Below, piece after piece: positions 1-64,000 of a stretch of DNA of 64,000 nucleotides (its first letter is position 1; each line of letters starts with the position of its first letter). The DNA is taken from NCBI GenBank assembly GCA_016218045.1, contig JACRFB010000001.1:186001-250000 (forward strand), read 5' to 3'. Under the pieces are notes generated by a model. It was not told where the DNA came from. It searched no databases and saw nothing but the letters and a program-made list of their open reading frames with translations. The translations under genes were made by a program, and so were the position numbers. This DNA comes from Ignavibacteriota bacterium. Lineage in GTDB: Bacteria; Bacteroidota; Ignavibacteria; SZUA-365.

Positions 1-1
1 T

Positions 2-1207
2 CCAGCGGCAACAATGTCGCTGCCCGCCCAGACTCTTCTCGATCCACAACCTGGCGACGAAGTAAAAACCCCGAAGCTTGAGCAGCGCCTACAAGTATAC
101 GACAAGGCATCGACGCGGAATATTCTGCTTCTAAGAAGGACCCGCGATACAGTGCGAGTGGATTTGGCGATGTACGAAGCAACGAACGACGATTCGTATA
201 ATCCGCCGCTTCGAGATGGAGATGTGATTTTCGTTCCAGCGCTCGATATCGAACGCGACTATCTGTCGATTCAAGGTGCGGTAAACGCACCCGGCAAATA
301 TGAATTTTCCACGGGCGACAAACTGTCATCGCTGATTCGTATTGCTCGTGGTGTGACCCCCGCCGCGTCCGGGTATGTCAGCATATCACGGCTTGCTGAC
401 GATGGGCGTGTGTCGAGCGAGGGCAGATACGAGCTAGCCGCAGTTCTGAACGGCGGTGCCGACGATCGCGTACTCGAGCGAGGTGACCGCGTGCTTGTGG
501 AACGCCGCTCGGATCTACGGCGCGACTACTCTGCATCCATTCAGGGAGCGGTGCAATTCCCCGGCACATACCCGATTTCCGCACGGAACACGACGCTCTC
601 GGAACTGCTTCGCAGCGCGGGTGGCCTTGCACCAGACGCGCTGCCCCAGGGAGCCATCGTGCTCCGCAAAGTGCAGCGGCTCGGCAATGGAATTTCGCCC
701 CGTTACGAGGTGGCGCGGTCGTGGCGTGCTGCTCAATTCAACATGGTGGATTCGGCATACTATGTTCAGCTTCTGCGGGAGGGCCGCGTGCCGGTGCGTG
801 CCGACGTCGCCAAGATAGCAGCAGGAGAGAAAACAAGCGATATTCTACTCGAAGATGGCGATCTGATATCGGTCCCAACGGATAGACGTTCTGTGCTGGT
901 CGATGGTCAGGTTGCCCGACCCGGTTATCAACCCTGGGTGCCCGGCGCGAAGCTGGAACACTATATCGAAGCAGCGGGCGGCATGACGGAGATGGCCGAG
1001 GAAGGCGACACACGCGTGATCAAGCGTGGTACGCTGGCGTGGGTCGAGTCTGATGAGACGGAGATTGAGTCCGGCGATCAGATCTGGGTGCCGAAGAATA
1101 TTCCGTACGACGTGTCTTACTATTTCGGGCTCGTTCGCGACATCTCCACCTTTCTCACCGCCGCCGCGACGGTCGGTATTCTCGTTTTCCAAGTCACCAA
1201 TAACTAA
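2..1207 (+). CDS. SLBB-domain polysaccharide export protein (5' partial)
   Basis: The reading frame is open to the window edge, so the N-terminus is very probably missing; the first ATG at 14 need not be the start. Three SLBB-type beta-grasp repeats are visible, each with a GxVxxPGxY-like core (QGAVNAPGKY, QGAVQFPGTY, DGQVARPGYQ). Before each comes a segment ending in a 'GD' turn such as LRDGDVIFVP. The last ~30 residues are hydrophobic and end in VTNN, suggesting a C-terminal membrane segment. In the Wza/OtsB-like export family SLBB repeats line the periplasmic part of the outer-membrane export channel; the poly-export domain expected upstream is outside the window. It is followed 24 nt later by a Wzz-like gene and heads a surface-glycan operon. 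An export role is secure at family level; the exact subtype is not. Confidence 0.85.
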   Translation, partial: PAATMSLPAQTLLDPQPGDEVKTPKLEQRLQVYDKASTRNILLLRRTRDTVRVDLAMYEATNDDSYNPPLRDGDVIFVPALDIERDYLSIQGAVNAPGKYEFSTGDKLSSLIRIARGVTPAASGYVSISRLADDGRVSSEGRYELAAVLNGGADDRVLERGDRVLVERRSDLRRDYSASIQGAVQFPGTYPISARNTTLSELLRSAGGLAPDALPQGAIVLRKVQRLGNGISPRYEVARSWRAAQFNMVDSAYYVQLLREGRVPVRADVAKIAAGEKTSDILLEDGDLISVPTDRRSVLVDGQVARPGYQPWVPGAKLEHYIEAAGGMTEMAEEGDTRVIKRGTLAWVESDETEIESGDQIWVPKNIPYDVSYYFGLVRDISTFLTAAATVGILVFQVTNN

Positions 1208-1231
1208 CCATCGCCGCGCGGTCCGAACCTC

Positions 1232-2386
1232 ATGCAAACACCCAAGGCACCTCTGCCTGAACGCGGTTTCATCGAGTATCTTCTTATACTCGGCACCTGG
1301 AAACGTTTCATATTTTTCAATGTCATTGCCATTACGGTACTCGCGGCAGCCGTGAGTCTTGTGCTGCCGAAGACGTACCGCTCCAGCGCCACGATCATGC
1401 CTCCGAAGAACTCGAATCTTCTGAACCTGATGAACATGTCGTCTTCCGCGCTGATGCGACAGTTCAGTCCGTTGCGCGCTCTCAGCGGCGGTTTGACCCC
1501 GGATCTATACGGCTATGTGTCGTTCCTCAAGAGCAATGCGCTGCTGAATCTAACTGTGCAGCGCATGGACCTGAAGCGGCGCTACAACACGGAGGAAGGT
1601 TGGGCCGCTGTCAACGCGCTGAAGGGCAATATGGACTACGTGGTCAACGAAGAAGGTACGATCACTATCAGCGCGGAGGACAAGGAAGCGGAGTTCGCCT
1701 ACAAGCTCGTCTCGTTCCTTGTAAGCACAATCGATTCTCTCCAACGTTCCATGGCTGTGCGCGAAGCGGCGGAAAACCGGGAGTATATCGGCCAACGGCT
1801 GGACCAGAACCGGGCCGACCTGAGACTCGCAGAGACTCTGATGAAGGAGTATCAGGAGAAGCACGGCGTTATCGCACTCCCTTCCGAGGCCTCGACGGCC
1901 GTGAGCGCGTACGCTGATGTGTTTGCCCAGAAGATGCTCAAGGAATACGAGGTTCGATACCTCGAACGCGCGCTCGGCGTCGACAATCCGCAGCTCCAAA
2001 CATCACGAGCACAGCTTCAGGAACTGACCCAGCAACTCTCGCAAGTCCCTGGCCAAGGCATTGAGATCATTCGCCTGTACCGGGAATTCATGGTCCAACA
2101 GAAACTTTTCGAAGTTTTGCTGCCCATGTATGAACAGGCAAAAATCGAGGAACAGCGTACAACATCCACCTTGCTGCTTGTTGATCCTCCGGTTGTTCCA
2201 GAAAGACACATCTCACCGAAACGCATGATCATCACGCTTGTGTTTTTTGGGCTTTCGCTGATTCTTACAATTGTTATCGCAATCTTTGCGACACGATTGA
2301 AGGATATTAAAGCCGTGCGACCGGAAGAATACGAGCGTCTCGTCCTTCTCGCCGGTCCGTTTAAGCGCCTTCTCCGCGAGCGCTGA
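1232..2386 (+). CDS. Wzz/GumC-like polysaccharide chain-length determinant
   Basis: The 384-aa protein has the two-helix topology of polysaccharide co-polymerases. A transmembrane segment lies near residues 28-48, followed by the typical LPKTYRSSATIMPP region. A long periplasmic alpha-helical part (about 160-290) is rich in Glu, Gln and Leu. A second membrane segment lies near 333-355 (MIITLVFFGLSLIL) with a short cytoplasmic tail. The usual proline-rich motif before the second helix is represented by PPVVPERHISPKR. No tyrosine-kinase (BY-kinase) domain is fused. Proteins of this family set the length of the glycan made by the Wzy polymerase and may bridge to the SLBB export protein encoded just upstream. 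It sits in one operon with the flippase and ligase genes. Confidence 0.85.
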   Translation: MQTPKAPLPERGFIEYLLILGTWKRFIFFNVIAITVLAAAVSLVLPKTYRSSATIMPPKNSNLLNLMNMSSSALMRQFSPLRALSGGLTPDLYGYVSFLKSNALLNLTVQRMDLKRRYNTEEGWAAVNALKGNMDYVVNEEGTITISAEDKEAEFAYKLVSFLVSTIDSLQRSMAVREAAENREYIGQRLDQNRADLRLAETLMKEYQEKHGVIALPSEASTAVSAYADVFAQKMLKEYEVRYLERALGVDNPQLQTSRAQLQELTQQLSQVPGQGIEIIRLYREFMVQQKLFEVLLPMYEQAKIEEQRTTSTLLLVDPPVVPERHISPKRMIITLVFFGLSLILTIVIAIFATRLKDIKAVRPEEYERLVLLAGPFKRLLRER

Positions 2387-2428
2387 GCCAGGATTACGAG
2401 CGCCGGAAATGAAATGCGCGGAGTGGTC

Positions 2429-3967
2429 ATGCCATCCGATACGGGTATTCGGTCCGACCCCGCGCGGATGAGCAGGGGCATACTCGGCAATACTGTCATC
2501 GTTTCAGGCACACGTTACGTGAGCCTGGGATTCGGCATGGCGCGCAACCTTTTTGTTGCGTGGATGTTCGGTCCGGAAAAATTCGGGTATTGGGTTCTTT
2601 TTTTGCTTGTATTGCAGTACGCGGATCAGGTGCACTTGGGTTTGCGACTTGCTGGCGACGTAGAGATCCCCCGTCTGCGTGGCGCGGGAGACATACCGGG
2701 CGCGGAATCAACCGCGCGCATGCTCTTCGCAGGCATTATCTCACTCGCGGCGGGAGCGGGTATCATCGCGGCGGTTGGGAGCACATTACTCTACCTACGG
2801 GGTGGTGTTGTCGGCGAGTACGACGCCGGAATTCTGGCACTGGTTCTTCTCGTCATCAGCGCAACGATCATTGTGGATCAAGTCGGTCGCTATCACCTCA
2901 TGATTTTTCGAACGCGGAAGGAATTTGCAGTCCTGGGGATCTCCGAATCCGCGAGCGACATTGCGCGCGCATTCTTGGTTGTGGGCCTCGGCTGGATGTT
3001 TGGGCTCGCAGGGGCATTTGTCGCGCACCTTTGCGCGTCCATTGGAATGGCGTTCTACCTTCACATCCGTGTGGATGCGCAGCGGCGCATGCAGTGGGAC
3101 CGGATGCGTCTCCGCTCATTATTTGTCGCGGGATTGCCGTTGTTCGTTTCGTACACCGCATACTTCCTGATCATCAGCATCGACCGGGTCGCGGGTGGAA
3201 TCGTCCTCGGCAGCCGTGAATTCGCGTTGTATGGTTTCGCCACGACTATCATGCTGCTTCCAGTGCTGACATCACACGGATTGCGAGACGTCCTGATTCC
3301 GACATTTGGCGAACGATATGGCGCGGGTGGCGCCGCGGATGTCGCCCCACTCTTCCTTCGCGGATCACGCGCAGTGGCATTTATGATTCCACCCATCACC
3401 GCCTTCGTCCTTTTCGGTATGGAAGCAGTTGTCGGCATCGGACTGCCAAAGTATGGCGAAGCTCTCGGGGTTATGAGTCTTCTCACGCCCGGTATTGCGT
3501 TCATGGCGCTGGCATCACTACCTGTGATTGCTCTGATGATCATGGGCCGGTCGTGGCCCCTGTTGTTCCTCGAAGCTGTCGCGATTGGCACTGCGGCTAT
3601 ACTCTACATCCTGCTCCCGATCTCTTTGTCGCCCATGCACCGGCTTGCCATAAGCACCTCTGTGCTCTATGGAGTATACGGCCTCTCGACTTTCGTCCTG
3701 ACGCTGCATTCATGTTCCCGTGCACCACGTCAGATCGCTCGCGATGCAGTGATTGTGGCAACACCCGTCGCAATCACCATCGCCCTCGTATTTGTGCTCG
3801 GCCGCGTCGTGCAGACGGAGAGTATGAGCAGGTATGCGCTTCTTGGCATCCCTATTGCAAAGGCCGTTCTCTTCGCCGGGGCCTACGCCGGATTCCTCTT
3901 TATCACCCGAGAAATGTCGGAGATCGGGCCGACGGTGCGAGCGCTTTTACATCGTCGCACGGCATGA
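2429..3967 (+). CDS. Wzx-like oligosaccharide flippase
   Basis: About 512 residues with some twelve to fourteen hydrophobic segments spread over the length, the pattern of MATE/Wzx polysaccharide flippases. The N-terminus matches the family's typical opening (ILGNTVIVSGTRYVSLGFG), and an arginine-bearing helix follows. The ATG at 2429 is preceded by GGAG at a good distance; an in-frame ATG at 2414 would add five residues. Such proteins move undecaprenyl-PP-linked repeat units across the inner membrane. The stop codon overlaps the next start (ATGA at 3964-3967), so it is translationally coupled to the ligase/polymerase gene. Which glycan it carries cannot be told from sequence. Confidence 0.8.
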   Translation: MPSDTGIRSDPARMSRGILGNTVIVSGTRYVSLGFGMARNLFVAWMFGPEKFGYWVLFLLVLQYADQVHLGLRLAGDVEIPRLRGAGDIPGAESTARMLFAGIISLAAGAGIIAAVGSTLLYLRGGVVGEYDAGILALVLLVISATIIVDQVGRYHLMIFRTRKEFAVLGISESASDIARAFLVVGLGWMFGLAGAFVAHLCASIGMAFYLHIRVDAQRRMQWDRMRLRSLFVAGLPLFVSYTAYFLIISIDRVAGGIVLGSREFALYGFATTIMLLPVLTSHGLRDVLIPTFGERYGAGGAADVAPLFLRGSRAVAFMIPPITAFVLFGMEAVVGIGLPKYGEALGVMSLLTPGIAFMALASLPVIALMIMGRSWPLLFLEAVAIGTAAILYILLPISLSPMHRLAISTSVLYGVYGLSTFVLTLHSCSRAPRQIARDAVIVATPVAITIALVFVLGRVVQTESMSRYALLGIPIAKAVLFAGAYAGFLFITREMSEIGPTVRALLHRRTA

Positions 3968-5400
3968 ACAGTTCAGCTCCCACATACGACCTGACCCAAC
4001 TGGTGCGATGGCTTCCAATTGCCATCGCGGCAACACTGCTCGGACTGTTATTCTGGGCGGATCCTCTCGTTCTGTTGATCGGTGTCGCAGCGTTGCTCCT
4101 TGCGGGAAGCACTGTATCTGAACGAAACAGTCTCGCCGTCCTAATCTTGATGCTTCCGTTTCACCGCGCTGGACTCGGGCTCGATATCGGCTCCGGCTTC
4201 GGTGTTTTTGATTTCTATGCGATCTGGTTCCTTCTGCTGTATTTCTGGCGCGGTCTTATTGTCGGCGCGTTTCGTATCGAACGTCATCCTGTCATCCTGC
4301 TCGGTTTTGTGATGTTGATTTCGTTCGTGCCCTCGATGATCAATGCCACCGAAATGAAGTGGGTGTGGCGTGGACTTGCACAGATTTTGCTCGGTGTTCT
4401 CGTCATGGGCGCTGTGTACGACGTGCTTGCTCGTCGCAACAGCGAAAAGTTCATCATTGGGCTTCTTCGAGGTTTGATCGCCGTATCCGCACTCTTCACG
4501 GTACAGGGCATCGTGTTGTCGCTTCAGTACCAGACGATGATGGGCATGGCGGGCGGTCGCACCTATAACATACTCTTTGGTGATCCGAATTATTACGCAT
4601 GTTATTTGCTCGTCGTCATGAGCTTCTCACTCGCGTTTGCAACGGTCGAACGCAACCGGCGTTGGAAGAGAGTGATGGCCTTTTTCTCGCTCCTCTTTTT
4701 TTCAGGGATCATTCTAACGGTCTCGCGAGCGGGCTACCTCGCGCTCATGATTATCGGCGCGGGTTTCGTTCTGTACGTTTGGAAATACACAGGCATCAAG
4801 CGGTTGCTTCTCTCTGTGCTGCTTATCAGCGTCGGTTCCGTCGTCATCGTTCTCTTCGCCACGAACCTCGGTCAGAATCTGATGACGCTCGTCTCCGTTT
4901 CCGATCGTGTCTCCGGTGCTGTCGGCGGCAAGGATCCGTCCGTTAATCAACGGACGGACATTCAGAAGGTTGGATGGCGCATGGCGCAGCACACACCGCT
5001 CTTTGGCATCGGTTTCGGAAATTTCGAAATCGTCTTCGGGCGCTTCCGTGAAAACACCCTCCACACACACCCAAGCGAGGCGTGCCACAACACCTACTTG
5101 AAATTACTCGCCGAAACAGGAATCGTCGGCTTCCTGTGTGCGATGCTTTTTTACGGTGCCCTGATGCGGACATTGTGGACGAGTTTCCGCAGGTCCCGCG
5201 ATGATGCACGCAGGATGCTATTATTCGGATGTATGATGGCACTGATGTCGTATTTCCTCATGAGCGCCACGCTCGATCAGGTTTACGAGATGCACTTCTG
5301 GTCTCTGGCCGGACTCACGCTTGCCTATGCAGCCATAGCGCGTGAACAGGAGTCAGCGAATTCCTCGCGCGAATCGAGCCATTCCTCGGAAGTGAGATGA
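3964..5400 (+). CDS. O-antigen ligase/polymerase (Wzy_C/WaaL-like) membrane protein
   Basis: A 478-aa integral membrane protein. The start is set at the ATG of the ATGA overlap with the flippase gene; the frame is open further upstream, but that would run inside the flippase. It has about ten hydrophobic helices. A large periplasmic loop near residues 315-385 contains the family's signature region, where NQRTD is followed by GIGFGNFE and an HPSEACHNTYL stretch. The HxxxxHNxYL pattern is typical of WaaL/Wzy_C enzymes, which join or polymerise lipid-linked sugars in the periplasm. Whether this one polymerises repeat units or ligates them to an acceptor is open. It lies between the flippase and a GT39-like enzyme. 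Confidence 0.85.
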   Translation: MNSSAPTYDLTQLVRWLPIAIAATLLGLLFWADPLVLLIGVAALLLAGSTVSERNSLAVLILMLPFHRAGLGLDIGSGFGVFDFYAIWFLLLYFWRGLIVGAFRIERHPVILLGFVMLISFVPSMINATEMKWVWRGLAQILLGVLVMGAVYDVLARRNSEKFIIGLLRGLIAVSALFTVQGIVLSLQYQTMMGMAGGRTYNILFGDPNYYACYLLVVMSFSLAFATVERNRRWKRVMAFFSLLFFSGIILTVSRAGYLALMIIGAGFVLYVWKYTGIKRLLLSVLLISVGSVVIVLFATNLGQNLMTLVSVSDRVSGAVGGKDPSVNQRTDIQKVGWRMAQHTPLFGIGFGNFEIVFGRFRENTLHTHPSEACHNTYLKLLAETGIVGFLCAMLFYGALMRTLWTSFRRSRDDARRMLLFGCMMALMSYFLMSATLDQVYEMHFWSLAGLTLAYAAIAREQESANSSRESSHSSEVR

Positions 5401-5439
5401 ACGGTTATAATCTCGAGTCATGATTACCACACCGGCATT

Positions 5440-6756
5440 GTGCACCTCATGACGCTCGCCGTGAAGTTCCTCGGTTGTATCGGACGCACAATCGAGGGTA
5501 TGCCGGGGAAGCGGTACCTTCTTCTTGTCCTTCTCCTGGTATTCTCGTCACGAATCACCGCTGTGCTTGTTATTGGAGAATTGGACAAACCGCTCCTGTA
5601 TGAATCGGGTATGATTGCCCGGAATTTTTTGGCGGGTCATGGGTATTCGGTGAACTATCGATACCCTATGCCGGAGTCGCGCATCGATCCGCGCGAGTAT
5701 AAAAACGGGAGCCCCATGCCGACGGCGTTTACCTTGCCCGGATATGTGGCTGTCGTTGCCGCGACACTGGCACTGTTGGGCGATTCGCAGAGGGCATATC
5801 TGACGCTCTACGGTCTGAATATCGCCGCGTCAATCGCAACGGTGCTGCTGCTGTATTCGACTGCGCTGAACCTCCTTGGCAAGCGCCGTGCACGATTCGG
5901 TACCTTGCTCTTCGCACTGCATCCACCCGCCATCGCCTATGTGGCGACGTTCGGTGGCGGGCCGTGGTATCATCTGATCCTGATGACTGCCTTGTATTTT
6001 CTGGTGCGCGCCGCGCGTAGCAAGAGTATGGGCTCTGTGCTCCTGGCGGGCACCGTCGCGGGGGTTTGGGTGTTATTTCGCTCGGAAGCGCTTGTGCTCG
6101 GCTGGATTGGCACCCTGTGGCTGGGCAAGCGTGTGGGTGCGCGCAAGGCCCTGATGTATGCGGTGACCGCCGTTGTGGTCGTGTTCCCGTGGAGCATCCG
6201 CAACTCCGTTGTGTTCGATTCATTTGTCCCTCTCACGACAAATGCATGGCTGAATATTTGGCGCGGGTGTAATGCCGAAGCGAGTGGAGGCAGTTTCGAC
6301 TCGCGGGGTGAAGCGAATTGGTTCGATTCTGCAGGCGAGATACCAAAAGCGATTAGTTCGCTGCCGGTGACACCGCGCTACGAACTCGATGTGATGGAGA
6401 TATATCGTCGGCACACTGTTGCATTCGTGAGCTCGAATCCTGGAAGCGCAGTGGTGCTGTATGGGAAGAAATTGCTCCTGTTTCTCACCATGGATATTTC
6501 AGATCCACGTATCCGAAATATTGCTTTCGCTCTTCCACACGTCGCGCTTTCGGCGGCAGCGTTTTTCGGCATCGTATTGGCGTCGCGAAGACGACGCGCC
6601 TCGCTGCTGATTGTCGTCCCGATAGTGTTCTACGTTTTCCTGATACCGGTCTTTCATGTGGAGACACGGTATCAGGTCATGGTCTCGATCCTGTACTGTC
6701 TCGCGGCGGTTTTACCCATGCACGAACGTCAGCCGGGATCAGTTCGCGCCTTATAG
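5440..6756 (+). CDS. GT39/ArnT-like membrane glycosyltransferase, copy 1
   Basis: A multi-spanning protein of about 438 residues from the GTG at 5440; the ATG at 5449 gives an N-terminus that lines up better with its paralogue. Near the N-terminus LLYESGMIA is followed by an extracytoplasmic loop, as in GT39/GT83 enzymes that take sugar from polyprenyl-phosphate donors and place the catalytic acid in the first loop. Further marks are FALHPPAIA, FGGGPWY, VLFRSEA and FHVETRY. The neighbouring - strand gene (6751-8064) encodes a clear paralogue with the same motifs. The two genes are tail-to-tail and share the hexamer TTATAG for both stop codons. Probable role: transfer of a sugar to the surface glycan or to a protein in the periplasm; donor and acceptor are unknown. 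Confidence 0.75.
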   Translation: MHLMTLAVKFLGCIGRTIEGMPGKRYLLLVLLLVFSSRITAVLVIGELDKPLLYESGMIARNFLAGHGYSVNYRYPMPESRIDPREYKNGSPMPTAFTLPGYVAVVAATLALLGDSQRAYLTLYGLNIAASIATVLLLYSTALNLLGKRRARFGTLLFALHPPAIAYVATFGGGPWYHLILMTALYFLVRAARSKSMGSVLLAGTVAGVWVLFRSEALVLGWIGTLWLGKRVGARKALMYAVTAVVVVFPWSIRNSVVFDSFVPLTTNAWLNIWRGCNAEASGGSFDSRGEANWFDSAGEIPKAISSLPVTPRYELDVMEIYRRHTVAFVSSNPGSAVVLYGKKLLLFLTMDISDPRIRNIAFALPHVALSAAAFFGIVLASRRRRASLLIVVPIVFYVFLIPVFHVETRYQVMVSILYCLAAVLPMHERQPGSVRAL

Positions 6757-8064
6757 TTTTGCATGCTGGGTGCTGCGTGTTCGAACAATGTGCAATCCAC
6801 CGCCGAGCAGAACGAAATACACCGCCGAGAGCATGAGCAGGTATCGTGTCTCGATGTGGAAACAGGGCAGCATCAGCCAGTAGAAGCCAACAACTGCCAA
6901 GAGGGGACGAAGATCCGCCCGTCTGCGAAACAAAAACACGAGACAAACGAGTGCGCAGAGGGTGAGTCCGACGTGAGGAAAAAGGAACGCCGGTGTCAGG
7001 GTGCGTTTGTCGGAATAGTCGACGGAAAACACCATCAGGACCTTTTTTACGTATAATACAACGGCCTCTCCTGGATGCCCGGTAATGAAAGCGACCGCGC
7101 GGCGTTTGTAAATCTCCGCAACATCAAGTTCTCTTCGGGGGGTCACCGGCAATGCGCGAACTTCGTTCACGATTTCACCGCGGCTGTCGAAGAAGTTGGA
7201 GACGCCGGATGGATCGAAAGCTCCGCCGGTTGCCTCGGGATTGAAGCCGCGCCAGATATTCAGCCAACTGTTCGTCGTCAAGGGAACAAAGGAACCAAAG
7301 GCGTTCGTATTACGCACGGGCCACGGAGCTGCGACAATCACGACACATGCGAAGTACACAGCCGCAAGGCGCAAACCCTGTTTTCTGAATATCCAGAGTG
7401 CGAACATCAAAGCCAGAGCGGTGGCTTCGGCGCGAAATAGAATCCACACACCACCTATAATTCCTGCCCGAACGGCAGCCGCGACAGTGCCGCGTCTCAC
7501 GGTGAACACGACGCTTGTGATGCCGAGCAGCAATACTGCCTGGTACCATGGACCGCCGCCAAACGTCAACGCGAGTGCGATGGCCGGTGGATGTATCGCA
7601 AAGAGCAGGGACGCCAACCGCGCGCTGACGTCGTCGAAGAGCGCACGCATGAGCAGGTACGCCAAGAGCACTGCGAAGACGCTCACCAGGATGTTCAGAA
7701 TGTACAAAACGATAAATCCGGACGGAGTCGCTCCGAAAACGGCAAACACCACCGTCATGACGGCGACATAGCCGGGAAGGGTGAAGGCCGAGGGTGCGGG
7801 TCGGCCCGTCTTGGTTTCCTCTTCCGATACGATATTCCTGGGCAACGGAAACCCGCTGTACATCGCGTATCCATTCCCGTGCAAAATATTTTGTGCGATG
7901 ATACCGGTTTCGTACAGCTCCGGATTTGAGAAATTCCCTCCGGCCACAACCGCTGCAATGCGTGGAAGCAACGCGAGCACGGCGAGCCCTATCGTAAATC
8001 GCGAGAGAGAGACCGCTGCAAGCCTGCGATACAGGCGTGCTGCACTATCGCGGATTGTACGCAT
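6751..8064 (-). CDS. GT39/ArnT-like membrane glycosyltransferase, copy 2
   Basis: About 437 residues from the ATG at 8064; an in-frame upstream ATG at 8118 would overlap the preceding mannosyltransferase gene by 43 nt and is less likely. The topology is polytopic, with the same landmarks as the + strand paralogue: LYETGIIA, FAIHPPAIA, FGGGPWY, ILFRAEA, PLTTNSWLNIWRG, LPVTPRRELDV and FHIETRY. It starts 12 nt after the stop of the polyprenol-phosphate mannose synthase-like gene. That enzyme makes the kind of lipid-linked sugar GT39 proteins use, so the two probably work in sequence. Function beyond periplasmic sugar transfer is inferred. Confidence 0.75.
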   Translation of the reverse strand: MRTIRDSAARLYRRLAAVSLSRFTIGLAVLALLPRIAAVVAGGNFSNPELYETGIIAQNILHGNGYAMYSGFPLPRNIVSEEETKTGRPAPSAFTLPGYVAVMTVVFAVFGATPSGFIVLYILNILVSVFAVLLAYLLMRALFDDVSARLASLLFAIHPPAIALALTFGGGPWYQAVLLLGITSVVFTVRRGTVAAAVRAGIIGGVWILFRAEATALALMFALWIFRKQGLRLAAVYFACVVIVAAPWPVRNTNAFGSFVPLTTNSWLNIWRGFNPEATGGAFDPSGVSNFFDSRGEIVNEVRALPVTPRRELDVAEIYKRRAVAFITGHPGEAVVLYVKKVLMVFSVDYSDKRTLTPAFLFPHVGLTLCALVCLVFLFRRRADLRPLLAVVGFYWLMLPCFHIETRYLLMLSAVYFVLLGGGLHIVRTRSTQHAKL

Positions 8065-8075
8065 CGGCGCCGCCG

Positions 8076-8795
8076 CTATTTCAATATACCGAGAATCGCC
8101 TGCGCCCGAAGCCGCCACACCATGGTCACCGCTTCGCGGACGATCTTTTTCGACATCTTCGATACTCCGACGCGGCGATCCATAAAGATGATCGGGATTT
8201 CGTGAACCCGGAATCCCTTCCGGTACGCCTTGAAACTCATCTCGATTTGAAAAGCGTACCCATTTGACCGGACTGCATCAAGGTTGATCGCTTTGAGGAC
8301 CTCGGTACGAAAACACTTGAAACCACCGGTGGCGTCACGTACGGGGAGACCGGTAACGAGCCGTGTGTACACATTTGCATAGTAACTCAGTAACAACCGC
8401 TTCATCGGCCAGTTGATCACGTTTACTCCGCGGATGTAGCGCGATCCGAGCACGAGGTCGTATTCTTCGATTGCCTGTAAAAATTCTGGAAGCAGATTCG
8501 GATCATGAGAGAAATCAGCGTCCATTTCGAACACATAGTCGAAGTTGTTCGCTATCGCATATTTGAAACCCGCCACATAGGCGGTTCCAAGTCCCATTTT
8601 CCGCTCGCGCTCGAGCAGATGAATGCGTGGTTCCAACTCCATCATTTTTTTTACGGCATCGGCGGTTCCATCCGGCGAATTGTCGTCGACGACAAGAACC
8701 TCAATGCGCGCATCCTGCCGGAGAACGTCGGGTACTATCCCCTGGACATTCTCCAGTTCGTTGTATGTGGGGATGATGACCAGTGCGCGTTTCAC
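8076..8795 (-). CDS. Polyprenol-phosphate mannosyltransferase-like GT2
   Basis: A 239-aa soluble GT-A glycosyltransferase close to dolichol/polyprenol-phosphate mannose synthase catalytic domains. It opens with RALVIIPTYNELEN, has VVDDNSPDGTA for nucleotide binding, the metal-binding DADFSHDP, and the later TGGFKCFR and SNGYAFQIEM motifs. There is no C-terminal membrane domain, as in the single-domain DPM1-type enzymes. It would charge undecaprenyl phosphate with mannose or another hexose from a nucleotide donor. The gene immediately downstream encodes a GT39-like transferase that could consume that product. The exact sugar is not determinable from sequence. Confidence 0.85.
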   Translation of the reverse strand: MKRALVIIPTYNELENVQGIVPDVLRQDARIEVLVVDDNSPDGTADAVKKMMELEPRIHLLERERKMGLGTAYVAGFKYAIANNFDYVFEMDADFSHDPNLLPEFLQAIEEYDLVLGSRYIRGVNVINWPMKRLLLSYYANVYTRLVTGLPVRDATGGFKCFRTEVLKAINLDAVRSNGYAFQIEMSFKAYRKGFRVHEIPIIFMDRRVGVSKMSKKIVREAVTMVWRLRAQAILGILK

Positions 8796-8897
8796 GGTTC
8801 CCGAAGCGTTTGTCCGAATGTTCGATGCAGCGAAAGGATACGGAATATGCAGTACGAATGCCGAAAATGAAAATGACGCGCAGGGTAATCGCGGGCG

Positions 8898-10532
8898 TCA
8901 GTAGGCAATCTCGAGTTGCAGCGAGCCATATCCCGTGTTGTGTGTGCCCTGGCGATCCTCGACCTTGGTGAATCGGATGGCCGCATCAAACGCAATATTT
9001 CTGATTGGTTCATAGCGGCAGTTGAGGGTGAGGATTTTCCGTGTCTCGCGCACACCGCCAAGGAACGGTGCCGTCTCATTGTCACGTCCGAAGACAAACC
9101 GTTCTGTGACGCTCCCGCCATGATTTGCGCGGAGCGAGCCGTCGCCGCCGTATTCATTGGCCCCGTGCCTGCGCACCCGCAGGGATGCGCCGAGCGAAAG
9201 TGACGCACCGTACCACCATGTCACATGGGTGTACCATTCGTCGCTGTTCGGAGGCAGCTCGAGTCCAAGCGCGACGCCCTTGTGCGTGTATTCGTTGTCG
9301 CGCATCGCATGGGAATACACGTATGGCTCGATGCGGGTGTATTCAAGGCCGATGCGGGTGTCTCCCAATGAGTGCGTGACAGCACCCGCCTGCCAGATGA
9401 ACTTGTTCCCCCACCACCCGGAACCGAATTTGGCCATGTCGATGTCGTCGATGGTCCACGAACCGAACAGTTCTATACCTGGAAGAGACAACGATTGGAG
9501 ATCAAAACCGAGCATGGGATTGTCGCGGTCTCCACCTGCGTGTTCCGCAGACTTGAAGAAGTTCACCGGGATAAGATATCCTGGATCGATTTGGCGTTGC
9601 GAGTATATGACGGATTCGTACACACCGAATCGCACGCTTTCGAACAGATCTGCTTCAGCCCTATGATAGACGAAGTACTTGCTCTCGTAGTACGGTCGGA
9701 ACACCTCGATGAGCTGCTTCTCGGCAAGAATAAATCCGTGTATGTACATGAATCGGAAATTGCCTGCACGGGCATTGAGCCGCAGCGCGTCGAAAACTGG
9801 CGCGCCCATTCCGAGTGTGACTCGGTCGCCATGGGCCCCGCCGATCAAAACACGCTCCCTGCCAAGCGATGCATCGCCCCAGGACCAGCCCACTCCTAGG
9901 TATGCCTCAGAAAAATCGAAATACTGGTTTCCCCATTCTCCAAAGTTCGAATTCTTTCGCAATGCGGCGTCGCTGCGCGCAAACGCAGTGTCCCCAAAGA
10001 CCATTCCATTTGTTGCTTGCAGACCAAAGCCGACCGTGCCCCCGGCTGTGCCGCGGAATCGACCGCCGACCTGGCCGAGCACAACTCGGCTGCTCTTCCC
10101 GTCGGCGTCCTGCACACGGGCATCCGCCGAGCCGAGAAATTCCATAAAAAACCGCGTGTCATTATCCGGCGAAATCCATCGATACAGGAATTTCTCCCTG
10201 TCGGAGACAAGACCTTCAGTTCCGTCCTGAAAAAACACCGTCGGATTCTGCGAACGGTCGGCTTCAGCGACAAATTCATCGCGGTAGCGGTCGAACAGGC
10301 GGGCCTCTGTTTCGGACATGCTTGTCCTGTATTTCGCCGCGGCTTCAAGAAATTCGACCACAGTGCGCCTCTCCATCGGTAGCACCGCGCGTGAAAACCC
10401 TTTGAGTCTGGAAGTGCTTGCGAGGCGATCGAGATAGTCGTAGACGGGATGAGTTGCGGGAACATGCTCCATCTGTGCAATCACACCGACGGGAAAAAGG
10501 AAAAACAGAACGAGAAGAAGGCGGTATTTCAC
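8898..10532 (-). CDS. Wzi-like capsule assembly outer-membrane protein
   Basis: 544 residues with an N-terminal signal peptide (MKYRLLLVLFFLFPVGVIAQ). A small helical domain follows (HPVYDYLDRLASTSRLKGF), then a long run of alternating aromatic beta strands ending in LQLEIAY, as expected for an outer-membrane beta barrel. The opening helical region and overall length fit the capsule-assembly Wzi family common in Bacteroidota. Its GTG start overlaps the stop of the phosphoglycosyl transferase gene (GTGA at 10529-10532), so the two are translationally coupled. In other organisms Wzi helps attach or nucleate capsule on the outer surface. The family call is good; a capsule role here is inferred from the gene neighbourhood. 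Confidence 0.8.
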   Translation of the reverse strand: MKYRLLLVLFFLFPVGVIAQMEHVPATHPVYDYLDRLASTSRLKGFSRAVLPMERRTVVEFLEAAAKYRTSMSETEARLFDRYRDEFVAEADRSQNPTVFFQDGTEGLVSDREKFLYRWISPDNDTRFFMEFLGSADARVQDADGKSSRVVLGQVGGRFRGTAGGTVGFGLQATNGMVFGDTAFARSDAALRKNSNFGEWGNQYFDFSEAYLGVGWSWGDASLGRERVLIGGAHGDRVTLGMGAPVFDALRLNARAGNFRFMYIHGFILAEKQLIEVFRPYYESKYFVYHRAEADLFESVRFGVYESVIYSQRQIDPGYLIPVNFFKSAEHAGGDRDNPMLGFDLQSLSLPGIELFGSWTIDDIDMAKFGSGWWGNKFIWQAGAVTHSLGDTRIGLEYTRIEPYVYSHAMRDNEYTHKGVALGLELPPNSDEWYTHVTWWYGASLSLGASLRVRRHGANEYGGDGSLRANHGGSVTERFVFGRDNETAPFLGGVRETRKILTLNCRYEPIRNIAFDAAIRFTKVEDRQGTHNTGYGSLQLEIAY

Positions 10533-12016
10533 GTGTGCCCCTTTCCGGCGATCATGGTGTACGCAGTCGACAGGATGATTTTCAGATCCATCCGTATCGA
10601 CATGTTTTCGATATAGAAAAGGTCGTAACTCAATTTTGTGCGTACGTCTTCGATGCTTTGATCGTACGTGTGCCTGACCTGCGCCCAGCCGGTAATACCA
10701 GGGCGCACATTAAGCCGACGCCTGTACAGGGGAATTTCCTTGACGAACTGATCGACAAAAAAAGGCCTCTCGGGTCGCGGGCCTACAAGGCTCATGTCGC
10801 CTTGGAGAACGTTAATAACTTGCGGGAGCTCGTCGATGTGCGATTTACGCAGAAATCGTCCGAGAGGTGTGACGCGAGGATCGTCCTTTTGAGCCCATTG
10901 TGGTCCGCTTCGTTTCTCGGCATCAACATACATCGTGCGAAATTTGAGAATCGAGAACACCTTCCCATCCTTCCCGACACGCTGCTGCCTGTAGAGAATG
11001 GGTCCTGATGAACTGAGTTTCTGCGCAACCGCGACGAGACAGAACAGCGGTAATCCGAGGACGACCACCACCAGTGACACGGCAACATCCATTCCTCTCT
11101 TCACGGCTTCTTCCCACGGGGCCATGAGTTGCGGCGTCACCTCAATAAGCGGAATACCGTAAAGCTGGTTTGTGCGTGCCTGACCCGACACGATATCGTA
11201 GAGATCGGGCCGGATCTTGATGCCGACCTTGAACGCGGAACAACGTCCTATGATGTCGAGCAAGCGTTCATGTTCCGTTGATGCCAGGGTAATCAGTATT
11301 TCCTCAACGCCATACCGTCCGATTACTTCATCGAGCGTTTCCAGGCCACCCAGGCAGGGCACTCGATTGTCTTGCGTACGATCAGTATCCGCGTCGTCGG
11401 TCTCGAGAAATCCTTCAACGCGGTAGCCGAGGGCGGGGTAACTTCCGAGGATGGCGATCAGGTCAAGGGCCTTCTCGCGCGGGCCGATGATGATTGTTGA
11501 TCTATGACCGATGCCGGCCATAAGCATGCGGCGTCGGAGACTGCGCACAAGCATACGTCCCGTTCCGACGAACGCGAGTACCATAGCCCAATAGACGAGT
11601 ATCTTCAGTCGTGAGAATGTACTCGCCTGGGCCAGTGCGTCATCCAGAAAGATCAGAAAGAACAAAATGAGGACACCAAGCGTGACGGCCTTTGTAACGA
11701 CAATCAGCTCATCAATCCGCGATTTTGCCCACCATGCGCGGTACAATCCGAAGAACCAAAACACAAGAAACCAGTATGTCCCGATCATCGCCATCGGTAG
11801 GAGGTAATCGGGAATTGTTTCGATCGTGAACAGGCCGGATTGCACGCGGAGGTAGTAATACACCACCCAGGCCAACGTCACCGCGAACCCGTCCGACGCT
11901 AATAAGGTGAGCACACCCCGCACGCTGGGTCTTCCGGTCACAGGGCTGCAATCCTCCAGAATCCTTTTCTCATAGCCATGCAAAATACACGAAAATTCGT
12001 GCCTGGGGAATACCAA
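10529..12016 (-). CDS. Polyprenyl glycosylphosphotransferase (WbaP/WcaJ type)
   Basis: Up to 495 residues. The N-terminal half has four membrane helices and a Rossmann-like CoA-binding/NAD-type domain (STIIIGPREKA near residue 175). The C-terminal ~190 residues are the bacterial sugar transferase domain, with LYRQQRVGKDGK, ILKFRTM, the LRKSHIDELPQ motif and GDMSLVGPRPERP, then RPGITGWAQV. These enzymes start glycan repeat-unit synthesis by moving a sugar-phosphate onto undecaprenyl phosphate. The start at 12016 is uncertain: a TTG about 12 codons in also fits. It is divergent from the cytochrome gene at 12110 and heads the - strand glycan operon. Confidence 0.88.
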   Translation of the reverse strand: MVFPRHEFSCILHGYEKRILEDCSPVTGRPSVRGVLTLLASDGFAVTLAWVVYYYLRVQSGLFTIETIPDYLLPMAMIGTYWFLVFWFFGLYRAWWAKSRIDELIVVTKAVTLGVLILFFLIFLDDALAQASTFSRLKILVYWAMVLAFVGTGRMLVRSLRRRMLMAGIGHRSTIIIGPREKALDLIAILGSYPALGYRVEGFLETDDADTDRTQDNRVPCLGGLETLDEVIGRYGVEEILITLASTEHERLLDIIGRCSAFKVGIKIRPDLYDIVSGQARTNQLYGIPLIEVTPQLMAPWEEAVKRGMDVAVSLVVVVLGLPLFCLVAVAQKLSSSGPILYRQQRVGKDGKVFSILKFRTMYVDAEKRSGPQWAQKDDPRVTPLGRFLRKSHIDELPQVINVLQGDMSLVGPRPERPFFVDQFVKEIPLYRRRLNVRPGITGWAQVRHTYDQSIEDVRTKLSYDLFYIENMSIRMDLKIILSTAYTMIAGKGHT

Positions 12017-12023
12017 AGACTCG

Positions 12024-12053
12024 TTGCCATAATCGGATATTTTCCCGTATCAT
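12024..12053 (+). promoter_or_regulatory. Possible promoter for the NapC-like gene
   Basis: TTGCCA at 12024 and TATCAT at 12048 with an 18-nt spacer form a plausible sigma70-style promoter about 55 nt upstream of the ATG at 12110. The match is only moderate and there is no Bacteroidota TAnnTTTG element here, so this is a weak prediction. Confidence 0.25.
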
Positions 12054-12109
12054 TATAGCAGAGCAACAATAACCGACGCACCTCCCACCGCTCACTCGCA
12101 GGCCATCAC

Positions 12110-13603
12110 ATGCCCCGTCTTCCGAAATCTTTTCAAAATCCATTGAGCTATGTAGGCGCCGGCATCGCTCTCGTGTCACTTTGTTCGACGCTTGTCTTTT
12201 TTATCATGGACATTGCCGGCGCCGTGTCGTCGCCGTATTTGGGAATATTTACGTACATGCTTCTCCCCGGAGTCATGATCTTCGGACTTCTGTTGATTCC
12301 GCTCGGGGCGATGCTCGAGCGCCGGCGTATGCGCAAAACGGGAGGCGCGGAACGCCGTTTTCTGCATATCGACTTGAACCGGCAGACGCATCGCAACGCC
12401 TTTTTGATCTTCGTCGTGGGCACGATGGTGCTCATGATCATTTCGGCGGCGGGAACATACCAGGCGTATAACTACTCCGAATCCGTTGAATTCTGCGGGG
12501 AAGTGTGTCATCAGGTGATGAAGCCCGAATACATCGCCTACCAGCACTCGCCACACGCACGAGTGCGATGCGCTGAGTGCCATATCGGAACGGGAGCCGA
12601 TTGGTTCGTAAAAGCAAAAATTTCGGGGTCATACCAGGTATACTCCGTGCTCTTCAATAAGTACTCGCGCCCGATCGAAACACCCGTGCTCAACCTCCGC
12701 CCTGCGAGGGAAACGTGTGAACACTGCCATTGGCCCGAAAAATTCAGCGCGAATCTCGAGATGGCAAAGACCTATTTCCCACTCGATACAACCGCCGCAA
12801 AACCGTGGAGCATCGTCCTTCAGTTAAAAATTGGAGGCGGGCACAGTGAACTCGGGCAGGTCAGCGGCATCCATTGGCACATGAGCACAACGCACAAGGT
12901 CGAGTATGTCGCGACGGACACAAAGCGACAGGTAATTCCATGGATCCGTTCAACCAATCTTGCAACGGGTAAGGCGCGTGTATTTCGGGCGATTGAAACC
13001 CCGATTCCGGACGAGCAGCTTGCACAGCACGAAACACGCGTTATGGACTGCATCGACTGTCACAACAGGCCCGCGCACATTTATCATCCTCCATTCCGCA
13101 CTCTGAACGATGCGATGGCCCAGAATCGTATACCGGCCACATTGCCCAACATCCGTGCCATCGCCTCGAATGCCCTGACACAGGAATATCAGACCGAGGC
13201 CCAGGCGCTTGGCTCCATCGAATCGTTCATCCGCGAAGAGTACCGCTCAAAAGCGCCTGAAGTCTTTGCTTCACGCCAAGCCGATATTGCCCGCGCTGTT
13301 GCGGACGTGAGACGCATCTACCTGAGAAATTTTTTCCCGGAGATGCGAGTGAGCTGGAAGCACTATCCGAATAATATCGGCCATATGTACAACGAGGGCT
13401 GCTTCCGCTGTCACGACAACCAGCATGCAACCGAGTCCGGAGAAATTCTTACGAACGACTGCAACATCTGCCACAAGATCGTCGCCCAAGGGCCGCAAGG
13501 AGCAATGCGCAGCGATTTTAATGGCATGCCGTTTATACATCCGTCCGACATCGACGGCGCGGAAACCAAGGTCAAATGTACGGAGTGCCATATCGGGGAG
13601 TGA
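12110..13603 (+). CDS. Heptaheme NapC/NrfH-family cytochrome c
   Basis: 497 residues. Two hydrophobic segments near residues 12-65 and another near 100-120 anchor it in the inner membrane. Seven heme-binding sites follow: CGEVCH (a CX3CH site), CAECH, CEHCH, CIDCH, CFRCH, CNICH and CTECH. The first two sites and the intervening KPEYIAYQHSPHARV match the quinol-dehydrogenase head of the NapC/NirT/NrfH family. In that family the first heme takes electrons from menaquinol and its CX2-3CH site is followed by a Met ligand region; here QVMKPEY follows. The C-terminal extension adds hemes beyond the usual four. No catalytic partner such as NrfA or NapA is adjacent, so the acceptor is unknown. Confidence 0.85.
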   Translation: MPRLPKSFQNPLSYVGAGIALVSLCSTLVFFIMDIAGAVSSPYLGIFTYMLLPGVMIFGLLLIPLGAMLERRRMRKTGGAERRFLHIDLNRQTHRNAFLIFVVGTMVLMIISAAGTYQAYNYSESVEFCGEVCHQVMKPEYIAYQHSPHARVRCAECHIGTGADWFVKAKISGSYQVYSVLFNKYSRPIETPVLNLRPARETCEHCHWPEKFSANLEMAKTYFPLDTTAAKPWSIVLQLKIGGGHSELGQVSGIHWHMSTTHKVEYVATDTKRQVIPWIRSTNLATGKARVFRAIETPIPDEQLAQHETRVMDCIDCHNRPAHIYHPPFRTLNDAMAQNRIPATLPNIRAIASNALTQEYQTEAQALGSIESFIREEYRSKAPEVFASRQADIARAVADVRRIYLRNFFPEMRVSWKHYPNNIGHMYNEGCFRCHDNQHATESGEILTNDCNICHKIVAQGPQGAMRSDFNGMPFIHPSDIDGAETKVKCTECHIGE

Positions 13604-13622
13604 CCCCCCGGCATTATGGGAG

Positions 13623-14195
13623 TCAATCCCTCAAGCGCTTGATCAGAGCCCTGTCTCGCTCTCCATCGAGTTGGTGTTTTCTTTCGAGCAGCGCACGGAT
13701 ATCCTCGCTCTGCCTCGCAAAAGCCTCGCGCTTTCGAAGCGGCCGCATACCAGGATGCGCCTGTTGTTCGACAACATCTGCCACATACACCATACGGTCG
13801 CCTGCATCGATCGAGGCGGCTATCACGCATTCAGCCCACCCGCAGGTGCCGGGGAGAACCGGCAAGCCGCTGGACGTGCGCTCAAGAAGCATACTGTGAA
13901 GTTTGTCTATTTCACGTCCTGAGACCAGACCGAATAGTGGTACGAATTCTGATTGGTCGATTGAGAGCATGTTGAGGACGAATCGTCCGCTGCGTTCTAT
14001 CAATTCGTGAGTCATGTTCATCGGAGATAATACGGCCACGACTCTGGGTGATTCGGGAACGAGGGTTGCGGGCATTATCCATGTTGCGATCTGGCCGTTT
14101 TCTCGAGAACCATCCCGCGCTGTAACGACGTACAACTCGTGATCGGTCATCGAGAATATCGACGAAGGATTCGCCGCATTGAGGGAGTCGCTCAT
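13623..14195 (-). CDS. Flavin reductase-like FMN-binding split-barrel protein
   Basis: 190 residues resembling the flavin reductase-like domain. After a short lead, ELYVVTARDG is followed by GQIATWIMPATLVP and then PRVVAVLSPMN with a later GRFVLNMLS. These are the strands that hold FMN in the split barrel of DIM6/NTAB-type proteins. The C-terminal ~35 residues are charged and helical (RALLERKHQLDGERDR), longer than the minimal domain. The start ATG overlaps the stop of the frataxin-like gene (ATGA at 14192-14195). It might reduce or carry flavin for an unknown partner. Substrate unknown. Confidence 0.7.
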   Translation of the reverse strand: MSDSLNAANPSSIFSMTDHELYVVTARDGSRENGQIATWIMPATLVPESPRVVAVLSPMNMTHELIERSGRFVLNMLSIDQSEFVPLFGLVSGREIDKLHSMLLERTSSGLPVLPGTCGWAECVIAASIDAGDRMVYVADVVEQQAHPGMRPLRKREAFARQSEDIRALLERKHQLDGERDRALIKRLRD

Positions 14196-14521
14196 GCGAT
14201 CTCGAGCGGGAAGTCCGCACCGGCCGCTGAGGAAATCGCAGCGGAGATATCAGCGAGGAGAACCGTCTCGCTGCCCACTGCATACCAATCCTCTTCGGTT
14301 TCGTTGTAGTAGTAATGAGTAGGGCTCTCGGAGCACCGCAATGTGATCCGCTGAAACTCGTCGTTGCGGTCGAGGAGTATCTCACTTCCGTCTTCAAACA
14401 TGATGCGCAGTCCGGCCTCCACGACGCGGGCCTCGATGCCATCAGCCGGCAACCGGCCGATGGCAGTTTCTATTCGTTCAAAATATTCAGAGCTAAGAAT
14501 CCGAAATTCGTGTGTATCCAT
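14192..14521 (-). CDS. Frataxin/CyaY-like small protein
   Basis: About 109 residues from the ATG at 14521 (MDTHEF), preceded by AGG; a longer in-frame start at 14578 would add a hydrophobic lead that CyaY proteins lack. By eye it follows the CyaY pattern: an acidic first helix (EFRILSSEYFERIE), a beta sheet with LRIMFEDGSEILLDR, then HYYYNETEEDWYA and a closing helix after GSET. In CyaY the comparable parts are the FENGSKIIINR-like strand and the GDEW turn. The strand tryptophan usual in frataxins (Q-x-W) is replaced here by QRITL. Frataxins bind iron and modulate iron-sulfur cluster assembly. It lies between uvrA and a flavin reductase-like gene, with no isc/suf genes nearby. Identification rests on unaided pattern comparison. 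Confidence 0.6.
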   Translation of the reverse strand: MDTHEFRILSSEYFERIETAIGRLPADGIEARVVEAGLRIMFEDGSEILLDRNDEFQRITLRCSESPTHYYYNETEEDWYAVGSETVLLADISAAISSAAGADFPLEIA

Positions 14522-14584
14522 CGAGCGTCGTACCTGCTGTTGGGTGATGAGAAATAAAATAATGCGGATCAGCCCCACTGCATA

Positions 14585-17440
14585 TCAGGGCAGCAGTGGT
14601 TTCAAATACCGTCCTGTGTGGCTTTCCTTTCGCGCGGCGACTTGTTCCGGCGTGCCTTCTGCGATTATCGCACCGCCGGCGTCGCCACCCTCGGGCCCCA
14701 GATCGATGATCCAGTCGGCACATTTGATCACATCCAGATTATGTTCGATGATGATAACGCTGTGACCGGCGGAAATCAGAGCGTCGAAGCAGGAAATGAG
14801 TTTCCGGATGTCATCAAAATGCAGGCCGGTGGTTGGTTCGTCGAAGATGAAGAGCGTGTGTTCATCACTGCGGGTGGACAGGTGAAGCGCCAACTTCAGT
14901 CGCTGGGCCTCGCCGCCCGAAAGTGTTGTCGCGGGCTGTCCGAGTTTCATGTACCCGAGTCCCACGTCATCCAGCACACGCAGACGATTGACCACGCGCG
15001 GGGTCTTATCGAAGAAGGCCAGAGCGCTCGTGACAGTCATGTCGAGCACATCGACGACGCTTTTCCCGTGATACTGCACATCCAGGATTTCTTTCTTGAA
15101 CCGTGTTCCTTTGCAGGCCTCGCACTGGAGGTATAAGTCGGCCATGAATTGCATCTCGACCTTGATGACACCGTCGCCCTCGCACACATCGCAGCGTCCT
15201 CCCGGGACGTTAAATGAGAATGCCCCTGGGCCGAAGCCACGGAGTCGCGCGGCCGGTGTGTTTGCATACAACTCGCGAATTACATCAAAGGCCTTGATGT
15301 AGGTTATCGGATTCGACCGGGGGGTTCGGCCGATGGGTGATTGATCCACCATCTCGACGTGTTTGATTTTCTTTCCACCCGAGAAACCTGAGAAGGCACC
15401 CACCTCCTCATCCGCCATACCTTCCAGCTCCTTGCGCAGGCCCGCAAAGAGTACATCGTGGATGAGCGTGCTTTTCCCCGATCCGCTAACACCGGTAACG
15501 CAGGCAAACACACCGAGAGGAATACGGACGTCCATGCCCTTGAGATTATTTTGACATGGTGCCTGGATCACAAGCTCGGAGGTGTGCTTGCGTCGTTTCG
15601 AGGGAGCCGAAATGGATAGTCGACCGCTGAGATATTTGCCGGTCAGGGATTCTTTGTGCCGCATAAGCTCCTGTACCGTACCGACGGCCACAACCTCACC
15701 GCCACGTTCGCCGGCGTGCGGCCCCATGTCGACAACAAGATCGGCGACGCGCATCATCTCCTCGTCATGCTCCACAACAAGAACCGAGTTGCCGCTATCG
15801 CGCAGCGTCTGCAGTATCTTGATGAGGCGCGTGTTGTCGCGCGGGTGAAGGCCGATGGTCGGTTCGTCGAGGACATACAGCGTGCCGACGAGAGCTGAGC
15901 CGAGAGAGGAGGCGATGTTGATGCGCTGCGACTCCCCACCGGACAACGTGTGCGAGAGTCTGTCGAGCGTCAGATATCCGAGACCGATATCAAAGAGAAT
16001 TCGGAGCCGTTTTCGAATTTCTGCGACGATCCGCTCTGCAACACCGAGTTCGAAGTCTGAAAATTGTACCTTCGAGAAAAAGTTGTGCAATTCGCTGATC
16101 GTCGAACGAACCATGTCGCCGAGTGTGCGGCCCGATACATGCACAGCCATTGCCTCCGGCCGCAGACGCGATCCGCCGCAGCTTTCACACGTCGTATATC
16201 CGCGATATCTGGCGGCGAGAATACGGTAATGCATTTTGTAGCTCTTCTCCTCGACCATTGAGAAGAAGCCTTTGACGCCGTTGAATCCTTTCGTTCCGTT
16301 CCAAATCACATCTCGTTGCGCCTTTGTCAATTGCTTATACGGCACATCGAGGGGCACCGCGACGCTGGCTGCGACTTTTTCGAGATCCCGGTAGTGTTTG
16401 CTGTGTTTGGGTGTGGTCCACGGCTGTACCGCTCCCTCGGCGAGCGTGCGCGTCGGATTCGGAACAACGAGGTTGGGATCGATACCGGTCGTGCGTCCGA
16501 AACCCTGGCAGGTGGGACATGCACCGGCGGGATTGTTGAACGAGAATATGCGTGGTTCCGGCTCGATGTACCGCGCGTGGCATACGGAGCATTCATATGC
16601 AGCACTGAACTTCCACTCGTCGCCTGTGTCGAGTACGCGGATCCGTACATATCCGTCACCTTCGTTGAACGCGGTTTCGAGTGAATCAGAAAAGCGGCCC
16701 GTTTCGCCGTCGGGTCGCCATACAAGGCGGTCGACCAGAACGAACACCTCGTCTTTCCTGGCGTCGATGGTCTCTACATCCTCTAGATTCAGGATTGAGT
16801 CGCCCACGACGATACGCACAAATCCCTGCTTGCGAAGGTTGTCGAGTTCCTCCTCCATTGAGTGTCCTTCGTGTGCATGCATTGGGAAAAGGACGAGCAG
16901 TCGCGCCCCTTCGGGCAGCGTCTGTAACTTTTCCATTACAGTGCGCACGGAATCATGCTGCACCAGCGTGCCGTCGTTAAGACAGTAGGTTTTGCCGATG
17001 CGCGCGAATAGCAGCCGGAGATAGTCGTAGAGTTCCGTGCTTGTGCCAACGGTCGAACGTGGATTGCGGCTGCTTGTCTTCTGCTCAATCGCGATGGCCG
17101 GAGCGATTCCCTGGATGAGATCCACATCCGGCTTGTTCATGCGTTCGAGAAACTGCCGCGCGTACGCTGAAAGGCTCTCAACATACCGGCGCTGGCCCTC
17201 AGCGTAAATCGTGTCGAAGGCGAGACTTGATTTGCCGGATCCGCTGACTCCCGTTATCACAACGAGTGAATTGCGAGGGAGATCAAGCGATATGTTTTTC
17301 AGGTTGTTGACACGTGCACCGCGGATAATGAGATCGGACCTCGACAATGCCGATTGTGTCCGGGGCTTCCCGGCGCCGCTTTTCGACGCACCACGGGTGC
17401 CGGCGGCTGACGCCGCATGTGTTTTCGCTCGAGCTGCCAT
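14585..17440 (-). CDS. uvrA: Excinuclease ABC subunit A
   Basis: 951 residues from the ATG at 17440. The frame is open to 17488, but MAARAK with its basic, Ala-rich 30-residue lead is the likelier start. Two ABC ATPase modules are present. The first has Walker A GVSGSGKS (Lys near residue 70) and LSGGESQRI. The second has GVSGSGKST and LSGGEAQRL with [10 protein letters not shown]. Zinc-binding cysteine pairs are visible at [16 protein letters not shown], at CESCGGSRL and at [17 protein letters not shown]. UvrA dimers find bulky DNA lesions and load UvrB. The frataxin-like gene starts 63 nt downstream, followed by the flavin reductase gene, so the three probably form one transcript. Confidence 0.97.
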
Positions 17441-17485
17441 GAATGTATAGATGCCCGCGTAACGAGACAGTAAATAGTGGTCAAA

Positions 17486-17520
17486 CAAAAAAAGTACAAG
17501 CCGGACTGTGGAATAACAAA
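17486..17520 (-). promoter_or_regulatory. Bacteroidota-type promoter for uvrA
   Basis: On the - strand TTTG (17520-17517) is followed after 20 nt by TACTTTTT (17496-17489), close to the Bacteroidota consensus TTTG-N19-20-TAnnTTTG. Transcription would begin near 17483, leaving a leader of about 43 nt before the uvrA ATG at 17440. The last base of the -7 box is off-consensus. Confidence 0.4.
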
Positions 17521-17590
17521 CATCTCCGTACTATTGTGCCTGACGCACGAGATGGTTGCGAGGAATGGCTCATTAACACTCGATCACCCC

Positions 17591-17980
17591 ATGTATCAAA
17601 AGTACCTTCTCGGATGGTTTGGCATAATGGTCCTTGCCATTCTCAATGGATCTATCAGGGAGATGGTGTACCTGCATAAAGCCGGGTATATCGCCGCACA
17701 TCAGATTTCCACCACACTGCTCCTTATCCTGATCTCAGTGGGCCTGTGGATTCTCACCGGCCGATGGCGCCTCGAGACCGCACGATCAGCATGGACGGTG
17801 GGACTGCTATGGTTCGGACTCACCCTTACCTTTGAATTCGGGTTCGGCCGATATATAGCGGGACGACCGTGGGAACACCTTCTCTTCGAATACAATCTCG
17901 CCGCCGGTCGGATCTGGGTCCTCGTTCCATTGTGGATGTTATTCGCCCCTCCCATCATGCGCAGATTGCGCATACGCTGA
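17591..17980 (+). CDS. Small four-helix membrane protein of unknown function
   Basis: About 129 residues from the ATG at 17591; the frame is open to 17477, but the extra N-terminus overlaps the uvrA promoter and lacks a good ribosome site, so the start is uncertain. Four hydrophobic segments (YLLGWFGIMVLAILNG; STTLLLILISVGLWIL; AWTVGLLWFGLTLTF; IWVLVPLWMLFAPP) are joined by short loops. A conserved-looking FEFGFGRYIAG then WEHLLFEYNLAAGRIW stretch sits between helices three and four. I recall similar unnamed proteins in Bacteroidota but no assigned function. It converges on the SRPBCC gene with only 4 nt between the stops. Confidence 0.6.
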   Translation: MYQKYLLGWFGIMVLAILNGSIREMVYLHKAGYIAAHQISTTLLLILISVGLWILTGRWRLETARSAWTVGLLWFGLTLTFEFGFGRYIAGRPWEHLLFEYNLAAGRIWVLVPLWMLFAPPIMRRLRIR

Positions 17981-17984
17981 GAGT

Positions 17985-18470
17985 TCAGAGACGCACCGAC
18001 CATGGGCACTGCTCGGCCGCGACTTTGAACAGACGAATCACTCTCGTTTGACGATACTCAAAGATCCGCCTTAGCTGCGCGCGCACAAGCGGGTGCGCGG
18101 GCGCGCTGAAGGGCCACAATGGGAGCGCGTAGTGAACAGTATCTCGGATTTGCGTGCCACCTGCTATCTCCTCGAACTGGTGTTCGTGATGCCAGAGGGC
18201 ATACGGGCCTTGCAACTGTTCATCCACAAAACTTCGAGGCGGATCCCAGCACGAAATACGCGAACGCCAGCGGAAACGAATGCCGAACAATCCGAGTGTG
18301 TACTGGATCTCCGTACCCTCGATTATGTTGATCATGCCTTGTGACTCGACGCGAAAGCGTAATTCCGGCGGCGTGATGGCTTCGAGATTGCGCGCGTCAG
18401 AAAAAAAGATAAATACATCCTGTATAGGCAGCGGAATGTCGATCTGCGCGTGAATTGTACGAATATTCAT
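17985..18470 (-). CDS. SRPBCC (START-like) ligand-binding protein
   Basis: 161 residues with the shape of the Bet v1-like/SRPBCC fold. An N-terminal strand (RTIHAQIDIPLPIQDVF) leads into a helix with FSDARNLEAITPPEL, then successive beta strands (IEGTEIQYTLGLFG, RWRSRISCWDPP, FVDEQLQGPYALW) and a long C-terminal helix ending in a basic tail. The phrase with a proline pair after the first helix and FVDEQ in the middle is typical of the 'cell division inhibitor/cyclase-dehydrase' branch. The fold binds hydrophobic ligands; the ligand is unknown. It begins 46 nt after the PIG-L gene and is probably cotranscribed with it. Confidence 0.75.
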   Translation of the reverse strand: MNIRTIHAQIDIPLPIQDVFIFFSDARNLEAITPPELRFRVESQGMINIIEGTEIQYTLGLFGIRFRWRSRISCWDPPRSFVDEQLQGPYALWHHEHQFEEIAGGTQIRDTVHYALPLWPFSAPAHPLVRAQLRRIFEYRQTRVIRLFKVAAEQCPWSVRL

Positions 18471-18516
18471 GGCACATCAACGCTTCCTGCGAGAAAAAGG
18501 TGCCGTCGGTATCGTA

Positions 18517-19236
18517 CTAGCTCTCCAGATACGCCAGTAAATCATCCAGCGGTGGCGAGAAGCGTTCAGCGAAGAAAGAGAAGTATTCTTCCGCCCAAAA
18601 CATCCACTCGTCGTAATTGTGATCCTCAACGTCCCTCCGAACGCTGCGGTGCGCAGCGACTGCCGCGCGTTCGACGGATTCCCATTGCCTGACATCGATC
18701 ACAGCATGGATGCGATTGGAAGGGAATCCATACAGCTTACGCGGCCAGTGCGCTGTCCGATCAGTTGGCAAGCCGCAGAAGGCAAGTCGTTTTGGGCGAG
18801 AAGACGTATCGCGAAGAGACAGGAAGACCCGTTTCACAACGTGGTGGACTGTGATATGATCGGGATGTACTGAGGAACCCTGCACGTCGAAGGTCACTAC
18901 AAGGTCGGGGTCGATACCCGACATGACGCGGCCGATGTCCCTTTCCAGCAGGCGGGGATCCAGATCCCGCAGCCCGCCATCGGGAAATCTCCCCTGAACA
19001 ACCTCCCGGATTCCGAGAATTCGTGATGCATCACGCACCTCCTTTTCTCGAAGGTCCGCGATTTCGTCGGGAGTAATGCCGAGCAAGGCGGCGTTTCGAC
19101 TTGACTCACCTCGCGTCAACGTATGCAGATATACATCAGCATCACCGGAATGCGCATACCGAGCGATCGTTCCTCCGGTAAGAAAGGATTCATCGTCTGG
19201 ATGCGGGTAAACGAAAAGGATGCTTTTGCGTGCCAT
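18517..19236 (-). CDS. PIG-L/LmbE family zinc deacetylase
   Basis: 239 residues from the ATG at 19236; the open frame up to 19311 adds a hydrophobic stretch that does not fit the family. The start reads MARKSILFVYPHPDDE, the zinc-binding HPDDE motif, followed by GGTIARYA. A second metal-binding motif, HPDHITVHH, lies near residue 125, preceded by DPDLVVTFD. The family removes N-acetyl groups from sugars or small molecules (for example GlcNAc-PI or the mycothiol and bacillithiol precursors). No bacillithiol ligase is next to it, so the substrate cannot be stated. It is divergent from the 2135-aa surface protein and shares an AT-rich promoter region with it. Confidence 0.85.
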   Translation of the reverse strand: MARKSILFVYPHPDDESFLTGGTIARYAHSGDADVYLHTLTRGESSRNAALLGITPDEIADLREKEVRDASRILGIREVVQGRFPDGGLRDLDPRLLERDIGRVMSGIDPDLVVTFDVQGSSVHPDHITVHHVVKRVFLSLRDTSSRPKRLAFCGLPTDRTAHWPRKLYGFPSNRIHAVIDVRQWESVERAAVAAHRSVRRDVEDHNYDEWMFWAEEYFSFFAERFSPPLDDLLAYLES

Positions 19237-19284
19237 TCTTCTAGAGATAAATTCGCGAACTCTATGGAAAATAAGCAACAAAAG

Positions 19285-19300
19285 GTGTATTATAATGCAA
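19285..19300. promoter_or_regulatory. Possible divergent promoter (-10 boxes on both strands)
   Basis: The near-palindrome ATTATAAT at 19289-19296 gives a TATAAT box on each strand in the 124-nt gap between the PIG-L gene and the large surface-protein gene. No convincing -35 or -33 partner is seen in either direction, so this is only suggestive. Confidence 0.25.
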
Positions 19301-19360
19301 CTATCAGACAATCTCCTCTATGCCATTACTTTCTAGACACATTTACAAGCGGGAGACCGT

Positions 19361-22300
19361 ATGAACCGTTTGCTCCGCTGTTCCTGCATTTTGCCGGCTC
19401 TTTTGGTGATGCTTCTTGGTGTCACTGTTGCCTCGGCTGCCCCGTCATTTTCCGGAAAGTTCACCCGTTCTTCCGGCAAACAGACAACAACTCGTGGTGC
19501 TGCGATGCGACCCGGCGACCTGATACCGGACGGCACCTCGCCTGCTTTTATCGGTGGTTTTCTTGAAAACCGCGGACAGATTTTCGACTCCGACGGAGCA
19601 CAGCGCAGAGACGTGCTGTACACGGCGGGCGAGGGCGCAATGCGTGCCTTTTTTACAAAGGACCGTGTCAGCTATGTCTTCACCCGCTTTGAAGCCGAGC
19701 CTGCCGGTGCTTCCGAGTCAGAAGAGAATCTCAAGATTACCAGACCGGGCGCGGGGAAAGCCACGAGTTACCGCATGGATCTCGAGATCGTCGGCGCGAA
19801 TCCTGCCTGTGCCGTTCGAGGCGAAAACGAAGAACCGTTAGCTGTGCGCTTCTACAACGGCACGGCATCGTTCGAGGCGCGCTCTTTCGGCATTCTCGTG
19901 TACGAAAATGTTTATCCAAGCATCGATCTTGCGTTTCGTTTCGATGAGGGACGGATCAAATACGAGTTCCGCGTTCGACCCGGCGGGAAGATCTCGGATA
20001 TTCGGCTCCGCTATACCGGCGCGGAACAGCTCGGGCTCGAACCCGACGGCGCCCTCAAAGCGGCGTGTCCCCTCGGCGAGATCCGCGATGCCGCGCCCGT
20101 CTCATATCAGACAACATCATCCGATTATATCCCACCCGCTGGAGCACCGGCACTGCGAAGCAGTTTCCTGCTGGAGAACAACGAGATGACATTCGATATC
20201 GCACAGCACGATGCATCGACGGCGCTTGTCATCGATCCCTCCGTGCAATGGTCAACGTATTACGGTGGTGGAAATGTAGACCATGGCACGGGCATCAGTT
20301 CCGATCCTTCAGGGAATGTCTATGTCGCCGGATATACGTACAGCACAAACCTTCCTGTTACAGCAGGAGCATTGCAGACTTCAAATGCCGGCAATTACGA
20401 CGCGTTTATTGTGAAGTTCAATGCACTCGGCACGCGTCAATGGGCTACGTACATTGGGGGAGCACTCAATGACTTTGCTCTTGGAATCGCCAATGATGCG
20501 GCGGGCAACATCGCGATTACTGGTGAAACCAACAGTCAGAACTACCCGAACACAGGCGCATTTCAATCATTCTTAGCGGGCGCAACCGATGCGTTCCTGA
20601 CCCGGTTGAATTCTGCTGGTGTGCTGCAGTGGTCCACGTACCTCGGTGGTGCCGGTGATGAGACCGGTTTCGGTGTTGCCTTCGACGGCGCAGGGAACGT
20701 CGCAATCACAGGCGAAACGAGCAGCGTAAATTTCCCCGTGTCCTCAGCGGCGTTTCAGCCCTCGCTCGCAGGTGTCGACGATGCCTTTGTGGGCGTCTTC
20801 ACACCGGGTGGCCTGCGCCAGTGGCTCACATATTATGGCGGCACTTTCGGAGATATTGCGAAGGGTGTCACGTATGACGCGGCTGGGAACATCCTCGTCA
20901 CCGGCGGCACGGCGAGTTCGAATTTTCCCATCACTGCGGGCGCTTTCCAAGGCGCTCAACGCGGTGCCGGCGATGCCTTCATCGTAAAAATGTCTGGGGG
21001 AGGAGCACGGATCTGGGCCACGTATGTTGGCGGATCAAATTATGATCTCGCGGGCGGGATTGCATCCGATGACTCCTCTCGCGCAATAATTGTCGGGCAG
21101 ACTGAAAGCAACGATCTTTCGGTGGGTGTTGGCGCATATCGAGGTTTTCGTTCAGGAGGCGACGAGGCTTTCCTGTTTGTTTTTAATGCAAATGGCGCCA
21201 GGGAATGGGCCACGTATTACGGAGGCAATCTCGATGACGTGGCCAATGCGGTCGACGCCGATAAACACGGAAATATTACGTTTGTTGGAACGACGTACAG
21301 CGGAAACTTCCCCGTGTCTCCTTCCACGATTCAGGGAAGTCGAAATGGAACGTCCGATGCGTTCGCCGTCAAATTTTCGCGCATCGGCGGTCGTCTCTGG
21401 GCAACATATTTTGGCGGTGGCGGTGACGATGCGGCCAATGCAGTCGCCATGCAGGCCAGTGGTAATGCGCTACTGACAGGGTGGACTGGCAGTACAAATT
21501 TCCCGATTCTTTCGGGGTATCAACTCTCGTATGCCGGCGGTATCGATGCGTTCGCCACAAAAATTTGTGATGTGAAACCTATCATCACACCCTCGGGCCC
21601 CACAAACCTCTGTGCCGGTGGCACTGTTGTGCTGGATGCAGGCGACGGGTATTCCGTGTACTCCTGGTCGACCGGTGCCTCTACACGCACGATTACCGTA
21701 TCGACGCCCGGACGATATGCAGTCGAGGTTTGGGATGGCATCGGATGTAGCGGCGTGTCGGATTCAATTACTGTCAACGTTGCCCCTCCCCTGCTTGCAG
21801 AAGGTGGTCCCAATCAATCGATCTGCTTCGGAAACAGCATACTGATCGGCGGACTCCCGACCGGTGGTGTAGCACCGTATCAGTACCGATGGACGCCGTC
21901 CACCGGGCTGAACGACAGCACCATCGCGCGTCCCCTCGCCACTCCTACCTCCACGACGAAATACTACGTCACTGTCACCGACGCGTACAACTGCACGAAT
22001 CGCGATTCGGTCGTTGTGACAATCTCCCCGAATCCCGCTGTCAATGCTGGCCGGGATACTCTCATCTGTTACGGCTCAAGTGTGGTCATCGGCAATCTCG
22101 CTACAGGAGGAACCCCTCCGTACACATATCAATGGTCGCCTTCAACCGGCTTGAATGACGACACACTCGCGCAGCCGACCGCGCAACCCACGAGCACCAC
22201 CACATATACGGTGACTACAACAGACGCAAATGGCTGCACCGGTATCGATCAGGTGGTTGTCCGAATCGACCGTGTCATCGCTGATGCAGGAGTCAACAAA

Positions 22301-25300
22301 TCCATGTGCGGCGGCGATAGCGTCCTGATTGGCGGCACTCGAAATTTTGGCATCGGAACTCTTTCGTACTCGTGGTCGCCATCAACAGGATTGACTGCCA
22401 CAAACATCGCGCGCCCACGCGCTTTTCCGGCGGTCACAACCGCGTACACACTCACTGTTACCGACAGTGCGGGCTGTGTCGATACAGATGTTATGGTGGT
22501 GTCGGTGTACGGATCGCTCACTGCCTTGGGCGGCCCGGACCGCTCCATCTGCTATGGATCGGCAACAGTCATTGGCGATACCGCCGTCTGTGGAACCGGA
22601 CCGTATACATATCATTGGAGCCCTCCAACAGGTCTCAACGATACAACCGCTCAACGGCCGACGGCTTCACCACTCACAAACACGACGTATTACCTCCGTG
22701 TCACAGACGCGGCACTTAACACCCACAGCGACACGGTTGTCGTGATCGTCGACCCACTTCCGATTGCGCATGCCGGACCAGACACCCTCATATGCGCCGG
22801 AACATCCGTGCAGATAGGCGCTGTTGCGACCGGCGGAACTGGTCCGTTTTCCTATTCTTGGTCACCCTCCACTGGTCTGAGTTCGAGTACAGTCGCGACT
22901 CCTACTGCCACACCATCGGCAACAACCCGCTACATCGTGCGTGTTAATGACGTCAACGGATGCTCGGACCTTGACACCGTGTTCGTGTCCATCTCGACTT
23001 TGGCAGTTAATTCCGGAGCAGATCAAACGATCTGTTTTGGCGACACTGCCCTCATTGGAAATCCAGCAACAGGCGGCTCTCCCGGTTACACATACCTTTG
23101 GGTCCCGTCTGCGGGTCTGAGTTCCACCGCCACCGCGCGGCCGAAGGCATCACCGGTCACTACGACGACATATTACCAATTTGCTCAGGACCAACGCGGT
23201 TGTATTGTCCTTGATTCGGTTGTTGTTGTCGTCCATCCGCTTCCAATAGCGGAAGCAGGTCCGGGACAGGTCATCTGCCGTTTCGAGGCAACACAAATCG
23301 GCGACACCGCACGTGGCGGCCGGCCACCGTATACATACGCATGGACGCCCGCGACCGGACTCAGCTCCACAACAATCATGCGTCCCGTCGCGCGGCCTTT
23401 GACCTCGACCCAGTATTATCTCACCGTCACGGATGCGAATGGATGCCGTAGCCGCGATTCTGTCGTTGTACTTGTACGTCCATGGCCGACGGTAAATGCT
23501 GGAGCCGACGTGACGATCTGCCGCGGCGACAGCATCCGTATCGGGAGTCTGGCGACTGGTGGTTCCGGTCCTTATCACTATAGATGGACACCCACGAACT
23601 ATCTGAGTGATTCACTCTCGGCAACTCCCATGGTGCGTCCCTTCTTCCCGACGCGATACACCGTGACCGTCACGGATTCAAATGGCTGCCAGGACACAGA
23701 CGACATCTTTGTCGGCGTTGAACCGCGGCCAACAGCAACGATAACTGCAAGCGGTCCCGCAACATTCTGTGAAGGCGACAGCATCCGCCTCAGTGTCGAT
23801 CCCGCGCGTATCTACAGTGGATACGCCTGGTATCGCGATACAACGTTTGTCGACACCGCGCGCGTGATAATTGCGAAGGAGTCGGGTTTGTACCGCGTTC
23901 ATGTGAACACAACAAACGGCTGCAGTGGCGAAGCTATTCCCGTTCAAGTGGTTGTCATACCACTGCCCCGCCCGCGTATTACCACAAGCGGACCACTTAC
24001 GTTCTGCGAAGGTGGAAGCGTCACCTTCGAAAGCGACTCCTCCTACCAGTGGACCTTCCTTTGGTCAGACGGTACAATCGGGCGGAAAAAAGTCGTCACA
24101 ACATCGGGATCGTACTACCTGACCGTAACCGGACCAAATGGGTGTGTCAACACATCTCCAGTCTTTATTGTGACAGTTCATCCTCAGCCGGTTCCAGTCA
24201 TCAAACCGGAGGGCCCAACCTCATTCTGTGCAGGCGGGCGCGTTGTGCTCGATGCCGACCAGGCGGGCGTCTTCACGAGTTACCTCTGGTCAAACGGTGC
24301 GCGTACACGCAAGATTACGGTCACTCAGTCGGGCACGTATTCAGTAACCGTTGCCAATAGTGAAGGTTGTCTTGGAACGTCACCCGCGGTACCGGTTCAG
24401 GTTAATCCCATTCCAGTGCCGGTGATTACAACTTCGAGCGGCAACCTGACATTCTGTGAAGGCGGGAGTGTCACACTGGAGGCACCTGTTGGTTATTCGA
24501 GCTATCTCTGGTCGAACGGTGCGAATACGCGCACAACCACCGTGGACCAGGCGGGAACATACACCGTCACCGTGGTATCAAATACCGGCTGTCAGGGTAC
24601 CTCGACACCCGTTACAGTAACGGTCCGACCACTCCCCAGGCCCGTTGTAACAGCTTTGGGACCGACGTCGTTCTGCGCCGGCGACAGTGTTACACTTGAT
24701 GCGGGAGCTGGATATACGTCTTACCAGTGGTCGAATGGCCGACGGACTCGTAGCATCAGCGTCAAAACCGCCGGAACATTCTCCGTAACGGTCACTGATG
24801 CAAATGGGTGCAGAGGCACATCGGGACAAACAGACATTACTGTGTACGCAAATCCCTCCCCCGTCATTACTGCGTATGGTGCTTTGTCCTTCTGTCCCGG
24901 CGATAGCGTTGTGCTCGATGCCGGGTCGGGCTACGCCAGTTACCAATGGAGTAATGGTGAGTCCACCTCCCGCATCGTCGTGAAGACATCCGGCACCTTT
25001 ACTGTGACCGTGACCAACGCAACGAATTGCATCGGCACCTCCGCACCTGTGACGGTCACCAGGTACCAGACGCCGGCACCACAGATCAGTGCGAATGGAC
25101 CACTCAGTTTTTGCGAGGGTGGAAGCGTCCAACTCGACGCTGGCAGCGGTTGGTCTCGATATCTCTGGTCCACAGGTGCGACAACACGCCGCATCACAGT
25201 TTCTCAAAGCGGTCTATACAACGTCCGTGTCACAAACTCAAACGGGTGCAACGGCGAATCACCCGTGCTCACAATTACCGTGAAGCCGAATCCACTTATT

Positions 25301-25768
25301 CCGCTAATAACTCAGAGTGGCAACACGATTGTTTCGACTCCCGCCACGCGCTACCAGTGGAATTTCTCGGGTGCACCAATTGCCGGCGCAACTCAACGGA
25401 CGTACAATCCGCCTCGTAATGGGCAATATACTGTGACAGTCTGGAATGCCGACAGTTGCTCGAGCACCTCGGCACCCTTCGATTTCCGAGCCGTGGGAAT
25501 CTTTGAGGATGAAAAACCTGTTGCAGGCTTCTCGGTCTATCCTGATCCGAGCCATGGCCTTGTAACGGTGGATCTCCGCCTCGACACACCAGCCGCGGTT
25601 CGCCTCGTGCTAATGGACATGCTCGGGCGCATCGTGTACGATCAGAACGAAGACCAGACAATGGCGATTCTGCAGAAGCTCGACATACAGAAATTACCTG
25701 ACGGTCTGTACTTCCTTCATGTAACCGCAGGGAAACAAACTCTCATGAGAAAACTCCTCAAGCAGTAA
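19361..25768 (+). CDS. Giant secreted T9SS protein: SBBP propeller plus Ig-like repeats
   Basis: 2135 residues. A signal peptide (about 1-27) is followed by a region starting FLENRGQIF (near 66), typical of proteins carrying SBBP repeats. Seven SBBP repeats lie at about 294-735, each opening W(A/S)TYxGG and containing GNxxxTGxT and DAF; seven is the count of a full beta propeller. One Ig-like repeat then leads to eight repeats of type A (about 807-1458; AGxxxxIC ... YxWxPSTGL). Eight repeats of type B follow (about 1459-2043; GPLSFCEGGSV ... YLWSNG), the last without its cysteine. The final ~85 residues (FSVYPDPSHGLVTV ... LPDGLYFLHV) form a type A T9SS sorting domain. It is probably an adhesin or surface-displayed scaffold; the binding partner is unknown. 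A strong terminator follows. Confidence 0.88.
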   Translation: MNRLLRCSCILPALLVMLLGVTVASAAPSFSGKFTRSSGKQTTTRGAAMRPGDLIPDGTSPAFIGGFLENRGQIFDSDGAQRRDVLYTAGEGAMRAFFTKDRVSYVFTRFEAEPAGASESEENLKITRPGAGKATSYRMDLEIVGANPACAVRGENEEPLAVRFYNGTASFEARSFGILVYENVYPSIDLAFRFDEGRIKYEFRVRPGGKISDIRLRYTGAEQLGLEPDGALKAACPLGEIRDAAPVSYQTTSSDYIPPAGAPALRSSFLLENNEMTFDIAQHDASTALVIDPSVQWSTYYGGGNVDHGTGISSDPSGNVYVAGYTYSTNLPVTAGALQTSNAGNYDAFIVKFNALGTRQWATYIGGALNDFALGIANDAAGNIAITGETNSQNYPNTGAFQSFLAGATDAFLTRLNSAGVLQWSTYLGGAGDETGFGVAFDGAGNVAITGETSSVNFPVSSAAFQPSLAGVDDAFVGVFTPGGLRQWLTYYGGTFGDIAKGVTYDAAGNILVTGGTASSNFPITAGAFQGAQRGAGDAFIVKMSGGGARIWATYVGGSNYDLAGGIASDDSSRAIIVGQTESNDLSVGVGAYRGFRSGGDEAFLFVFNANGAREWATYYGGNLDDVANAVDADKHGNITFVGTTYSGNFPVSPSTIQGSRNGTSDAFAVKFSRIGGRLWATYFGGGGDDAANAVAMQASGNALLTGWTGSTNFPILSGYQLSYAGGIDAFATKICDVKPIITPSGPTNLCAGGTVVLDAGDGYSVYSWSTGASTRTITVSTPGRYAVEVWDGIGCSGVSDSITVNVAPPLLAEGGPNQSICFGNSILIGGLPTGGVAPYQYRWTPSTGLNDSTIARPLATPTSTTKYYVTVTDAYNCTNRDSVVVTISPNPAVNAGRDTLICYGSSVVIGNLATGGTPPYTYQWSPSTGLNDDTLAQPTAQPTSTTTYTVTTTDANGCTGIDQVVVRIDRVIADAGVNKSMCGGDSVLIGGTRNFGIGTLSYSWSPSTGLTATNIARPRAFPAVTTAYTLTVTDSAGCVDTDVMVVSVYGSLTALGGPDRSICYGSATVIGDTAVCGTGPYTYHWSPPTGLNDTTAQRPTASPLTNTTYYLRVTDAALNTHSDTVVVIVDPLPIAHAGPDTLICAGTSVQIGAVATGGTGPFSYSWSPSTGLSSSTVATPTATPSATTRYIVRVNDVNGCSDLDTVFVSISTLAVNSGADQTICFGDTALIGNPATGGSPGYTYLWVPSAGLSSTATARPKASPVTTTTYYQFAQDQRGCIVLDSVVVVVHPLPIAEAGPGQVICRFEATQIGDTARGGRPPYTYAWTPATGLSSTTIMRPVARPLTSTQYYLTVTDANGCRSRDSVVVLVRPWPTVNAGADVTICRGDSIRIGSLATGGSGPYHYRWTPTNYLSDSLSATPMVRPFFPTRYTVTVTDSNGCQDTDDIFVGVEPRPTATITASGPATFCEGDSIRLSVDPARIYSGYAWYRDTTFVDTARVIIAKESGLYRVHVNTTNGCSGEAIPVQVVVIPLPRPRITTSGPLTFCEGGSVTFESDSSYQWTFLWSDGTIGRKKVVTTSGSYYLTVTGPNGCVNTSPVFIVTVHPQPVPVIKPEGPTSFCAGGRVVLDADQAGVFTSYLWSNGARTRKITVTQSGTYSVTVANSEGCLGTSPAVPVQVNPIPVPVITTSSGNLTFCEGGSVTLEAPVGYSSYLWSNGANTRTTTVDQAGTYTVTVVSNTGCQGTSTPVTVTVRPLPRPVVTALGPTSFCAGDSVTLDAGAGYTSYQWSNGRRTRSISVKTAGTFSVTVTDANGCRGTSGQTDITVYANPSPVITAYGALSFCPGDSVVLDAGSGYASYQWSNGESTSRIVVKTSGTFTVTVTNATNCIGTSAPVTVTRYQTPAPQISANGPLSFCEGGSVQLDAGSGWSRYLWSTGATTRRITVSQSGLYNVRVTNSNGCNGESPVLTITVKPNPLIPLITQSGNTIVSTPATRYQWNFSGAPIAGATQRTYNPPRNGQYTVTVWNADSCSSTSAPFDFRAVGIFEDEKPVAGFSVYPDPSHGLVTVDLRLDTPAAVRLVLMDMLGRIVYDQNEDQTMAILQKLDIQKLPDGLYFLHVTAGKQTLMRKLLKQ

Positions 25769-25795
25769 TCCTCCGACTTTACCGAAATACCTCAG

Positions 25796-25827
25796 AAAAA
25801 ACCCCGCCGCAAGGCGGGGTTTTTTCT
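25796..25827 (+). terminator. Rho-independent terminator of the giant surface-protein gene
   Basis: A perfect 7-bp stem CCCCGCC/GGCGGGG with GCAA loop, extended by six A:T pairs, runs straight into TTTTTT, 27 nt after the stop codon. The A-rich left arm would let it work in both directions. Confidence 0.92.
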
Positions 25828-26118
25828 TCTATTTCGGGATTTCAGGGGAATGAAAGCACACATGAGGGCTAATTCTGCAAATATATTTTAAAAAATGGTG
25901 CGCGGCCGTTTTGAGGGAGAATAAAATTTGCACCTCGTAATAGTGTAAAAACCACTGATATTGCGCTAATTTCGTTCTGGCCCAAGATTTACCACGCGTC
26001 GATTGCAATAATTGCACTCTCATGTCGCTATTACGTTGATACTGTGAAGAAAAATCACATTTTTTGTTATACGGATTCGCACATTCTCGCAAAACATAAC
26101 GGATAGAAGGAGAACTCT
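25828..26118. other. AT-rich gene-free stretch
   Basis: About 290 nt, noticeably more AT-rich than the surroundings, between the terminator of the giant surface gene and the start of the small secreted protein. It ends in a good ribosome site (AGAAGGAGA) ahead of the ATG at 26119. An 87-codon reverse open frame here has no coding character. It probably holds the promoter for the next gene, but no clear TAnnTTTG or sigma70 box pair could be assigned. Confidence 0.5.
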
Positions 26119-26571
26119 ATGTTTCATTGCCGCACTGTGATGTTCGTGCTTGTTTACGTCTCCCTGGCGCTACCGATATTGCAGACGGATGCGTTTGGGC
26201 AGAACACGAATCCGGGATCAACGCTCTTTCGAGCGATCAATTGCCAAGTGATGAGTCCTGATGGCTCTCGTATTCCGGTGTTCGCGTATCGGAATATGAG
26301 TAACGCCGAGGAAGTAATCTTGATAGCGAAGTCAGCAGATCACGCTCTGTTGGTAAACCTCAAGTCGAAAAAGGCATATAAGGTTTCGAAACCGCTCCTC
26401 GGATCTAATGCCGTGAACGTCTCCAACGATCGTCCCGCAGTGAGCGGGAACATTGGTTTTATGTCGCGCAATGTGCCGGGCAAAAAAGGACTCACCGAAA
26501 TTATCGTCCACTTCCAGGACGAATCCTGTTTCCTTTGCGGGCCGCAACAATTCGCCGCAATATGGGATTAA
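26119..26571 (+). CDS. Small secreted protein of unknown function
   Basis: 150 residues. A signal peptide (MFHCRTVMFVLVYVSLALPI...) with a likely cleavage after DAFGQ is followed by about 120 residues with short beta-like segments (EEVILIAKSADHALLVNL, TEIIVHFQDES). Two cysteines near the C-terminus (CFLC) could form a disulfide or bind metal. A strong ribosome site AGAAGGAGA lies 6 nt before the ATG, and a strong terminator follows, so it is a well-expressed single gene. I recognise no family. It sits alone between two T9SS-exported proteins but carries no sorting domain itself. Confidence 0.75.
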   Translation: MFHCRTVMFVLVYVSLALPILQTDAFGQNTNPGSTLFRAINCQVMSPDGSRIPVFAYRNMSNAEEVILIAKSADHALLVNLKSKKAYKVSKPLLGSNAVNVSNDRPAVSGNIGFMSRNVPGKKGLTEIIVHFQDESCFLCGPQQFAAIWD

Positions 26572-26637
26572 AATGATGTGGTCGCCCGCCTGGCCAGGGC
26601 ACGGCCGGGTACCGTCGTCCGACGGTCCTCGGCGGCA

Positions 26638-26668
26638 GAAGCCGGAGCAACGCTCCGGCTTCTTTTTT
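26638..26668 (+). terminator. Rho-independent terminator of the small secreted-protein gene
   Basis: An 11-bp perfect stem, GAAGCCGGAGC with GCTCCGGCTTC, with a three-base loop is followed by six T residues, 66 nt after the stop codon. Confidence 0.92.
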
Positions 26669-26876
26669 CGTTTCAAGGCACGGCTGTCGGACGCCTCGCG
26701 TCAGGCGCAACGTCTTAGTTGTGACTTCCCCGATTGATGTCACGGGTTCTAGCATCATGGGTTCATCCTAGAAGCGAGAACTTGCCGCCGCACCTGATGC
26801 GCAAGATGTACGAGGAGGCGAATTTTCCTATCTTCTATTTTTGAATCCTGATCCTCAACCAGCCAAAGAGTATTCC
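26669..26876 (+). promoter_or_regulatory. Upstream region of the subtilisin gene with a TATTTTTG box
   Basis: No gene is seen in this ~208-nt stretch. A perfect Bacteroidota -7 box TATTTTTG lies at 26836-26843 and would start transcription about 25 nt before the ATG at 26877. No TTTG is found at the matching -33 distance, so only half of the promoter is supported. Confidence 0.35.
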
Positions 26877-29800
26877 ATGCGCGTATCGTTCTTCGTACTG
26901 GCCGCAATTCTCGCCATGATCGTTCTTGCACCGACCGAGATGCTTGCGGGAACACCCGAGAAACCCACTCGCCCGGATCGCGGGCAAGGTTCAATTCAGG
27001 TAGCGCAAGGATTGCTGTTCCTTTCGTTTGTAGAAGGTGCCGGCGTACGCGTTACCGGAACGAATACGGGCTTGTCCGCTGTGGATGGCATCCTCACGCG
27101 AATACGTGTTAGAAGTGTCGAGACCCTCTTCGCACCAGCACCTCTTAGGAAAGCCCCGTTGAGCCCGCAGGAAGCCGCTCTGGCGCGAACCGTGAAAATC
27201 CGCTTTGATGCGGAGGACGATCCGCGCGCAGTGTCGAAAGAGCTGTCCGCATTGCCCGGAGTTTCATATGCGGAGCCGTACTACATTTACCCGTACCTCC
27301 ACACCCCCAACGATCCGCGCCTCACGCAGCAATGGGCGGTTACGGTGATGAAGCTGCAGGAAGCATGGGACATTACAACCGGCGACAGCACGATTATCAT
27401 CGGCGACGTCGACTCCGGAGTGGATTGGACACACCCCGATCTACAGCCAAGCATCTACATCAACAAACGGGAATGGGGCAGCACCGGTGAACTCAGTACC
27501 AACGGGATCGATGACGACAACAACGGCAAGGTCGATGATTGGCACGGCTGGGATTTTATTGGAAACGGTTCGGCGCAGAGCCCCAATCCGGACAACAATC
27601 CCATGGACGGGGCAATCGGACATGGAACGAACACATCCGGCTGCGCAGGCGCATTGGCGAATAACGGTATCGGTATCGCCGGATCGAGCTACCGTGCAAA
27701 GATCCTCGCCGTTAAAGCCGCCGGCGAAAGTACGGCAGGTATCGCAGACGGGTACAACGGAATCCTGTACGCCGCTGATATGGGCTGCAAGATTATCACG
27801 TGCAGTTGGGGAGGTACAGGTGCATTCAGCGCAACCTTGCAGAATGTAATCAACTATGCCTGGTCGAAGGGCGCACTCGTTCTTGGATCCTCGGGCAACA
27901 ACCCGCTGGACAATGATCGCATTCCTCATTGGCCGTCTTCTTTCGATCACGTGGTGAATGTCGGATCGATCGAGTCGAACGGAACAGCCTCGAACTGGTG
28001 CACGTATGGCACGTCTGTCCACGTCTATGCCCCCGGTTCAGGAGTGTGGACTACAGCAAAGGGGGGTGGGTACGATAATCCGACTGGCACATCCTTTTCG
28101 ACGCCTCTCGTAGCCGGCGTCGCGGCACTCATCTTTAGCGTGCACCCGTCATGGACACCAGATCAGGTTGCCAAGCAGTTGCGCGTTACAGCCGACGGAT
28201 TTGTGAATCCTCCGCAAGCCAAGCGTTTCGGACGCGTCAATGCACTACGCGCGGTTTCGGCCAACAACATGATGGCCGACATACCGGGCATCCAGTTGAA
28301 AAATTTCACGGTATCCACCCCATCCGGCACAATGTTCACGCAGCCGGGACAATCAGCAACTGTAACGTTCGACCTGGAAAACGTGTTGGCTCCCACGTCC
28401 GCATCCGCCATGGCCATGTTGGAGTTCGACGATACCACCTTCAGCGCCAGCAATTGGAGCGCATCGCTAGGTGCCATCCCGACTTTCGGGACGAAATCTC
28501 TCAGCTTCACTATCCGCCTGAGTGACAACCCCTCGGGTTCAGAGGAGTATGTACCCGTCCGATTGAAAATCACAGACGGCGCGTACACGGATTATGTGAT
28601 GGGGCGCGTCATCGTGTATCTCGATAAGGGATGGCATACCGCGCTGAATGTCAACGCACCTGCATTCAGTTCCATAGATGTAGTGAATAGTCAATCGGTG
28701 TGGGCAACGGTCGACGTCGTGCAAAATCAGGTCCCCGTGGCGGATTATTGCTACCGGTACAACATCGACACATGGTACCAGGCGTATGGCACGGGATTCC
28801 CCGGTGGTGCGGGCGTATACTGCATACATGGTTTGAATGCCAGCACAGCGCTCATCGGTACGGGGCCAAGAACCGGCGCTGCCGAGATTTGCCGTACCGA
28901 GAACGGGGGACAGTCGTGGACCCGTACATCCGTCTCGAACATTACACCTTTTGTTGATGCCATCCATATGTTCGATGCGCGCAACGGCATCTTTGTCGGT
29001 GACCCGAAAAATGGAGTGTGGGGCATCGGTACAACTACAGATGGCGGTGCCACTTGGGCTCCGATAAGTCCATCTCTGACAGCCCCTGGAACCGAGGCAG
29101 GTTGGAATAATGCGATGGATTTTGTTGGTGATATCGGATGGTTCGGTACCAATAATGGAAAGATCTATAAGACAACAAATCGTGGGGCGACGTGGACGTC
29201 GTACCCGACACCCGGCACCCACTCCGTTGATGTGTCTTTCCGCGATGCAAGCACGGGCGCCATCCGTTTCGCGGCTCAAAATGGCGTGGGGATAAACGGC
29301 GTGGCGGTAACAACAAATGGGGGCTCCACATGGACGCTCCTGAACACCATACAGCTCGTGGACGGAAGCGGAGCCGTGGTGATGGAACGCGGAGGAAAGA
29401 GACTGTGGCTCCTGCACAACAATAATGTCTACGAATCCTCGGATCTCGGAAAGAAATGGACGATGCAGGCACGTCCCTCGGGTATGGCAGTGACAGTATC
29501 CGACCAGTGGTCCGGCAATAATGAGACCCACGTGTATGCAGCCGGCTTGAATGTGTTTCGCTTCATCTCCCCTTTTGATCCGGTCACAACGACTGAATCG
29601 CTGCCGGAAGCGCTGCCGACCGGCCCGGTGTTTCTCAGCATGTCTCCCAACCCTGTGAATACTCCGCAGGTACACATTCAATTCAGGATCGATGCATCCG
29701 ATATTACCGAGATCACATTGTATGACTTCGCGGGTCGTCCTGTGCGGAAAGCGTTCCATGCGGTTCTCGATGCAGGGACGCACTCGACAGTGCTTAACAT

Positions 29801-29888
29801 AGACGGACTGGCGGCTGGAGTGTATTACTGCACTTTGAGCAGCGGCCGCTTGTCCGCCACACAGGCCCTCGTACTTCCTGGCCGATAG
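26877..29888 (+). CDS. Subtilisin-like S8 protease with BNR-type repeats and T9SS tail
   Basis: 1003 residues from the ATG at 26877, which begins the signal peptide MRVSFFVLAAILAMIV; an in-frame ATG at 26841 is less likely. A propeptide-like region (to about 140) is followed by the S8 domain with catalytic Asp179 (DVDSGVDW), His249 (GHGTNTSG) and Ser406 (GTSFSTPLVAG). After the protease comes an Ig-like stretch near 480-590. Repeats with GGQSW, GGATW, GATW and GGSTW turns, of the BNR/Ycf48 propeller kind, lie at about 630-880. The last ~90 residues (FLSMSPNPVN ... LAAGVYYCTL) are a T9SS sorting domain. It is a cell-surface or secreted protease; substrates are unknown. Confidence 0.92.
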   Translation: MRVSFFVLAAILAMIVLAPTEMLAGTPEKPTRPDRGQGSIQVAQGLLFLSFVEGAGVRVTGTNTGLSAVDGILTRIRVRSVETLFAPAPLRKAPLSPQEAALARTVKIRFDAEDDPRAVSKELSALPGVSYAEPYYIYPYLHTPNDPRLTQQWAVTVMKLQEAWDITTGDSTIIIGDVDSGVDWTHPDLQPSIYINKREWGSTGELSTNGIDDDNNGKVDDWHGWDFIGNGSAQSPNPDNNPMDGAIGHGTNTSGCAGALANNGIGIAGSSYRAKILAVKAAGESTAGIADGYNGILYAADMGCKIITCSWGGTGAFSATLQNVINYAWSKGALVLGSSGNNPLDNDRIPHWPSSFDHVVNVGSIESNGTASNWCTYGTSVHVYAPGSGVWTTAKGGGYDNPTGTSFSTPLVAGVAALIFSVHPSWTPDQVAKQLRVTADGFVNPPQAKRFGRVNALRAVSANNMMADIPGIQLKNFTVSTPSGTMFTQPGQSATVTFDLENVLAPTSASAMAMLEFDDTTFSASNWSASLGAIPTFGTKSLSFTIRLSDNPSGSEEYVPVRLKITDGAYTDYVMGRVIVYLDKGWHTALNVNAPAFSSIDVVNSQSVWATVDVVQNQVPVADYCYRYNIDTWYQAYGTGFPGGAGVYCIHGLNASTALIGTGPRTGAAEICRTENGGQSWTRTSVSNITPFVDAIHMFDARNGIFVGDPKNGVWGIGTTTDGGATWAPISPSLTAPGTEAGWNNAMDFVGDIGWFGTNNGKIYKTTNRGATWTSYPTPGTHSVDVSFRDASTGAIRFAAQNGVGINGVAVTTNGGSTWTLLNTIQLVDGSGAVVMERGGKRLWLLHNNNVYESSDLGKKWTMQARPSGMAVTVSDQWSGNNETHVYAAGLNVFRFISPFDPVTTTESLPEALPTGPVFLSMSPNPVNTPQVHIQFRIDASDITEITLYDFAGRPVRKAFHAVLDAGTHSTVLNIDGLAAGVYYCTLSSGRLSATQALVLPGR

Positions 29889-29945
29889 GCCGCACGCAGA
29901 AACACATCGACGCCCGGGATGGATGTAAAGTACCGGGGAGATAAC

Positions 29946-29988
29946 AAACAGAACGACGCGGAGATTCTTCTCCGCGTCGTTCTGTTAT
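29946..29988. terminator. Bidirectional terminator between convergent genes
   Basis: A 16-bp perfect stem, ACAGAACGACGCGGAG with its complement, and a six-base loop lie between the convergent protease and lipoprotein genes. Short A- and T-rich flanks suit termination in both directions, although the T tract is short. Confidence 0.75.
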
Positions 29989-30015
29989 TGATACGGGCAG
30001 CGATTGCGACAGTGG

Positions 30016-31668
30016 TTACTGCACAGTCACATCTCCTATGTCTTTGGTCTCTCCGAGCGCAGGAGTTGTCACGTCCAGCGTTTTGGATTTCTGGTTTGCG
30101 TAGAAGTGCATTGTCACCGTGACATTCGGTCGGACAGAAACAGTAAATTTACCGTCTGGACCTGTCGGAGTTTCTCTGTTCTGTCCTCCGGACGACCCAT
30201 TTCCAGACACGACAATGTATGTGTTTGCGATGGGGGCACCCGCACCGTCCACAACGCGGCCGCTGATGTACGCACCGCCGATGTCAACCTTAATGTCACC
30301 CACATCGACCGTACCAGGAGTTGTCGGGCAGGTCACCTGCACTGTCTTGCTCTGTTTGGCGGAATCGGCATACCACGCAGCCTCAACCGTATACGTCCTT
30401 CCGGCTTCGCCGAAGAAACGGAAGCGACCATCCTGGCTGGTGACGATGTAGTCGATTTGGCGCCCTGAATCATTCTGGAGAATCACCTGCATGTAAGCCA
30501 GGGGTTTGCCGCCGTTGTCCACCACGCGACCAATGATGGAACAGAACAACGATGTGTCAACCGGGATGACGATGGTACCGATGTCGGAAGATTGGCCGGT
30601 TGGCGGAGTTGGGACATCCTTCGGAGCGCTAGAAACGATGTAGTAATTCGCGACAACACGCGCAGTCGCCGACGATTTCACTGCGAGTTTGAATCGACCC
30701 TCTCCATCGGTGACAGTCCTGGATGAACCAGTGTAATCAACGCCAGTATGTTTGACGGTGGCAAAAGAAAGCGGGTTTCCATTACCGTCAACAACTCTGC
30801 CTTCGAGATACGATGTCGCGTTCGGCTGATCGCAATTCCAATTGCTGAAATGCGTGACGCTGCCTACATAGTTGTTGCCGACTTTGTTGGCGCTACCCTG
30901 TTCGATCCATTGCCCCTTCACTTCGTGATAATACCAAAGGGGAATTGTTTGCGGCGCCCGTGCACGAAGCGCGACTGGGATGGGGAAGGTGATCGTCGAG
31001 GGCTTTCCGGCAGCAAGCTGCAGCGGTGCGGTGCCGTTCAAGATTTCGACGTTTACAAAACCGAACGACTCGATACTGGTTTCTGACCCATCAGTTCGAA
31101 CACCCGCAAACTCGCCTGGAAAACATTCCGTGAATCGGGTCAGCGACGGATCGCACCACGTGGCCTTTACTTGCGCCGTACCGGTGAAAGCAGCACCAGA
31201 TGCATCCACGAGTGCGTTGGGCTGGAACAGAACCGTTGCACCGCCGTTCATAGTAACCGTACCGCCGTTCGCCGCATTCAACGTTGACCTCACTCCGACG
31301 GTTTGCATAGCCGCATCAAGCCACGTGGCACGACCCTTGACTACAGGCGTGATTTTCTGCGTGGTGACAAAGGCGTCATTGCGGAAGTTGACAAGAACTC
31401 GTGTCCCCGCAGGCACTTGGTCGAGAAAATACTCGCCCTTGGAATTCGTGTAGGTTGACCGGGTTCCGACCCGGACTTCGACCCCCGATAGTGGTGAACC
31501 CGACATCGTGAGAACCTTTCCGGTTACAACACCAACGCCTGTACTACCGCCGGTACCTTGGCTCAGGTCGCCGGTTGGACCCGTAGTTGTCTGACAGGCC
31601 GAAAGCACCGTCAAGACGGTTAACGCCATTGCCAAAACAATTCGTCGAGTACCAAGTGATTTTCTCAT
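30016..31668 (-). CDS. Lipoprotein with carboxypeptidase-regulatory-like repeats
   Basis: 550 residues. A lipoprotein signal with lipobox VLSAC (Cys25) points to an outer-membrane lipoprotein. A carboxypeptidase-regulatory-like beta domain (GKVLTMSGSPLSGVEVRV) opens the mature part. A central region (about 130-290) has GGTVTMNGGATVLFQPNALV and later VTHFSNWNCD, which recalls the CILP/FAM171-type domain. Three more regulatory-like domains follow, each starting (G/S)RVVDGxGxPL and ending near a DIGxI strand. These domains are small adhesive beta sandwiches common in Bacteroidota surface proteins. The ATG at 31668 has GAGG at a good distance. Ligand unknown. Confidence 0.8.
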   Translation of the reverse strand: MRKSLGTRRIVLAMALTVLTVLSACQTTTGPTGDLSQGTGGSTGVGVVTGKVLTMSGSPLSGVEVRVGTRSTYTNSKGEYFLDQVPAGTRVLVNFRNDAFVTTQKITPVVKGRATWLDAAMQTVGVRSTLNAANGGTVTMNGGATVLFQPNALVDASGAAFTGTAQVKATWCDPSLTRFTECFPGEFAGVRTDGSETSIESFGFVNVEILNGTAPLQLAAGKPSTITFPIPVALRARAPQTIPLWYYHEVKGQWIEQGSANKVGNNYVGSVTHFSNWNCDQPNATSYLEGRVVDGNGNPLSFATVKHTGVDYTGSSRTVTDGEGRFKLAVKSSATARVVANYYIVSSAPKDVPTPPTGQSSDIGTIVIPVDTSLFCSIIGRVVDNGGKPLAYMQVILQNDSGRQIDYIVTSQDGRFRFFGEAGRTYTVEAAWYADSAKQSKTVQVTCPTTPGTVDVGDIKVDIGGAYISGRVVDGAGAPIANTYIVVSGNGSSGGQNRETPTGPDGKFTVSVRPNVTVTMHFYANQKSKTLDVTTPALGETKDIGDVTVQ

Positions 31669-31933
31669 TATGTCCTCGTGTGGTGATGGGATGGAAAGTA
31701 CGGAAGATTCTGGAACTATCGATCAAAAACACCCGTGGATCGGCGCGCACGTATCGAGTACAATGCTGGCTCCAAAAGAGTGATGACATTGCATCGGAGG
31801 AGATCCTGACAGCAGCAAGCGGGAATCATCGGGCCGCCGATAAGAATGACACTGCAACTCCTGCTTTGTTTCGCTGTGTTGGCGGATTTCTTGCATCAAC
31901 GCCCAATTCCTTGTAGACTCCGCGTGATGTCCC

Positions 31934-32983
31934 ATGAATCGCCTCAGCCCTCAATATCTGCTTCGAATGCTGCTCGTCATCACCGCGTGCTTGGTTGCGG
32001 GTTGCGGCGCTGATGCGCCAGTGACTGTGCCTGCCATCTATTATTGGAGAACGGAATTCGCACCTGATTCGCTCACAAGGGTTCATCTTGAGGTAAACGG
32101 CATCAGGGTGCTCTATGTACGTTTCTTCGATGTCGAGTGGAGTGAGGCCGGTGGACAGCCGATGCCGACCGGACAGATCCATTTCTCCCGCGCCCCGGAT
32201 GAAGGTTGGATCATCGTCCCAGTTGTCTATATCACCGTGGAGGCCCTGCGCCGTCTTGATCTTGCAGACGTGCCCGACATCGCGAGCAAAGTTCTCTCCC
32301 AAGTGGATTCGATTTCTTCCCGTTCCGGAATCAGCTTCAAGGAATTTCAGCTCGACTGCGACTGGACCCCAAGCACACGTGAAAAATTCTTCACATTTGC
32401 CTCCATCATACGTGGTCGACTGCACGCGCGCGATGTGCTTCTCTCGGCAACGGTACGACTGCATCAGGTAAAATATCCCGACCGCACAGGCATTCCGCCT
32501 GTCGATCGCGGGATGTTGATGTTCTATAACATGGGACGCATCAGCGCTGCGCCTGGCGAGAATTCAATATTCGATGAGGCGATAACGCGCCGATACACGG
32601 ATTATATCGACACGTATCCGCTTGCACTCGACATCGCGCTGCCCATATTCCATTGGACGCTGCATTTCCGTGGTGGCCACCCCGTTGGGATAATCAACAA
32701 GTTTTCCGATGCAGATCTGTCGGCACACCCCGAATTGCTGCGTGGTGAGCATGGCCAGTTCACCGCGGTCCGGCATGTCTGGCTTCATGGTGAATCTGTG
32801 TTGCCCGGTGACGTACTCAGATCCGAGGAGGTTCCGCCGGACCTGTGCCTTCGAGCCGCCAAGCTTGCGTCCGCTGAACTCCCTCCCGCTCAGCGCCGAA
32901 TAGCCCTCTTCGAAGCTGATTCTGTGTATCTTTCGCATTATGAAATCTCAGATATCGACGCGGTATTTCGCGCTTTCAAGTAG
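31934..32983 (+). CDS. Lipoprotein of unknown function, first of a coupled pair
   Basis: 349 residues with a lipoprotein signal (LLVITACLVAGC, lipobox VAGC). The mature part shows an alternating beta/alpha pattern: VLYVRFFDVEW, IIVPVVYITVEAL, FQLDCDWTPSTREKF, VLLSATVRLHQV, GMLMFYNMGRI, LDIALPIFHW. This order, with acidic and aromatic residues at strand ends, resembles a TIM-barrel glycoside-hydrolase-like fold or DUF3142-type proteins. I do not recognise it with certainty, and no catalytic acid pair can be assigned. Its last 44 nt overlap the start of the next gene in another frame, so the two are translationally linked. I infer that they act together at the cell envelope. Confidence 0.8.
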   Translation: MNRLSPQYLLRMLLVITACLVAGCGADAPVTVPAIYYWRTEFAPDSLTRVHLEVNGIRVLYVRFFDVEWSEAGGQPMPTGQIHFSRAPDEGWIIVPVVYITVEALRRLDLADVPDIASKVLSQVDSISSRSGISFKEFQLDCDWTPSTREKFFTFASIIRGRLHARDVLLSATVRLHQVKYPDRTGIPPVDRGMLMFYNMGRISAAPGENSIFDEAITRRYTDYIDTYPLALDIALPIFHWTLHFRGGHPVGIINKFSDADLSAHPELLRGEHGQFTAVRHVWLHGESVLPGDVLRSEEVPPDLCLRAAKLASAELPPAQRRIALFEADSVYLSHYEISDIDAVFRAFK

Positions 32984-35210
32984 CATATTCGTTATCTGCG
33001 CGTCCATTGTGGCACTGGCATGCGCCTGGTTCGACGAAGAGTCGCTGCACTACTCGTTTTTCACCCCTGAGCTTCACCGTGCCGAGTACGACAGGCCCTT
33101 CTTCCGAAGCTTTAGAACCTTGTACACCCAGATGACGAAGGACGACAACATTTCAGACTTTACACAGGTGAATGTTGGAGAGTGGAGAGATTACCTCGGT
33201 GTCGACGTTGATACTGCAGACATTGCATTCCTGCTTGGTGGCGCACGAATCGGACAGATCGACACTTTGATCCGGCGGCAGGGGACTGCAATTTTTCCCG
33301 CGGCCGCTTCACTCTCTTCAAATTCGATTTTAAAGGCACGGGACGCTCGCGCCGCACGGGACTTTCTGTTTTTTCTCGGTTACGCCAAACGCTGCGAACC
33401 TTACGCTACGTTCATTCCGGGCTGGGAGTGGGAAGTCGGACACTCCACTCCCGATCCACGCACAGATGTCACCGCACTGAACGCGCTCGCATCCTCCGGC
33501 CTCCGCGCCATGTCAAACGCACGCGATCCCTTCGTGCGTGCACGATATCTCTTTCAGGTGCTGCGCCTGCGGTTCCATGCGCGGCAGTACGATGCATGCG
33601 TGAAACTGTATCACGATCGCGCGAGCGAATTCTCACCGGGCCGAAGCGTCGCATGGCGCGCGATGGCGTACGCGGCAGGCGCATTTCACAGAATGAAACG
33701 CTTCGAGGATGCCAACCTCCTTTTTATGCGCGCCCGCGAAGGGTGTCCCACCCTTCGAGTGGTATCGCATCTCGGCTATCATCCTCTATCGGGAGCTGCG
33801 TGGACGCGTTGTCTCGCCCGGGCTGCATCACCACGCGAACGCGCGGTGCTCTGGCAGATGCAAGGCGTCTATGGCGATCCAGTAGAGGCGATGAACGCTA
33901 TCGCCGCACTTGATCCATCCTCCGATTTACTCGACCTTCTTCTTGTGCGGGCAATCAACATCGCCGAGGAATCCTTCATGCCCGATCCATTCGGCTATGG
34001 TAGCCCGGGCACGAAAGAAGACTACGCATTTCGGGTGCGCGCGTTGGATCCAGGATTGATCGCTCTTGTCGATCGTATGGCAGTCGAACCGCGTGTGCGT
34101 TCGGCGCCGTTGTGGAATCTCGCCGCGGGCTACCTTCGCGTCATCGCAGGAAGATACGCCGATGCAGCGGAGTTCCTCCGCCGCGCCAGAATAGGGGCTC
34201 AAGACGATATTCTCGTCGCCGAACAGGCACGGAGTATCTCGATTGTGAGTCGCATTGAAACTGCCGCCTATCCCGACCCCGCCTTCGAAATGGATATCGT
34301 TCCAGAGTTATTGTGGCTGCGGGATTCGCTTCACACAGCCGGGCTGCGCGCACAACGTGTGTATGACTGGGCGTTAAAACGCCTTTCGAGGCGCTACGAA
34401 TCGCAAGGCGATGCGGTGCGCGCACAGTGCCTGTTACCCGCCTCAGCACCGGATTACCATCGCGATCCCGTAAAACGACGTGCACTTCTAGCCCTGATGG
34501 ATAAAACCGAGAAGACGGATTTCGAGAAATTCCTGCTCGGTCAATATCCCTTCTCGAAAAAGGACATCGTGGAAGTGCAGGCGGTGGAGTTGCTGTACAA
34601 GTATCGATTCGAGGAAGCCGTAGAGATGTTTGATTCATTCCCAGCATCTGGAAGCGACACACTGCCCGGTGATCCTTTTCTCATTCATATCAACGATTGC
34701 CATGACTGCGATCACGCCGCGCCACAGGCTGTTCGATACACAAAGGCAGATTTTGCCAGACGCATGGTCGCGCTGAAACGCGAGATCGAGCGTGATCACG
34801 CACGGGCATCTGCCGGGCTGTTCACCCTTGCGAACGGGATCTACAACATGTCGTATTTCGGAAACGCTCGACGTCTGTATGAGACTGCGATTTTTCCGTA
34901 CGGACTGCAAGATCTGAATGCAGTGCGCGACGGGCACCTCACAGCGATCATGGATTGTTCGACCGCGGAGTCCGCATATAAGGCGGCGATGCAGCGATCC
35001 ACCGATGCCGAATTCCAGGCCCGCTGTGCTTTTATGGCTGCCAAGTGCGAACAGAACATCTACTTCATGACCCGTGGTGGCGAAACATCAGACGATTTTC
35101 GCGCGGGTACCTGGTTCACCCTTCTCCGAGATCGGTATGCAACCACGGAGTATTACAAGGACATCATCAGGGAATGCGGGTACTTCCGCACATTTACTTC
35201 AAAAAAATAG
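32940..35210 (+). CDS. Large helical-repeat envelope protein, second of a coupled pair
   Basis: 756 residues, starting inside the preceding lipoprotein gene. An N-terminal hydrophobic segment ends in IVALACAW, a signal peptide or imperfect lipobox. The mature protein begins with a conserved-looking aromatic stretch (FFTPELHRAEYDRPFF). Most of the rest (about 190-570 and 620-740) is helix-turn-helix repeats of TPR/SEL1 character (RARYLFQVLRLRFHARQYD, AGGYLRVI-like units). A short cysteine/histidine cluster, NDCHDCDH near residues 584-591, stands out and could bind a metal. I recall similar proteins in Bacteroidota opening with CGGGDW-type motifs, but none with a known role. Confidence 0.8.
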   Translation: MKSQISTRYFALSSSIFVICASIVALACAWFDEESLHYSFFTPELHRAEYDRPFFRSFRTLYTQMTKDDNISDFTQVNVGEWRDYLGVDVDTADIAFLLGGARIGQIDTLIRRQGTAIFPAAASLSSNSILKARDARAARDFLFFLGYAKRCEPYATFIPGWEWEVGHSTPDPRTDVTALNALASSGLRAMSNARDPFVRARYLFQVLRLRFHARQYDACVKLYHDRASEFSPGRSVAWRAMAYAAGAFHRMKRFEDANLLFMRAREGCPTLRVVSHLGYHPLSGAAWTRCLARAASPRERAVLWQMQGVYGDPVEAMNAIAALDPSSDLLDLLLVRAINIAEESFMPDPFGYGSPGTKEDYAFRVRALDPGLIALVDRMAVEPRVRSAPLWNLAAGYLRVIAGRYADAAEFLRRARIGAQDDILVAEQARSISIVSRIETAAYPDPAFEMDIVPELLWLRDSLHTAGLRAQRVYDWALKRLSRRYESQGDAVRAQCLLPASAPDYHRDPVKRRALLALMDKTEKTDFEKFLLGQYPFSKKDIVEVQAVELLYKYRFEEAVEMFDSFPASGSDTLPGDPFLIHINDCHDCDHAAPQAVRYTKADFARRMVALKREIERDHARASAGLFTLANGIYNMSYFGNARRLYETAIFPYGLQDLNAVRDGHLTAIMDCSTAESAYKAAMQRSTDAEFQARCAFMAAKCEQNIYFMTRGGETSDDFRAGTWFTLLRDRYATTEYYKDIIRECGYFRTFTSKK

Positions 35211-35233
35211 GATGACTTCGTTGGGTACGTGGT

Positions 35234-36235
35234 TCAGTCCTTAAGCCACGACTTCCATTTTTCCCTGAAATCACGCGCGTTCGCCTTGGTGACAACCGTG
35301 AGTGTATCAACGATACGCACGGAGGCGGGTGTTGTGTTGCGAACGATTCGCTCAAGAAGAATCTCCACGGCGCGTCGCCCCCAACCGTAGCAGTCCTGTG
35401 CGAGCAGAGCCTGCACATGGCCGGAATCCAGATACTCGAGCTGTGGGGGAAGCGCATCGACCGCGACGACTTTAACCGATCCTGCAGGCCACTTTAGAGC
35501 CCCCTTGGTAAACAAAGGCCAACCGCCTACCATCGCCCACCCCGAAATTTCCGGATTGAGCGACTGCGCACGATTCACCATCTCGGCGGCCTGTTCTGGC
35601 GTTTCCGCGTGATAATAGATCCCATTCCGAGCCAGGGTGATGCCCGGATGCTTCACGAGTTCCCCGCGCACTCCTTCGACTCGCGCCTGCAGATTGGGCG
35701 CGCTTTGGTTTCCCGCGAGAATCGCAATCATTCCCTTCTCACCCAGCTCAACGGCTAGACGCCGCATCACTGCTTCGCCACACCGCAGATCATCCGTACC
35801 GAAATAACAGAACCGCTTGCTCCTAGGGGCATCGGAGTCGAAGCACATCACATGTGCACCGAGGCCGACCGCTTTATCGATAGCGGGAGTCACCGTATTG
35901 GCGTCGCTGCACGAAACGGCGATTCCTTGTGCACCGCTTCGCGCAAGCTGCTCGATCGCATCTGCCTGCTTCTGTGCATTTTCTTCCGGGGGTGTCATCC
36001 ATCGCACGTCCACTTCTACCCCGTAGCGCGGACCAAGTTCGCGGGCAGCATCGAGGGCCCCGCGGTGGGCGGCCTGAAACACCGCGTTTGCCTGGCTTTT
36101 CGCAACGAGCCCGATAACCACGACAGGACGGCCTTCCGATGTGTTTTTTTTCTCCCCGCCGCATGATGCGATAAGAGCGGCACCGGCAATGACGACAGAA
36201 CACACGGCTCCTCGGAGCCCAAGAAACGACATCAT
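35234..36235 (-). CDS. Ribose-type ABC transporter substrate-binding lipoprotein
   Basis: 333 residues. A lipoprotein signal ends in LIASC, then a type I periplasmic binding fold follows. The opening strand VVVIGLVAKSQANAVFQAAHRGA, the GIAVSCSDANTVTPAID segment and HVMCFDSDAPRSKRF match the sugar-binding RbsB/LacI-like family. The lipid anchor fits a solute receptor held at the membrane. The start overlaps the stop of the permease gene (ATGA), so the two are translationally coupled. No ATPase gene accompanies them. The ligand, probably a pentose or other monosaccharide or a nucleoside-like compound, cannot be told by eye. Confidence 0.88.
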   Translation of the reverse strand: MMSFLGLRGAVCSVVIAGAALIASCGGEKKNTSEGRPVVVIGLVAKSQANAVFQAAHRGALDAARELGPRYGVEVDVRWMTPPEENAQKQADAIEQLARSGAQGIAVSCSDANTVTPAIDKAVGLGAHVMCFDSDAPRSKRFCYFGTDDLRCGEAVMRRLAVELGEKGMIAILAGNQSAPNLQARVEGVRGELVKHPGITLARNGIYYHAETPEQAAEMVNRAQSLNPEISGWAMVGGWPLFTKGALKWPAGSVKVVAVDALPPQLEYLDSGHVQALLAQDCYGWGRRAVEILLERIVRNTTPASVRIVDTLTVVTKANARDFREKWKSWLKD

Positions 36236-37347
36236 GATCTTTTACCTCGTATAAGTGACGCGACACCCGCTGGATGTTGGTGTCTGAAATGATCGCTGAC
36301 ACGGTCGATCGCCACGGCCGCAATAATCGCGCACCCGATGATAATCTTGCTGTATTCCTTTGAAACCGTGATCATCACGAAGCCGAGATCCAGCTTCTGG
36401 ATGATATCAATCCCGTTCTCAATCAACTTGATGACCACCGCTCCGAGGACCGCACCCAAGGCGGATCCCCTCCCTCCGGACAAGCTCGCACCGCCGACAA
36501 CTGCCGCGGCGATCACGGTCAATTCGTACCCTTCACCTGTTGCGGTGTTGGCCGAGCCGTAGTAGCCAGCGGACAGGAGTCCGGCCAGCCCTGCCATAAT
36601 TCCCGATATCAGGTATACTCGGAAGGTAAGGGATCTGACGGGAAGTCCACTGAAACGGGCCGCTTCGGCATTTCCTCCAAGAGCATAGATCCGCCTTCCC
36701 TCAACCGATCTGGAGAGAAGAAGCCAGGCGCACACGACGATGCATACCATCACAAGCATGGGGACTGGCTGCAGACGTGCCCATGCAAAGGGCCCGCTTC
36801 CCCACTCCAACGAAACGAATCCGCTGGTGAAAGCGGCAGGAAGTGCCTTGCCCCATGCGGGAAGCGATTTCGTCTCCACTGATACGAGCGCTAGCCCACG
36901 CAAAACACTCATAGTTCCAAGTGTCACGATGAAAGGATGAAGTCCGAGGCTGACGATGAGCCCACCATTCAACGCACCACACACTGCACCAATACCGATT
37001 GCGGCGATGAATGCCACAACGAGAACGGTCCCCGGTCCGCAGTCGGCAGGAAGGTTCTGCAATACCGCACAAGTGCCGAGTGCGGCGCAGCCGAAGATGG
37101 ATCCAACCGAGATATCGATTCCTCCGGAGATGATGACGAAGGTTACCCCGATGGCCATGATGGCCATCCACGATACCGGTGTGATCACATTGGGAATAAT
37201 GTTATCGACTCGGAGAAAATTGTTCACCACCGTTCCACGTATGTTCACGGAATCGGATGCAAACGTGAGAAAGAGGCATAGAACAAGAATCACGAAGAGG
37301 AGGCCTGCCTCCTGAATCGCCCAAGCACGTTTATAAGAAAGCCCCAC
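36232..37347 (-). CDS. Ribose-type ABC transporter permease
   Basis: 371 residues with about ten hydrophobic helices of the RbsC/BPD_transp_2 family. Landmarks are FVIISGGIDISVGSIFG near residue 70, GLHPFIVTLGTMSVLRG near 135, and AAVVGGASLSGGRGSALGA near 285. The GTG start is preceded by GAGGT at 9 nt. It is the first gene of the operon: upstream lies only a 169-nt (or longer) gap before the divergent sensor kinase. The only partner is the binding-protein gene, so the ATP-binding subunit (RbsA type) must come from elsewhere or is missing. Confidence 0.9.
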   Translation of the reverse strand: MGLSYKRAWAIQEAGLLFVILVLCLFLTFASDSVNIRGTVVNNFLRVDNIIPNVITPVSWMAIMAIGVTFVIISGGIDISVGSIFGCAALGTCAVLQNLPADCGPGTVLVVAFIAAIGIGAVCGALNGGLIVSLGLHPFIVTLGTMSVLRGLALVSVETKSLPAWGKALPAAFTSGFVSLEWGSGPFAWARLQPVPMLVMVCIVVCAWLLLSRSVEGRRIYALGGNAEAARFSGLPVRSLTFRVYLISGIMAGLAGLLSAGYYGSANTATGEGYELTVIAAAVVGGASLSGGRGSALGAVLGAVVIKLIENGIDIIQKLDLGFVMITVSKEYSKIIIGCAIIAAVAIDRVSDHFRHQHPAGVASLIRGKRS

Positions 37348-37654
37348 GCGCCGTTACCTCGGTTGATGGATGAAACAGATGCACCGTCACACAGAGCCGA
37401 TGCACCGGATAAAAATACGCAAATGATCTGTTGCTCCGATCACCGGCTCGAGGTATCCGAAGTTTTCCTGCGGTCTGGAGAAGGGTCGTGAGTGGAGCGC
37501 GGGGAGTGGGGGAATTGTGCTAGGTGCGTTCTTTTTGTATACTAGTCGAATACCCTTCACCCATCTGGAACCTGTATTCGTGAATCAACCCGTGCGGAGC
37601 GCCTTGAAGGCGTCATCCAATTGGAGACATAGAACCCATCGCGGAAGAGTTGCC

Positions 37655-40600
37655 TTGACGCGACTGGCTTTTGCCGGGCTTCTATGTTGTTTGTTCGGTG
37701 CAGACCTCGGTGCGCAGCAGATCCTCTTCCGTCACCTTACCCGTGAGCAAGGTCTGCCGAGCGACAAGGTGACGTCGATCGTGCAGGATAAAAAGGGCTT
37801 CCTTTGGTTCGGCACTGACACCCGACTCACCCGCTACGACGGGTATTCGTTTCTTTCATTCAGGAATGAACCGAAAATCGAAAACTCTCTCCCGCCTGGC
37901 AAAGTGACCGCGTTGCTCGTTGATCATTCGGGAGTTTTGTGGGTTGGAACCGACAACGCCGGACTCGCACGGATGCGGTCTGATCGTACCACCTTCGATC
38001 GATTTTCCTCCGATAAACCGCAAGACGGCATACAACTCAGCGATCCAGGTGTCGAAGTGCTCTTCGAAGATGCGGAGGGCACCCTGTGGGTCGGATCTTA
38101 CAGCGGCCTGACTGCAATATCTCCGGACAGGAAACGTGCCGTCCAATACGCGGCCGATCCGGAGAATCCCGCGACGATCGGCGGGAACAGCGTCACCAGC
38201 ATCGTTCAGACTGCTGATGGAGTCGTGTACGTCGGGACCAGTACTGGATTAAGCGCTTTTGATCCGCGGACGAAAGCGTGGACGCGAATCAACATTGATC
38301 GAAAAAAGGCGCCACGTTTCGAGGACTATATCACCGCATTGCACGTCGGCTCTGACGGCTTGCTCTGGATAGGTACCGTCAGTGGAATCCTGCATTCATA
38401 CGACCGGAAGTCGGGTTCATGTTCCTCTTATCAGCTTTCCACAACTGGCTCACAGACACTCTTCTCTGAACATTCTGTCACGAGCATTCACGGCGACGAC
38501 CGCGGTGCCTTGTGGATCGGCATTACGGGGGAAGGCCTTTTCCGTTTCGACACAAAAAAGAGGACCTACTCCTCTTTTCGTCACGACCCTGCCTCGATAC
38601 AATCGCTGAGTGGCGACGACGTCACCACGGTTTTTGGGGATGTCGACGGAATGATTTGGATAGGCACCGATGGCCACGGAATAAATTCGTTTCAGAACAA
38701 CGCCGCTCTCTTCGCGCTCTACCGCAATCCCTTCAACGAAGTATTGCAGGAGGGCGCAGCCAGTGTGACCGCCCTCTGTCGTAGCCGTAACGGAAAAATC
38801 TGGATCGGAACTATTCAGGGAGCTGTAGGGTACTACACACCTGGCAGCGGTGTGTTTAACCGGCTCGATATACACGGCAGTGCCCGCGCGCCTGTCATGA
38901 GCATTGTCGAGGATACACGCGGGATCCTATGGTTTGGTACCATGGGCGGCGGCTTGCTGTCCTGCGATCCCACGACGAATGCCTTCCGGGTGTTTCGCAA
39001 CGATCCGGCCGATCCCGCCTCGATCGGCAACAACGATATTCAGGCACTCGCAGTTTCGGAAAACGGTGCGATATGGATCGGTACAGCGGGCGCTGGTCTG
39101 ATCGAGCACGACCCTGTCCGTGGCACGTTCACTTCCTATCGTGGCGGAATCAGCCAGGATGGTTCGTTGGGCGGCGATTTTATCACCACCCTTCTCATCG
39201 ACAAGAGTGGCACGATGTATCTCGGCACTGAGCGGGGAGGCGTCCTGACATTCGATCGAAGCTCCGGGAAATTCAAAGGTCTCGTCGTCAGTGACACCGC
39301 CGGTATGAACCTCGCGACCGCCTCCGTCAGTGCGATGCTTGTTGATAAAGACGGGGCACTTTGGATTGGCACTGCGGCCGGTCTCTATCGACGCGATGCA
39401 AAATCCGGACGCGTCCGCCTGTTTAATCAAGAAAGCGGACTCCCGATTCCGATTGTGCGCGGCATGCTGCAGGACACGCAGGGCAACCTCTGGATCTCAG
39501 CGAGCGGCGGCCTGATCCGTTTTGCTCTGCGAAAACTGCCCGTAGAGAAGGAGGGCGCTCCCGCCTCGACAACCGCACGCGACCGGCTCCCGGTTGTCAA
39601 CATTTATGATATCAACGACGGTCTGCAGGGAAATGAATTCAACAGGAACGCCTGCGTAGCCACCGAGAACGGCGTCATGTATTTCGGAGGGCAACGCGGC
39701 CTCAATGCCTTCCAGCCGGATGATATCAACCGAAGGATGCGCATACCCTCCGTGCAAATAACGGACCTACAGCTCTTTAATAACTCGGTGATTCCCGGTG
39801 ACAACACGAACATTCTGAAGAGCGCCATCACCGAAACCGATGCAATAGTGCTCTCGCACGATCAAAATGTCATCACGTTCGAGTTTGCCGTGCTGCAGTA
39901 CGAAAATCCCGTGAAAAACGGTTTCGCCTACATGCTCGAAGGATTTGATCCCGACTGGACGCACACGGGCGCGCAGAAACGATACGCTACTTACACTAAC
40001 CTCGCGCCGGGTGATTATGTCTTCCGCCTTCGCGGCCGCAACAGTGCCGGTACGTGGAATGACGAGGGAATCGCCATACACATCACAGTACTTCCGCCCT
40101 GGTATAAAACGACAACCGCCTACGTCATCTATGCCTTCACCCTGATCTTCCTCATTGTTGGCGGCGACCGCCTACAACGCGCAAGGGTGATTGCAAAGGA
40201 GCGGCGCGAGGCGCAGATTCGCGAAGCGGAGCTGAGAGCCGCTGCCGCAGAACAACAATCTCGCGCTATCGAGGCTCAGGCCCGCGCCGTTGCTGCCCAA
40301 GCCGAGGCATCCGAAGCCCGAGCACGAACCCTCCAGGTCGAGAACGAAGCAAAAGAGTTGGAACTCAACAAGGCGCGGGAACTCGAGAAGGCGTACTCCG
40401 ATCTTCGGGAGGCGCACAACAATTTGCAGGCGACGCAGACACAGCTGATTCATGCCGAAAAAATGGCATCCCTCGGTCAACTTACGGCTGGAATCGCGCA
40501 TGAGATAAAAAATCCTCTGAACTTCGTCAACAATTTTGCTGACCTTTCGCAGTCTCTTATCACGGAACTGCGTGAGGAAATAGACGGACACGCCGACGTG

Positions 40601-41239
40601 TTGGTCAAAGACTCAGGGGAATTTCTTGATCCGATCCTCGATGATCTGAATCTGAACCTTCAGAAAATCGCGGAACATGGGAAACGCGCGGACGGCATTG
40701 TGCGCAGCATGCTTCTGCACTCTGCAGGCAAGGCAGGCGACAAACGCCCCACCGAAATCAACACGCTGCTCGACGAATATGTAACGCTGGCATTCCACGG
40801 TGCAAGAGCGAACGATCCGGAATTCAATCTGATCATCGAAAAGAACTACGATCAACAGATGGGTTACGTGACCGTCATCGCGCAAGAGATTGCACGCGTC
40901 TTTCTCAACCTCCTCAACAATGCCATCGATGCCATGCGCATTCATGCTCAAACCGCCGGCCGCGATTATCACGCAACACTTACTGTTGCCACGCATCGCG
41001 GTCCAGACGCCGTATCCATCAGCGTGAGCGACAATGGTCCCGGCATCCCGCCCGAGATTCGCGAGAGAATTTTTCAGCCGTTTTTCACCACGAAACCGGC
41101 AGGATCGGGCACGGGCCTCGGCCTGTCCATAAGCTACGACATAGTCGTGCAGGGACATAAAGGCAATCTTGTCGTGGAGAGTGAAGTGGGTCGCGGAAGC
41201 ACCTTCACTGTGTCACTGCCTATCAATGAAGAGGCATAA
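37655..41239 (+). CDS. Reg_prop/Y_Y_Y sensor histidine kinase
   Basis: About 1194 residues from a TTG at 37655 with GGAAGAG 5 nt upstream. That start gives a normal signal peptide (TRLAFAGLLCCLFGADLGAQQ). The frame is open to a GTG at 37517, which would put 46 residues before it. About 700 residues of Reg_prop repeats follow (GKVTALLVDHSGVLWVGT-like units), expected to form two periplasmic beta propellers. A Y_Y_Y domain lies at about 738-818, a membrane helix at about 820-840, and an Ala/Glu-rich coiled coil to 940. The kinase has phospho-acceptor His949 (GIAHEIKNP), an N box (NLLNNAIDAM) and G boxes (DNGPGIP, GTGLGLS). No receiver or DNA-binding domain is fused, unlike many Bacteroidota hybrid versions, so it needs a separate regulator. 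Confidence 0.92.
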   Translation: MTRLAFAGLLCCLFGADLGAQQILFRHLTREQGLPSDKVTSIVQDKKGFLWFGTDTRLTRYDGYSFLSFRNEPKIENSLPPGKVTALLVDHSGVLWVGTDNAGLARMRSDRTTFDRFSSDKPQDGIQLSDPGVEVLFEDAEGTLWVGSYSGLTAISPDRKRAVQYAADPENPATIGGNSVTSIVQTADGVVYVGTSTGLSAFDPRTKAWTRINIDRKKAPRFEDYITALHVGSDGLLWIGTVSGILHSYDRKSGSCSSYQLSTTGSQTLFSEHSVTSIHGDDRGALWIGITGEGLFRFDTKKRTYSSFRHDPASIQSLSGDDVTTVFGDVDGMIWIGTDGHGINSFQNNAALFALYRNPFNEVLQEGAASVTALCRSRNGKIWIGTIQGAVGYYTPGSGVFNRLDIHGSARAPVMSIVEDTRGILWFGTMGGGLLSCDPTTNAFRVFRNDPADPASIGNNDIQALAVSENGAIWIGTAGAGLIEHDPVRGTFTSYRGGISQDGSLGGDFITTLLIDKSGTMYLGTERGGVLTFDRSSGKFKGLVVSDTAGMNLATASVSAMLVDKDGALWIGTAAGLYRRDAKSGRVRLFNQESGLPIPIVRGMLQDTQGNLWISASGGLIRFALRKLPVEKEGAPASTTARDRLPVVNIYDINDGLQGNEFNRNACVATENGVMYFGGQRGLNAFQPDDINRRMRIPSVQITDLQLFNNSVIPGDNTNILKSAITETDAIVLSHDQNVITFEFAVLQYENPVKNGFAYMLEGFDPDWTHTGAQKRYATYTNLAPGDYVFRLRGRNSAGTWNDEGIAIHITVLPPWYKTTTAYVIYAFTLIFLIVGGDRLQRARVIAKERREAQIREAELRAAAAEQQSRAIEAQARAVAAQAEASEARARTLQVENEAKELELNKARELEKAYSDLREAHNNLQATQTQLIHAEKMASLGQLTAGIAHEIKNPLNFVNNFADLSQSLITELREEIDGHADVLVKDSGEFLDPILDDLNLNLQKIAEHGKRADGIVRSMLLHSAGKAGDKRPTEINTLLDEYVTLAFHGARANDPEFNLIIEKNYDQQMGYVTVIAQEIARVFLNLLNNAIDAMRIHAQTAGRDYHATLTVATHRGPDAVSISVSDNGPGIPPEIRERIFQPFFTTKPAGSGTGLGLSISYDIVVQGHKGNLVVESEVGRGSTFTVSLPINEEA

Positions 41240-41377
41240 CGAGAGGTCGATTCAGCGGACTGGCTTCTCGGCTCCATCCCCTGCCTGTGCGGATGTCATC
41301 AGCTCTGTGGAATTAGTCTTTTCTTGGTGTATATTGCTTTTTCACATTCCCCTCGATCTGAATTACGGAGATCCTTC

Positions 41378-42106
41378 GTGAATCACCTGCATCATGATAC
41401 ACATGAGCCGGCGACTCCGACACAGCGGCCAAAATTGCTGGGACGAGCGCGTCTGTTCATTCTTCTTCTTCCCATGTTGGCTTGGTTCGGTTCTGCAGGC
41501 AGTGTTGCGTTTGCACAGGCACAATGCGCGGAGGCGGTGAAAGGGTCGATCACTATTTTTATGTTCGACCTCAAATCGACCGACATCGAGAATGACCGTC
41601 TTAGGAAAATGCAAGACGTACTCGCGTTCCGGCTCAACAATGCCATTCGCGACGATCTCACGGCACGCGGACTTCTCGGCGGTAGCAAGTTCGCCGTACG
41701 CTGGTGCTCTGGGCAGGATGTTAACGCTGCCGATGCCGCTGTAAACGCGGGTAAGCGTCTGCACTCTGCTGGTGTGTTCTGGGGATTCATCGACCAGAGT
41801 GCGGGCGCGCTGAAGACTTCCTTGAAACTCGCGTCTTTGGTTGAAGAACCGATCAGCGATCTTCGTAACATCATCTATCGCCCCGATGCAAAGGAAAGCG
41901 TCGATGACTCCTACCTTGCATTCGCCGCATACATCGTCGGAAAAACACATCTTCAGCGGGGAAATCTTCCTCTCGCCCGCAAGTGTTTCAAGTACGCGAA
42001 GGATCTGCGCGCGCTCCCTGATCTATTGCAACGCGATTGCCAGCTTGCTTTGTCGGCGCTCGATCAGGACAATCCTGCACGCAAGCTGACACCGGTGGGG
42101 AAATAA
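41378..42106 (+). CDS. Secreted FlgO/CsgG-like protein, first of tandem pair
   Basis: About 242 residues from the GTG at 41378, which has GGAG 7 nt upstream. A basic lead and hydrophobic signal (FILLLPMLAWFGSAGSVAFAQ) precede a mature domain beginning GSITIFMFDLKS. A pattern follows of beta strand, long helix (LRKMQDVLAFRLNNAI) and VFWGFIDQSAGALKTSLKL. The same order appears at the start of the next gene, so both seem to carry a TolB_N/FlgO/CsgG-like alpha/beta domain. The C-terminus (LAFAAYIVGKTHLQRGNLPLA) is a TPR-like helical pair. It lies 138 nt behind the sensor kinase and 4 nt before the next gene. Role unknown. Confidence 0.75.
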   Translation: MNHLHHDTHEPATPTQRPKLLGRARLFILLLPMLAWFGSAGSVAFAQAQCAEAVKGSITIFMFDLKSTDIENDRLRKMQDVLAFRLNNAIRDDLTARGLLGGSKFAVRWCSGQDVNAADAAVNAGKRLHSAGVFWGFIDQSAGALKTSLKLASLVEEPISDLRNIIYRPDAKESVDDSYLAFAAYIVGKTHLQRGNLPLARKCFKYAKDLRALPDLLQRDCQLALSALDQDNPARKLTPVGK

Positions 42107-42110
42107 CGTC

Positions 42111-43970
42111 ATGAATACTTCGCGTGTTTCCCTTACTGCTATGATCCTTGCATGCGTGCTCCATCTCGCATCGGTACGCGCGCAGGAATTACGTCAACCG
42201 ACTACTTTGCCCCGCAACGATCTTCGTGTTGTTGTGATGGATTTTGAAAGTCCCGATTCGAATTACCTCGGAAACACTTTGGCGCGTGTATTCGCGACGG
42301 AACTTGTTTCCGGTATGAGGGATATGGGCGGCGTGCTTGCTCGCGCAACAAAAGGCGAGACGGAACGCGTATCCTTGAACGACGCTGCACCCGATGAAAT
42401 TGGGCTCGCCGAAAAGGCGACGCTTGTTGTCTGGGGTGAATACTATTTTGAAGGTGACACAGTCACAGTGGTTGCACACGCACGGCTCACGCCCGTACCC
42501 CCTCAGACTGTGCGCGATTTCTCGCTGGTGTACTCAACGACGGATGGCGAGCTTATCGCACGCCCTCTCACAGATCACGTCAACTTCAAATCAATGCTGC
42601 TGAATCGTCCGATACTCGAACGGCTTCATGCGCAGTTTTCAGCCGGCATCGTTCTCCGTGCCGCGCCGAGCGAAAGTGCAGCTTCCGTCGGCACTTTCCC
42701 GGGAGGGCAGAACGGTCTGTTCCTTTCGCGCGAGCCCGGTTGGGTACAAGTTCGGACTGTACCTGGTGAGGTTGGGTGGATGCAGTTGACGAGTGAGCTT
42801 AATAGTCTGACCGAAATCGCGGGTTCTCCAGCCGGATTTGTCACTGGCACAGCTCTGTTTGCCGTCGGAGACTATCGGGCTGCAGAAAATGCTTTCACGT
42901 CATATCTCAATACCGCTGGCCGTGCGCAGGATCCGGTAAACGGCGCCTCCGCGCGGCTCCTGCTCGGGAATACGCGTCTCCGTGTTGCAGATGTGACAAA
43001 GTCCCTTCCGAAGGACGAGTCGATTTCAGCGGAATTTGAGCGTGCGGCTGCGCTCTTGCCGGATGATGCAGCGCCGGCAGAACATCTCGCCATCACGCGC
43101 CTTCTCCGCTATGAAGGTACGCCGGATGCCGTCCGTGCGGAAGGCCTGAAGGCCAGTGAACGCGATCTGATCCGGACGCTGCAGGAAGACGCCGATTCCA
43201 CACATGTGTCCAACATGCGCACATTTTACGCTCTCGCGACACAACGTCAATTTCTCAAGGATGCCTCCATGAGTACTGACGATTATGAGGCGGCGGTCGG
43301 CGGTCGGAACAACATTCTTGATCAGATGGATCGCTATCTCATTCTTCGGACGCTCTGGGTCCCCGAAGAATATGGATCCATACGGTATGGATTCTGGACA
43401 CCGGCATCTGCCCCCGGAGTGACAGTGAAACCGGCAGTGAACGCAACAACAACTCCCGCAATTACCTTCTCCGGTATTACCAATGAGGTCAGGCACAGTC
43501 TCGATCTGCACGTTCGCAATAAACTGTGGACCGCTATATTCTTCGACGTGGCTGCCGGTGCTCGATATCACGGCTACACCGCCGTCGGCATCCAGGGCGA
43601 TAATTCCGTGAATCCCACTGTTCAATCCGATATCTGGGCGATGGTTATCCCAATTACCATCGGCGGTTCTTTCTCACCGATTAACAACTTCCCTGTTCGA
43701 CCATATATTATGGCGGGCATCGGCGGAGCCCTTGGGGTGGGAAATCGGAAACCGCAATATGCCGACGGGAAGCGAGGGGCACTCGAGTCCGAGGCCCAGT
43801 TCACTCTGGCGTGGAACGCAGGTGTTGCGGTTGACATTTTCCCGATGAAAAGGTTCGCACTCTCTCTGGCCCTCAAGCACGAGAGTATCAACTTCAAGGA
43901 AATGCTGTACACCGGGCAGAAAGATTTGAGCAGCACGCAATTCCAAATAGGCCTTACATTCATCCCCTAG
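42111..43970 (+). CDS. Secreted protein with FlgO-like, SH3-like and barrel-like regions
   Basis: 619 residues. A signal peptide (MNTSRVSLTAMILACVLHLASVRAQ) is followed by a FlgO/CsgG-like domain (LRVVVMDFESPD, KATLVVWGEYYFEGD). A bacterial SH3-like stretch near 180-235 reads GIVLRAAPSESAASVG then GWVQVRTVPGEVGWM. A TPR-like helical middle (FAVGDYRAAENAFTSYL) comes next. The last ~170 residues are aromatic beta strands ending in FQIGLTFIP, like a small outer-membrane barrel. The combination suggests a periplasm-facing outer-membrane protein that senses or binds peptidoglycan. It is probably in one operon with the gene 4 nt upstream. I know no characterised protein with this architecture. Confidence 0.78.
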   Translation: MNTSRVSLTAMILACVLHLASVRAQELRQPTTLPRNDLRVVVMDFESPDSNYLGNTLARVFATELVSGMRDMGGVLARATKGETERVSLNDAAPDEIGLAEKATLVVWGEYYFEGDTVTVVAHARLTPVPPQTVRDFSLVYSTTDGELIARPLTDHVNFKSMLLNRPILERLHAQFSAGIVLRAAPSESAASVGTFPGGQNGLFLSREPGWVQVRTVPGEVGWMQLTSELNSLTEIAGSPAGFVTGTALFAVGDYRAAENAFTSYLNTAGRAQDPVNGASARLLLGNTRLRVADVTKSLPKDESISAEFERAAALLPDDAAPAEHLAITRLLRYEGTPDAVRAEGLKASERDLIRTLQEDADSTHVSNMRTFYALATQRQFLKDASMSTDDYEAAVGGRNNILDQMDRYLILRTLWVPEEYGSIRYGFWTPASAPGVTVKPAVNATTTPAITFSGITNEVRHSLDLHVRNKLWTAIFFDVAAGARYHGYTAVGIQGDNSVNPTVQSDIWAMVIPITIGGSFSPINNFPVRPYIMAGIGGALGVGNRKPQYADGKRGALESEAQFTLAWNAGVAVDIFPMKRFALSLALKHESINFKEMLYTGQKDLSSTQFQIGLTFIP

Positions 43971-43986
43971 CTAGCTCGTTGACAAA

Positions 43987-44018
43987 GAAAGGGCGGTGTC
44001 CGTGCCGCCCTTTCTCTC
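43987..44018 (+). terminator. Hairpin terminator after the FlgO/SH3-like gene
   Basis: A 10-bp perfect stem, GAAAGGGCGG with CCGCCCTTTC, and an eight-base loop lie 17 nt after the stop. The following TCTCGT is a weak U tract, so termination efficiency is uncertain. Confidence 0.6.
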
Positions 44019-44105
44019 GTAAAGAAGATCGATGCGAACACGAAGTCTCCGGTCTTTCGGGGCCAGTCAATCTGCATATAGACACCCAGCCCCAAGCAGT
44101 GCGAA

Positions 44106-44137
44106 TTTGAATCTTACCCTGCAAATTCCTATATTTG
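44106..44137 (+). promoter_or_regulatory. Bacteroidota-type promoter of tRNA-Glu
   Basis: TTTG at 44106-44109, a 20-nt spacer and TATATTTG at 44130-44137 match the Bacteroidota consensus TTTG-N19-20-TAnnTTTG exactly. The tRNA starts 9 nt after the box. The same bases can also be read as TTGAAT-N17-TATATT, but the Bacteroidota reading fits better. Confidence 0.7.
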
Positions 44138-44146
44138 GAGACCTTT

Positions 44147-44222
44147 GCTCCCATCGACTAGAGGCCTAGGTCGCCACCCTTTCACGGTGAAAACACGGGT
44201 TCGAATCCCGTTGGGAGTACCA
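44147..44222 (+). tRNA. tRNA-Glu (anticodon TTC)
   Basis: A 76-nt cloverleaf with encoded CCA. The acceptor stem is GCTCCCA/TGGGAGT (a G-U first pair). The D arm is GACTAGAGGCCTAGGTC. The anticodon stem is CACC/GGTG around CTTTCAC, giving anticodon TTC, and the T arm contains GGGTTCGAATCCC. The sequence closely tracks bacterial tRNA-Glu. It stands alone between its own promoter and terminator. No integrase or attachment-site duplication is seen beside it. Confidence 0.97.
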
Positions 44223-44229
44223 TATGAAA

Positions 44230-44259
44230 AGAGTCGCCGGTAACGGCGGCTCTTTTTTT
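44230..44259 (+). terminator. Terminator of tRNA-Glu
   Basis: A 9-bp stem GAGTCGCCG/CGGCGGCTC (one G-T pair) with a four-base loop runs into TTTTTTT, 8 nt after the tRNA CCA end. Confidence 0.9.
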
Positions 44260-44390
44260 GCTCGGGGGATAAATCAAGCGTGCCGGAACACATGATCAGT
44301 TCCGGAATTCCACCATGTATTTGGAAAAATTTAGTGGAGAATCCGAGTTGAATACCGTATTTTGTGAATGGCACTCACCTTAGAAATATC

Positions 44391-45056
44391 ATGCTGGCTG
44401 ATCCGACCATCACCTTGGTCATCGCCGACGATCACCCTATCGCGCGGAGAGACTTGCGGGAATTGATCGAGACCGACGGTGACATGCGCGTCCTTGCGGA
44501 AGCAGGCGACGGGCGCGAGGCGTGGGAAGCTGTACGAGCGCATTCCCCGCGGGTAGCGGTCGTTGACGTGATGATGCAGCATTTTAGCGGAATCGATATC
44601 GTGCGTATGATCCGCGAGGCATCATTAGAGACAGCAGTGGTCATACTCACCGCATTTGACAATCTTGAATACTGCCACTCGGCGATTGAATCAGGCGCCC
44701 TCGGGTATATCCTGAAAGACAGCGCGGCACAGGATATTGTCCGGGGTATACGACGTGCGGCTGAAGGCGACTATTTCATAAGCCCCGCCATCGCCGCTCC
44801 GGTGATTCGCGGATTGCTTCCACACGAATCGGGCAGGCAGCAACGCGCGGAGCTTGAGGATCTAACGTCGATGGAGCGTCGCGTGCTCCACTTCGTCGCA
44901 CACAATTTCTCAACGCGCGAGATCGCTGAAAGACTTGCGATCAGCCCCAGGACTGTCGAGAGGCATCACGCAAATATCGCCGCAAAATTGAACTTGCACG
45001 GAAGTTTCGCACTCCTTCGTTTCGCCCTCGATCATAGACAAGATTTGGATCTTTGA
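44391..45056 (+). CDS. NarL/LuxR-type response regulator
   Basis: 221 residues from the ATG at 44391. A GTG at 44364 is also in frame but falls within a TATTTTG promoter-like box. The receiver domain has the acidic pair (IADDHPI), phospho-acceptor Asp59 (VVDVMM), a T/S switch (LTAFD) and Lys in LKDSA. A LuxR-type helix-turn-helix follows (LTSMERRVLHFVAHNFSTREIAERLAISPRTVERH). No kinase gene is adjacent; the Reg_prop kinase 3 kb upstream lacks its own receiver and is a candidate partner. Target genes are unknown. Confidence 0.92.
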   Translation: MLADPTITLVIADDHPIARRDLRELIETDGDMRVLAEAGDGREAWEAVRAHSPRVAVVDVMMQHFSGIDIVRMIREASLETAVVILTAFDNLEYCHSAIESGALGYILKDSAAQDIVRGIRRAAEGDYFISPAIAAPVIRGLLPHESGRQQRAELEDLTSMERRVLHFVAHNFSTREIAERLAISPRTVERHHANIAAKLNLHGSFALLRFALDHRQDLDL

Positions 45057-45169
45057 TCGTTCGTGATGTCTGAACGGGTAGGAAATCTCTGGTGATTCAG
45101 CTTCCTTGTCACCTGCGCAGGCCGTATCATTGGGCACAACCACCTTATACTCTTCGTGAAAGTCGTCCA

Positions 45170-46189
45170 ATGCCTGTTCTTCGCCTCGTCCCGCTCTCAT
45201 TCACCTGGCAGACCCTGAATCCTTTTCTTTTCTGCGTGCACCATAGAGACACTTTTCCCGCCGGGAATGAAAATTTCGGTCCCGCAGTCTCTCTAGCCGG
45301 CAGGGATCTCGGACAGGATTTTTCCGGAAAAGATGGCTGGAGCATGTATCACGGACAGACCATACCGGGATTTCCGCAACACCCGCATCGCGGGTTCGAG
45401 ACGGTCACAATCGTCCGACGCGGTCTACTTGATCATTCGGATTCGCTCGGTGGCGCTGGAAGGTATGGCGAGGGTGATGTTCAATGGCTCACCGCCGGCA
45501 AAGGAATACTTCATGCGGAAATGTTCCCACTCCTGCAGCGTGATCGAAACAACCCAGTGGAGCTGTTTCAGATATGGTTGAATCTGCCCGCTGTCGACAA
45601 ATTCGCGGAGCCGCATTATTCCATGTTCTGGAGCGAGAACATCCCCAGACTCCATGCATCGTGGCAAGGTGCTGAAGTGGAAATAACTGTCATTGCCGGG
45701 TCGTTTGACGATCTTGATCCACTACCGCCACCACCACACTCGTACGCATCGCACGTCGAAGCCGGCATTGCGATTTGGACAATACGATTATCGCCCGGCG
45801 CGCGATGCGTCTTGCCGCGAGCAAAGGTCGGCGCCCGGCGTATGTTGTACTTCTTTCATGGCGAGGACTTGCGTGTTGATGAAATGCAGATTCCACTCTA
45901 CCACTCGGCGGAACTTGAGGCGGCACAGGAATCCGTGCTCCACGCGACCGGTGAATCGGACGTAGAAGTCCTTATTCTGCAGGGACGGCCGATCGACGAA
46001 CCCGTCGTGCAATACGGACCCTTTGTCATGAACACGCGCGAAGAAATCCGCGAAGCTTTCGACGAATACCAGCGTACACAATTCGGCGGTTGGCCGTGGC
46101 CCACAGACGATCATTCGCACGGACGTGAAGCGGGACGCTTCGCCCGGCATGGCGCCGATAAAATTGATCACCCTCCAACCCGCGCTTGA
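45170..46189 (+). CDS. Pirin family cupin protein
   Basis: 339 residues from the ATG at 45170; the open frame extends to 45092, but MPVLRLVPLSFTWQ is a plausible family start. The pirin motifs are present: HPHRGFETVTIV and, after GEGDVQWLTAGKGILHAE, the metal-binding His and Glu. The C-terminal pirin_C cupin has LFFHG-like YFFHGEDL and a closing GPFVMNTREEI motif. Some pirins are Fe-dependent quercetin dioxygenases or redox-sensing co-regulators. The reaction here is unknown. The protein is longer than the common ~290 residues, mainly by a His-rich C-terminal tail. Confidence 0.88.
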   Translation: MPVLRLVPLSFTWQTLNPFLFCVHHRDTFPAGNENFGPAVSLAGRDLGQDFSGKDGWSMYHGQTIPGFPQHPHRGFETVTIVRRGLLDHSDSLGGAGRYGEGDVQWLTAGKGILHAEMFPLLQRDRNNPVELFQIWLNLPAVDKFAEPHYSMFWSENIPRLHASWQGAEVEITVIAGSFDDLDPLPPPPHSYASHVEAGIAIWTIRLSPGARCVLPRAKVGARRMLYFFHGEDLRVDEMQIPLYHSAELEAAQESVLHATGESDVEVLILQGRPIDEPVVQYGPFVMNTREEIREAFDEYQRTQFGGWPWPTDDHSHGREAGRFARHGADKIDHPPTRA

Positions 46190-46325
46190 ATCGTGCGCCG
46201 CCTCTGCGTACATTCTCCATCGACCATCGGTTGTTCAGATTCACTGTTATCCCTTTCGGAGCATCACGCTGGAGTGAAAGGTTAATCGCGTATTTTTCGG
46301 GATGGACAAGAACAAGGATGTGAGA

Positions 46326-47135
46326 ATGACGGCAGCGAAGGGAACAGCACTCACACAGCCCAACCCGCTTGCGCCGGGATCGGCTCTCCGTGCCGCGGTC
46401 GTCGATGATGAAGCGGCTTGTCGCTTGATGTTGAAACACCTTCTTGCGAAGCACTGCCCTGAAGTTACCGTGGTTGCTGAGTGCGGCAGTGTGGAAGAAG
46501 CGGTGCGAACTTTGCCGGTGTGCTCCCCGGATCTGGTCTTCCTCGATATTATGCTCACCGATGGAACCGGTTTCGATCTTTTGCAGCAACTCGATACGGT
46601 TACATTCAAGGTCGTATTCACCACGGCACACGACACGTTTGCCATCCGCGCCATTCGTTTCTCCGCGCTCGACTACCTCTTGAAACCTATCCAGCGCGAT
46701 GAACTTGTGAGCGCCGTGGCACGTGCAAGTGAAACCTCTCAAGCCATTCGAACACACTCGTCACAACTGCGCTTACTGCACGATAATCTTGCGGCCACAA
46801 CCGGAGCAGATACTCAAATCGCACTTCCCACTCTCGACGGTTTCATTTTTGTGACGGTACATGAAATCGTCGACCTTGAGGCCAAGGGAAACTACACCAC
46901 GTGCTCGACCGCCCAAGGCGAGACTCATATCATCTGCAGAACGTTGAAGGAATTTGATGACTTGCTTGCCGATCACGGCTTCTTCCGCATACATCATTCC
47001 CATAGCATCAATCTCAGACATCTCCGACGCTACGTCCGAGGCAAGGGAGGATACGTTATTATGAGCAGCGGCAAAGAGCTGGAGGTTTCGGTGCGACGCA
47101 GGGAGGAGTTTATCGCGCAGTTGGGAATGCGCTAA
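46326..47135 (+). CDS. LytTR-family response regulator
   Basis: 269 residues from the ATG at 46326, which has AAGGA 8 nt upstream. An in-frame ATG at 46302 adds eight residues and has a TATTTTTC box just before it. A CheY-like receiver (VVDDEAACRL; phospho-acceptor Asp74 in FLDIML; Thr in FTTAHD; Lys in LLKPIQ) is followed by a linker. A LytTR DNA-binding domain completes it (HEIVDLEAKGNYTTCS, RTLKEFDDLL, FRIHHSHSINLRHL). This class normally pairs with a LytS/YehU-type kinase, and none is encoded in the window. Targets unknown. Confidence 0.92.
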   Translation: MTAAKGTALTQPNPLAPGSALRAAVVDDEAACRLMLKHLLAKHCPEVTVVAECGSVEEAVRTLPVCSPDLVFLDIMLTDGTGFDLLQQLDTVTFKVVFTTAHDTFAIRAIRFSALDYLLKPIQRDELVSAVARASETSQAIRTHSSQLRLLHDNLAATTGADTQIALPTLDGFIFVTVHEIVDLEAKGNYTTCSTAQGETHIICRTLKEFDDLLADHGFFRIHHSHSINLRHLRRYVRGKGGYVIMSSGKELEVSVRRREEFIAQLGMR

Positions 47136-47320
47136 AGGCGAAAATCCGTCTCCACGGCTGCTCGGTATAACCGAACAGATATCCGCAGAATGGTACACTT
47201 GCTCATTCCCGCTGTACACGGGCTTCCGTTGGTTGTACATTCGACCTCGTATGCATAACCGCGTGAAATTCAACGGCAGAGTCAAGTGTGTTGCCCCTTG
47301 GGGGGAGGACGCCCGTATCT

Positions 47321-47347
47321 ATACGGCACAGAACTGTTGTGCCGTAT
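47321..47347. repeat. Perfect 10-bp inverted repeat
   Basis: ATACGGCACA at 47321-47330 and its exact complement TGTGCCGTAT at 47338-47347 are separated by seven bases. There is no T tract after it, so it is not a standard terminator. Confidence 0.8.
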
Positions 47348-47432
47348 CGGTTGGGGATAGTGGCCGCATACGCTCAGCCGGGGCGGGATTCGCGACGGTT
47401 AGCGCTCCGTAGGGAGGAATGTCGGGCCGCGT

Positions 47433-47461
47433 GCGTCAATGAAGAGGAATTTCATTGACGC
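47433..47461. repeat. Perfect 11-bp inverted repeat
   Basis: GCGTCAATGAA at 47433-47443 pairs exactly with TTCATTGACGC at 47451-47461 around the loop GAGGAAT. Flanking GACGCGAC and, downstream, GTCGCGT may extend pairing. There is no U tract. Confidence 0.8.
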
Positions 47462-47597
47462 GACGCGACCGTCTTACGGTGGTATTTAGTCGCGTACACG
47501 CGATTCGTGCAGTACATTTGCCACAGGCACTACTTTCCGCTGGTATCGAACTTGCGGACAATGTCGACTTTGTGTTCCGCAGCAAAACTATAGACCG

Positions 47598-48794
47598 ATG
47601 AAACTCAGATTCCCCTCTGATCTCTCCCCCAATCCGCTGGCAGCACTCCTTGCACAAAAACGCGCACAGGGTATTGGTGTATTGGATTTGACTGAATCGA
47701 ATCCCACGCTTGTGGGCTTCCACTATCCTGAGGACCATATCACCCGCGCCCTCTCATCTCCTGCAATTCTGCGATATGAGCCCCACCCGCGGGGTGCAAT
47801 TGAGACACGCATGGCGGTTGCGGAATATTTCCGCACTCGCGGATTGGCCATGGATCCAGACCGCATACATTTGACCGCAAGCAGCAGCGAATCCTATTCG
47901 TTTCTCTTCAAGCTTCTCACACAGCCAGGGGACGCGGTACTCGCGCCTTCGCCATCATACCCTCTCGTCGAGCACCTCGCCGCCATGGAGGCCGTCGAGA
48001 CCATTCCTTATCCGATTCGCAGGGCTGACGGCGACTCCTGGGGCATTGATCTCCTTGCCCTCGAACATGCATGGACACCAAACTGCAAAGCGATTGTTGT
48101 CATCAATCCGAACAATCCTACCGGGAATTACCTGCAGCGGGAGGAATCGGATTCACTCGTCCGATTCTGTGCCGAGCGCGACATGGCGATAATATCGGAT
48201 GAAGTATTCTTTTTCTACCCGTTGACGACAACAATCCCAGAAATACCGCACGACGCAGTATCCATGCTCGACGCAACGTCGTCCGCACTCGCATTCACCC
48301 TTGGCGGATTATCAAAGATGCTCGCGCTCCCGCAGCTAAAACTTGGCTGGATCGCGAGCGCAGGGCCTACCGATCTACTTGAGACCGCGCTTGAGCGACT
48401 CGACCTCATCGCGGACACGTACCTGTCAGTCAACACTCCGGTACAGCAGGCAGCTCGTGATTTGCTGCACGATGTTGGCGGAGTACAGGCACAAATCCGA
48501 GAGCGGTGCATGAAAAATCTGGATACCCTGACGCGTGCGAGTTCCCGGTTCATAACATCGCGCGTCTCGCCCCCGGATGCTGGATGGAGCGCCATTCTCC
48601 ACATCGATGATGACGTTGATGAGGAGGATTTGGTGCTCCGACTTCTCTCGGAGTACGATGTTCTCGTCCATCCGGGTTTCTTCTTCGATTTTAACTGCGG
48701 AAGTCACATCGTCCTGAGCCTGCTTCCCCCGCCGGAACGATTTGATGAGGGACTTCGCAGAATCGAAAAGTTCATGACGCTCGCGCGTATATGA
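47598..48794 (+). CDS. Class I/II PLP-dependent aminotransferase
   Basis: 398 residues of the fold-type I aminotransferase family. Landmarks are DLTESNPT at the substrate end, TASSSESYSFLFK, PSPSYPLVEH, VINPNNPTGN, the aspartate of ISDEVFF that contacts the pyridine nitrogen, and the Schiff-base Lys240 in GGLSKMLALPQLKLGW. A C-terminal Arg-bearing region such as the usual SLR is not obvious; HIVLSLLPPPERF closes the domain. It probably transaminates an amino acid or keto acid; specificity cannot be read from the sequence. It is followed by a DUF362 gene 77 nt downstream. Confidence 0.88.
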   Translation: MKLRFPSDLSPNPLAALLAQKRAQGIGVLDLTESNPTLVGFHYPEDHITRALSSPAILRYEPHPRGAIETRMAVAEYFRTRGLAMDPDRIHLTASSSESYSFLFKLLTQPGDAVLAPSPSYPLVEHLAAMEAVETIPYPIRRADGDSWGIDLLALEHAWTPNCKAIVVINPNNPTGNYLQREESDSLVRFCAERDMAIISDEVFFFYPLTTTIPEIPHDAVSMLDATSSALAFTLGGLSKMLALPQLKLGWIASAGPTDLLETALERLDLIADTYLSVNTPVQQAARDLLHDVGGVQAQIRERCMKNLDTLTRASSRFITSRVSPPDAGWSAILHIDDDVDEEDLVLRLLSEYDVLVHPGFFFDFNCGSHIVLSLLPPPERFDEGLRRIEKFMTLARI

Positions 48795-48871
48795 TTGCAG
48801 TTGGTTGTTTTCATAGCTAGGTTTCATACGTACGCAGGTTCTGTTTGGCAATACCAATATGAGGTTCCGCT

Positions 48872-50506
48872 ATGCGTCGCAGAACATTTCTTCAGCTCAC
48901 TGGTGCTGGCACCGTTGCGGCATTCCTCGACTTGCGTCAGTCTGCCGCCGGAATGTGGCGGTCCCAGGGTTCGTGGTTCCGACTGCATCCATTTGTCGAG
49001 GCACACCCCGAGGCGGTGTTCATCATGAAGACTGCGGTGACCGACAAGCGGAATGCTCTTGAAAAGCTCCAGGCGGGACACTCGTTTGCGTCGCGTATGT
49101 TTTCACTCAGTGACTCAGGCGGCATTCCGGTCTCGCATGCGATTGCGCTGAAACCGAACCTCACCTGTACCGGTGGAACAGGTGGCAGCGCCGATGGTAT
49201 GGGCATACGAACAGACATGCCGTTCCTGGAAGGGGTGCTCGAGGGAATGAGAGGCGTCGGATTGAGTATGGACAATGTGTTCATGCGAGAAGGTAATTGG
49301 CTGGGAGACGGGTATTGTCCAGGGGAACGGCTGGTCGGAGATGCGGAAGGTGTCGCCGGACGGAGTGGCGTACATTTGCTGGATCTGCCCTCCGGAAGAA
49401 AACTCCATGAGGTCACCTTCGATACTCTCGCACCCGAGGACGTGACATGGAGAGATATTCCTGATGGTGTTGTCTTCCGACGTATCGGATTCCTTCACCC
49501 CTTCAATCATGACGAATCATGGATTCTGAATATTTCGAAATTCAAAACCCACTCGATGGGTATGACGCTGTGTGTAAAAAATCTGCAAGGGACCGTAATA
49601 AGCCCACTCGTGCGGTTCTGCGAGGGACTTGACGCAACGGCCAAACATGCATCAACAGTTCGGAGTCATTTTCAAGGCGACTTGGAATCCCGTGTACAAA
49701 CCCGCTTCGCCTCGCACCTCGCGGCAAAACTGCCACGCTGGGACAGACCTGGACGAGACGCGCAGGGGGGATTCGGCATGGAGACCTGGGCGCAGCGGAC
49801 GTGCGATTCGCATAGTGCGATGGGTGCAGGTCTTCATGTGATCGAAGGATTGTACGGGCGTAACGGAGACGGCTTCAATGCTGGCCCTGGGAGCGGCGAT
49901 ATGGCCGAAGACTTCCTCACAAACATGATCATCTTCGGTACGGACGCCTTTCGTGTCGATGTGATAGGGCACTGGCTCGGCGGCCACGAACCTGGCAATT
50001 TCGGCCTATTTCATATCGCCCGTGAACGCGGTTTATTGTCGGTGCTCGATCCATCCCGAGTCCCGATCTATGTGTGGGAAGGGGATGATATGCGCCTGAC
50101 GCCACTCTCGGAACTTGAGCGGACGCCGCTCGTATGTCCGTACCTTACACGAGACTACAATGGCGGGGTGGAACCGCGCTATCATCTTGTGAACGAACCT
50201 TTCGACTACGGGCCTTCCTCCACGGATGTACCGAGCGAACCGGGCTCGACTGTACTCGGACAGAATTACGAGAACCCTGTTCGCGGAAGCACCATCATCG
50301 AATATCGGATGCGGAATGCCGGCCGTGCCACCATCGAGTTATTTGATTCGGGCGGGCGCAGGATTGATGTCATCACCGATGGCTGGCGCAATGTCGGAAC
50401 ACACATGGCGCGATGGAACAGCTGTCAGACTCCCGCAGGCAGGTATTTTTACCGCTTCTCTACTAACGGCTTTTCCGAAACGAAACAGCTTGTAGTCCTT
50501 CGCTAG
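48872..50506 (+). CDS. DUF362 protein with Tat-like signal and T9SS-like tail
   Basis: 544 residues. The N-terminus MRRRTFLQLTGAGTVAAFL carries a twin-arginine-like motif. The body is DUF362-like: ALKPNLTCTG, SKFKTHSMGMTLCVKNLQG and the later VIEGLYGRNGDG. These are the signatures of the uncharacterised DUF362 family, often linked to 4Fe-4S proteins. No ferredoxin cysteine cluster is fused here. The last ~85 residues (NYENPVRGSTIIEYRM ... PAGRYFYRFSTNGFSETKQLVVL) are a T9SS/FlgD-like sorting domain. A GAGG ribosome site and a TAGGTTTC box (48818-48825) lie upstream. It ends inside a CTAG shared with the convergent flavoprotein gene. Confidence 0.8.
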   Translation: MRRRTFLQLTGAGTVAAFLDLRQSAAGMWRSQGSWFRLHPFVEAHPEAVFIMKTAVTDKRNALEKLQAGHSFASRMFSLSDSGGIPVSHAIALKPNLTCTGGTGGSADGMGIRTDMPFLEGVLEGMRGVGLSMDNVFMREGNWLGDGYCPGERLVGDAEGVAGRSGVHLLDLPSGRKLHEVTFDTLAPEDVTWRDIPDGVVFRRIGFLHPFNHDESWILNISKFKTHSMGMTLCVKNLQGTVISPLVRFCEGLDATAKHASTVRSHFQGDLESRVQTRFASHLAAKLPRWDRPGRDAQGGFGMETWAQRTCDSHSAMGAGLHVIEGLYGRNGDGFNAGPGSGDMAEDFLTNMIIFGTDAFRVDVIGHWLGGHEPGNFGLFHIARERGLLSVLDPSRVPIYVWEGDDMRLTPLSELERTPLVCPYLTRDYNGGVEPRYHLVNEPFDYGPSSTDVPSEPGSTVLGQNYENPVRGSTIIEYRMRNAGRATIELFDSGGRRIDVITDGWRNVGTHMARWNSCQTPAGRYFYRFSTNGFSETKQLVVLR

Positions 50507-52125
50507 CAGGCCGTTTCGATAAATCTTCCGATCCACGCCTGCGCGCACCGGATCCCATCAACGGCTGCGGAGGTTATCCCACCAGCATAACCCGCGCCTT
50601 CTCCCACGGGATAAAGGTTGAGATGCGTTGTTGAATGGAGTTGGGTGGCATCTCGCAGAATTCTGTACGGTGACGAGGTGCGTGTTTCTGCACCAAAAAC
50701 CTGAGCATGTTCGTGAGTGGCAAAGCCACGCATTTTGCGATCAAATACGGGCAAGCCCTTGCGCAGTGCATCCAGAATAAATGCAGGAAGTAGTGCGTGT
50801 ATCGACACCGGGGCAACTGGATTGAGGCACGATGTGGGAAGAGCGCCTTTCGAAGCTGTGCCCGCGAGAAAATCCGCAAGACGCTGCGATGGTACGATGT
50901 TGCTGCGTCCCTGGGTATTGCTCGCAGCGCGAAATCGTTCTTCAATCTCTTTCTGAAACTGAAGCGAGGCGTCGGGTCCATCATATCCGAGACGTGCAAG
51001 ATCAGTTCGCGAGACATTCACAACCATCGCCGCGTTTGAAAAGCGTCCCGTCTTCAGATGATTGCTCATGCCATTTGTCACAACGCCATCGGTTCCGGTG
51101 CTCGCGTTCAGAACATACCCACCAGGACACATACAAAACGAGTACACCGCACGATCTTCATCCTTCCAGGTCTTGGCCAATTTGTACTGCGCCGTTTCAA
51201 TACCCGGGTACTTTTCTTGATATGCTGCCCCATACTGCATCTCGTTGATCGCGCGGGCGGGATGTTCCACCCGCACTCCCACTGCAAAATCCTTCGCTTC
51301 CATCTCCACGCTTTTAGTGCGGAGCATGGCATACGTCTCCCGTGAGGAATGACCGCACGCGAGAAACAGCCCCGCTCCCACATCCAACACCATCTCTTCT
51401 TCCGTCCTACCTCTCGACGGCCTGGTGTTCTGGAGCATAAGATGTGTGATCGCTCCGGCAGCGCTTTGGAAATCGTGCAGACGGGTATTGTATCGAACGT
51501 CCACCCCCTGCAAGGAAAGTGCATCGATAAGACGGGTGATGCATTGCCGGATCAGATTGGATCCAAGATGCGGGTTATACGTCGTCCGGATATCCTCGGG
51601 GGCTCCGTACTCGACAAACGTGGCCATCACGAACGCGATGTAAGGCGACCGGATCCGTGTGATGAGCTTGCCATCACTGTATGTCCCTGCACCACCGGCA
51701 CCAAAGCAGATATTGGAATATGGATCGAGTTCGCCGCGCTTCATGAAGCGCGCCATATCACGAACTCGTTCGCGCATCGGTGGCCCCTGTTCCAGAAGTG
51801 CTGGAGAGAAGCCGTGCAGATGGAGCCACAGCGCACAAAAAAGACCTCCCGGTCCGCTTCCGACCACTACCGGTACGGGCCGTGTCGAGTTGCCGAAATA
51901 TTGTTGGAGCCGCGCAGACTGCTGCCGTAGCTGTGAGCGAATTTCATCGGCCGGATCGGCAGTATCACTGCTGATGCTGTATTCGACTTTGATATTCCAA
52001 TGCTGCCGAGCATCTATGCTGCGCTTAAGCACGCGGTATGCGCCCCCCGATCCGAGCCGTTGAGCAACCGCGTCATGGAGTTCGACTTCTGTATGGACAA
52101 AAGGGAGCGAAATCTGGAACTGCAT
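50503..52125 (-). CDS. COG2509-type FAD-dependent dehydrogenase
   Basis: 540 residues. A ~90-residue N-terminal domain precedes the dinucleotide-binding motif VVVGSGPGGLFCALWL (about 88-103). The GERVRDMARF-like MRERVRDMARFMKRGELDPYSNICFGAGGAGTYSDGKL stretch, the QYKLAKTW and CMCPGGYVLNAS motifs and the closing YPVGEGAGYAGGI are typical of the widespread uncharacterised COG2509 flavoproteins. Cysteines in SFCMCPGG are characteristic of the family. The natural substrate is unknown. The gene converges on the DUF362 gene with the two stop codons overlapping by 4 nt. Confidence 0.88.
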   Translation of the reverse strand: MQFQISLPFVHTEVELHDAVAQRLGSGGAYRVLKRSIDARQHWNIKVEYSISSDTADPADEIRSQLRQQSARLQQYFGNSTRPVPVVVGSGPGGLFCALWLHLHGFSPALLEQGPPMRERVRDMARFMKRGELDPYSNICFGAGGAGTYSDGKLITRIRSPYIAFVMATFVEYGAPEDIRTTYNPHLGSNLIRQCITRLIDALSLQGVDVRYNTRLHDFQSAAGAITHLMLQNTRPSRGRTEEEMVLDVGAGLFLACGHSSRETYAMLRTKSVEMEAKDFAVGVRVEHPARAINEMQYGAAYQEKYPGIETAQYKLAKTWKDEDRAVYSFCMCPGGYVLNASTGTDGVVTNGMSNHLKTGRFSNAAMVVNVSRTDLARLGYDGPDASLQFQKEIEERFRAASNTQGRSNIVPSQRLADFLAGTASKGALPTSCLNPVAPVSIHALLPAFILDALRKGLPVFDRKMRGFATHEHAQVFGAETRTSSPYRILRDATQLHSTTHLNLYPVGEGAGYAGGITSAAVDGIRCAQAWIGRFIETAC

Positions 52126-52143
52126 TGGAACCTGCTTCGTGTG

Positions 52144-55032
52144 TTACCGAACGATAAGTATCGAGGCGGTGATGTACCTCGATCCGGCACTGATCCGCAA
52201 CAGATACATCCCCGGCTGCCTGAGCGATACCGGCATCACTGATCGGCCTTGGGTGAGCTCAATGTCATTGGATTGATATACCCGCACGCCCAACGCGGAA
52301 TACACGTCCAGTCGAATCATGTTCTGCGTGGATGCTTCCAACTCAAGCTGTATGGGTTGTTGTGATGATGCAGGATTCGGATATACCGCACGAAGTCGGA
52401 AAACATCCTCACTCGCAGGGTCGACACCGGATGGTATGATGGCGGGGATACTCGTCATGTGTTGAGCGTAAGCATTGCCGTTCAGCGTCGACGTTGCGTA
52501 GATGCGAAACGAGACCTGTCGCGCAAATTGTGCATGGTCAACATGAAACGTATCAACCATCTCCATCGACGATGAGAAGGGTGACAGTTTCAATGAATGT
52601 ATCCGCTCAAGAGGAGTACGCGGAGTCAGACCAGATCCGCCTCCGAGTTCGACCTTGGTGGAAGTAAGTGTCCGTACGACCCACGCGTCATTATACACGC
52701 GAAATGAGGTCACGAGAGGGTTCTCGTTATAGTCGCTCCCGTCGCTCCGCACCGTCAACGCCGCCGGAATCCGGATGCTCTCGATCCGTAATTCGGTGGG
52801 TCTTCCCGGAATCATGATTGAGTGCTGTGAGAATGCACTCCGAGCGGTGTCGAAATATCCTTCAACACGTGTCACGTTGTTTGTCGTATCGGACCGCAAC
52901 GAGGCGAGAAATTCGAGCGGCCAGACTACACGCGTGCTATCTCCCGGCTGAAGCATTAAACCAACACGCTGTGCGCCCGTCGTGACAGGTCCCCATGGCT
53001 CACCAGGAAAGAGCCGCAGTGAATCAAGAACGAACGCAATCGGGCCTGTGTTGCGCGCAATTGTCACGAGTGTGATTTGTGTGGGCCTGTAGATGGTAAT
53101 GCTGTCATAATCCACCGCGGTGGGCGCTTGGATATCGATGCGCAACGTTGGCTCGAATCCAGGCACAAAGATTCGCGCGGTGTCACTGATCGTACGTCTT
53201 CCTTCATAAAACGCCGTCGCGACCATCGAGACGTAGCGTGCTCCGGTGCGTTTCTCAACTTGCCCGTTCCACACCCGCGAGAATACCTGCGTCGGTTCAA
53301 GATCGCCATCATAGACGAGTGAAGGCGGCCCGAGTCGAGCCGCCCCGTCACCTAGGATTTTCACGGCGACTGAATCGAGATGTACACGTGTTGATCCAGC
53401 ATTTGTGAAAGTGAAGCGCTGCTCGAATGGATTCGGGGTGTATGTCAGAGTTCCTGTGTCGATCTGCAGAGAATCGACACCTTCATGGTCCAGACGCACA
53501 CGCGGTGTCAACGCGGGGATGCGCACCGTGCGCCGAGCGCGAGCAGTGTCGCCCAACGAGGATATGACGGCGATGTCGAAGGAGACGGATGACTCTGAAG
53601 CACCACCTGTTATACGAAATGTGGCGAGATACTCCGGCGACACGGAGTCGGGCATTAGGAATGAATTCGGCATGTCGAGAACCGGGCCCGCTGGAAACAC
53701 GCCCACGCCGATGGGACTCACTCGCGTCTGAACGATTTGAACGTTGCCCCAGTATGTGTTCCAGGCCTTGAATCGAACATCTATGCTTCGGTTCACATAC
53801 TCGGTCCCATCAGGACGTAATGCTACCGTGTCTGGAACGATGATGTCCGTGAGCACGAGTCCGAAATCCCTGCCGGGCACCTGCACTCGCGTTTCAGCGC
53901 TGCGTGACTCGGCATCGCCATCAGTCACCTCCGCACGGAACAGTAAATCACGCGCGACACGCCCGCGAAGCACGTCAAGCTCCCATTCGAGCGTGTCCGA
54001 TTCACCTGGACGAAGCATATGCAGACTACGCACGGTATCGTGCCGAGAAACAACTCCTTCACCCGTTATAAACAACCGCAATTGTCGCAGATCCGCATCT
54101 TGAAATCCCGTGTTAGTGATGCGTGCCCGAAGTGGAAGTGGGTATGGGGAGTACACGGTCCCCGTATCGAACTGAAGAGCCGGCGGCGCATCAAGTGTAA
54201 TCGTGTAGGCCGGAGAGAGGCCATCGGCCGCGAAACTACGACTGTGCCGCGTCTGCAATGGTCCACCTGCAATTGTGCGACCCGTGACGATAGCGACGAT
54301 GGAATCCTGTTGCGCAACTCGTGTGGCCGATGTATAACGGACTGTCCACACGAGATCCATTCGGACGTCTCCAATCGGCACTGGCTGGAGCTGTGGAAGA
54401 ATGATTGGGTTTGATTGGGTTGCAGGATCGAGGACGCAGCCCGACGGTAGGAGCAACCGGGCGACCACACTGTCGGCACGCGTCCCGCCGTTGTTGTAGA
54501 GCCGCAGGCGTACCTCAAAAGGGTTGTCCTCGTATCCAAGTGAATCGGTGCGCGCGATGAGTGAGACATCGCGCGATAAGGCGGCATAGAGCTCGGCAGG
54601 CTCGGCCGCGGGAATCATCACATCAATATTGTGCTGTGTTGAATCGGTCGCACCGCGCTTCACAAAAAAACGCACCCTCTGTACGAAAGGTGTGAGCGAT
54701 AGAGGGTGAATCATTTTATACGTCAGACGCAGTGAATCACCCGGGGCCAGGACCTGCGGACTTGCAGGGCGTATCGTTGATGAATTTTCGCTGCTGTCGA
54801 GCGAAAATGGTGCAAAAAAAGCAATGCGGACAGATACTGGCTGCGTTGCGACTGTGCCGGTGTTACGCACCGTTATCGTAAGCGGGTACGGTGTGGGATC
54901 GTAACGAAAGGCGTTCCTGTTGTATGTGTATCCCGGTGAATGAAACGATACGGTCAACTGCGCGTTTGCAACACCGCTGGCGCAGCACGAGAGGGCTGCA
55001 ATGGCAATGGCAACTGAGAATCCGTGCTTCAT
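52144..55032 (-). CDS. Secreted CARDB-type T9SS protein
   Basis: 962 residues from the ATG at 55032, which has GGAGG 5 nt upstream; an open frame to 55110 is discarded. A signal peptide (MKHGFSVAIAIAALSCCASGVANAQ) is followed by six or more repeats of about 130 residues. Each opens with a Y(N/S)xxPxPxxxxxxNxG-like phrase (YDPTPYPLTITVRNTG, YSPYPLPLRARITNTG, YTPNPFEQRFTFTNAG) of CARDB/Ig-like beta sandwiches. The final ~85 residues (LRAVYPNPASSQQPIQLEL ... QPGMYLLRISAG) form a T9SS sorting domain. It is a surface structural or adhesive protein of unknown ligand, transcribed divergently from the cyclophilin gene. Confidence 0.85.
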   Translation of the reverse strand: MKHGFSVAIAIAALSCCASGVANAQLTVSFHSPGYTYNRNAFRYDPTPYPLTITVRNTGTVATQPVSVRIAFFAPFSLDSSENSSTIRPASPQVLAPGDSLRLTYKMIHPLSLTPFVQRVRFFVKRGATDSTQHNIDVMIPAAEPAELYAALSRDVSLIARTDSLGYEDNPFEVRLRLYNNGGTRADSVVARLLLPSGCVLDPATQSNPIILPQLQPVPIGDVRMDLVWTVRYTSATRVAQQDSIVAIVTGRTIAGGPLQTRHSRSFAADGLSPAYTITLDAPPALQFDTGTVYSPYPLPLRARITNTGFQDADLRQLRLFITGEGVVSRHDTVRSLHMLRPGESDTLEWELDVLRGRVARDLLFRAEVTDGDAESRSAETRVQVPGRDFGLVLTDIIVPDTVALRPDGTEYVNRSIDVRFKAWNTYWGNVQIVQTRVSPIGVGVFPAGPVLDMPNSFLMPDSVSPEYLATFRITGGASESSVSFDIAVISSLGDTARARRTVRIPALTPRVRLDHEGVDSLQIDTGTLTYTPNPFEQRFTFTNAGSTRVHLDSVAVKILGDGAARLGPPSLVYDGDLEPTQVFSRVWNGQVEKRTGARYVSMVATAFYEGRRTISDTARIFVPGFEPTLRIDIQAPTAVDYDSITIYRPTQITLVTIARNTGPIAFVLDSLRLFPGEPWGPVTTGAQRVGLMLQPGDSTRVVWPLEFLASLRSDTTNNVTRVEGYFDTARSAFSQHSIMIPGRPTELRIESIRIPAALTVRSDGSDYNENPLVTSFRVYNDAWVVRTLTSTKVELGGGSGLTPRTPLERIHSLKLSPFSSSMEMVDTFHVDHAQFARQVSFRIYATSTLNGNAYAQHMTSIPAIIPSGVDPASEDVFRLRAVYPNPASSQQPIQLELEASTQNMIRLDVYSALGVRVYQSNDIELTQGRSVMPVSLRQPGMYLLRISAGSRYITASILIVR

Positions 55033-55191
55033 GCTTCCTCCGACGTCAAATGTGTTCATCCATTGGAAAATACAACAGGACACGTTCTCTCGCGCAACCG
55101 CGATACTCACGATCCGCCTTGCCTCGCATTCTCCCCGTGAAGTAGTTTGCGGAACTTTACCAGTTCATCTTGTTCAATTGCGAGAGACACT

Positions 55192-55824
55192 ATGCGTCAG
55201 CTTCTTCTTCCCCTGCTCCTCCTTGCTCTGATCGCGGGCTCCGCCCAGGCACAGAAGACACCGAAAGACAAAGCCGCTTCGAAAGGCAAAACCGAAGCGT
55301 CGACCTCCAACACTAAAGCGGGAAAAAAACCCATGGTCATCATGAAAACCGAACTCGGCGAAATGGAAATTGAAATGTGGCCCGAGATCGCTCCGGTCAC
55401 GGTTGCCAATTTCACGGGTCTCGCCGCAGGCACCAAAGAATTTACAGATCCCAAGACAGGCCAGAAAACCAAACGTGCGTTTTATGACGGATTGACCTTC
55501 CACCGGGTGATCGGAGATTTTATGATCCAGGGTGGTGACCCTATGGGAACTGGTTCCGGCGGACCCGGATATCGTTTTGAAGATGAATGTTTCGACAAGG
55601 ACGGCAAGCTGAAAGCAAAAGTTGGATACGGAACTATCTGCATGGCCAATGCCGGCCCCAATACAAACGGTTCACAGTTTTTTATCGTCACCAAGAAGGA
55701 TGGTTGTGATTGGCTTGACGGTAAACACACGGTGTTCGGGAAGGTTGTCAAAGGTATGGAAGTTGCTCACGCCATCGAGAAGAAGGGAAATGGCGTAAAG
55801 ATGTTGACGCTGACCGTGAAATAA
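55192..55824 (+). CDS. Secreted cyclophilin-type peptidyl-prolyl isomerase
   Basis: 210 residues from the ATG at 55192. A signal peptide ([20 protein letters not shown]) and a Lys/Ala-rich linker of ~35 residues precede a compact cyclophilin domain. That domain has [39 protein letters not shown] with the active Arg, and NGSQFFIVT. The reaction is cis-trans isomerisation of peptidyl-proline bonds in envelope proteins. The domain is small, as in bacterial PpiA/B types, with a short insert ([11 protein letters not shown]). It stands alone with a hairpin terminator 64 nt behind. Confidence 0.92.
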
Positions 55825-55887
55825 AGATCTCGTGCCGACCGAAGCGGCCCGGCACGTCGCGTCAGTATTATTTTCATAGTCGAACAC

Positions 55888-55917
55888 AAGAAGGGCGGCC
55901 TGTCGGTCGCCCTTCTT
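55888..55917. terminator. Hairpin between convergent cyclophilin and secreted-protein genes
   Basis: A 13-bp stem, AAGAAGGGCGGCC with GGTCGCCCTTCTT (one G-T pair), and a four-base loop are present. The arms themselves are A- and T-rich at the ends, so it may terminate in both directions although no separate T tract follows. Confidence 0.75.
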
Positions 55918-55998
55918 CATAGCCCTAAAGCAGGGTGAAGGACGAACTCCGGGTGCTCAGTTGAATCATCACTCCGCCTTTGCGGACTGAATATGCTT

Positions 55999-56604
55999 CT
56001 ATTTTCCCACGGGCGAAAGAGGGAAACGTCGGGGATGATACGGCCAGATGCCGACCGACATTCGCGTGAGAACGTCGAGGGCCTGTTCCTCGCCCCGCAT
56101 CAACGCAGTTTCCTTGCAATCATCAAAACTGGTTATCATCCCGGTATTTCCGGGAACTGTCATGTAGTCGTATGCGGTAAGTCGCCCCGATGCGACCTCT
56201 TCTCTCAGCCGTACATACAGAGTATTGATGAGGCGGTTCATGAAGTCGGATTGAGTGGGACCAGGGGTAATTCCATTGGATGATAACATCGAGAACGAAG
56301 TCATCCGGTAGTAATTCGGATCCGAGCGGTATATGCGGACGGTTCGATTGGGATTCCCGAGTGTTGCCTCACGGAGCATGCTTGTCGTAAACATTCTTTC
56401 ACCAAGCGATTCATGCTGCACTATCGGTTCCCACGCCGGGGTCCATCGCGTTCTTAACGGCACGCCATCGAGGCTGCCAGTTGAAATAGAGCCCTGTTCG
56501 GGCGGTGCATTCCATCGGTCCGGTACCGCAACGGAATCACGTCGCTCCTGTCCGTAGCCGACATACAGGGGCAACAAGACCACAGAGATCATCCAGCTTC
56601 GCAT
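55999..56604 (-). CDS. Small secreted protein of unknown function
   Basis: 201 residues with a signal peptide (MRSWMISVVLLPLYVGYGQ). The mature part has no recognised domain. It is rich in Arg, Ser and Pro at its start (RRDSVAVPDRWNAPPEQ), then has helical stretches (SDFMNRLINTLYVRLREEV and CKETALMRGEEQALDVL). A single cysteine is present. It converges on the cyclophilin gene. Coding is supported by length, a signal peptide and lack of competing frames, but the function is unknown. Confidence 0.65.
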   Translation of the reverse strand: MRSWMISVVLLPLYVGYGQERRDSVAVPDRWNAPPEQGSISTGSLDGVPLRTRWTPAWEPIVQHESLGERMFTTSMLREATLGNPNRTVRIYRSDPNYYRMTSFSMLSSNGITPGPTQSDFMNRLINTLYVRLREEVASGRLTAYDYMTVPGNTGMITSFDDCKETALMRGEEQALDVLTRMSVGIWPYHPRRFPLSPVGK

Positions 56605-56686
56605 GAAGCGAAACTAACAAAAAGAAGCACCAGACGCGAGTCAATCCTGCTTCCGGATTTAGAAATCCCCATTCCGGAATTCGATG

Positions 56687-57469
56687 TTATATCGTGTATA
56701 CCTCGCTGACGGTATGTCGGGATGCGAGTTCGAATCGCGGCGTAAAACCGGGTTTGCGAGCAAGCAGCGCCTCGGCTTCGCGGGCGACGATTTCGGGGGT
56801 ATTGTTGTTTTCGCTTATGTGCGCAAAGATGAGCAAACGGAGGTCGCCCCCTGCATGCGTATCAAGGAGGGTCATGGCCTGTTCGTTGGAGAGATGCCCT
56901 AACTCGGAATCGACCCTCTCCTTCAGATCCTCAGGATAATCCCCGTTCCAAAGCATGTCGGAGTCGTAGTTGCTCTCAAGCATGAGTGCATCCACCGTCG
57001 GAATGAGTGCGTCGAGCCTCTCATTGCTTGCGCCGAGGTCCGTCACGTACAGGAAACGTTTGTCGCCAATTTCGACAAGAAAGAAAACAGGATCGGCCGC
57101 GTCGTGTGATTTGGGAAAGGCGCGTACCGAGATGTCTTCCACGGCTACGGAGTTTTCTCCGTCCGGATTGATGAAGTGAAATCCCTTGAGTCCGTCACGC
57201 TGCCAGAAATTCCGATACGTTTGTTCTGTCAGATACACGGGCACTCGATTGTGCTTCGAGAAACTTTGTACGCCTCGAATGTGGTCCCCGTGTTCATGTG
57301 TGATGAATACTCCCCGAATGGAATTTGTGAATCGTCCGTGCACTTTCAGCCGCGTCTCAATTTGCCGGTTCGATATTCCACAATCCAGCAGTACCGCAGC
57401 GCCGCTTGCGGGCGATTCGACGTATACCGCATTTCCGTTACTACCGCTGTTCAGGACGATGATGTTCAC
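56687..57469 (-). CDS. WalJ/YycJ-like metallo-beta-lactamase-fold hydrolase
   Basis: 260 residues from the GTG at 57469 (VNIIVLNSGSNGNAVYVES); an ATG at 57541 is in frame but adds a stretch the family lacks. Metal-binding motifs are HEHGDH at about 70-75, the later HDAADP, and the DLGA loop with an Asp ligand. Then come MLESNYD and the closing HISENNN motif. These are features of the YycJ/WalJ family, thought to be DNA- or RNA-processing exonuclease-like MBL enzymes. It is close to the S46 peptidase gene but is likely transcribed with or just after it. The activity here is inferred from the family. Confidence 0.85.
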   Translation of the reverse strand: MNIIVLNSGSNGNAVYVESPASGAAVLLDCGISNRQIETRLKVHGRFTNSIRGVFITHEHGDHIRGVQSFSKHNRVPVYLTEQTYRNFWQRDGLKGFHFINPDGENSVAVEDISVRAFPKSHDAADPVFFLVEIGDKRFLYVTDLGASNERLDALIPTVDALMLESNYDSDMLWNGDYPEDLKERVDSELGHLSNEQAMTLLDTHAGGDLRLLIFAHISENNNTPEIVAREAEALLARKPGFTPRFELASRHTVSEVYTI

Positions 57470-57613
57470 TGCTTCTCTACTATGGCCAGCGCTGTACAGT
57501 ATGATCGATGAGTCGGATTCAGAAGAAAAAATCGGGCACAAAGGTACCGACGACAGAATGACTGAATTAGGTTTCGCTTCGGTACGGGTTGCGAGGCACG
57601 CGATGCCCGGACC

Positions 57614-59767
57614 TTAATATCTGACACCCAATTCTTTCAGCAGAAAATCCGCCTTCCCGATGTACTTGGCCACAAACAGAATGTAACGTATATCCGCTCC
57701 GATGGATCTGCTGTAGCTCTCGCTCCACTGATAGTCGTTAATGGTAGCTTCAAACGTGCGATCGAAGTTTACTCCGACAAGTTCTCCGTACGCATTTAAT
57801 ACAGGAGATCCAGAATTGCCTCCAGTTGTATCCATATTGTAGAGCATGGCCACGGGGACCTCACCGAGCGCTTTATCCTCGAAGCTCTTATCGTATGAAC
57901 GCGTGTTGTAAAGGTCAATGAGTTGAACGGGGGCGTCGAACGGCTCTTCTCCGGTCTGTTTTTCTGCGATCCCCCGGAGCGTGCTCAGAGGAGAGTGCCT
58001 CGTTGCATCGGCCGGTGCGTATCCACGAACGTATCCGTAGGTAAATCGAAGAGTGCTGTTTGCGTCGGGAATGAACTGCGTTGAACGCCAGAGCATCTTG
58101 GCGTCAAGCAGTGCGCCTTCGAGTCGATTCAGTTCTCCTTCGCGTGCGCGCTGCCTCTCACGAATTTTTTCCATAGCCGTCCTGTATTCAAGCGCCAGTG
58201 CGATCACGGGATCGTTGGCTGCGACAAGCGCCTCCCGGGTCAAGTCCGCAAGTCCGACCATCGTCTCCTTTTTTGCGAAGGCGCTGCGGGACATAGCGTC
58301 CCGTACTGTGGCAAGCACCGCAGTCTCGCGCTCGCGCGCGCTACCTTCGGATGGAACAGAGATGGATTGAAGGAAGCGCTGATCACGGGGCAGCGCCGCC
58401 ACGTCCAGAATTGAACGCGCAAGAAATGCCTCCTCGGCGCCGAGATGCATGTCGTCGAAGCGTGCAGCAAGACCGGCCTTTGCCCGCTCCACGACCTCGG
58501 GCTTACGGTCCTTCGCTTCTGCACCTGTGAGCAGGGCCATTGCGGTGCCGATGATTTTGTTGCGACCAAGCATGGCGAATGCGAACTCCTGCAACGCATA
58601 CTCCTGCTGCTGTTCGTACACACGGCCAATTTCGGAGATAACCGTCCCGTACTTTTCCCTGCGATTGGGATCGGCTTCTATAAACGCCTGGAGCTGTCTC
58701 TCCTCCTCCACCTTTTTCGATACGAGAGCAAGGCGGCGCATTCCTTGCAGCTTGCCCTTGTAGTTTTTTGTCACGTTTGCATAGCTCTTTATCTCATCGG
58801 CGAACTTGATCTGCAGAGCTCTGTCGCCTTCTCCCATCTGCTCCATCGTGGAAATCATCCAATCAAAACGTCGGCTGACGGCTGGAAGCTGAACGCTTTC
58901 CTGAAGGCGAAGGAAGTGTGACGTTTTATGCCGGTACGTGCGTCCCGGATAACCAAGAATCATGACAAAATCGCCTTCCTTCACACCCTTGGTCGCGACT
59001 TTGATATGACGTTTCGGAGTAAACGGGACGTTGTCTTGTGAATAGGCCGCGGTGGATCCATCCGGTGCCACATAGGCACGGAGAAAACTAAAGTCTCCCG
59101 TATGGCGGGGCCACATCCAATTATCATTTTCACCTCCGAAATTTCCTACACCGAGAGGTGGAACATACACGAGCCGTACATCGAGAATGGAGCGCGAGGT
59201 GAATAACACGTAGCTGCGACCTGGAAACATCTCGGCGACTTCACACGACACGTTTTTCTGCTTGCCCTCTTCGGCCCGAGCAATTTCATTCATTTTTGCG
59301 CGGATGGCAGTAGCCCGAGCAGACGGCTGCATGCCATCCTTGACCACCGACATTACATCGCTCGTCACATCTCGGTACGATTCGGTAATCTGGCAGGTGT
59401 AATTCTTTGCTGGAATCTCCATCTCGCGGGTGAAGGCTGTAAACCCGTTTTTCAGATAATCCTTCTCCGGCGTGCTCGCTGCGGCCACTGCGGGAAATGC
59501 GATATGGTGGTTGGTCAGGATCAATCCGTCTGCTGACACGAATTCACCGGTTCCCCCGCCGCCGCCCATACCAACTTCACAGATCGCTTGAACCAGACTG
59601 ACACCCTCGGGATTATAGATTTCCTTGACATCGATCTTCAAACCCTTGGCTTTCAGGTTGAGCTTCCCGATTTCACTGAGCGGATACATGCCCTCGTCGG
59701 CTGTGATACCGATACTGAGTAAGGCGGACAGGATGAAAAGGAGAGGGAGAGATAAAAGTTTGCGCAT
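57614..59767 (-). CDS. S46 dipeptidyl-peptidase, DPP11-like
   Basis: 717 residues, the normal length of the S46 family. A signal peptide (MRKLLSLPLLFILSALLSIGITA) leads to the chymotrypsin-like halves with TNHHIAF (catalytic His), GGENDNWMWPRHTGDFSFLRAY (catalytic Asp) and GGNSGSPV (Ser652). Arg670 lies 18 residues after the serine in VNFDRTFE. In P. gingivalis DPP11 the S1-pocket residue is Arg673, 18 residues after Ser655, and confers Asp/Glu preference, whereas DPP7 has Gly there. A DPP11-like acidic specificity is therefore inferred. The enzyme removes dipeptides from oligopeptides in the periplasm and supports a protein-degrading lifestyle. Confidence 0.93.
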   Translation of the reverse strand: MRKLLSLPLLFILSALLSIGITADEGMYPLSEIGKLNLKAKGLKIDVKEIYNPEGVSLVQAICEVGMGGGGGTGEFVSADGLILTNHHIAFPAVAAASTPEKDYLKNGFTAFTREMEIPAKNYTCQITESYRDVTSDVMSVVKDGMQPSARATAIRAKMNEIARAEEGKQKNVSCEVAEMFPGRSYVLFTSRSILDVRLVYVPPLGVGNFGGENDNWMWPRHTGDFSFLRAYVAPDGSTAAYSQDNVPFTPKRHIKVATKGVKEGDFVMILGYPGRTYRHKTSHFLRLQESVQLPAVSRRFDWMISTMEQMGEGDRALQIKFADEIKSYANVTKNYKGKLQGMRRLALVSKKVEEERQLQAFIEADPNRREKYGTVISEIGRVYEQQQEYALQEFAFAMLGRNKIIGTAMALLTGAEAKDRKPEVVERAKAGLAARFDDMHLGAEEAFLARSILDVAALPRDQRFLQSISVPSEGSARERETAVLATVRDAMSRSAFAKKETMVGLADLTREALVAANDPVIALALEYRTAMEKIRERQRAREGELNRLEGALLDAKMLWRSTQFIPDANSTLRFTYGYVRGYAPADATRHSPLSTLRGIAEKQTGEEPFDAPVQLIDLYNTRSYDKSFEDKALGEVPVAMLYNMDTTGGNSGSPVLNAYGELVGVNFDRTFEATINDYQWSESYSRSIGADIRYILFVAKYIGKADFLLKELGVRY

Positions 59768-59877
59768 GAGTGTTCTCGGGGAGCTGAAAGAGCGTTATGA
59801 GAGCCGTCTTATGGTCAATCTTTTAAAAGTACGGAAAATCACACAGGCACGGCAATCGTCTTGGTACTTTGCCGAAT

Positions 59878-59920
59878 ACACCACACCCCGGACATCTTTG
59901 AGATGTCCGGGGTGTGGTGT
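59878..59920 (-). terminator. 19-bp perfect hairpin after the cytochrome operon
   Basis: ACACCACACCCCGGACATC (59878-59896) pairs exactly with the following arm (59902-59920) around TTTGA. It lies just past the stop of the octaheme cytochrome gene and ahead of the S46 gene, so it probably ends the - strand cytochrome operon. There is no T tract, so it may instead stabilise the message end. Confidence 0.65.
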
Positions 59921-59948
59921 CTGTTCAATGCCATTCTGAAGCGGAGCG

Positions 59949-61988
59949 TCACACACCCGCTTTGGAAAGTGCGGCCTTCTTCTTCGGTGCATGTGACGGT
60001 GGAAGAGGCATTGCTCCTCGAGTATTCTGCACCATGCGCAACTCCTGCAAATTGCGCAGGTCGGCAACACGCGCTTCTGGATAACCGAGCTCCTCGAACG
60101 GTATGATGCCTGTGTCTTTCGGGGCATGGCACGATTCGCACTGCATCGCCTCTTTGGTGATCGAATGGTTGAGCATCAATGTAGCGTCCTGCCGCATCCA
60201 CTTGCCTTCGATCTTTCCAGAGAATGGAATCGTCCACCCCTTCTCTATGCCCATGTAGTTCATGAATGCATCCATCATGTACACTTTAAAAATCGTTCCG
60301 TACATCATTTTAATGATGGGGTCATCCATCGCTTTCATCACCGCGGCTTTGGGATTGCCCGTCTCGTAGTACACGTTGTAATCAAAGGGCAGCAGCATTC
60401 CACCGAACGGCCCCTGATTTCCCATGTCCTCGTACATCTTCGCATTGAAGCGTTTGAATGGGGCAATCCTCGACTTGCCAAGACGGCCGATTGGACGGAA
60501 AGTCTCCTCGTAATACGATGCATAATTGAAGTCTTTGAATGCCGCATCGGGTGTTGTGACAAACGCCCTGTAAAGATTGAGACCGTTGGGATTATCGCCA
60601 AGAGCACCCGCCATGAACGATCCGATACCGTTATGCCAGCGGTACACGATCGCTTCACCTGGTTTGCCTGACCGCAGGATGTCGCGATACACCCACACCC
60701 CCTCGCTTTCCTCAAACACAGGATCCGTCCAGTCGCGCAGCACCACGTTGTCGTCGGTCAAATGCGTGATGTGACAGGTCTCGCAATGCATCTTATCTGT
60801 GTGGGCATTCAGGAACGCTCTCGTGGTTTTATCCTGAATGTGCGGAGTTGCCGTGTGACATTTCTCACAGCTTACTTCCACACCAGGCAGGTCGTTGCTG
60901 ACAAGATCCGTGCCGCGTGTGCCACGCGCAATAAGGTGGCCGTGTGATTCGTGGCAGTCAAGACACTGCAAACCCGCGGCATAGTGGACGTCACGGCCTC
61001 GGGTCGGATTTCCGCGTTTGGCCCCGGGGTGCAGGAGTCGAGGATTCTTGTATCCGAGCTTCTTCGCGGCGAGGTTGCCCTCGTACATGTCGCCGCCATG
61101 GTTGTGTTCGTGGCATCGAAGACAGTTGTCAGAAGTAGGCCTACCAACCGCCATTGCAGCCTTCATGCTTCGATCCTGATTCCAGCGGTGTTTGCCGTTG
61201 TCATCCTTCACCACATACTTCTCGTTCATGTCGTACGCTGCCGAATGGCAGATCAGACAATCCATCGATTCGAATTCCGCATCGATGGGGGTATATCCCG
61301 GAAACATCGTGCCCGTCATGGGCCCATACTGTCCACCCGGATGACATTGTCCACACCCGTCGCTTCGAGTTTCACCAGTTTTGGTTTTCACGATCGTAGC
61401 CCAGCCGGTCCATGTGAACGAACCTGGAATCCCGCAGGCGCGATCGATCTTCCCCATGGGGATTCCTTCAACGAGCTGCCCGTTAAAACCATACGTGTTG
61501 AATCCGGAAAACTTGTTCAGGCCGAAATGTACACTCTCTTGAATATTATCGCGTGTGCTGACCGTCATATAACCGCCTTTCCCGTCCTTCACGCGTATGT
61601 TTGGATGGCAGCTTATGCAGGTCTGAGGACCCTCGTACGCCCGGATTCCCGCCCTCCGGAACCGTTCGACGTGATCAAGCCCAATGCGGCGTTTAAATGT
61701 CGAGACGTTGCCAGCGAGTTGTCGCGCTACCGCCTCATACACCGCGGGGTTTTTCATCGCGGTATCGACCGTGCTGTACGCGACCATCTCAACCTGAAGC
61801 TCTCTTGCGATTCGTTCAAATTCTGCATCGCTTACGCGCTGAACGGGAAAGTCGATTGTCTCTGATCGATGCACATACGGTACCACCATGTTGACGAGGT
61901 GCGAATAATTGAACCATGCGATTGCGATCAGTACGACGGATGCGGCACCGATGCGGATCAGCCAGCGTTGTTTCTTGCTCGTAGCCAT
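59949..61988 (-). CDS. Membrane-anchored octaheme cytochrome c (OTR-like)
   Basis: 679 residues. One N-terminal membrane helix (IRIGAASVVLIAIAWFNYS) precedes a large periplasmic part. Eight CX2CH sites occur: CISCH, CGQCH, CLICH, CLRCH, CLDCH, CEKCH, CETCH and CESCH. Eight hemes and the length fit the octaheme tetrathionate reductase (OTR) family; the site order and the long C-terminal part after heme seven are compatible, but the subclass is inferred. OTR-type proteins can reduce tetrathionate, nitrite or hydroxylamine. It is the last gene of a cytochrome b / heptaheme cassette, presumably the catalytic or terminal member. The gene sits 107 nt after the cytochrome b gene. Confidence 0.8.
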   Translation of the reverse strand: MATSKKQRWLIRIGAASVVLIAIAWFNYSHLVNMVVPYVHRSETIDFPVQRVSDAEFERIARELQVEMVAYSTVDTAMKNPAVYEAVARQLAGNVSTFKRRIGLDHVERFRRAGIRAYEGPQTCISCHPNIRVKDGKGGYMTVSTRDNIQESVHFGLNKFSGFNTYGFNGQLVEGIPMGKIDRACGIPGSFTWTGWATIVKTKTGETRSDGCGQCHPGGQYGPMTGTMFPGYTPIDAEFESMDCLICHSAAYDMNEKYVVKDDNGKHRWNQDRSMKAAMAVGRPTSDNCLRCHEHNHGGDMYEGNLAAKKLGYKNPRLLHPGAKRGNPTRGRDVHYAAGLQCLDCHESHGHLIARGTRGTDLVSNDLPGVEVSCEKCHTATPHIQDKTTRAFLNAHTDKMHCETCHITHLTDDNVVLRDWTDPVFEESEGVWVYRDILRSGKPGEAIVYRWHNGIGSFMAGALGDNPNGLNLYRAFVTTPDAAFKDFNYASYYEETFRPIGRLGKSRIAPFKRFNAKMYEDMGNQGPFGGMLLPFDYNVYYETGNPKAAVMKAMDDPIIKMMYGTIFKVYMMDAFMNYMGIEKGWTIPFSGKIEGKWMRQDATLMLNHSITKEAMQCESCHAPKDTGIIPFEELGYPEARVADLRNLQELRMVQNTRGAMPLPPSHAPKKKAALSKAGV

Positions 61989-62095
61989 GTGTCAGTTGTG
62001 TGATTGATGGGGAATAACTGTTGCTCAGTTGTGGTTTTTCGATCGCAAGGACGGTGTGATTGCACCACGAAGGATCCCGCGCCCGGCCTCGCTCT

Positions 62096-62809
62096 TCACG
62101 CCCGTGTTTCACGCTCAAGGAGACGCTCATACTCGAGCGGATGTTCGTGCCGTATCTCGTCTTCTGAAATCTGCCCGTGCCACCAAATCCAACTGGCGGG
62201 AAATTTGTCGGGATTGTAGTGCACGTTGTAGAAATGCCACACCACAATCGCTGATATCGCCAGGATGGCTTCATCACTATGGGCGATATAGGCCATTCCG
62301 ATTGCGATGTCCGGTAGCATGTTTCCGAAATACACGGGAAACCATAGGACCAATCCGGAGAACATCATTACGGGCAGACCCCAAAACACGGCGAAGTAAT
62401 CGAACTTCTCTCGAAAGTTGAACCTGTCGTATCGAGGGAGTTCCTTTTGAAGGCCGAAATAGTACAACGACGTCTCCCACCAATCTCGAGCATCCTTCAT
62501 TGTGGGAATCATCGGCCAGGCTTGTCGGATCCGACCCTTGTTCTGTATTAACAACTGAATGAGATAGACGATATGAGCGAGCCCGTCCAATATCATTGCC
62601 ACGGCCGCGATACGATGGATCAGGCGCGCTACCGGCAAACCGCCCATTGCGGTATAGACCACATCGAGCCACCCGACTTCCGGAAAACGCATTGGGATGC
62701 CGGTGATCGTCAGTAACGAAAAACTGCCGAGCAAAACCCAATGCTGGATTCGTTGCCCGAGAGTGAGACGAGTGAAATAGCGCTTAGAGGGATCGAGTCG
62801 TGGTGACAT
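62096..62809 (-). CDS. Membrane cytochrome b (FdhI/HydC-like)
   Basis: 237 residues with four to five hydrophobic helices and histidines in the positions of b-heme ligands: IQHWVLLG in helix one, LIHRIAAVAMILDGLAHIVY in helix two, and VVWHFYNVHYNP near the end. The pattern is that of the formate-dehydrogenase gamma / hydrogenase cytochrome b family, which passes electrons between menaquinone and a periplasmic partner. It is placed between an octaheme and a heptaheme cytochrome c gene, so it probably links the quinone pool to them. The terminal WWHGQISEDEIRHEHP stretch is typical of the 'cytochrome b/b6 domain' annotation. Confidence 0.85.
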   Translation of the reverse strand: MSPRLDPSKRYFTRLTLGQRIQHWVLLGSFSLLTITGIPMRFPEVGWLDVVYTAMGGLPVARLIHRIAAVAMILDGLAHIVYLIQLLIQNKGRIRQAWPMIPTMKDARDWWETSLYYFGLQKELPRYDRFNFREKFDYFAVFWGLPVMMFSGLVLWFPVYFGNMLPDIAIGMAYIAHSDEAILAISAIVVWHFYNVHYNPDKFPASWIWWHGQISEDEIRHEHPLEYERLLERETRA

Positions 62810-62878
62810 GTTCGTTGGTTGTTTGGAACCGGCCAGGTGGTGCGTCCAGCGGAATTCCTCTGGACGATGATAAGTCTG

Positions 62879-63922
62879 TCAGTCGATTAGGATTCGTTTC
62901 GCCCAACGCAATCCGGGGCGAAGAGCACTGGCGAGCACACGGACGGAAGGTGCAAGAGCATTCAGCCAGGAAAGTATAAGACTTAGCCATCCGAATTTTT
63001 TCTGAATGTCGAGAATAATGCCAATCACCAGCATCAACATTGATCCCGCGGTCAGGGCATAGAAAAACAATTCTTCTAACCGCAGAATGGCGTCTTTTTC
63101 AATGCGAAGACCAAGGTGATTTGCGCCTGACATGGCGAAGTTCATCTGTGCTCCCGGATGGCATTCTCCCTGACCACACGTGCGGGAGATATTCCCCGGA
63201 GCGATGGTTGATCGAGCGCTATCACGAGGAAGCACAGAGTGCACGGAGTGGCAGTCCTGGCACACCGCTGTATTTTCTTCCCCGAATCGTATGGCCTTGT
63301 AGTGGAAGCTCCTCTTATACGACGCAACAGCTTCCGTGGTAACCTTGTTTCGGGCCATTAACGCGTGATCATCGTGACACGCGATGCACAGGTCCATTTT
63401 TTCACGGACTCCTATTGCTTTCACTGCCTTTGTTACGGCGTGCGCATCACCCTTGCCGTGGCAATGGAGGCATGCGGGAGCGCCAGGGTTCTTTCCCGTT
63501 AATCCGGCGCCATGCACGCTGACTCCATAGTCATGAAAAATGCTGGCATGTGAATATGGCTTCCCATTCTTCACAACATGACAGTCGCTTCCACATGTTG
63601 CACGCTGGCCGGGCTCTAACTCCGCATGAGGGTATTGCGTGATTGCCGGGTGGCAGTCGGTGCAATGAATTGTAGCATGAACTGAACCGGCATATGCGCT
63701 CGCATTGACCGACAGGTTTCGCGGTGCTGCAGTCGCGGACTCCCGGTATGAAAAATTCGCCAAACCGTGGCAACGCAAACAGGCCTGCGAATCGCCCGCT
63801 TTCAAGGAATGCGGCACCTCAAAAGCCTCACGCACAGCCGGACGCGGCTGCGCGGGAACAGAATACATCGCAAGGAACAGATGAAGTGGAAGTGTGACGG
63901 AGAGAAAGGTGCTGAACTTCAT
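62879..63922 (-). CDS. Heptaheme cytochrome c with CX3CH and CX4CH sites
   Basis: 347 residues from the ATG at 63922 (MKFSTFLSVTLPLHLFLAMY, a signal peptide); the open frame to 63994 is probably not used. Seven heme sites occur: CLRCH, CTDCH, CGSDCH (CX3CH), CLHCH, CIACH, CQDCH and CGQGECH (CX4CH). Between sites are extra histidines for bis-His ligation. A C-terminal membrane helix (FFYALTAGSMLMLVIGIIL) anchors it. Cytochromes c3/c7-like proteins with such spacing are seen in NrfB-like and DmsE-like electron carriers. It is the first gene of the module and could be the electron entry or exit shuttle. The unusual spacings suggest a specialised heme-lyase need or relaxed recognition. Confidence 0.85.
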   Translation of the reverse strand: MKFSTFLSVTLPLHLFLAMYSVPAQPRPAVREAFEVPHSLKAGDSQACLRCHGLANFSYRESATAAPRNLSVNASAYAGSVHATIHCTDCHPAITQYPHAELEPGQRATCGSDCHVVKNGKPYSHASIFHDYGVSVHGAGLTGKNPGAPACLHCHGKGDAHAVTKAVKAIGVREKMDLCIACHDDHALMARNKVTTEAVASYKRSFHYKAIRFGEENTAVCQDCHSVHSVLPRDSARSTIAPGNISRTCGQGECHPGAQMNFAMSGANHLGLRIEKDAILRLEELFFYALTAGSMLMLVIGIILDIQKKFGWLSLILSWLNALAPSVRVLASALRPGLRWAKRILID

Positions 63923-64000
63923 GACAATCCGTTGGCGGATTAACGGGTGCGTATTAAGTGGGGTGGCCTGAGTACTCAAATTCCTCGATGGCAAGGTGTT

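Follow-up and report, generated by a model that had tools for sequence, protein, structure and literature searches.

An overlapping gene pair encoding a GH18-like barrel lipoprotein and an exported helical-repeat protein: a candidate two-protein envelope module of Bacteroidota

The closest described counterparts of the two proteins treated here are the GH18 glycosidases and the TPR solenoid proteins of the bacterial envelope. GH18 chitinases and the spore cortex-lytic enzyme SleL are (beta/alpha)8 barrels that carry the signature DxxDxDxE, including the catalytic Glu, on strand beta4 and the motif MxYD on beta6; as in other TIM-barrel enzymes, active sites are found at the C-terminal ends of the strands. 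Envelope TPR solenoid proteins combine all-helical repeats with a signal peptide. A third point of comparison is DUF3142 (PF11340), a family of lipoproteins recorded with function unknown and mentioned a single time, in one paper, in the full-text literature searched. Here, a pair of overlapping genes, P1 and P2, is described whose products resemble these proteins in part. The components are not categorically new, and as far as our searches show the pair itself is undescribed. The reading that we favour, with moderate confidence, is that P1 and P2 constitute a two-protein envelope module in which P1 is glycan-active or glycan-binding and P2 is its dedicated partner.

The window analyzed, a stretch of 64,000 nucleotides, lies on contig 1 of an assembly of 4.77 Mb. 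P1 (31934-32983, + strand, 349 aa) and P2 (32940-35210, + strand, 756 aa) share exactly 44 nt (32940-32983), with P2 in the +1 frame relative to P1; both reading frames and their overlap lie precisely where the first-pass annotation had placed them. Since the genes on both flanks, encoding a carboxypeptidase-regulatory-domain protein (30016-31668) on one side and an ABC transporter (binding protein 35234-36235, permease 36232-37347) on the other, are located on the - strand, the pair looks like an operon of two genes. A scan for sigma-70 promoters, which is uninformative in this phylum, found none. Neither protein of the window matches a Pfam or NCBIfam family, and sequence searches against PDB chains returned chance-level matches only. 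Elsewhere in the window, type IX secretion C-terminal sorting domains are present on three proteins (19361-25768, 26841-29888 and 52144-55110), among them a subtilase and a 2135-aa beta-propeller-repeat/Ig protein, which makes a secretion system of this type probable in the organism. In addition, a NapC/NirT-like cytochrome and a multi-CXXCH cytochrome-like protein (12110-13603 and 59949-61988) hint at multiheme electron transfer.

The earlier description of P1 as a TIM-barrel-like lipoprotein agrees with an AF2 model generated from a 33-row alignment (A1), which reached a pLDDT of 95.1 and a pTM of 0.90. The best fold matches identified by Foldseek in the PDB are GH18 chitinases and SleL (5jh8, 4s3j; E ~1e-10, starting from 9.4e-11 for a GH18 chitinase; TM ~0.5), and the chitinase-like proteins SI-CLP and RobpsCRA agglutinin, whose names do not present them as enzymes, are also among the matches. 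P1 follows the strand order of GH18 proteins and contains a beta-rich insertion before the last strand (approximately residues 240-300) that resembles the chitinase insertion, whereas identity in the fold alignments is limited to 8-15% and a single one of 33 P1 relatives matches GH18 at the sequence level (E 3.5e-4). P1 departs from GH18 at beta4, where it presents Q139-L-D141-C142-D143-W144 (32348-32365) in place of DxxDxDxE and the catalytic Glu is missing. This QLDCDW motif is invariant across all rows of A1; in a larger set of 60 homologues, D141, D143 and W144 are retained without exception, while Q139 is replaced by Leu in three (L078, L083, L111) and C142 by Tyr in one (L078). At the end of beta5, the segment TVRLHQ (residues 173-178, 32450-32467) contributes T173 and R175, and the segment LMFYN (residues 195-199, 32516-32530) places an MxYN where GH18 proteins carry MxYD on beta6; T173, R175, M196 and Y198 occur in all full-length sequences, and N199 varies in four. 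The putative correspondence between residues of P1 and GH18 at beta4 and beta6 follows from strand order and known GH18 anatomy. In the predicted model, the conserved residues gather where the strands of the barrel terminate on the C-terminal side, in a strongly conserved polar and aromatic pocket. As modelled, P1 is thus GH18-like in its fold but lacks the catalytic signature of GH18.

P1 starts with a signal peptide and the lipobox LVAG-C24 (31934-32005), and in most of its relatives the signal peptide likewise ends with a Cys, placed before the barrel. In four of them (L003, L004, L009, L012), an uncleaved-looking transmembrane start takes the place of the lipobox Cys, so that membrane anchoring appears to be conserved by either means. 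Surface lipoproteins of Bacteroidota carry an acidic export signal after this Cys. Because such a signal is mostly absent in P1, where the residues that follow are mostly neutral or basic, the protein probably faces the periplasm. Of the two locations initially put forward, the periplasm is accordingly retained and the cell surface becomes less likely.

For P2, the AF2 model is a long, all-helical solenoid (pLDDT 85.5, pTM 0.75), in line with its first description as a helical-repeat protein. Its fold matches in the PDB are exclusively solenoids, mostly of the TPR or HEAT type, with E values of ~1e-3 and low TM scores. Single TPR models weakly match some of its relatives, whereas the P2 of the window remains under the cut-off of every curated TPR model (best TPR_14, E 0.99). 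The envelope signal noted at the outset is of the Sec type and ends in IVALA-C28. This Cys28 (33021-33023) is invariant in alignment A2 and is the predicted mature start; the residues that precede it often break the lipobox (TRAC, NNAC, AEAC, VWAC) and better fit an AxA-type site cleaved by signal peptidase I just before the Cys. In a comparison of P2 sequences with and without the Cys/His motif NDCHDCDH, Cys28 is present in 100% of motif-bearing and 94% of motif-lacking proteins, and two C-terminal cysteines are similarly conserved: Cys703 (35046-35048; 97% and 75%) and Cys746 (35175-35177; 100% and 88%). These cysteines, together with NDCHDCDH in one subfamily, distinguish P2 from known envelope TPR solenoids.

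Taken as a module, P1 would be lipid-anchored in the membrane and face the periplasm, where its pocket might bind or cleave a carbohydrate, whether peptidoglycan, some other glycan of the envelope or an imported one, with the modified acid pair D141/D143 standing in for the D/E of GH18. P2 would be synthesized in step with P1, and its helical repeats may dock on the barrel and position either P1 or the substrate of P1. The parts of this proposal differ in strength: a direct physical contact between the two proteins is likely, and an activity on or affinity for glycan is somewhat favoured, while a catalytic role of P1, as opposed to binding only, is somewhat less likely than not; with the catalytic Glu missing, P1 may bind without cleaving. 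This same absence, with QxDxD in place of DxxDxDxE, sustains the main rival, in which P1 is a catalytically dead, GH18-like binder of glycan or partner with a lectin-like or structural role and P2 is the active component or a receptor for another protein. The presence of SI-CLP and RobpsCRA agglutinin among the fold matches would suit such a protein, as would the conservation of cysteines in P2, near-complete for Cys28 and high for Cys703 and Cys746. On the other hand, the pocket motif is kept throughout the P1 family, which would be unusual in a mere scaffold, and its two central positions stay acidic. A dead barrel is a possible explanation that we consider less probable than the module with a glycan-directed P1.

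That P1 and P2 very probably form a functional unit is suggested by their distribution. An initial scan that covered one genome per species, and that was biased toward the motif because NDCHDCDH was among the search patterns, yielded 32 loci with P2 relatives. P1 was located directly upstream of P2 in 28/28 loci that hold both genes, and in the other four (L006, L028, L030, L033) the P2 match begins at or near a contig edge. A second, motif-free sampling with P1 and P2 profiles across 247 Bacteroidota genomes detected P1 in 27, P2 in 28 and both in 26 genomes, which are spread over 12 families. The only genome with P1 alone (G230) contains a truncated remnant, and the two with P2 alone (G005, G200) contain weak P2-like matches over short stretches (E 4e-4 and 9e-4). 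Apart from two exceptions, P1 and P2 are direct neighbours in these 26 genomes. One exception, G156, has a P1 that stops 47 nt short of a contig end and a truncated P2 that opens another contig, the latter matching the Ignavibacteria MAG L006; in the other, G178, P1 and P2 are found at separate loci, which counts against the module reading. Across 56 loci, the divergence of P1 and that of P2 are correlated (r = 0.82, permutation maximum 0.26), with shared species history contributing to this value. In a comparison of neighbourhoods, no third conserved gene was detected at the P1-P2 loci: neighbouring genes are common only to Pedobacter-like or other small groups, which rules out a larger conserved operon, and the neighbourhoods hold no pointer to a substrate. 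The view of the first-pass annotation that the genes form an undescribed, tightly linked envelope pair is upheld by these counts and by the correlated divergence. Some genomes of family f25 (G206, G025, G245) possess two paralogous P1-P2 pairs.

The overlap is likewise kept among homologues. Counted with ATG starts, its length is 41 nt for the majority of pairs from f25 (the best-represented group sampled), 44 nt, as in the window, for Breznakibacter, L024, L029, L032 and others, and 71 nt for the majority of Pedobacter and Mucilaginibacter, and the relative frame of these overlaps is nearly always identical among homologous pairs. The homologues of P1 are mostly 25-39% identical, and because gene order and overlap phase recur across phyla, neither the reading frames nor their overlap is, judged from the sequences, due to chance. 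Compared with short overlaps, those of ~10-60 nt are roughly four times less frequent and favour the same phase as the P1-P2 overlap, and subunits of complexes are enriched among gene pairs at short distance (Huber et al., PMC10666635). The initial statement that long overlaps mark tight translational coupling proved loose, since the published evidence for coupling concerns short overlaps (PMC10666635). In light of these overlap statistics, the arrangement is consistent with translational coupling and suggestive of it, short of proof. An alternative is that P1 and P2 are merely co-expressed to serve related tasks in the envelope, with the overlap a relic of a compact operon and the products making no contact. 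The restriction of published strict coupling to short overlaps and the relative rarity of overlaps of ~10-60 nt fit this explanation, as do the gaps that replace the overlap at three f22 loci (L074, L075, L077) and in one Pedobacter (L019). Set against near-perfect co-occurrence in 12 families and the absence of other conserved neighbours, mere co-expression is unlikely.

The Cys/His cluster NDCHDCDH, found at residues 585-592 of P2 (34692-34715) as first reported, had been put forward as a metal or active site, and an extension of this idea makes it the metal/redox core of the whole system. When mapped on a tree of 56 P2 sequences, NDCHDCDH or its K/E variants (KDCHDCDH, KDCHDCEH) occur in 39/42 members of one clade (support 0.89) that includes the Deltaproteobacteria and Kofleriaceae MAGs, a very strict conservation that speaks in favour of this idea. 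The motif is nevertheless missing from all 14 P2 homologues outside the clade, most of which keep their P1 partner, and it has also been lost within the clade in L065 and in L006, where two of the three P2 copies arranged in tandem lack it. In G206, one pair has the motif and the other does not, and the P2 of the second pair lacks it wherever it could be aligned (G206, L083). As paired homologues without the motif are common, NDCHDCDH is, on the basis of the P2 tree, a subfamily feature and not the core of the system, for which it is a quite improbable candidate; its use as a universal signature is excluded by the profile-based sampling. The near-invariant site of the pair is found instead in P1, namely QxDCDW, R175 and MxYN. 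Within its subfamily, NDCHDCDH may form a disulfide or bind metal and so modify P2. A heme c site was ruled out, because CHDCDH is not CXXCH, and no mention of NDCHDCDH was found in the full-text literature searched. The tandem P2 copies, of which only the middle one retains the motif, are located at positions 1-7051 of L006 (corresponding to G156:C11). They probably lie downstream of one P1 across the contig break, and their differences suggest specialization after duplication.

The distribution of the pair also shows that it can be absent from close relatives: P2 is missing from 11/11 sampled members of the family of the window organism, and the pair is therefore accessory. Outside Bacteroidota, two MAGs carry it, one from Deltaproteobacteria (L029) and one from Kofleriaceae (L032). 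Since P1 is found in 1/189 genomes of the phylum of Kofleriaceae, solely in the Kofleriaceae genome itself, a transfer is suggested. Such patchiness, with both genes in 26/247 genomes of the phylum, would fit accessory cargo, e.g. a defence or competition module, but this explanation is highly improbable given that PADLOC and a plasmid collection return no matches, which speaks against a defence system and plasmid cargo, that both proteins bear export signals and that no mobile genes are common to the loci.

With these alternatives weighed, the module formed by P1 and P2 can be compared with DUF3142, of which P1 is probably a distant relative. PF11340 is weakly matched by 6/33 P1 relatives (best E 1.4e-4), while the P1 of the window has no match even at E up to 1 (gathering cut-off 30 bits). 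A profile comparison with hhalign aligned P1 to DUF3142 over 201 collinear columns (E 1.8e-4, probability 48%), with only four sequences on the DUF3142 side, and set QLDCDW on EVDHDC; a reverse HMM search is weak, with the best matches falling on the same region. Like P1, DUF3142 proteins are lipoproteins of similar length, with a putatively shared [E/Q]xDxD at beta4, and they adjoin an exported protein of ~635-775 aa that usually has a Cys at its mature N-terminus. Six DUF3142-like loci were examined (L124, L125, L126, L127, L128, L130). In 5/6 of these loci, from the phylum of Kofleriaceae, the exported protein is encoded immediately downstream, and short overlaps between both genes exist at most loci. 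The mature partner starts with ACGP in L124, L125, L127 and L128 and with PCT in L126. A Xanthomonas plasmid repeats the order of DUF3142 followed by its partner (ACGPEFP), whereas in Providencia the order is reversed: the gene of a 714-aa exported protein comes first and shares 31 nt with the short DUF3142 gene that follows. Our searches gave no earlier account of such a neighbour as a DUF3142 partner. Sequence similarity between P2 and the DUF3142 partners was not detected, and the two barrel families differ further in their complementary distribution across phyla, DUF3142 exceeding the cut-off in 1/247 Bacteroidota genomes and in 4/113 genomes of the phylum of Kofleriaceae. It is tentatively hypothesized that P1 and DUF3142 represent an unrecognized family of glycan-active barrels with an [E/Q]xDxD centre and a dedicated exported helical-repeat partner with an N-terminal Cys, i.e. 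an undescribed two-part envelope machine common to Bacteroidota, Pseudomonadota and Myxococcota.

In comparison with GH18 proteins, the near-obligate link to a TPR-like protein sets P1 apart, in addition to its altered beta4 motif. The pair represents a conserved, unannotated unit in which an orphan barrel has kept a very strongly conserved pocket, and through it DUF3142 obtains both a probable fold and a partner, along with a likely motif for the active site. As common laboratory strains of Flavobacterium and Pedobacter carry the pair, its function is directly testable there.
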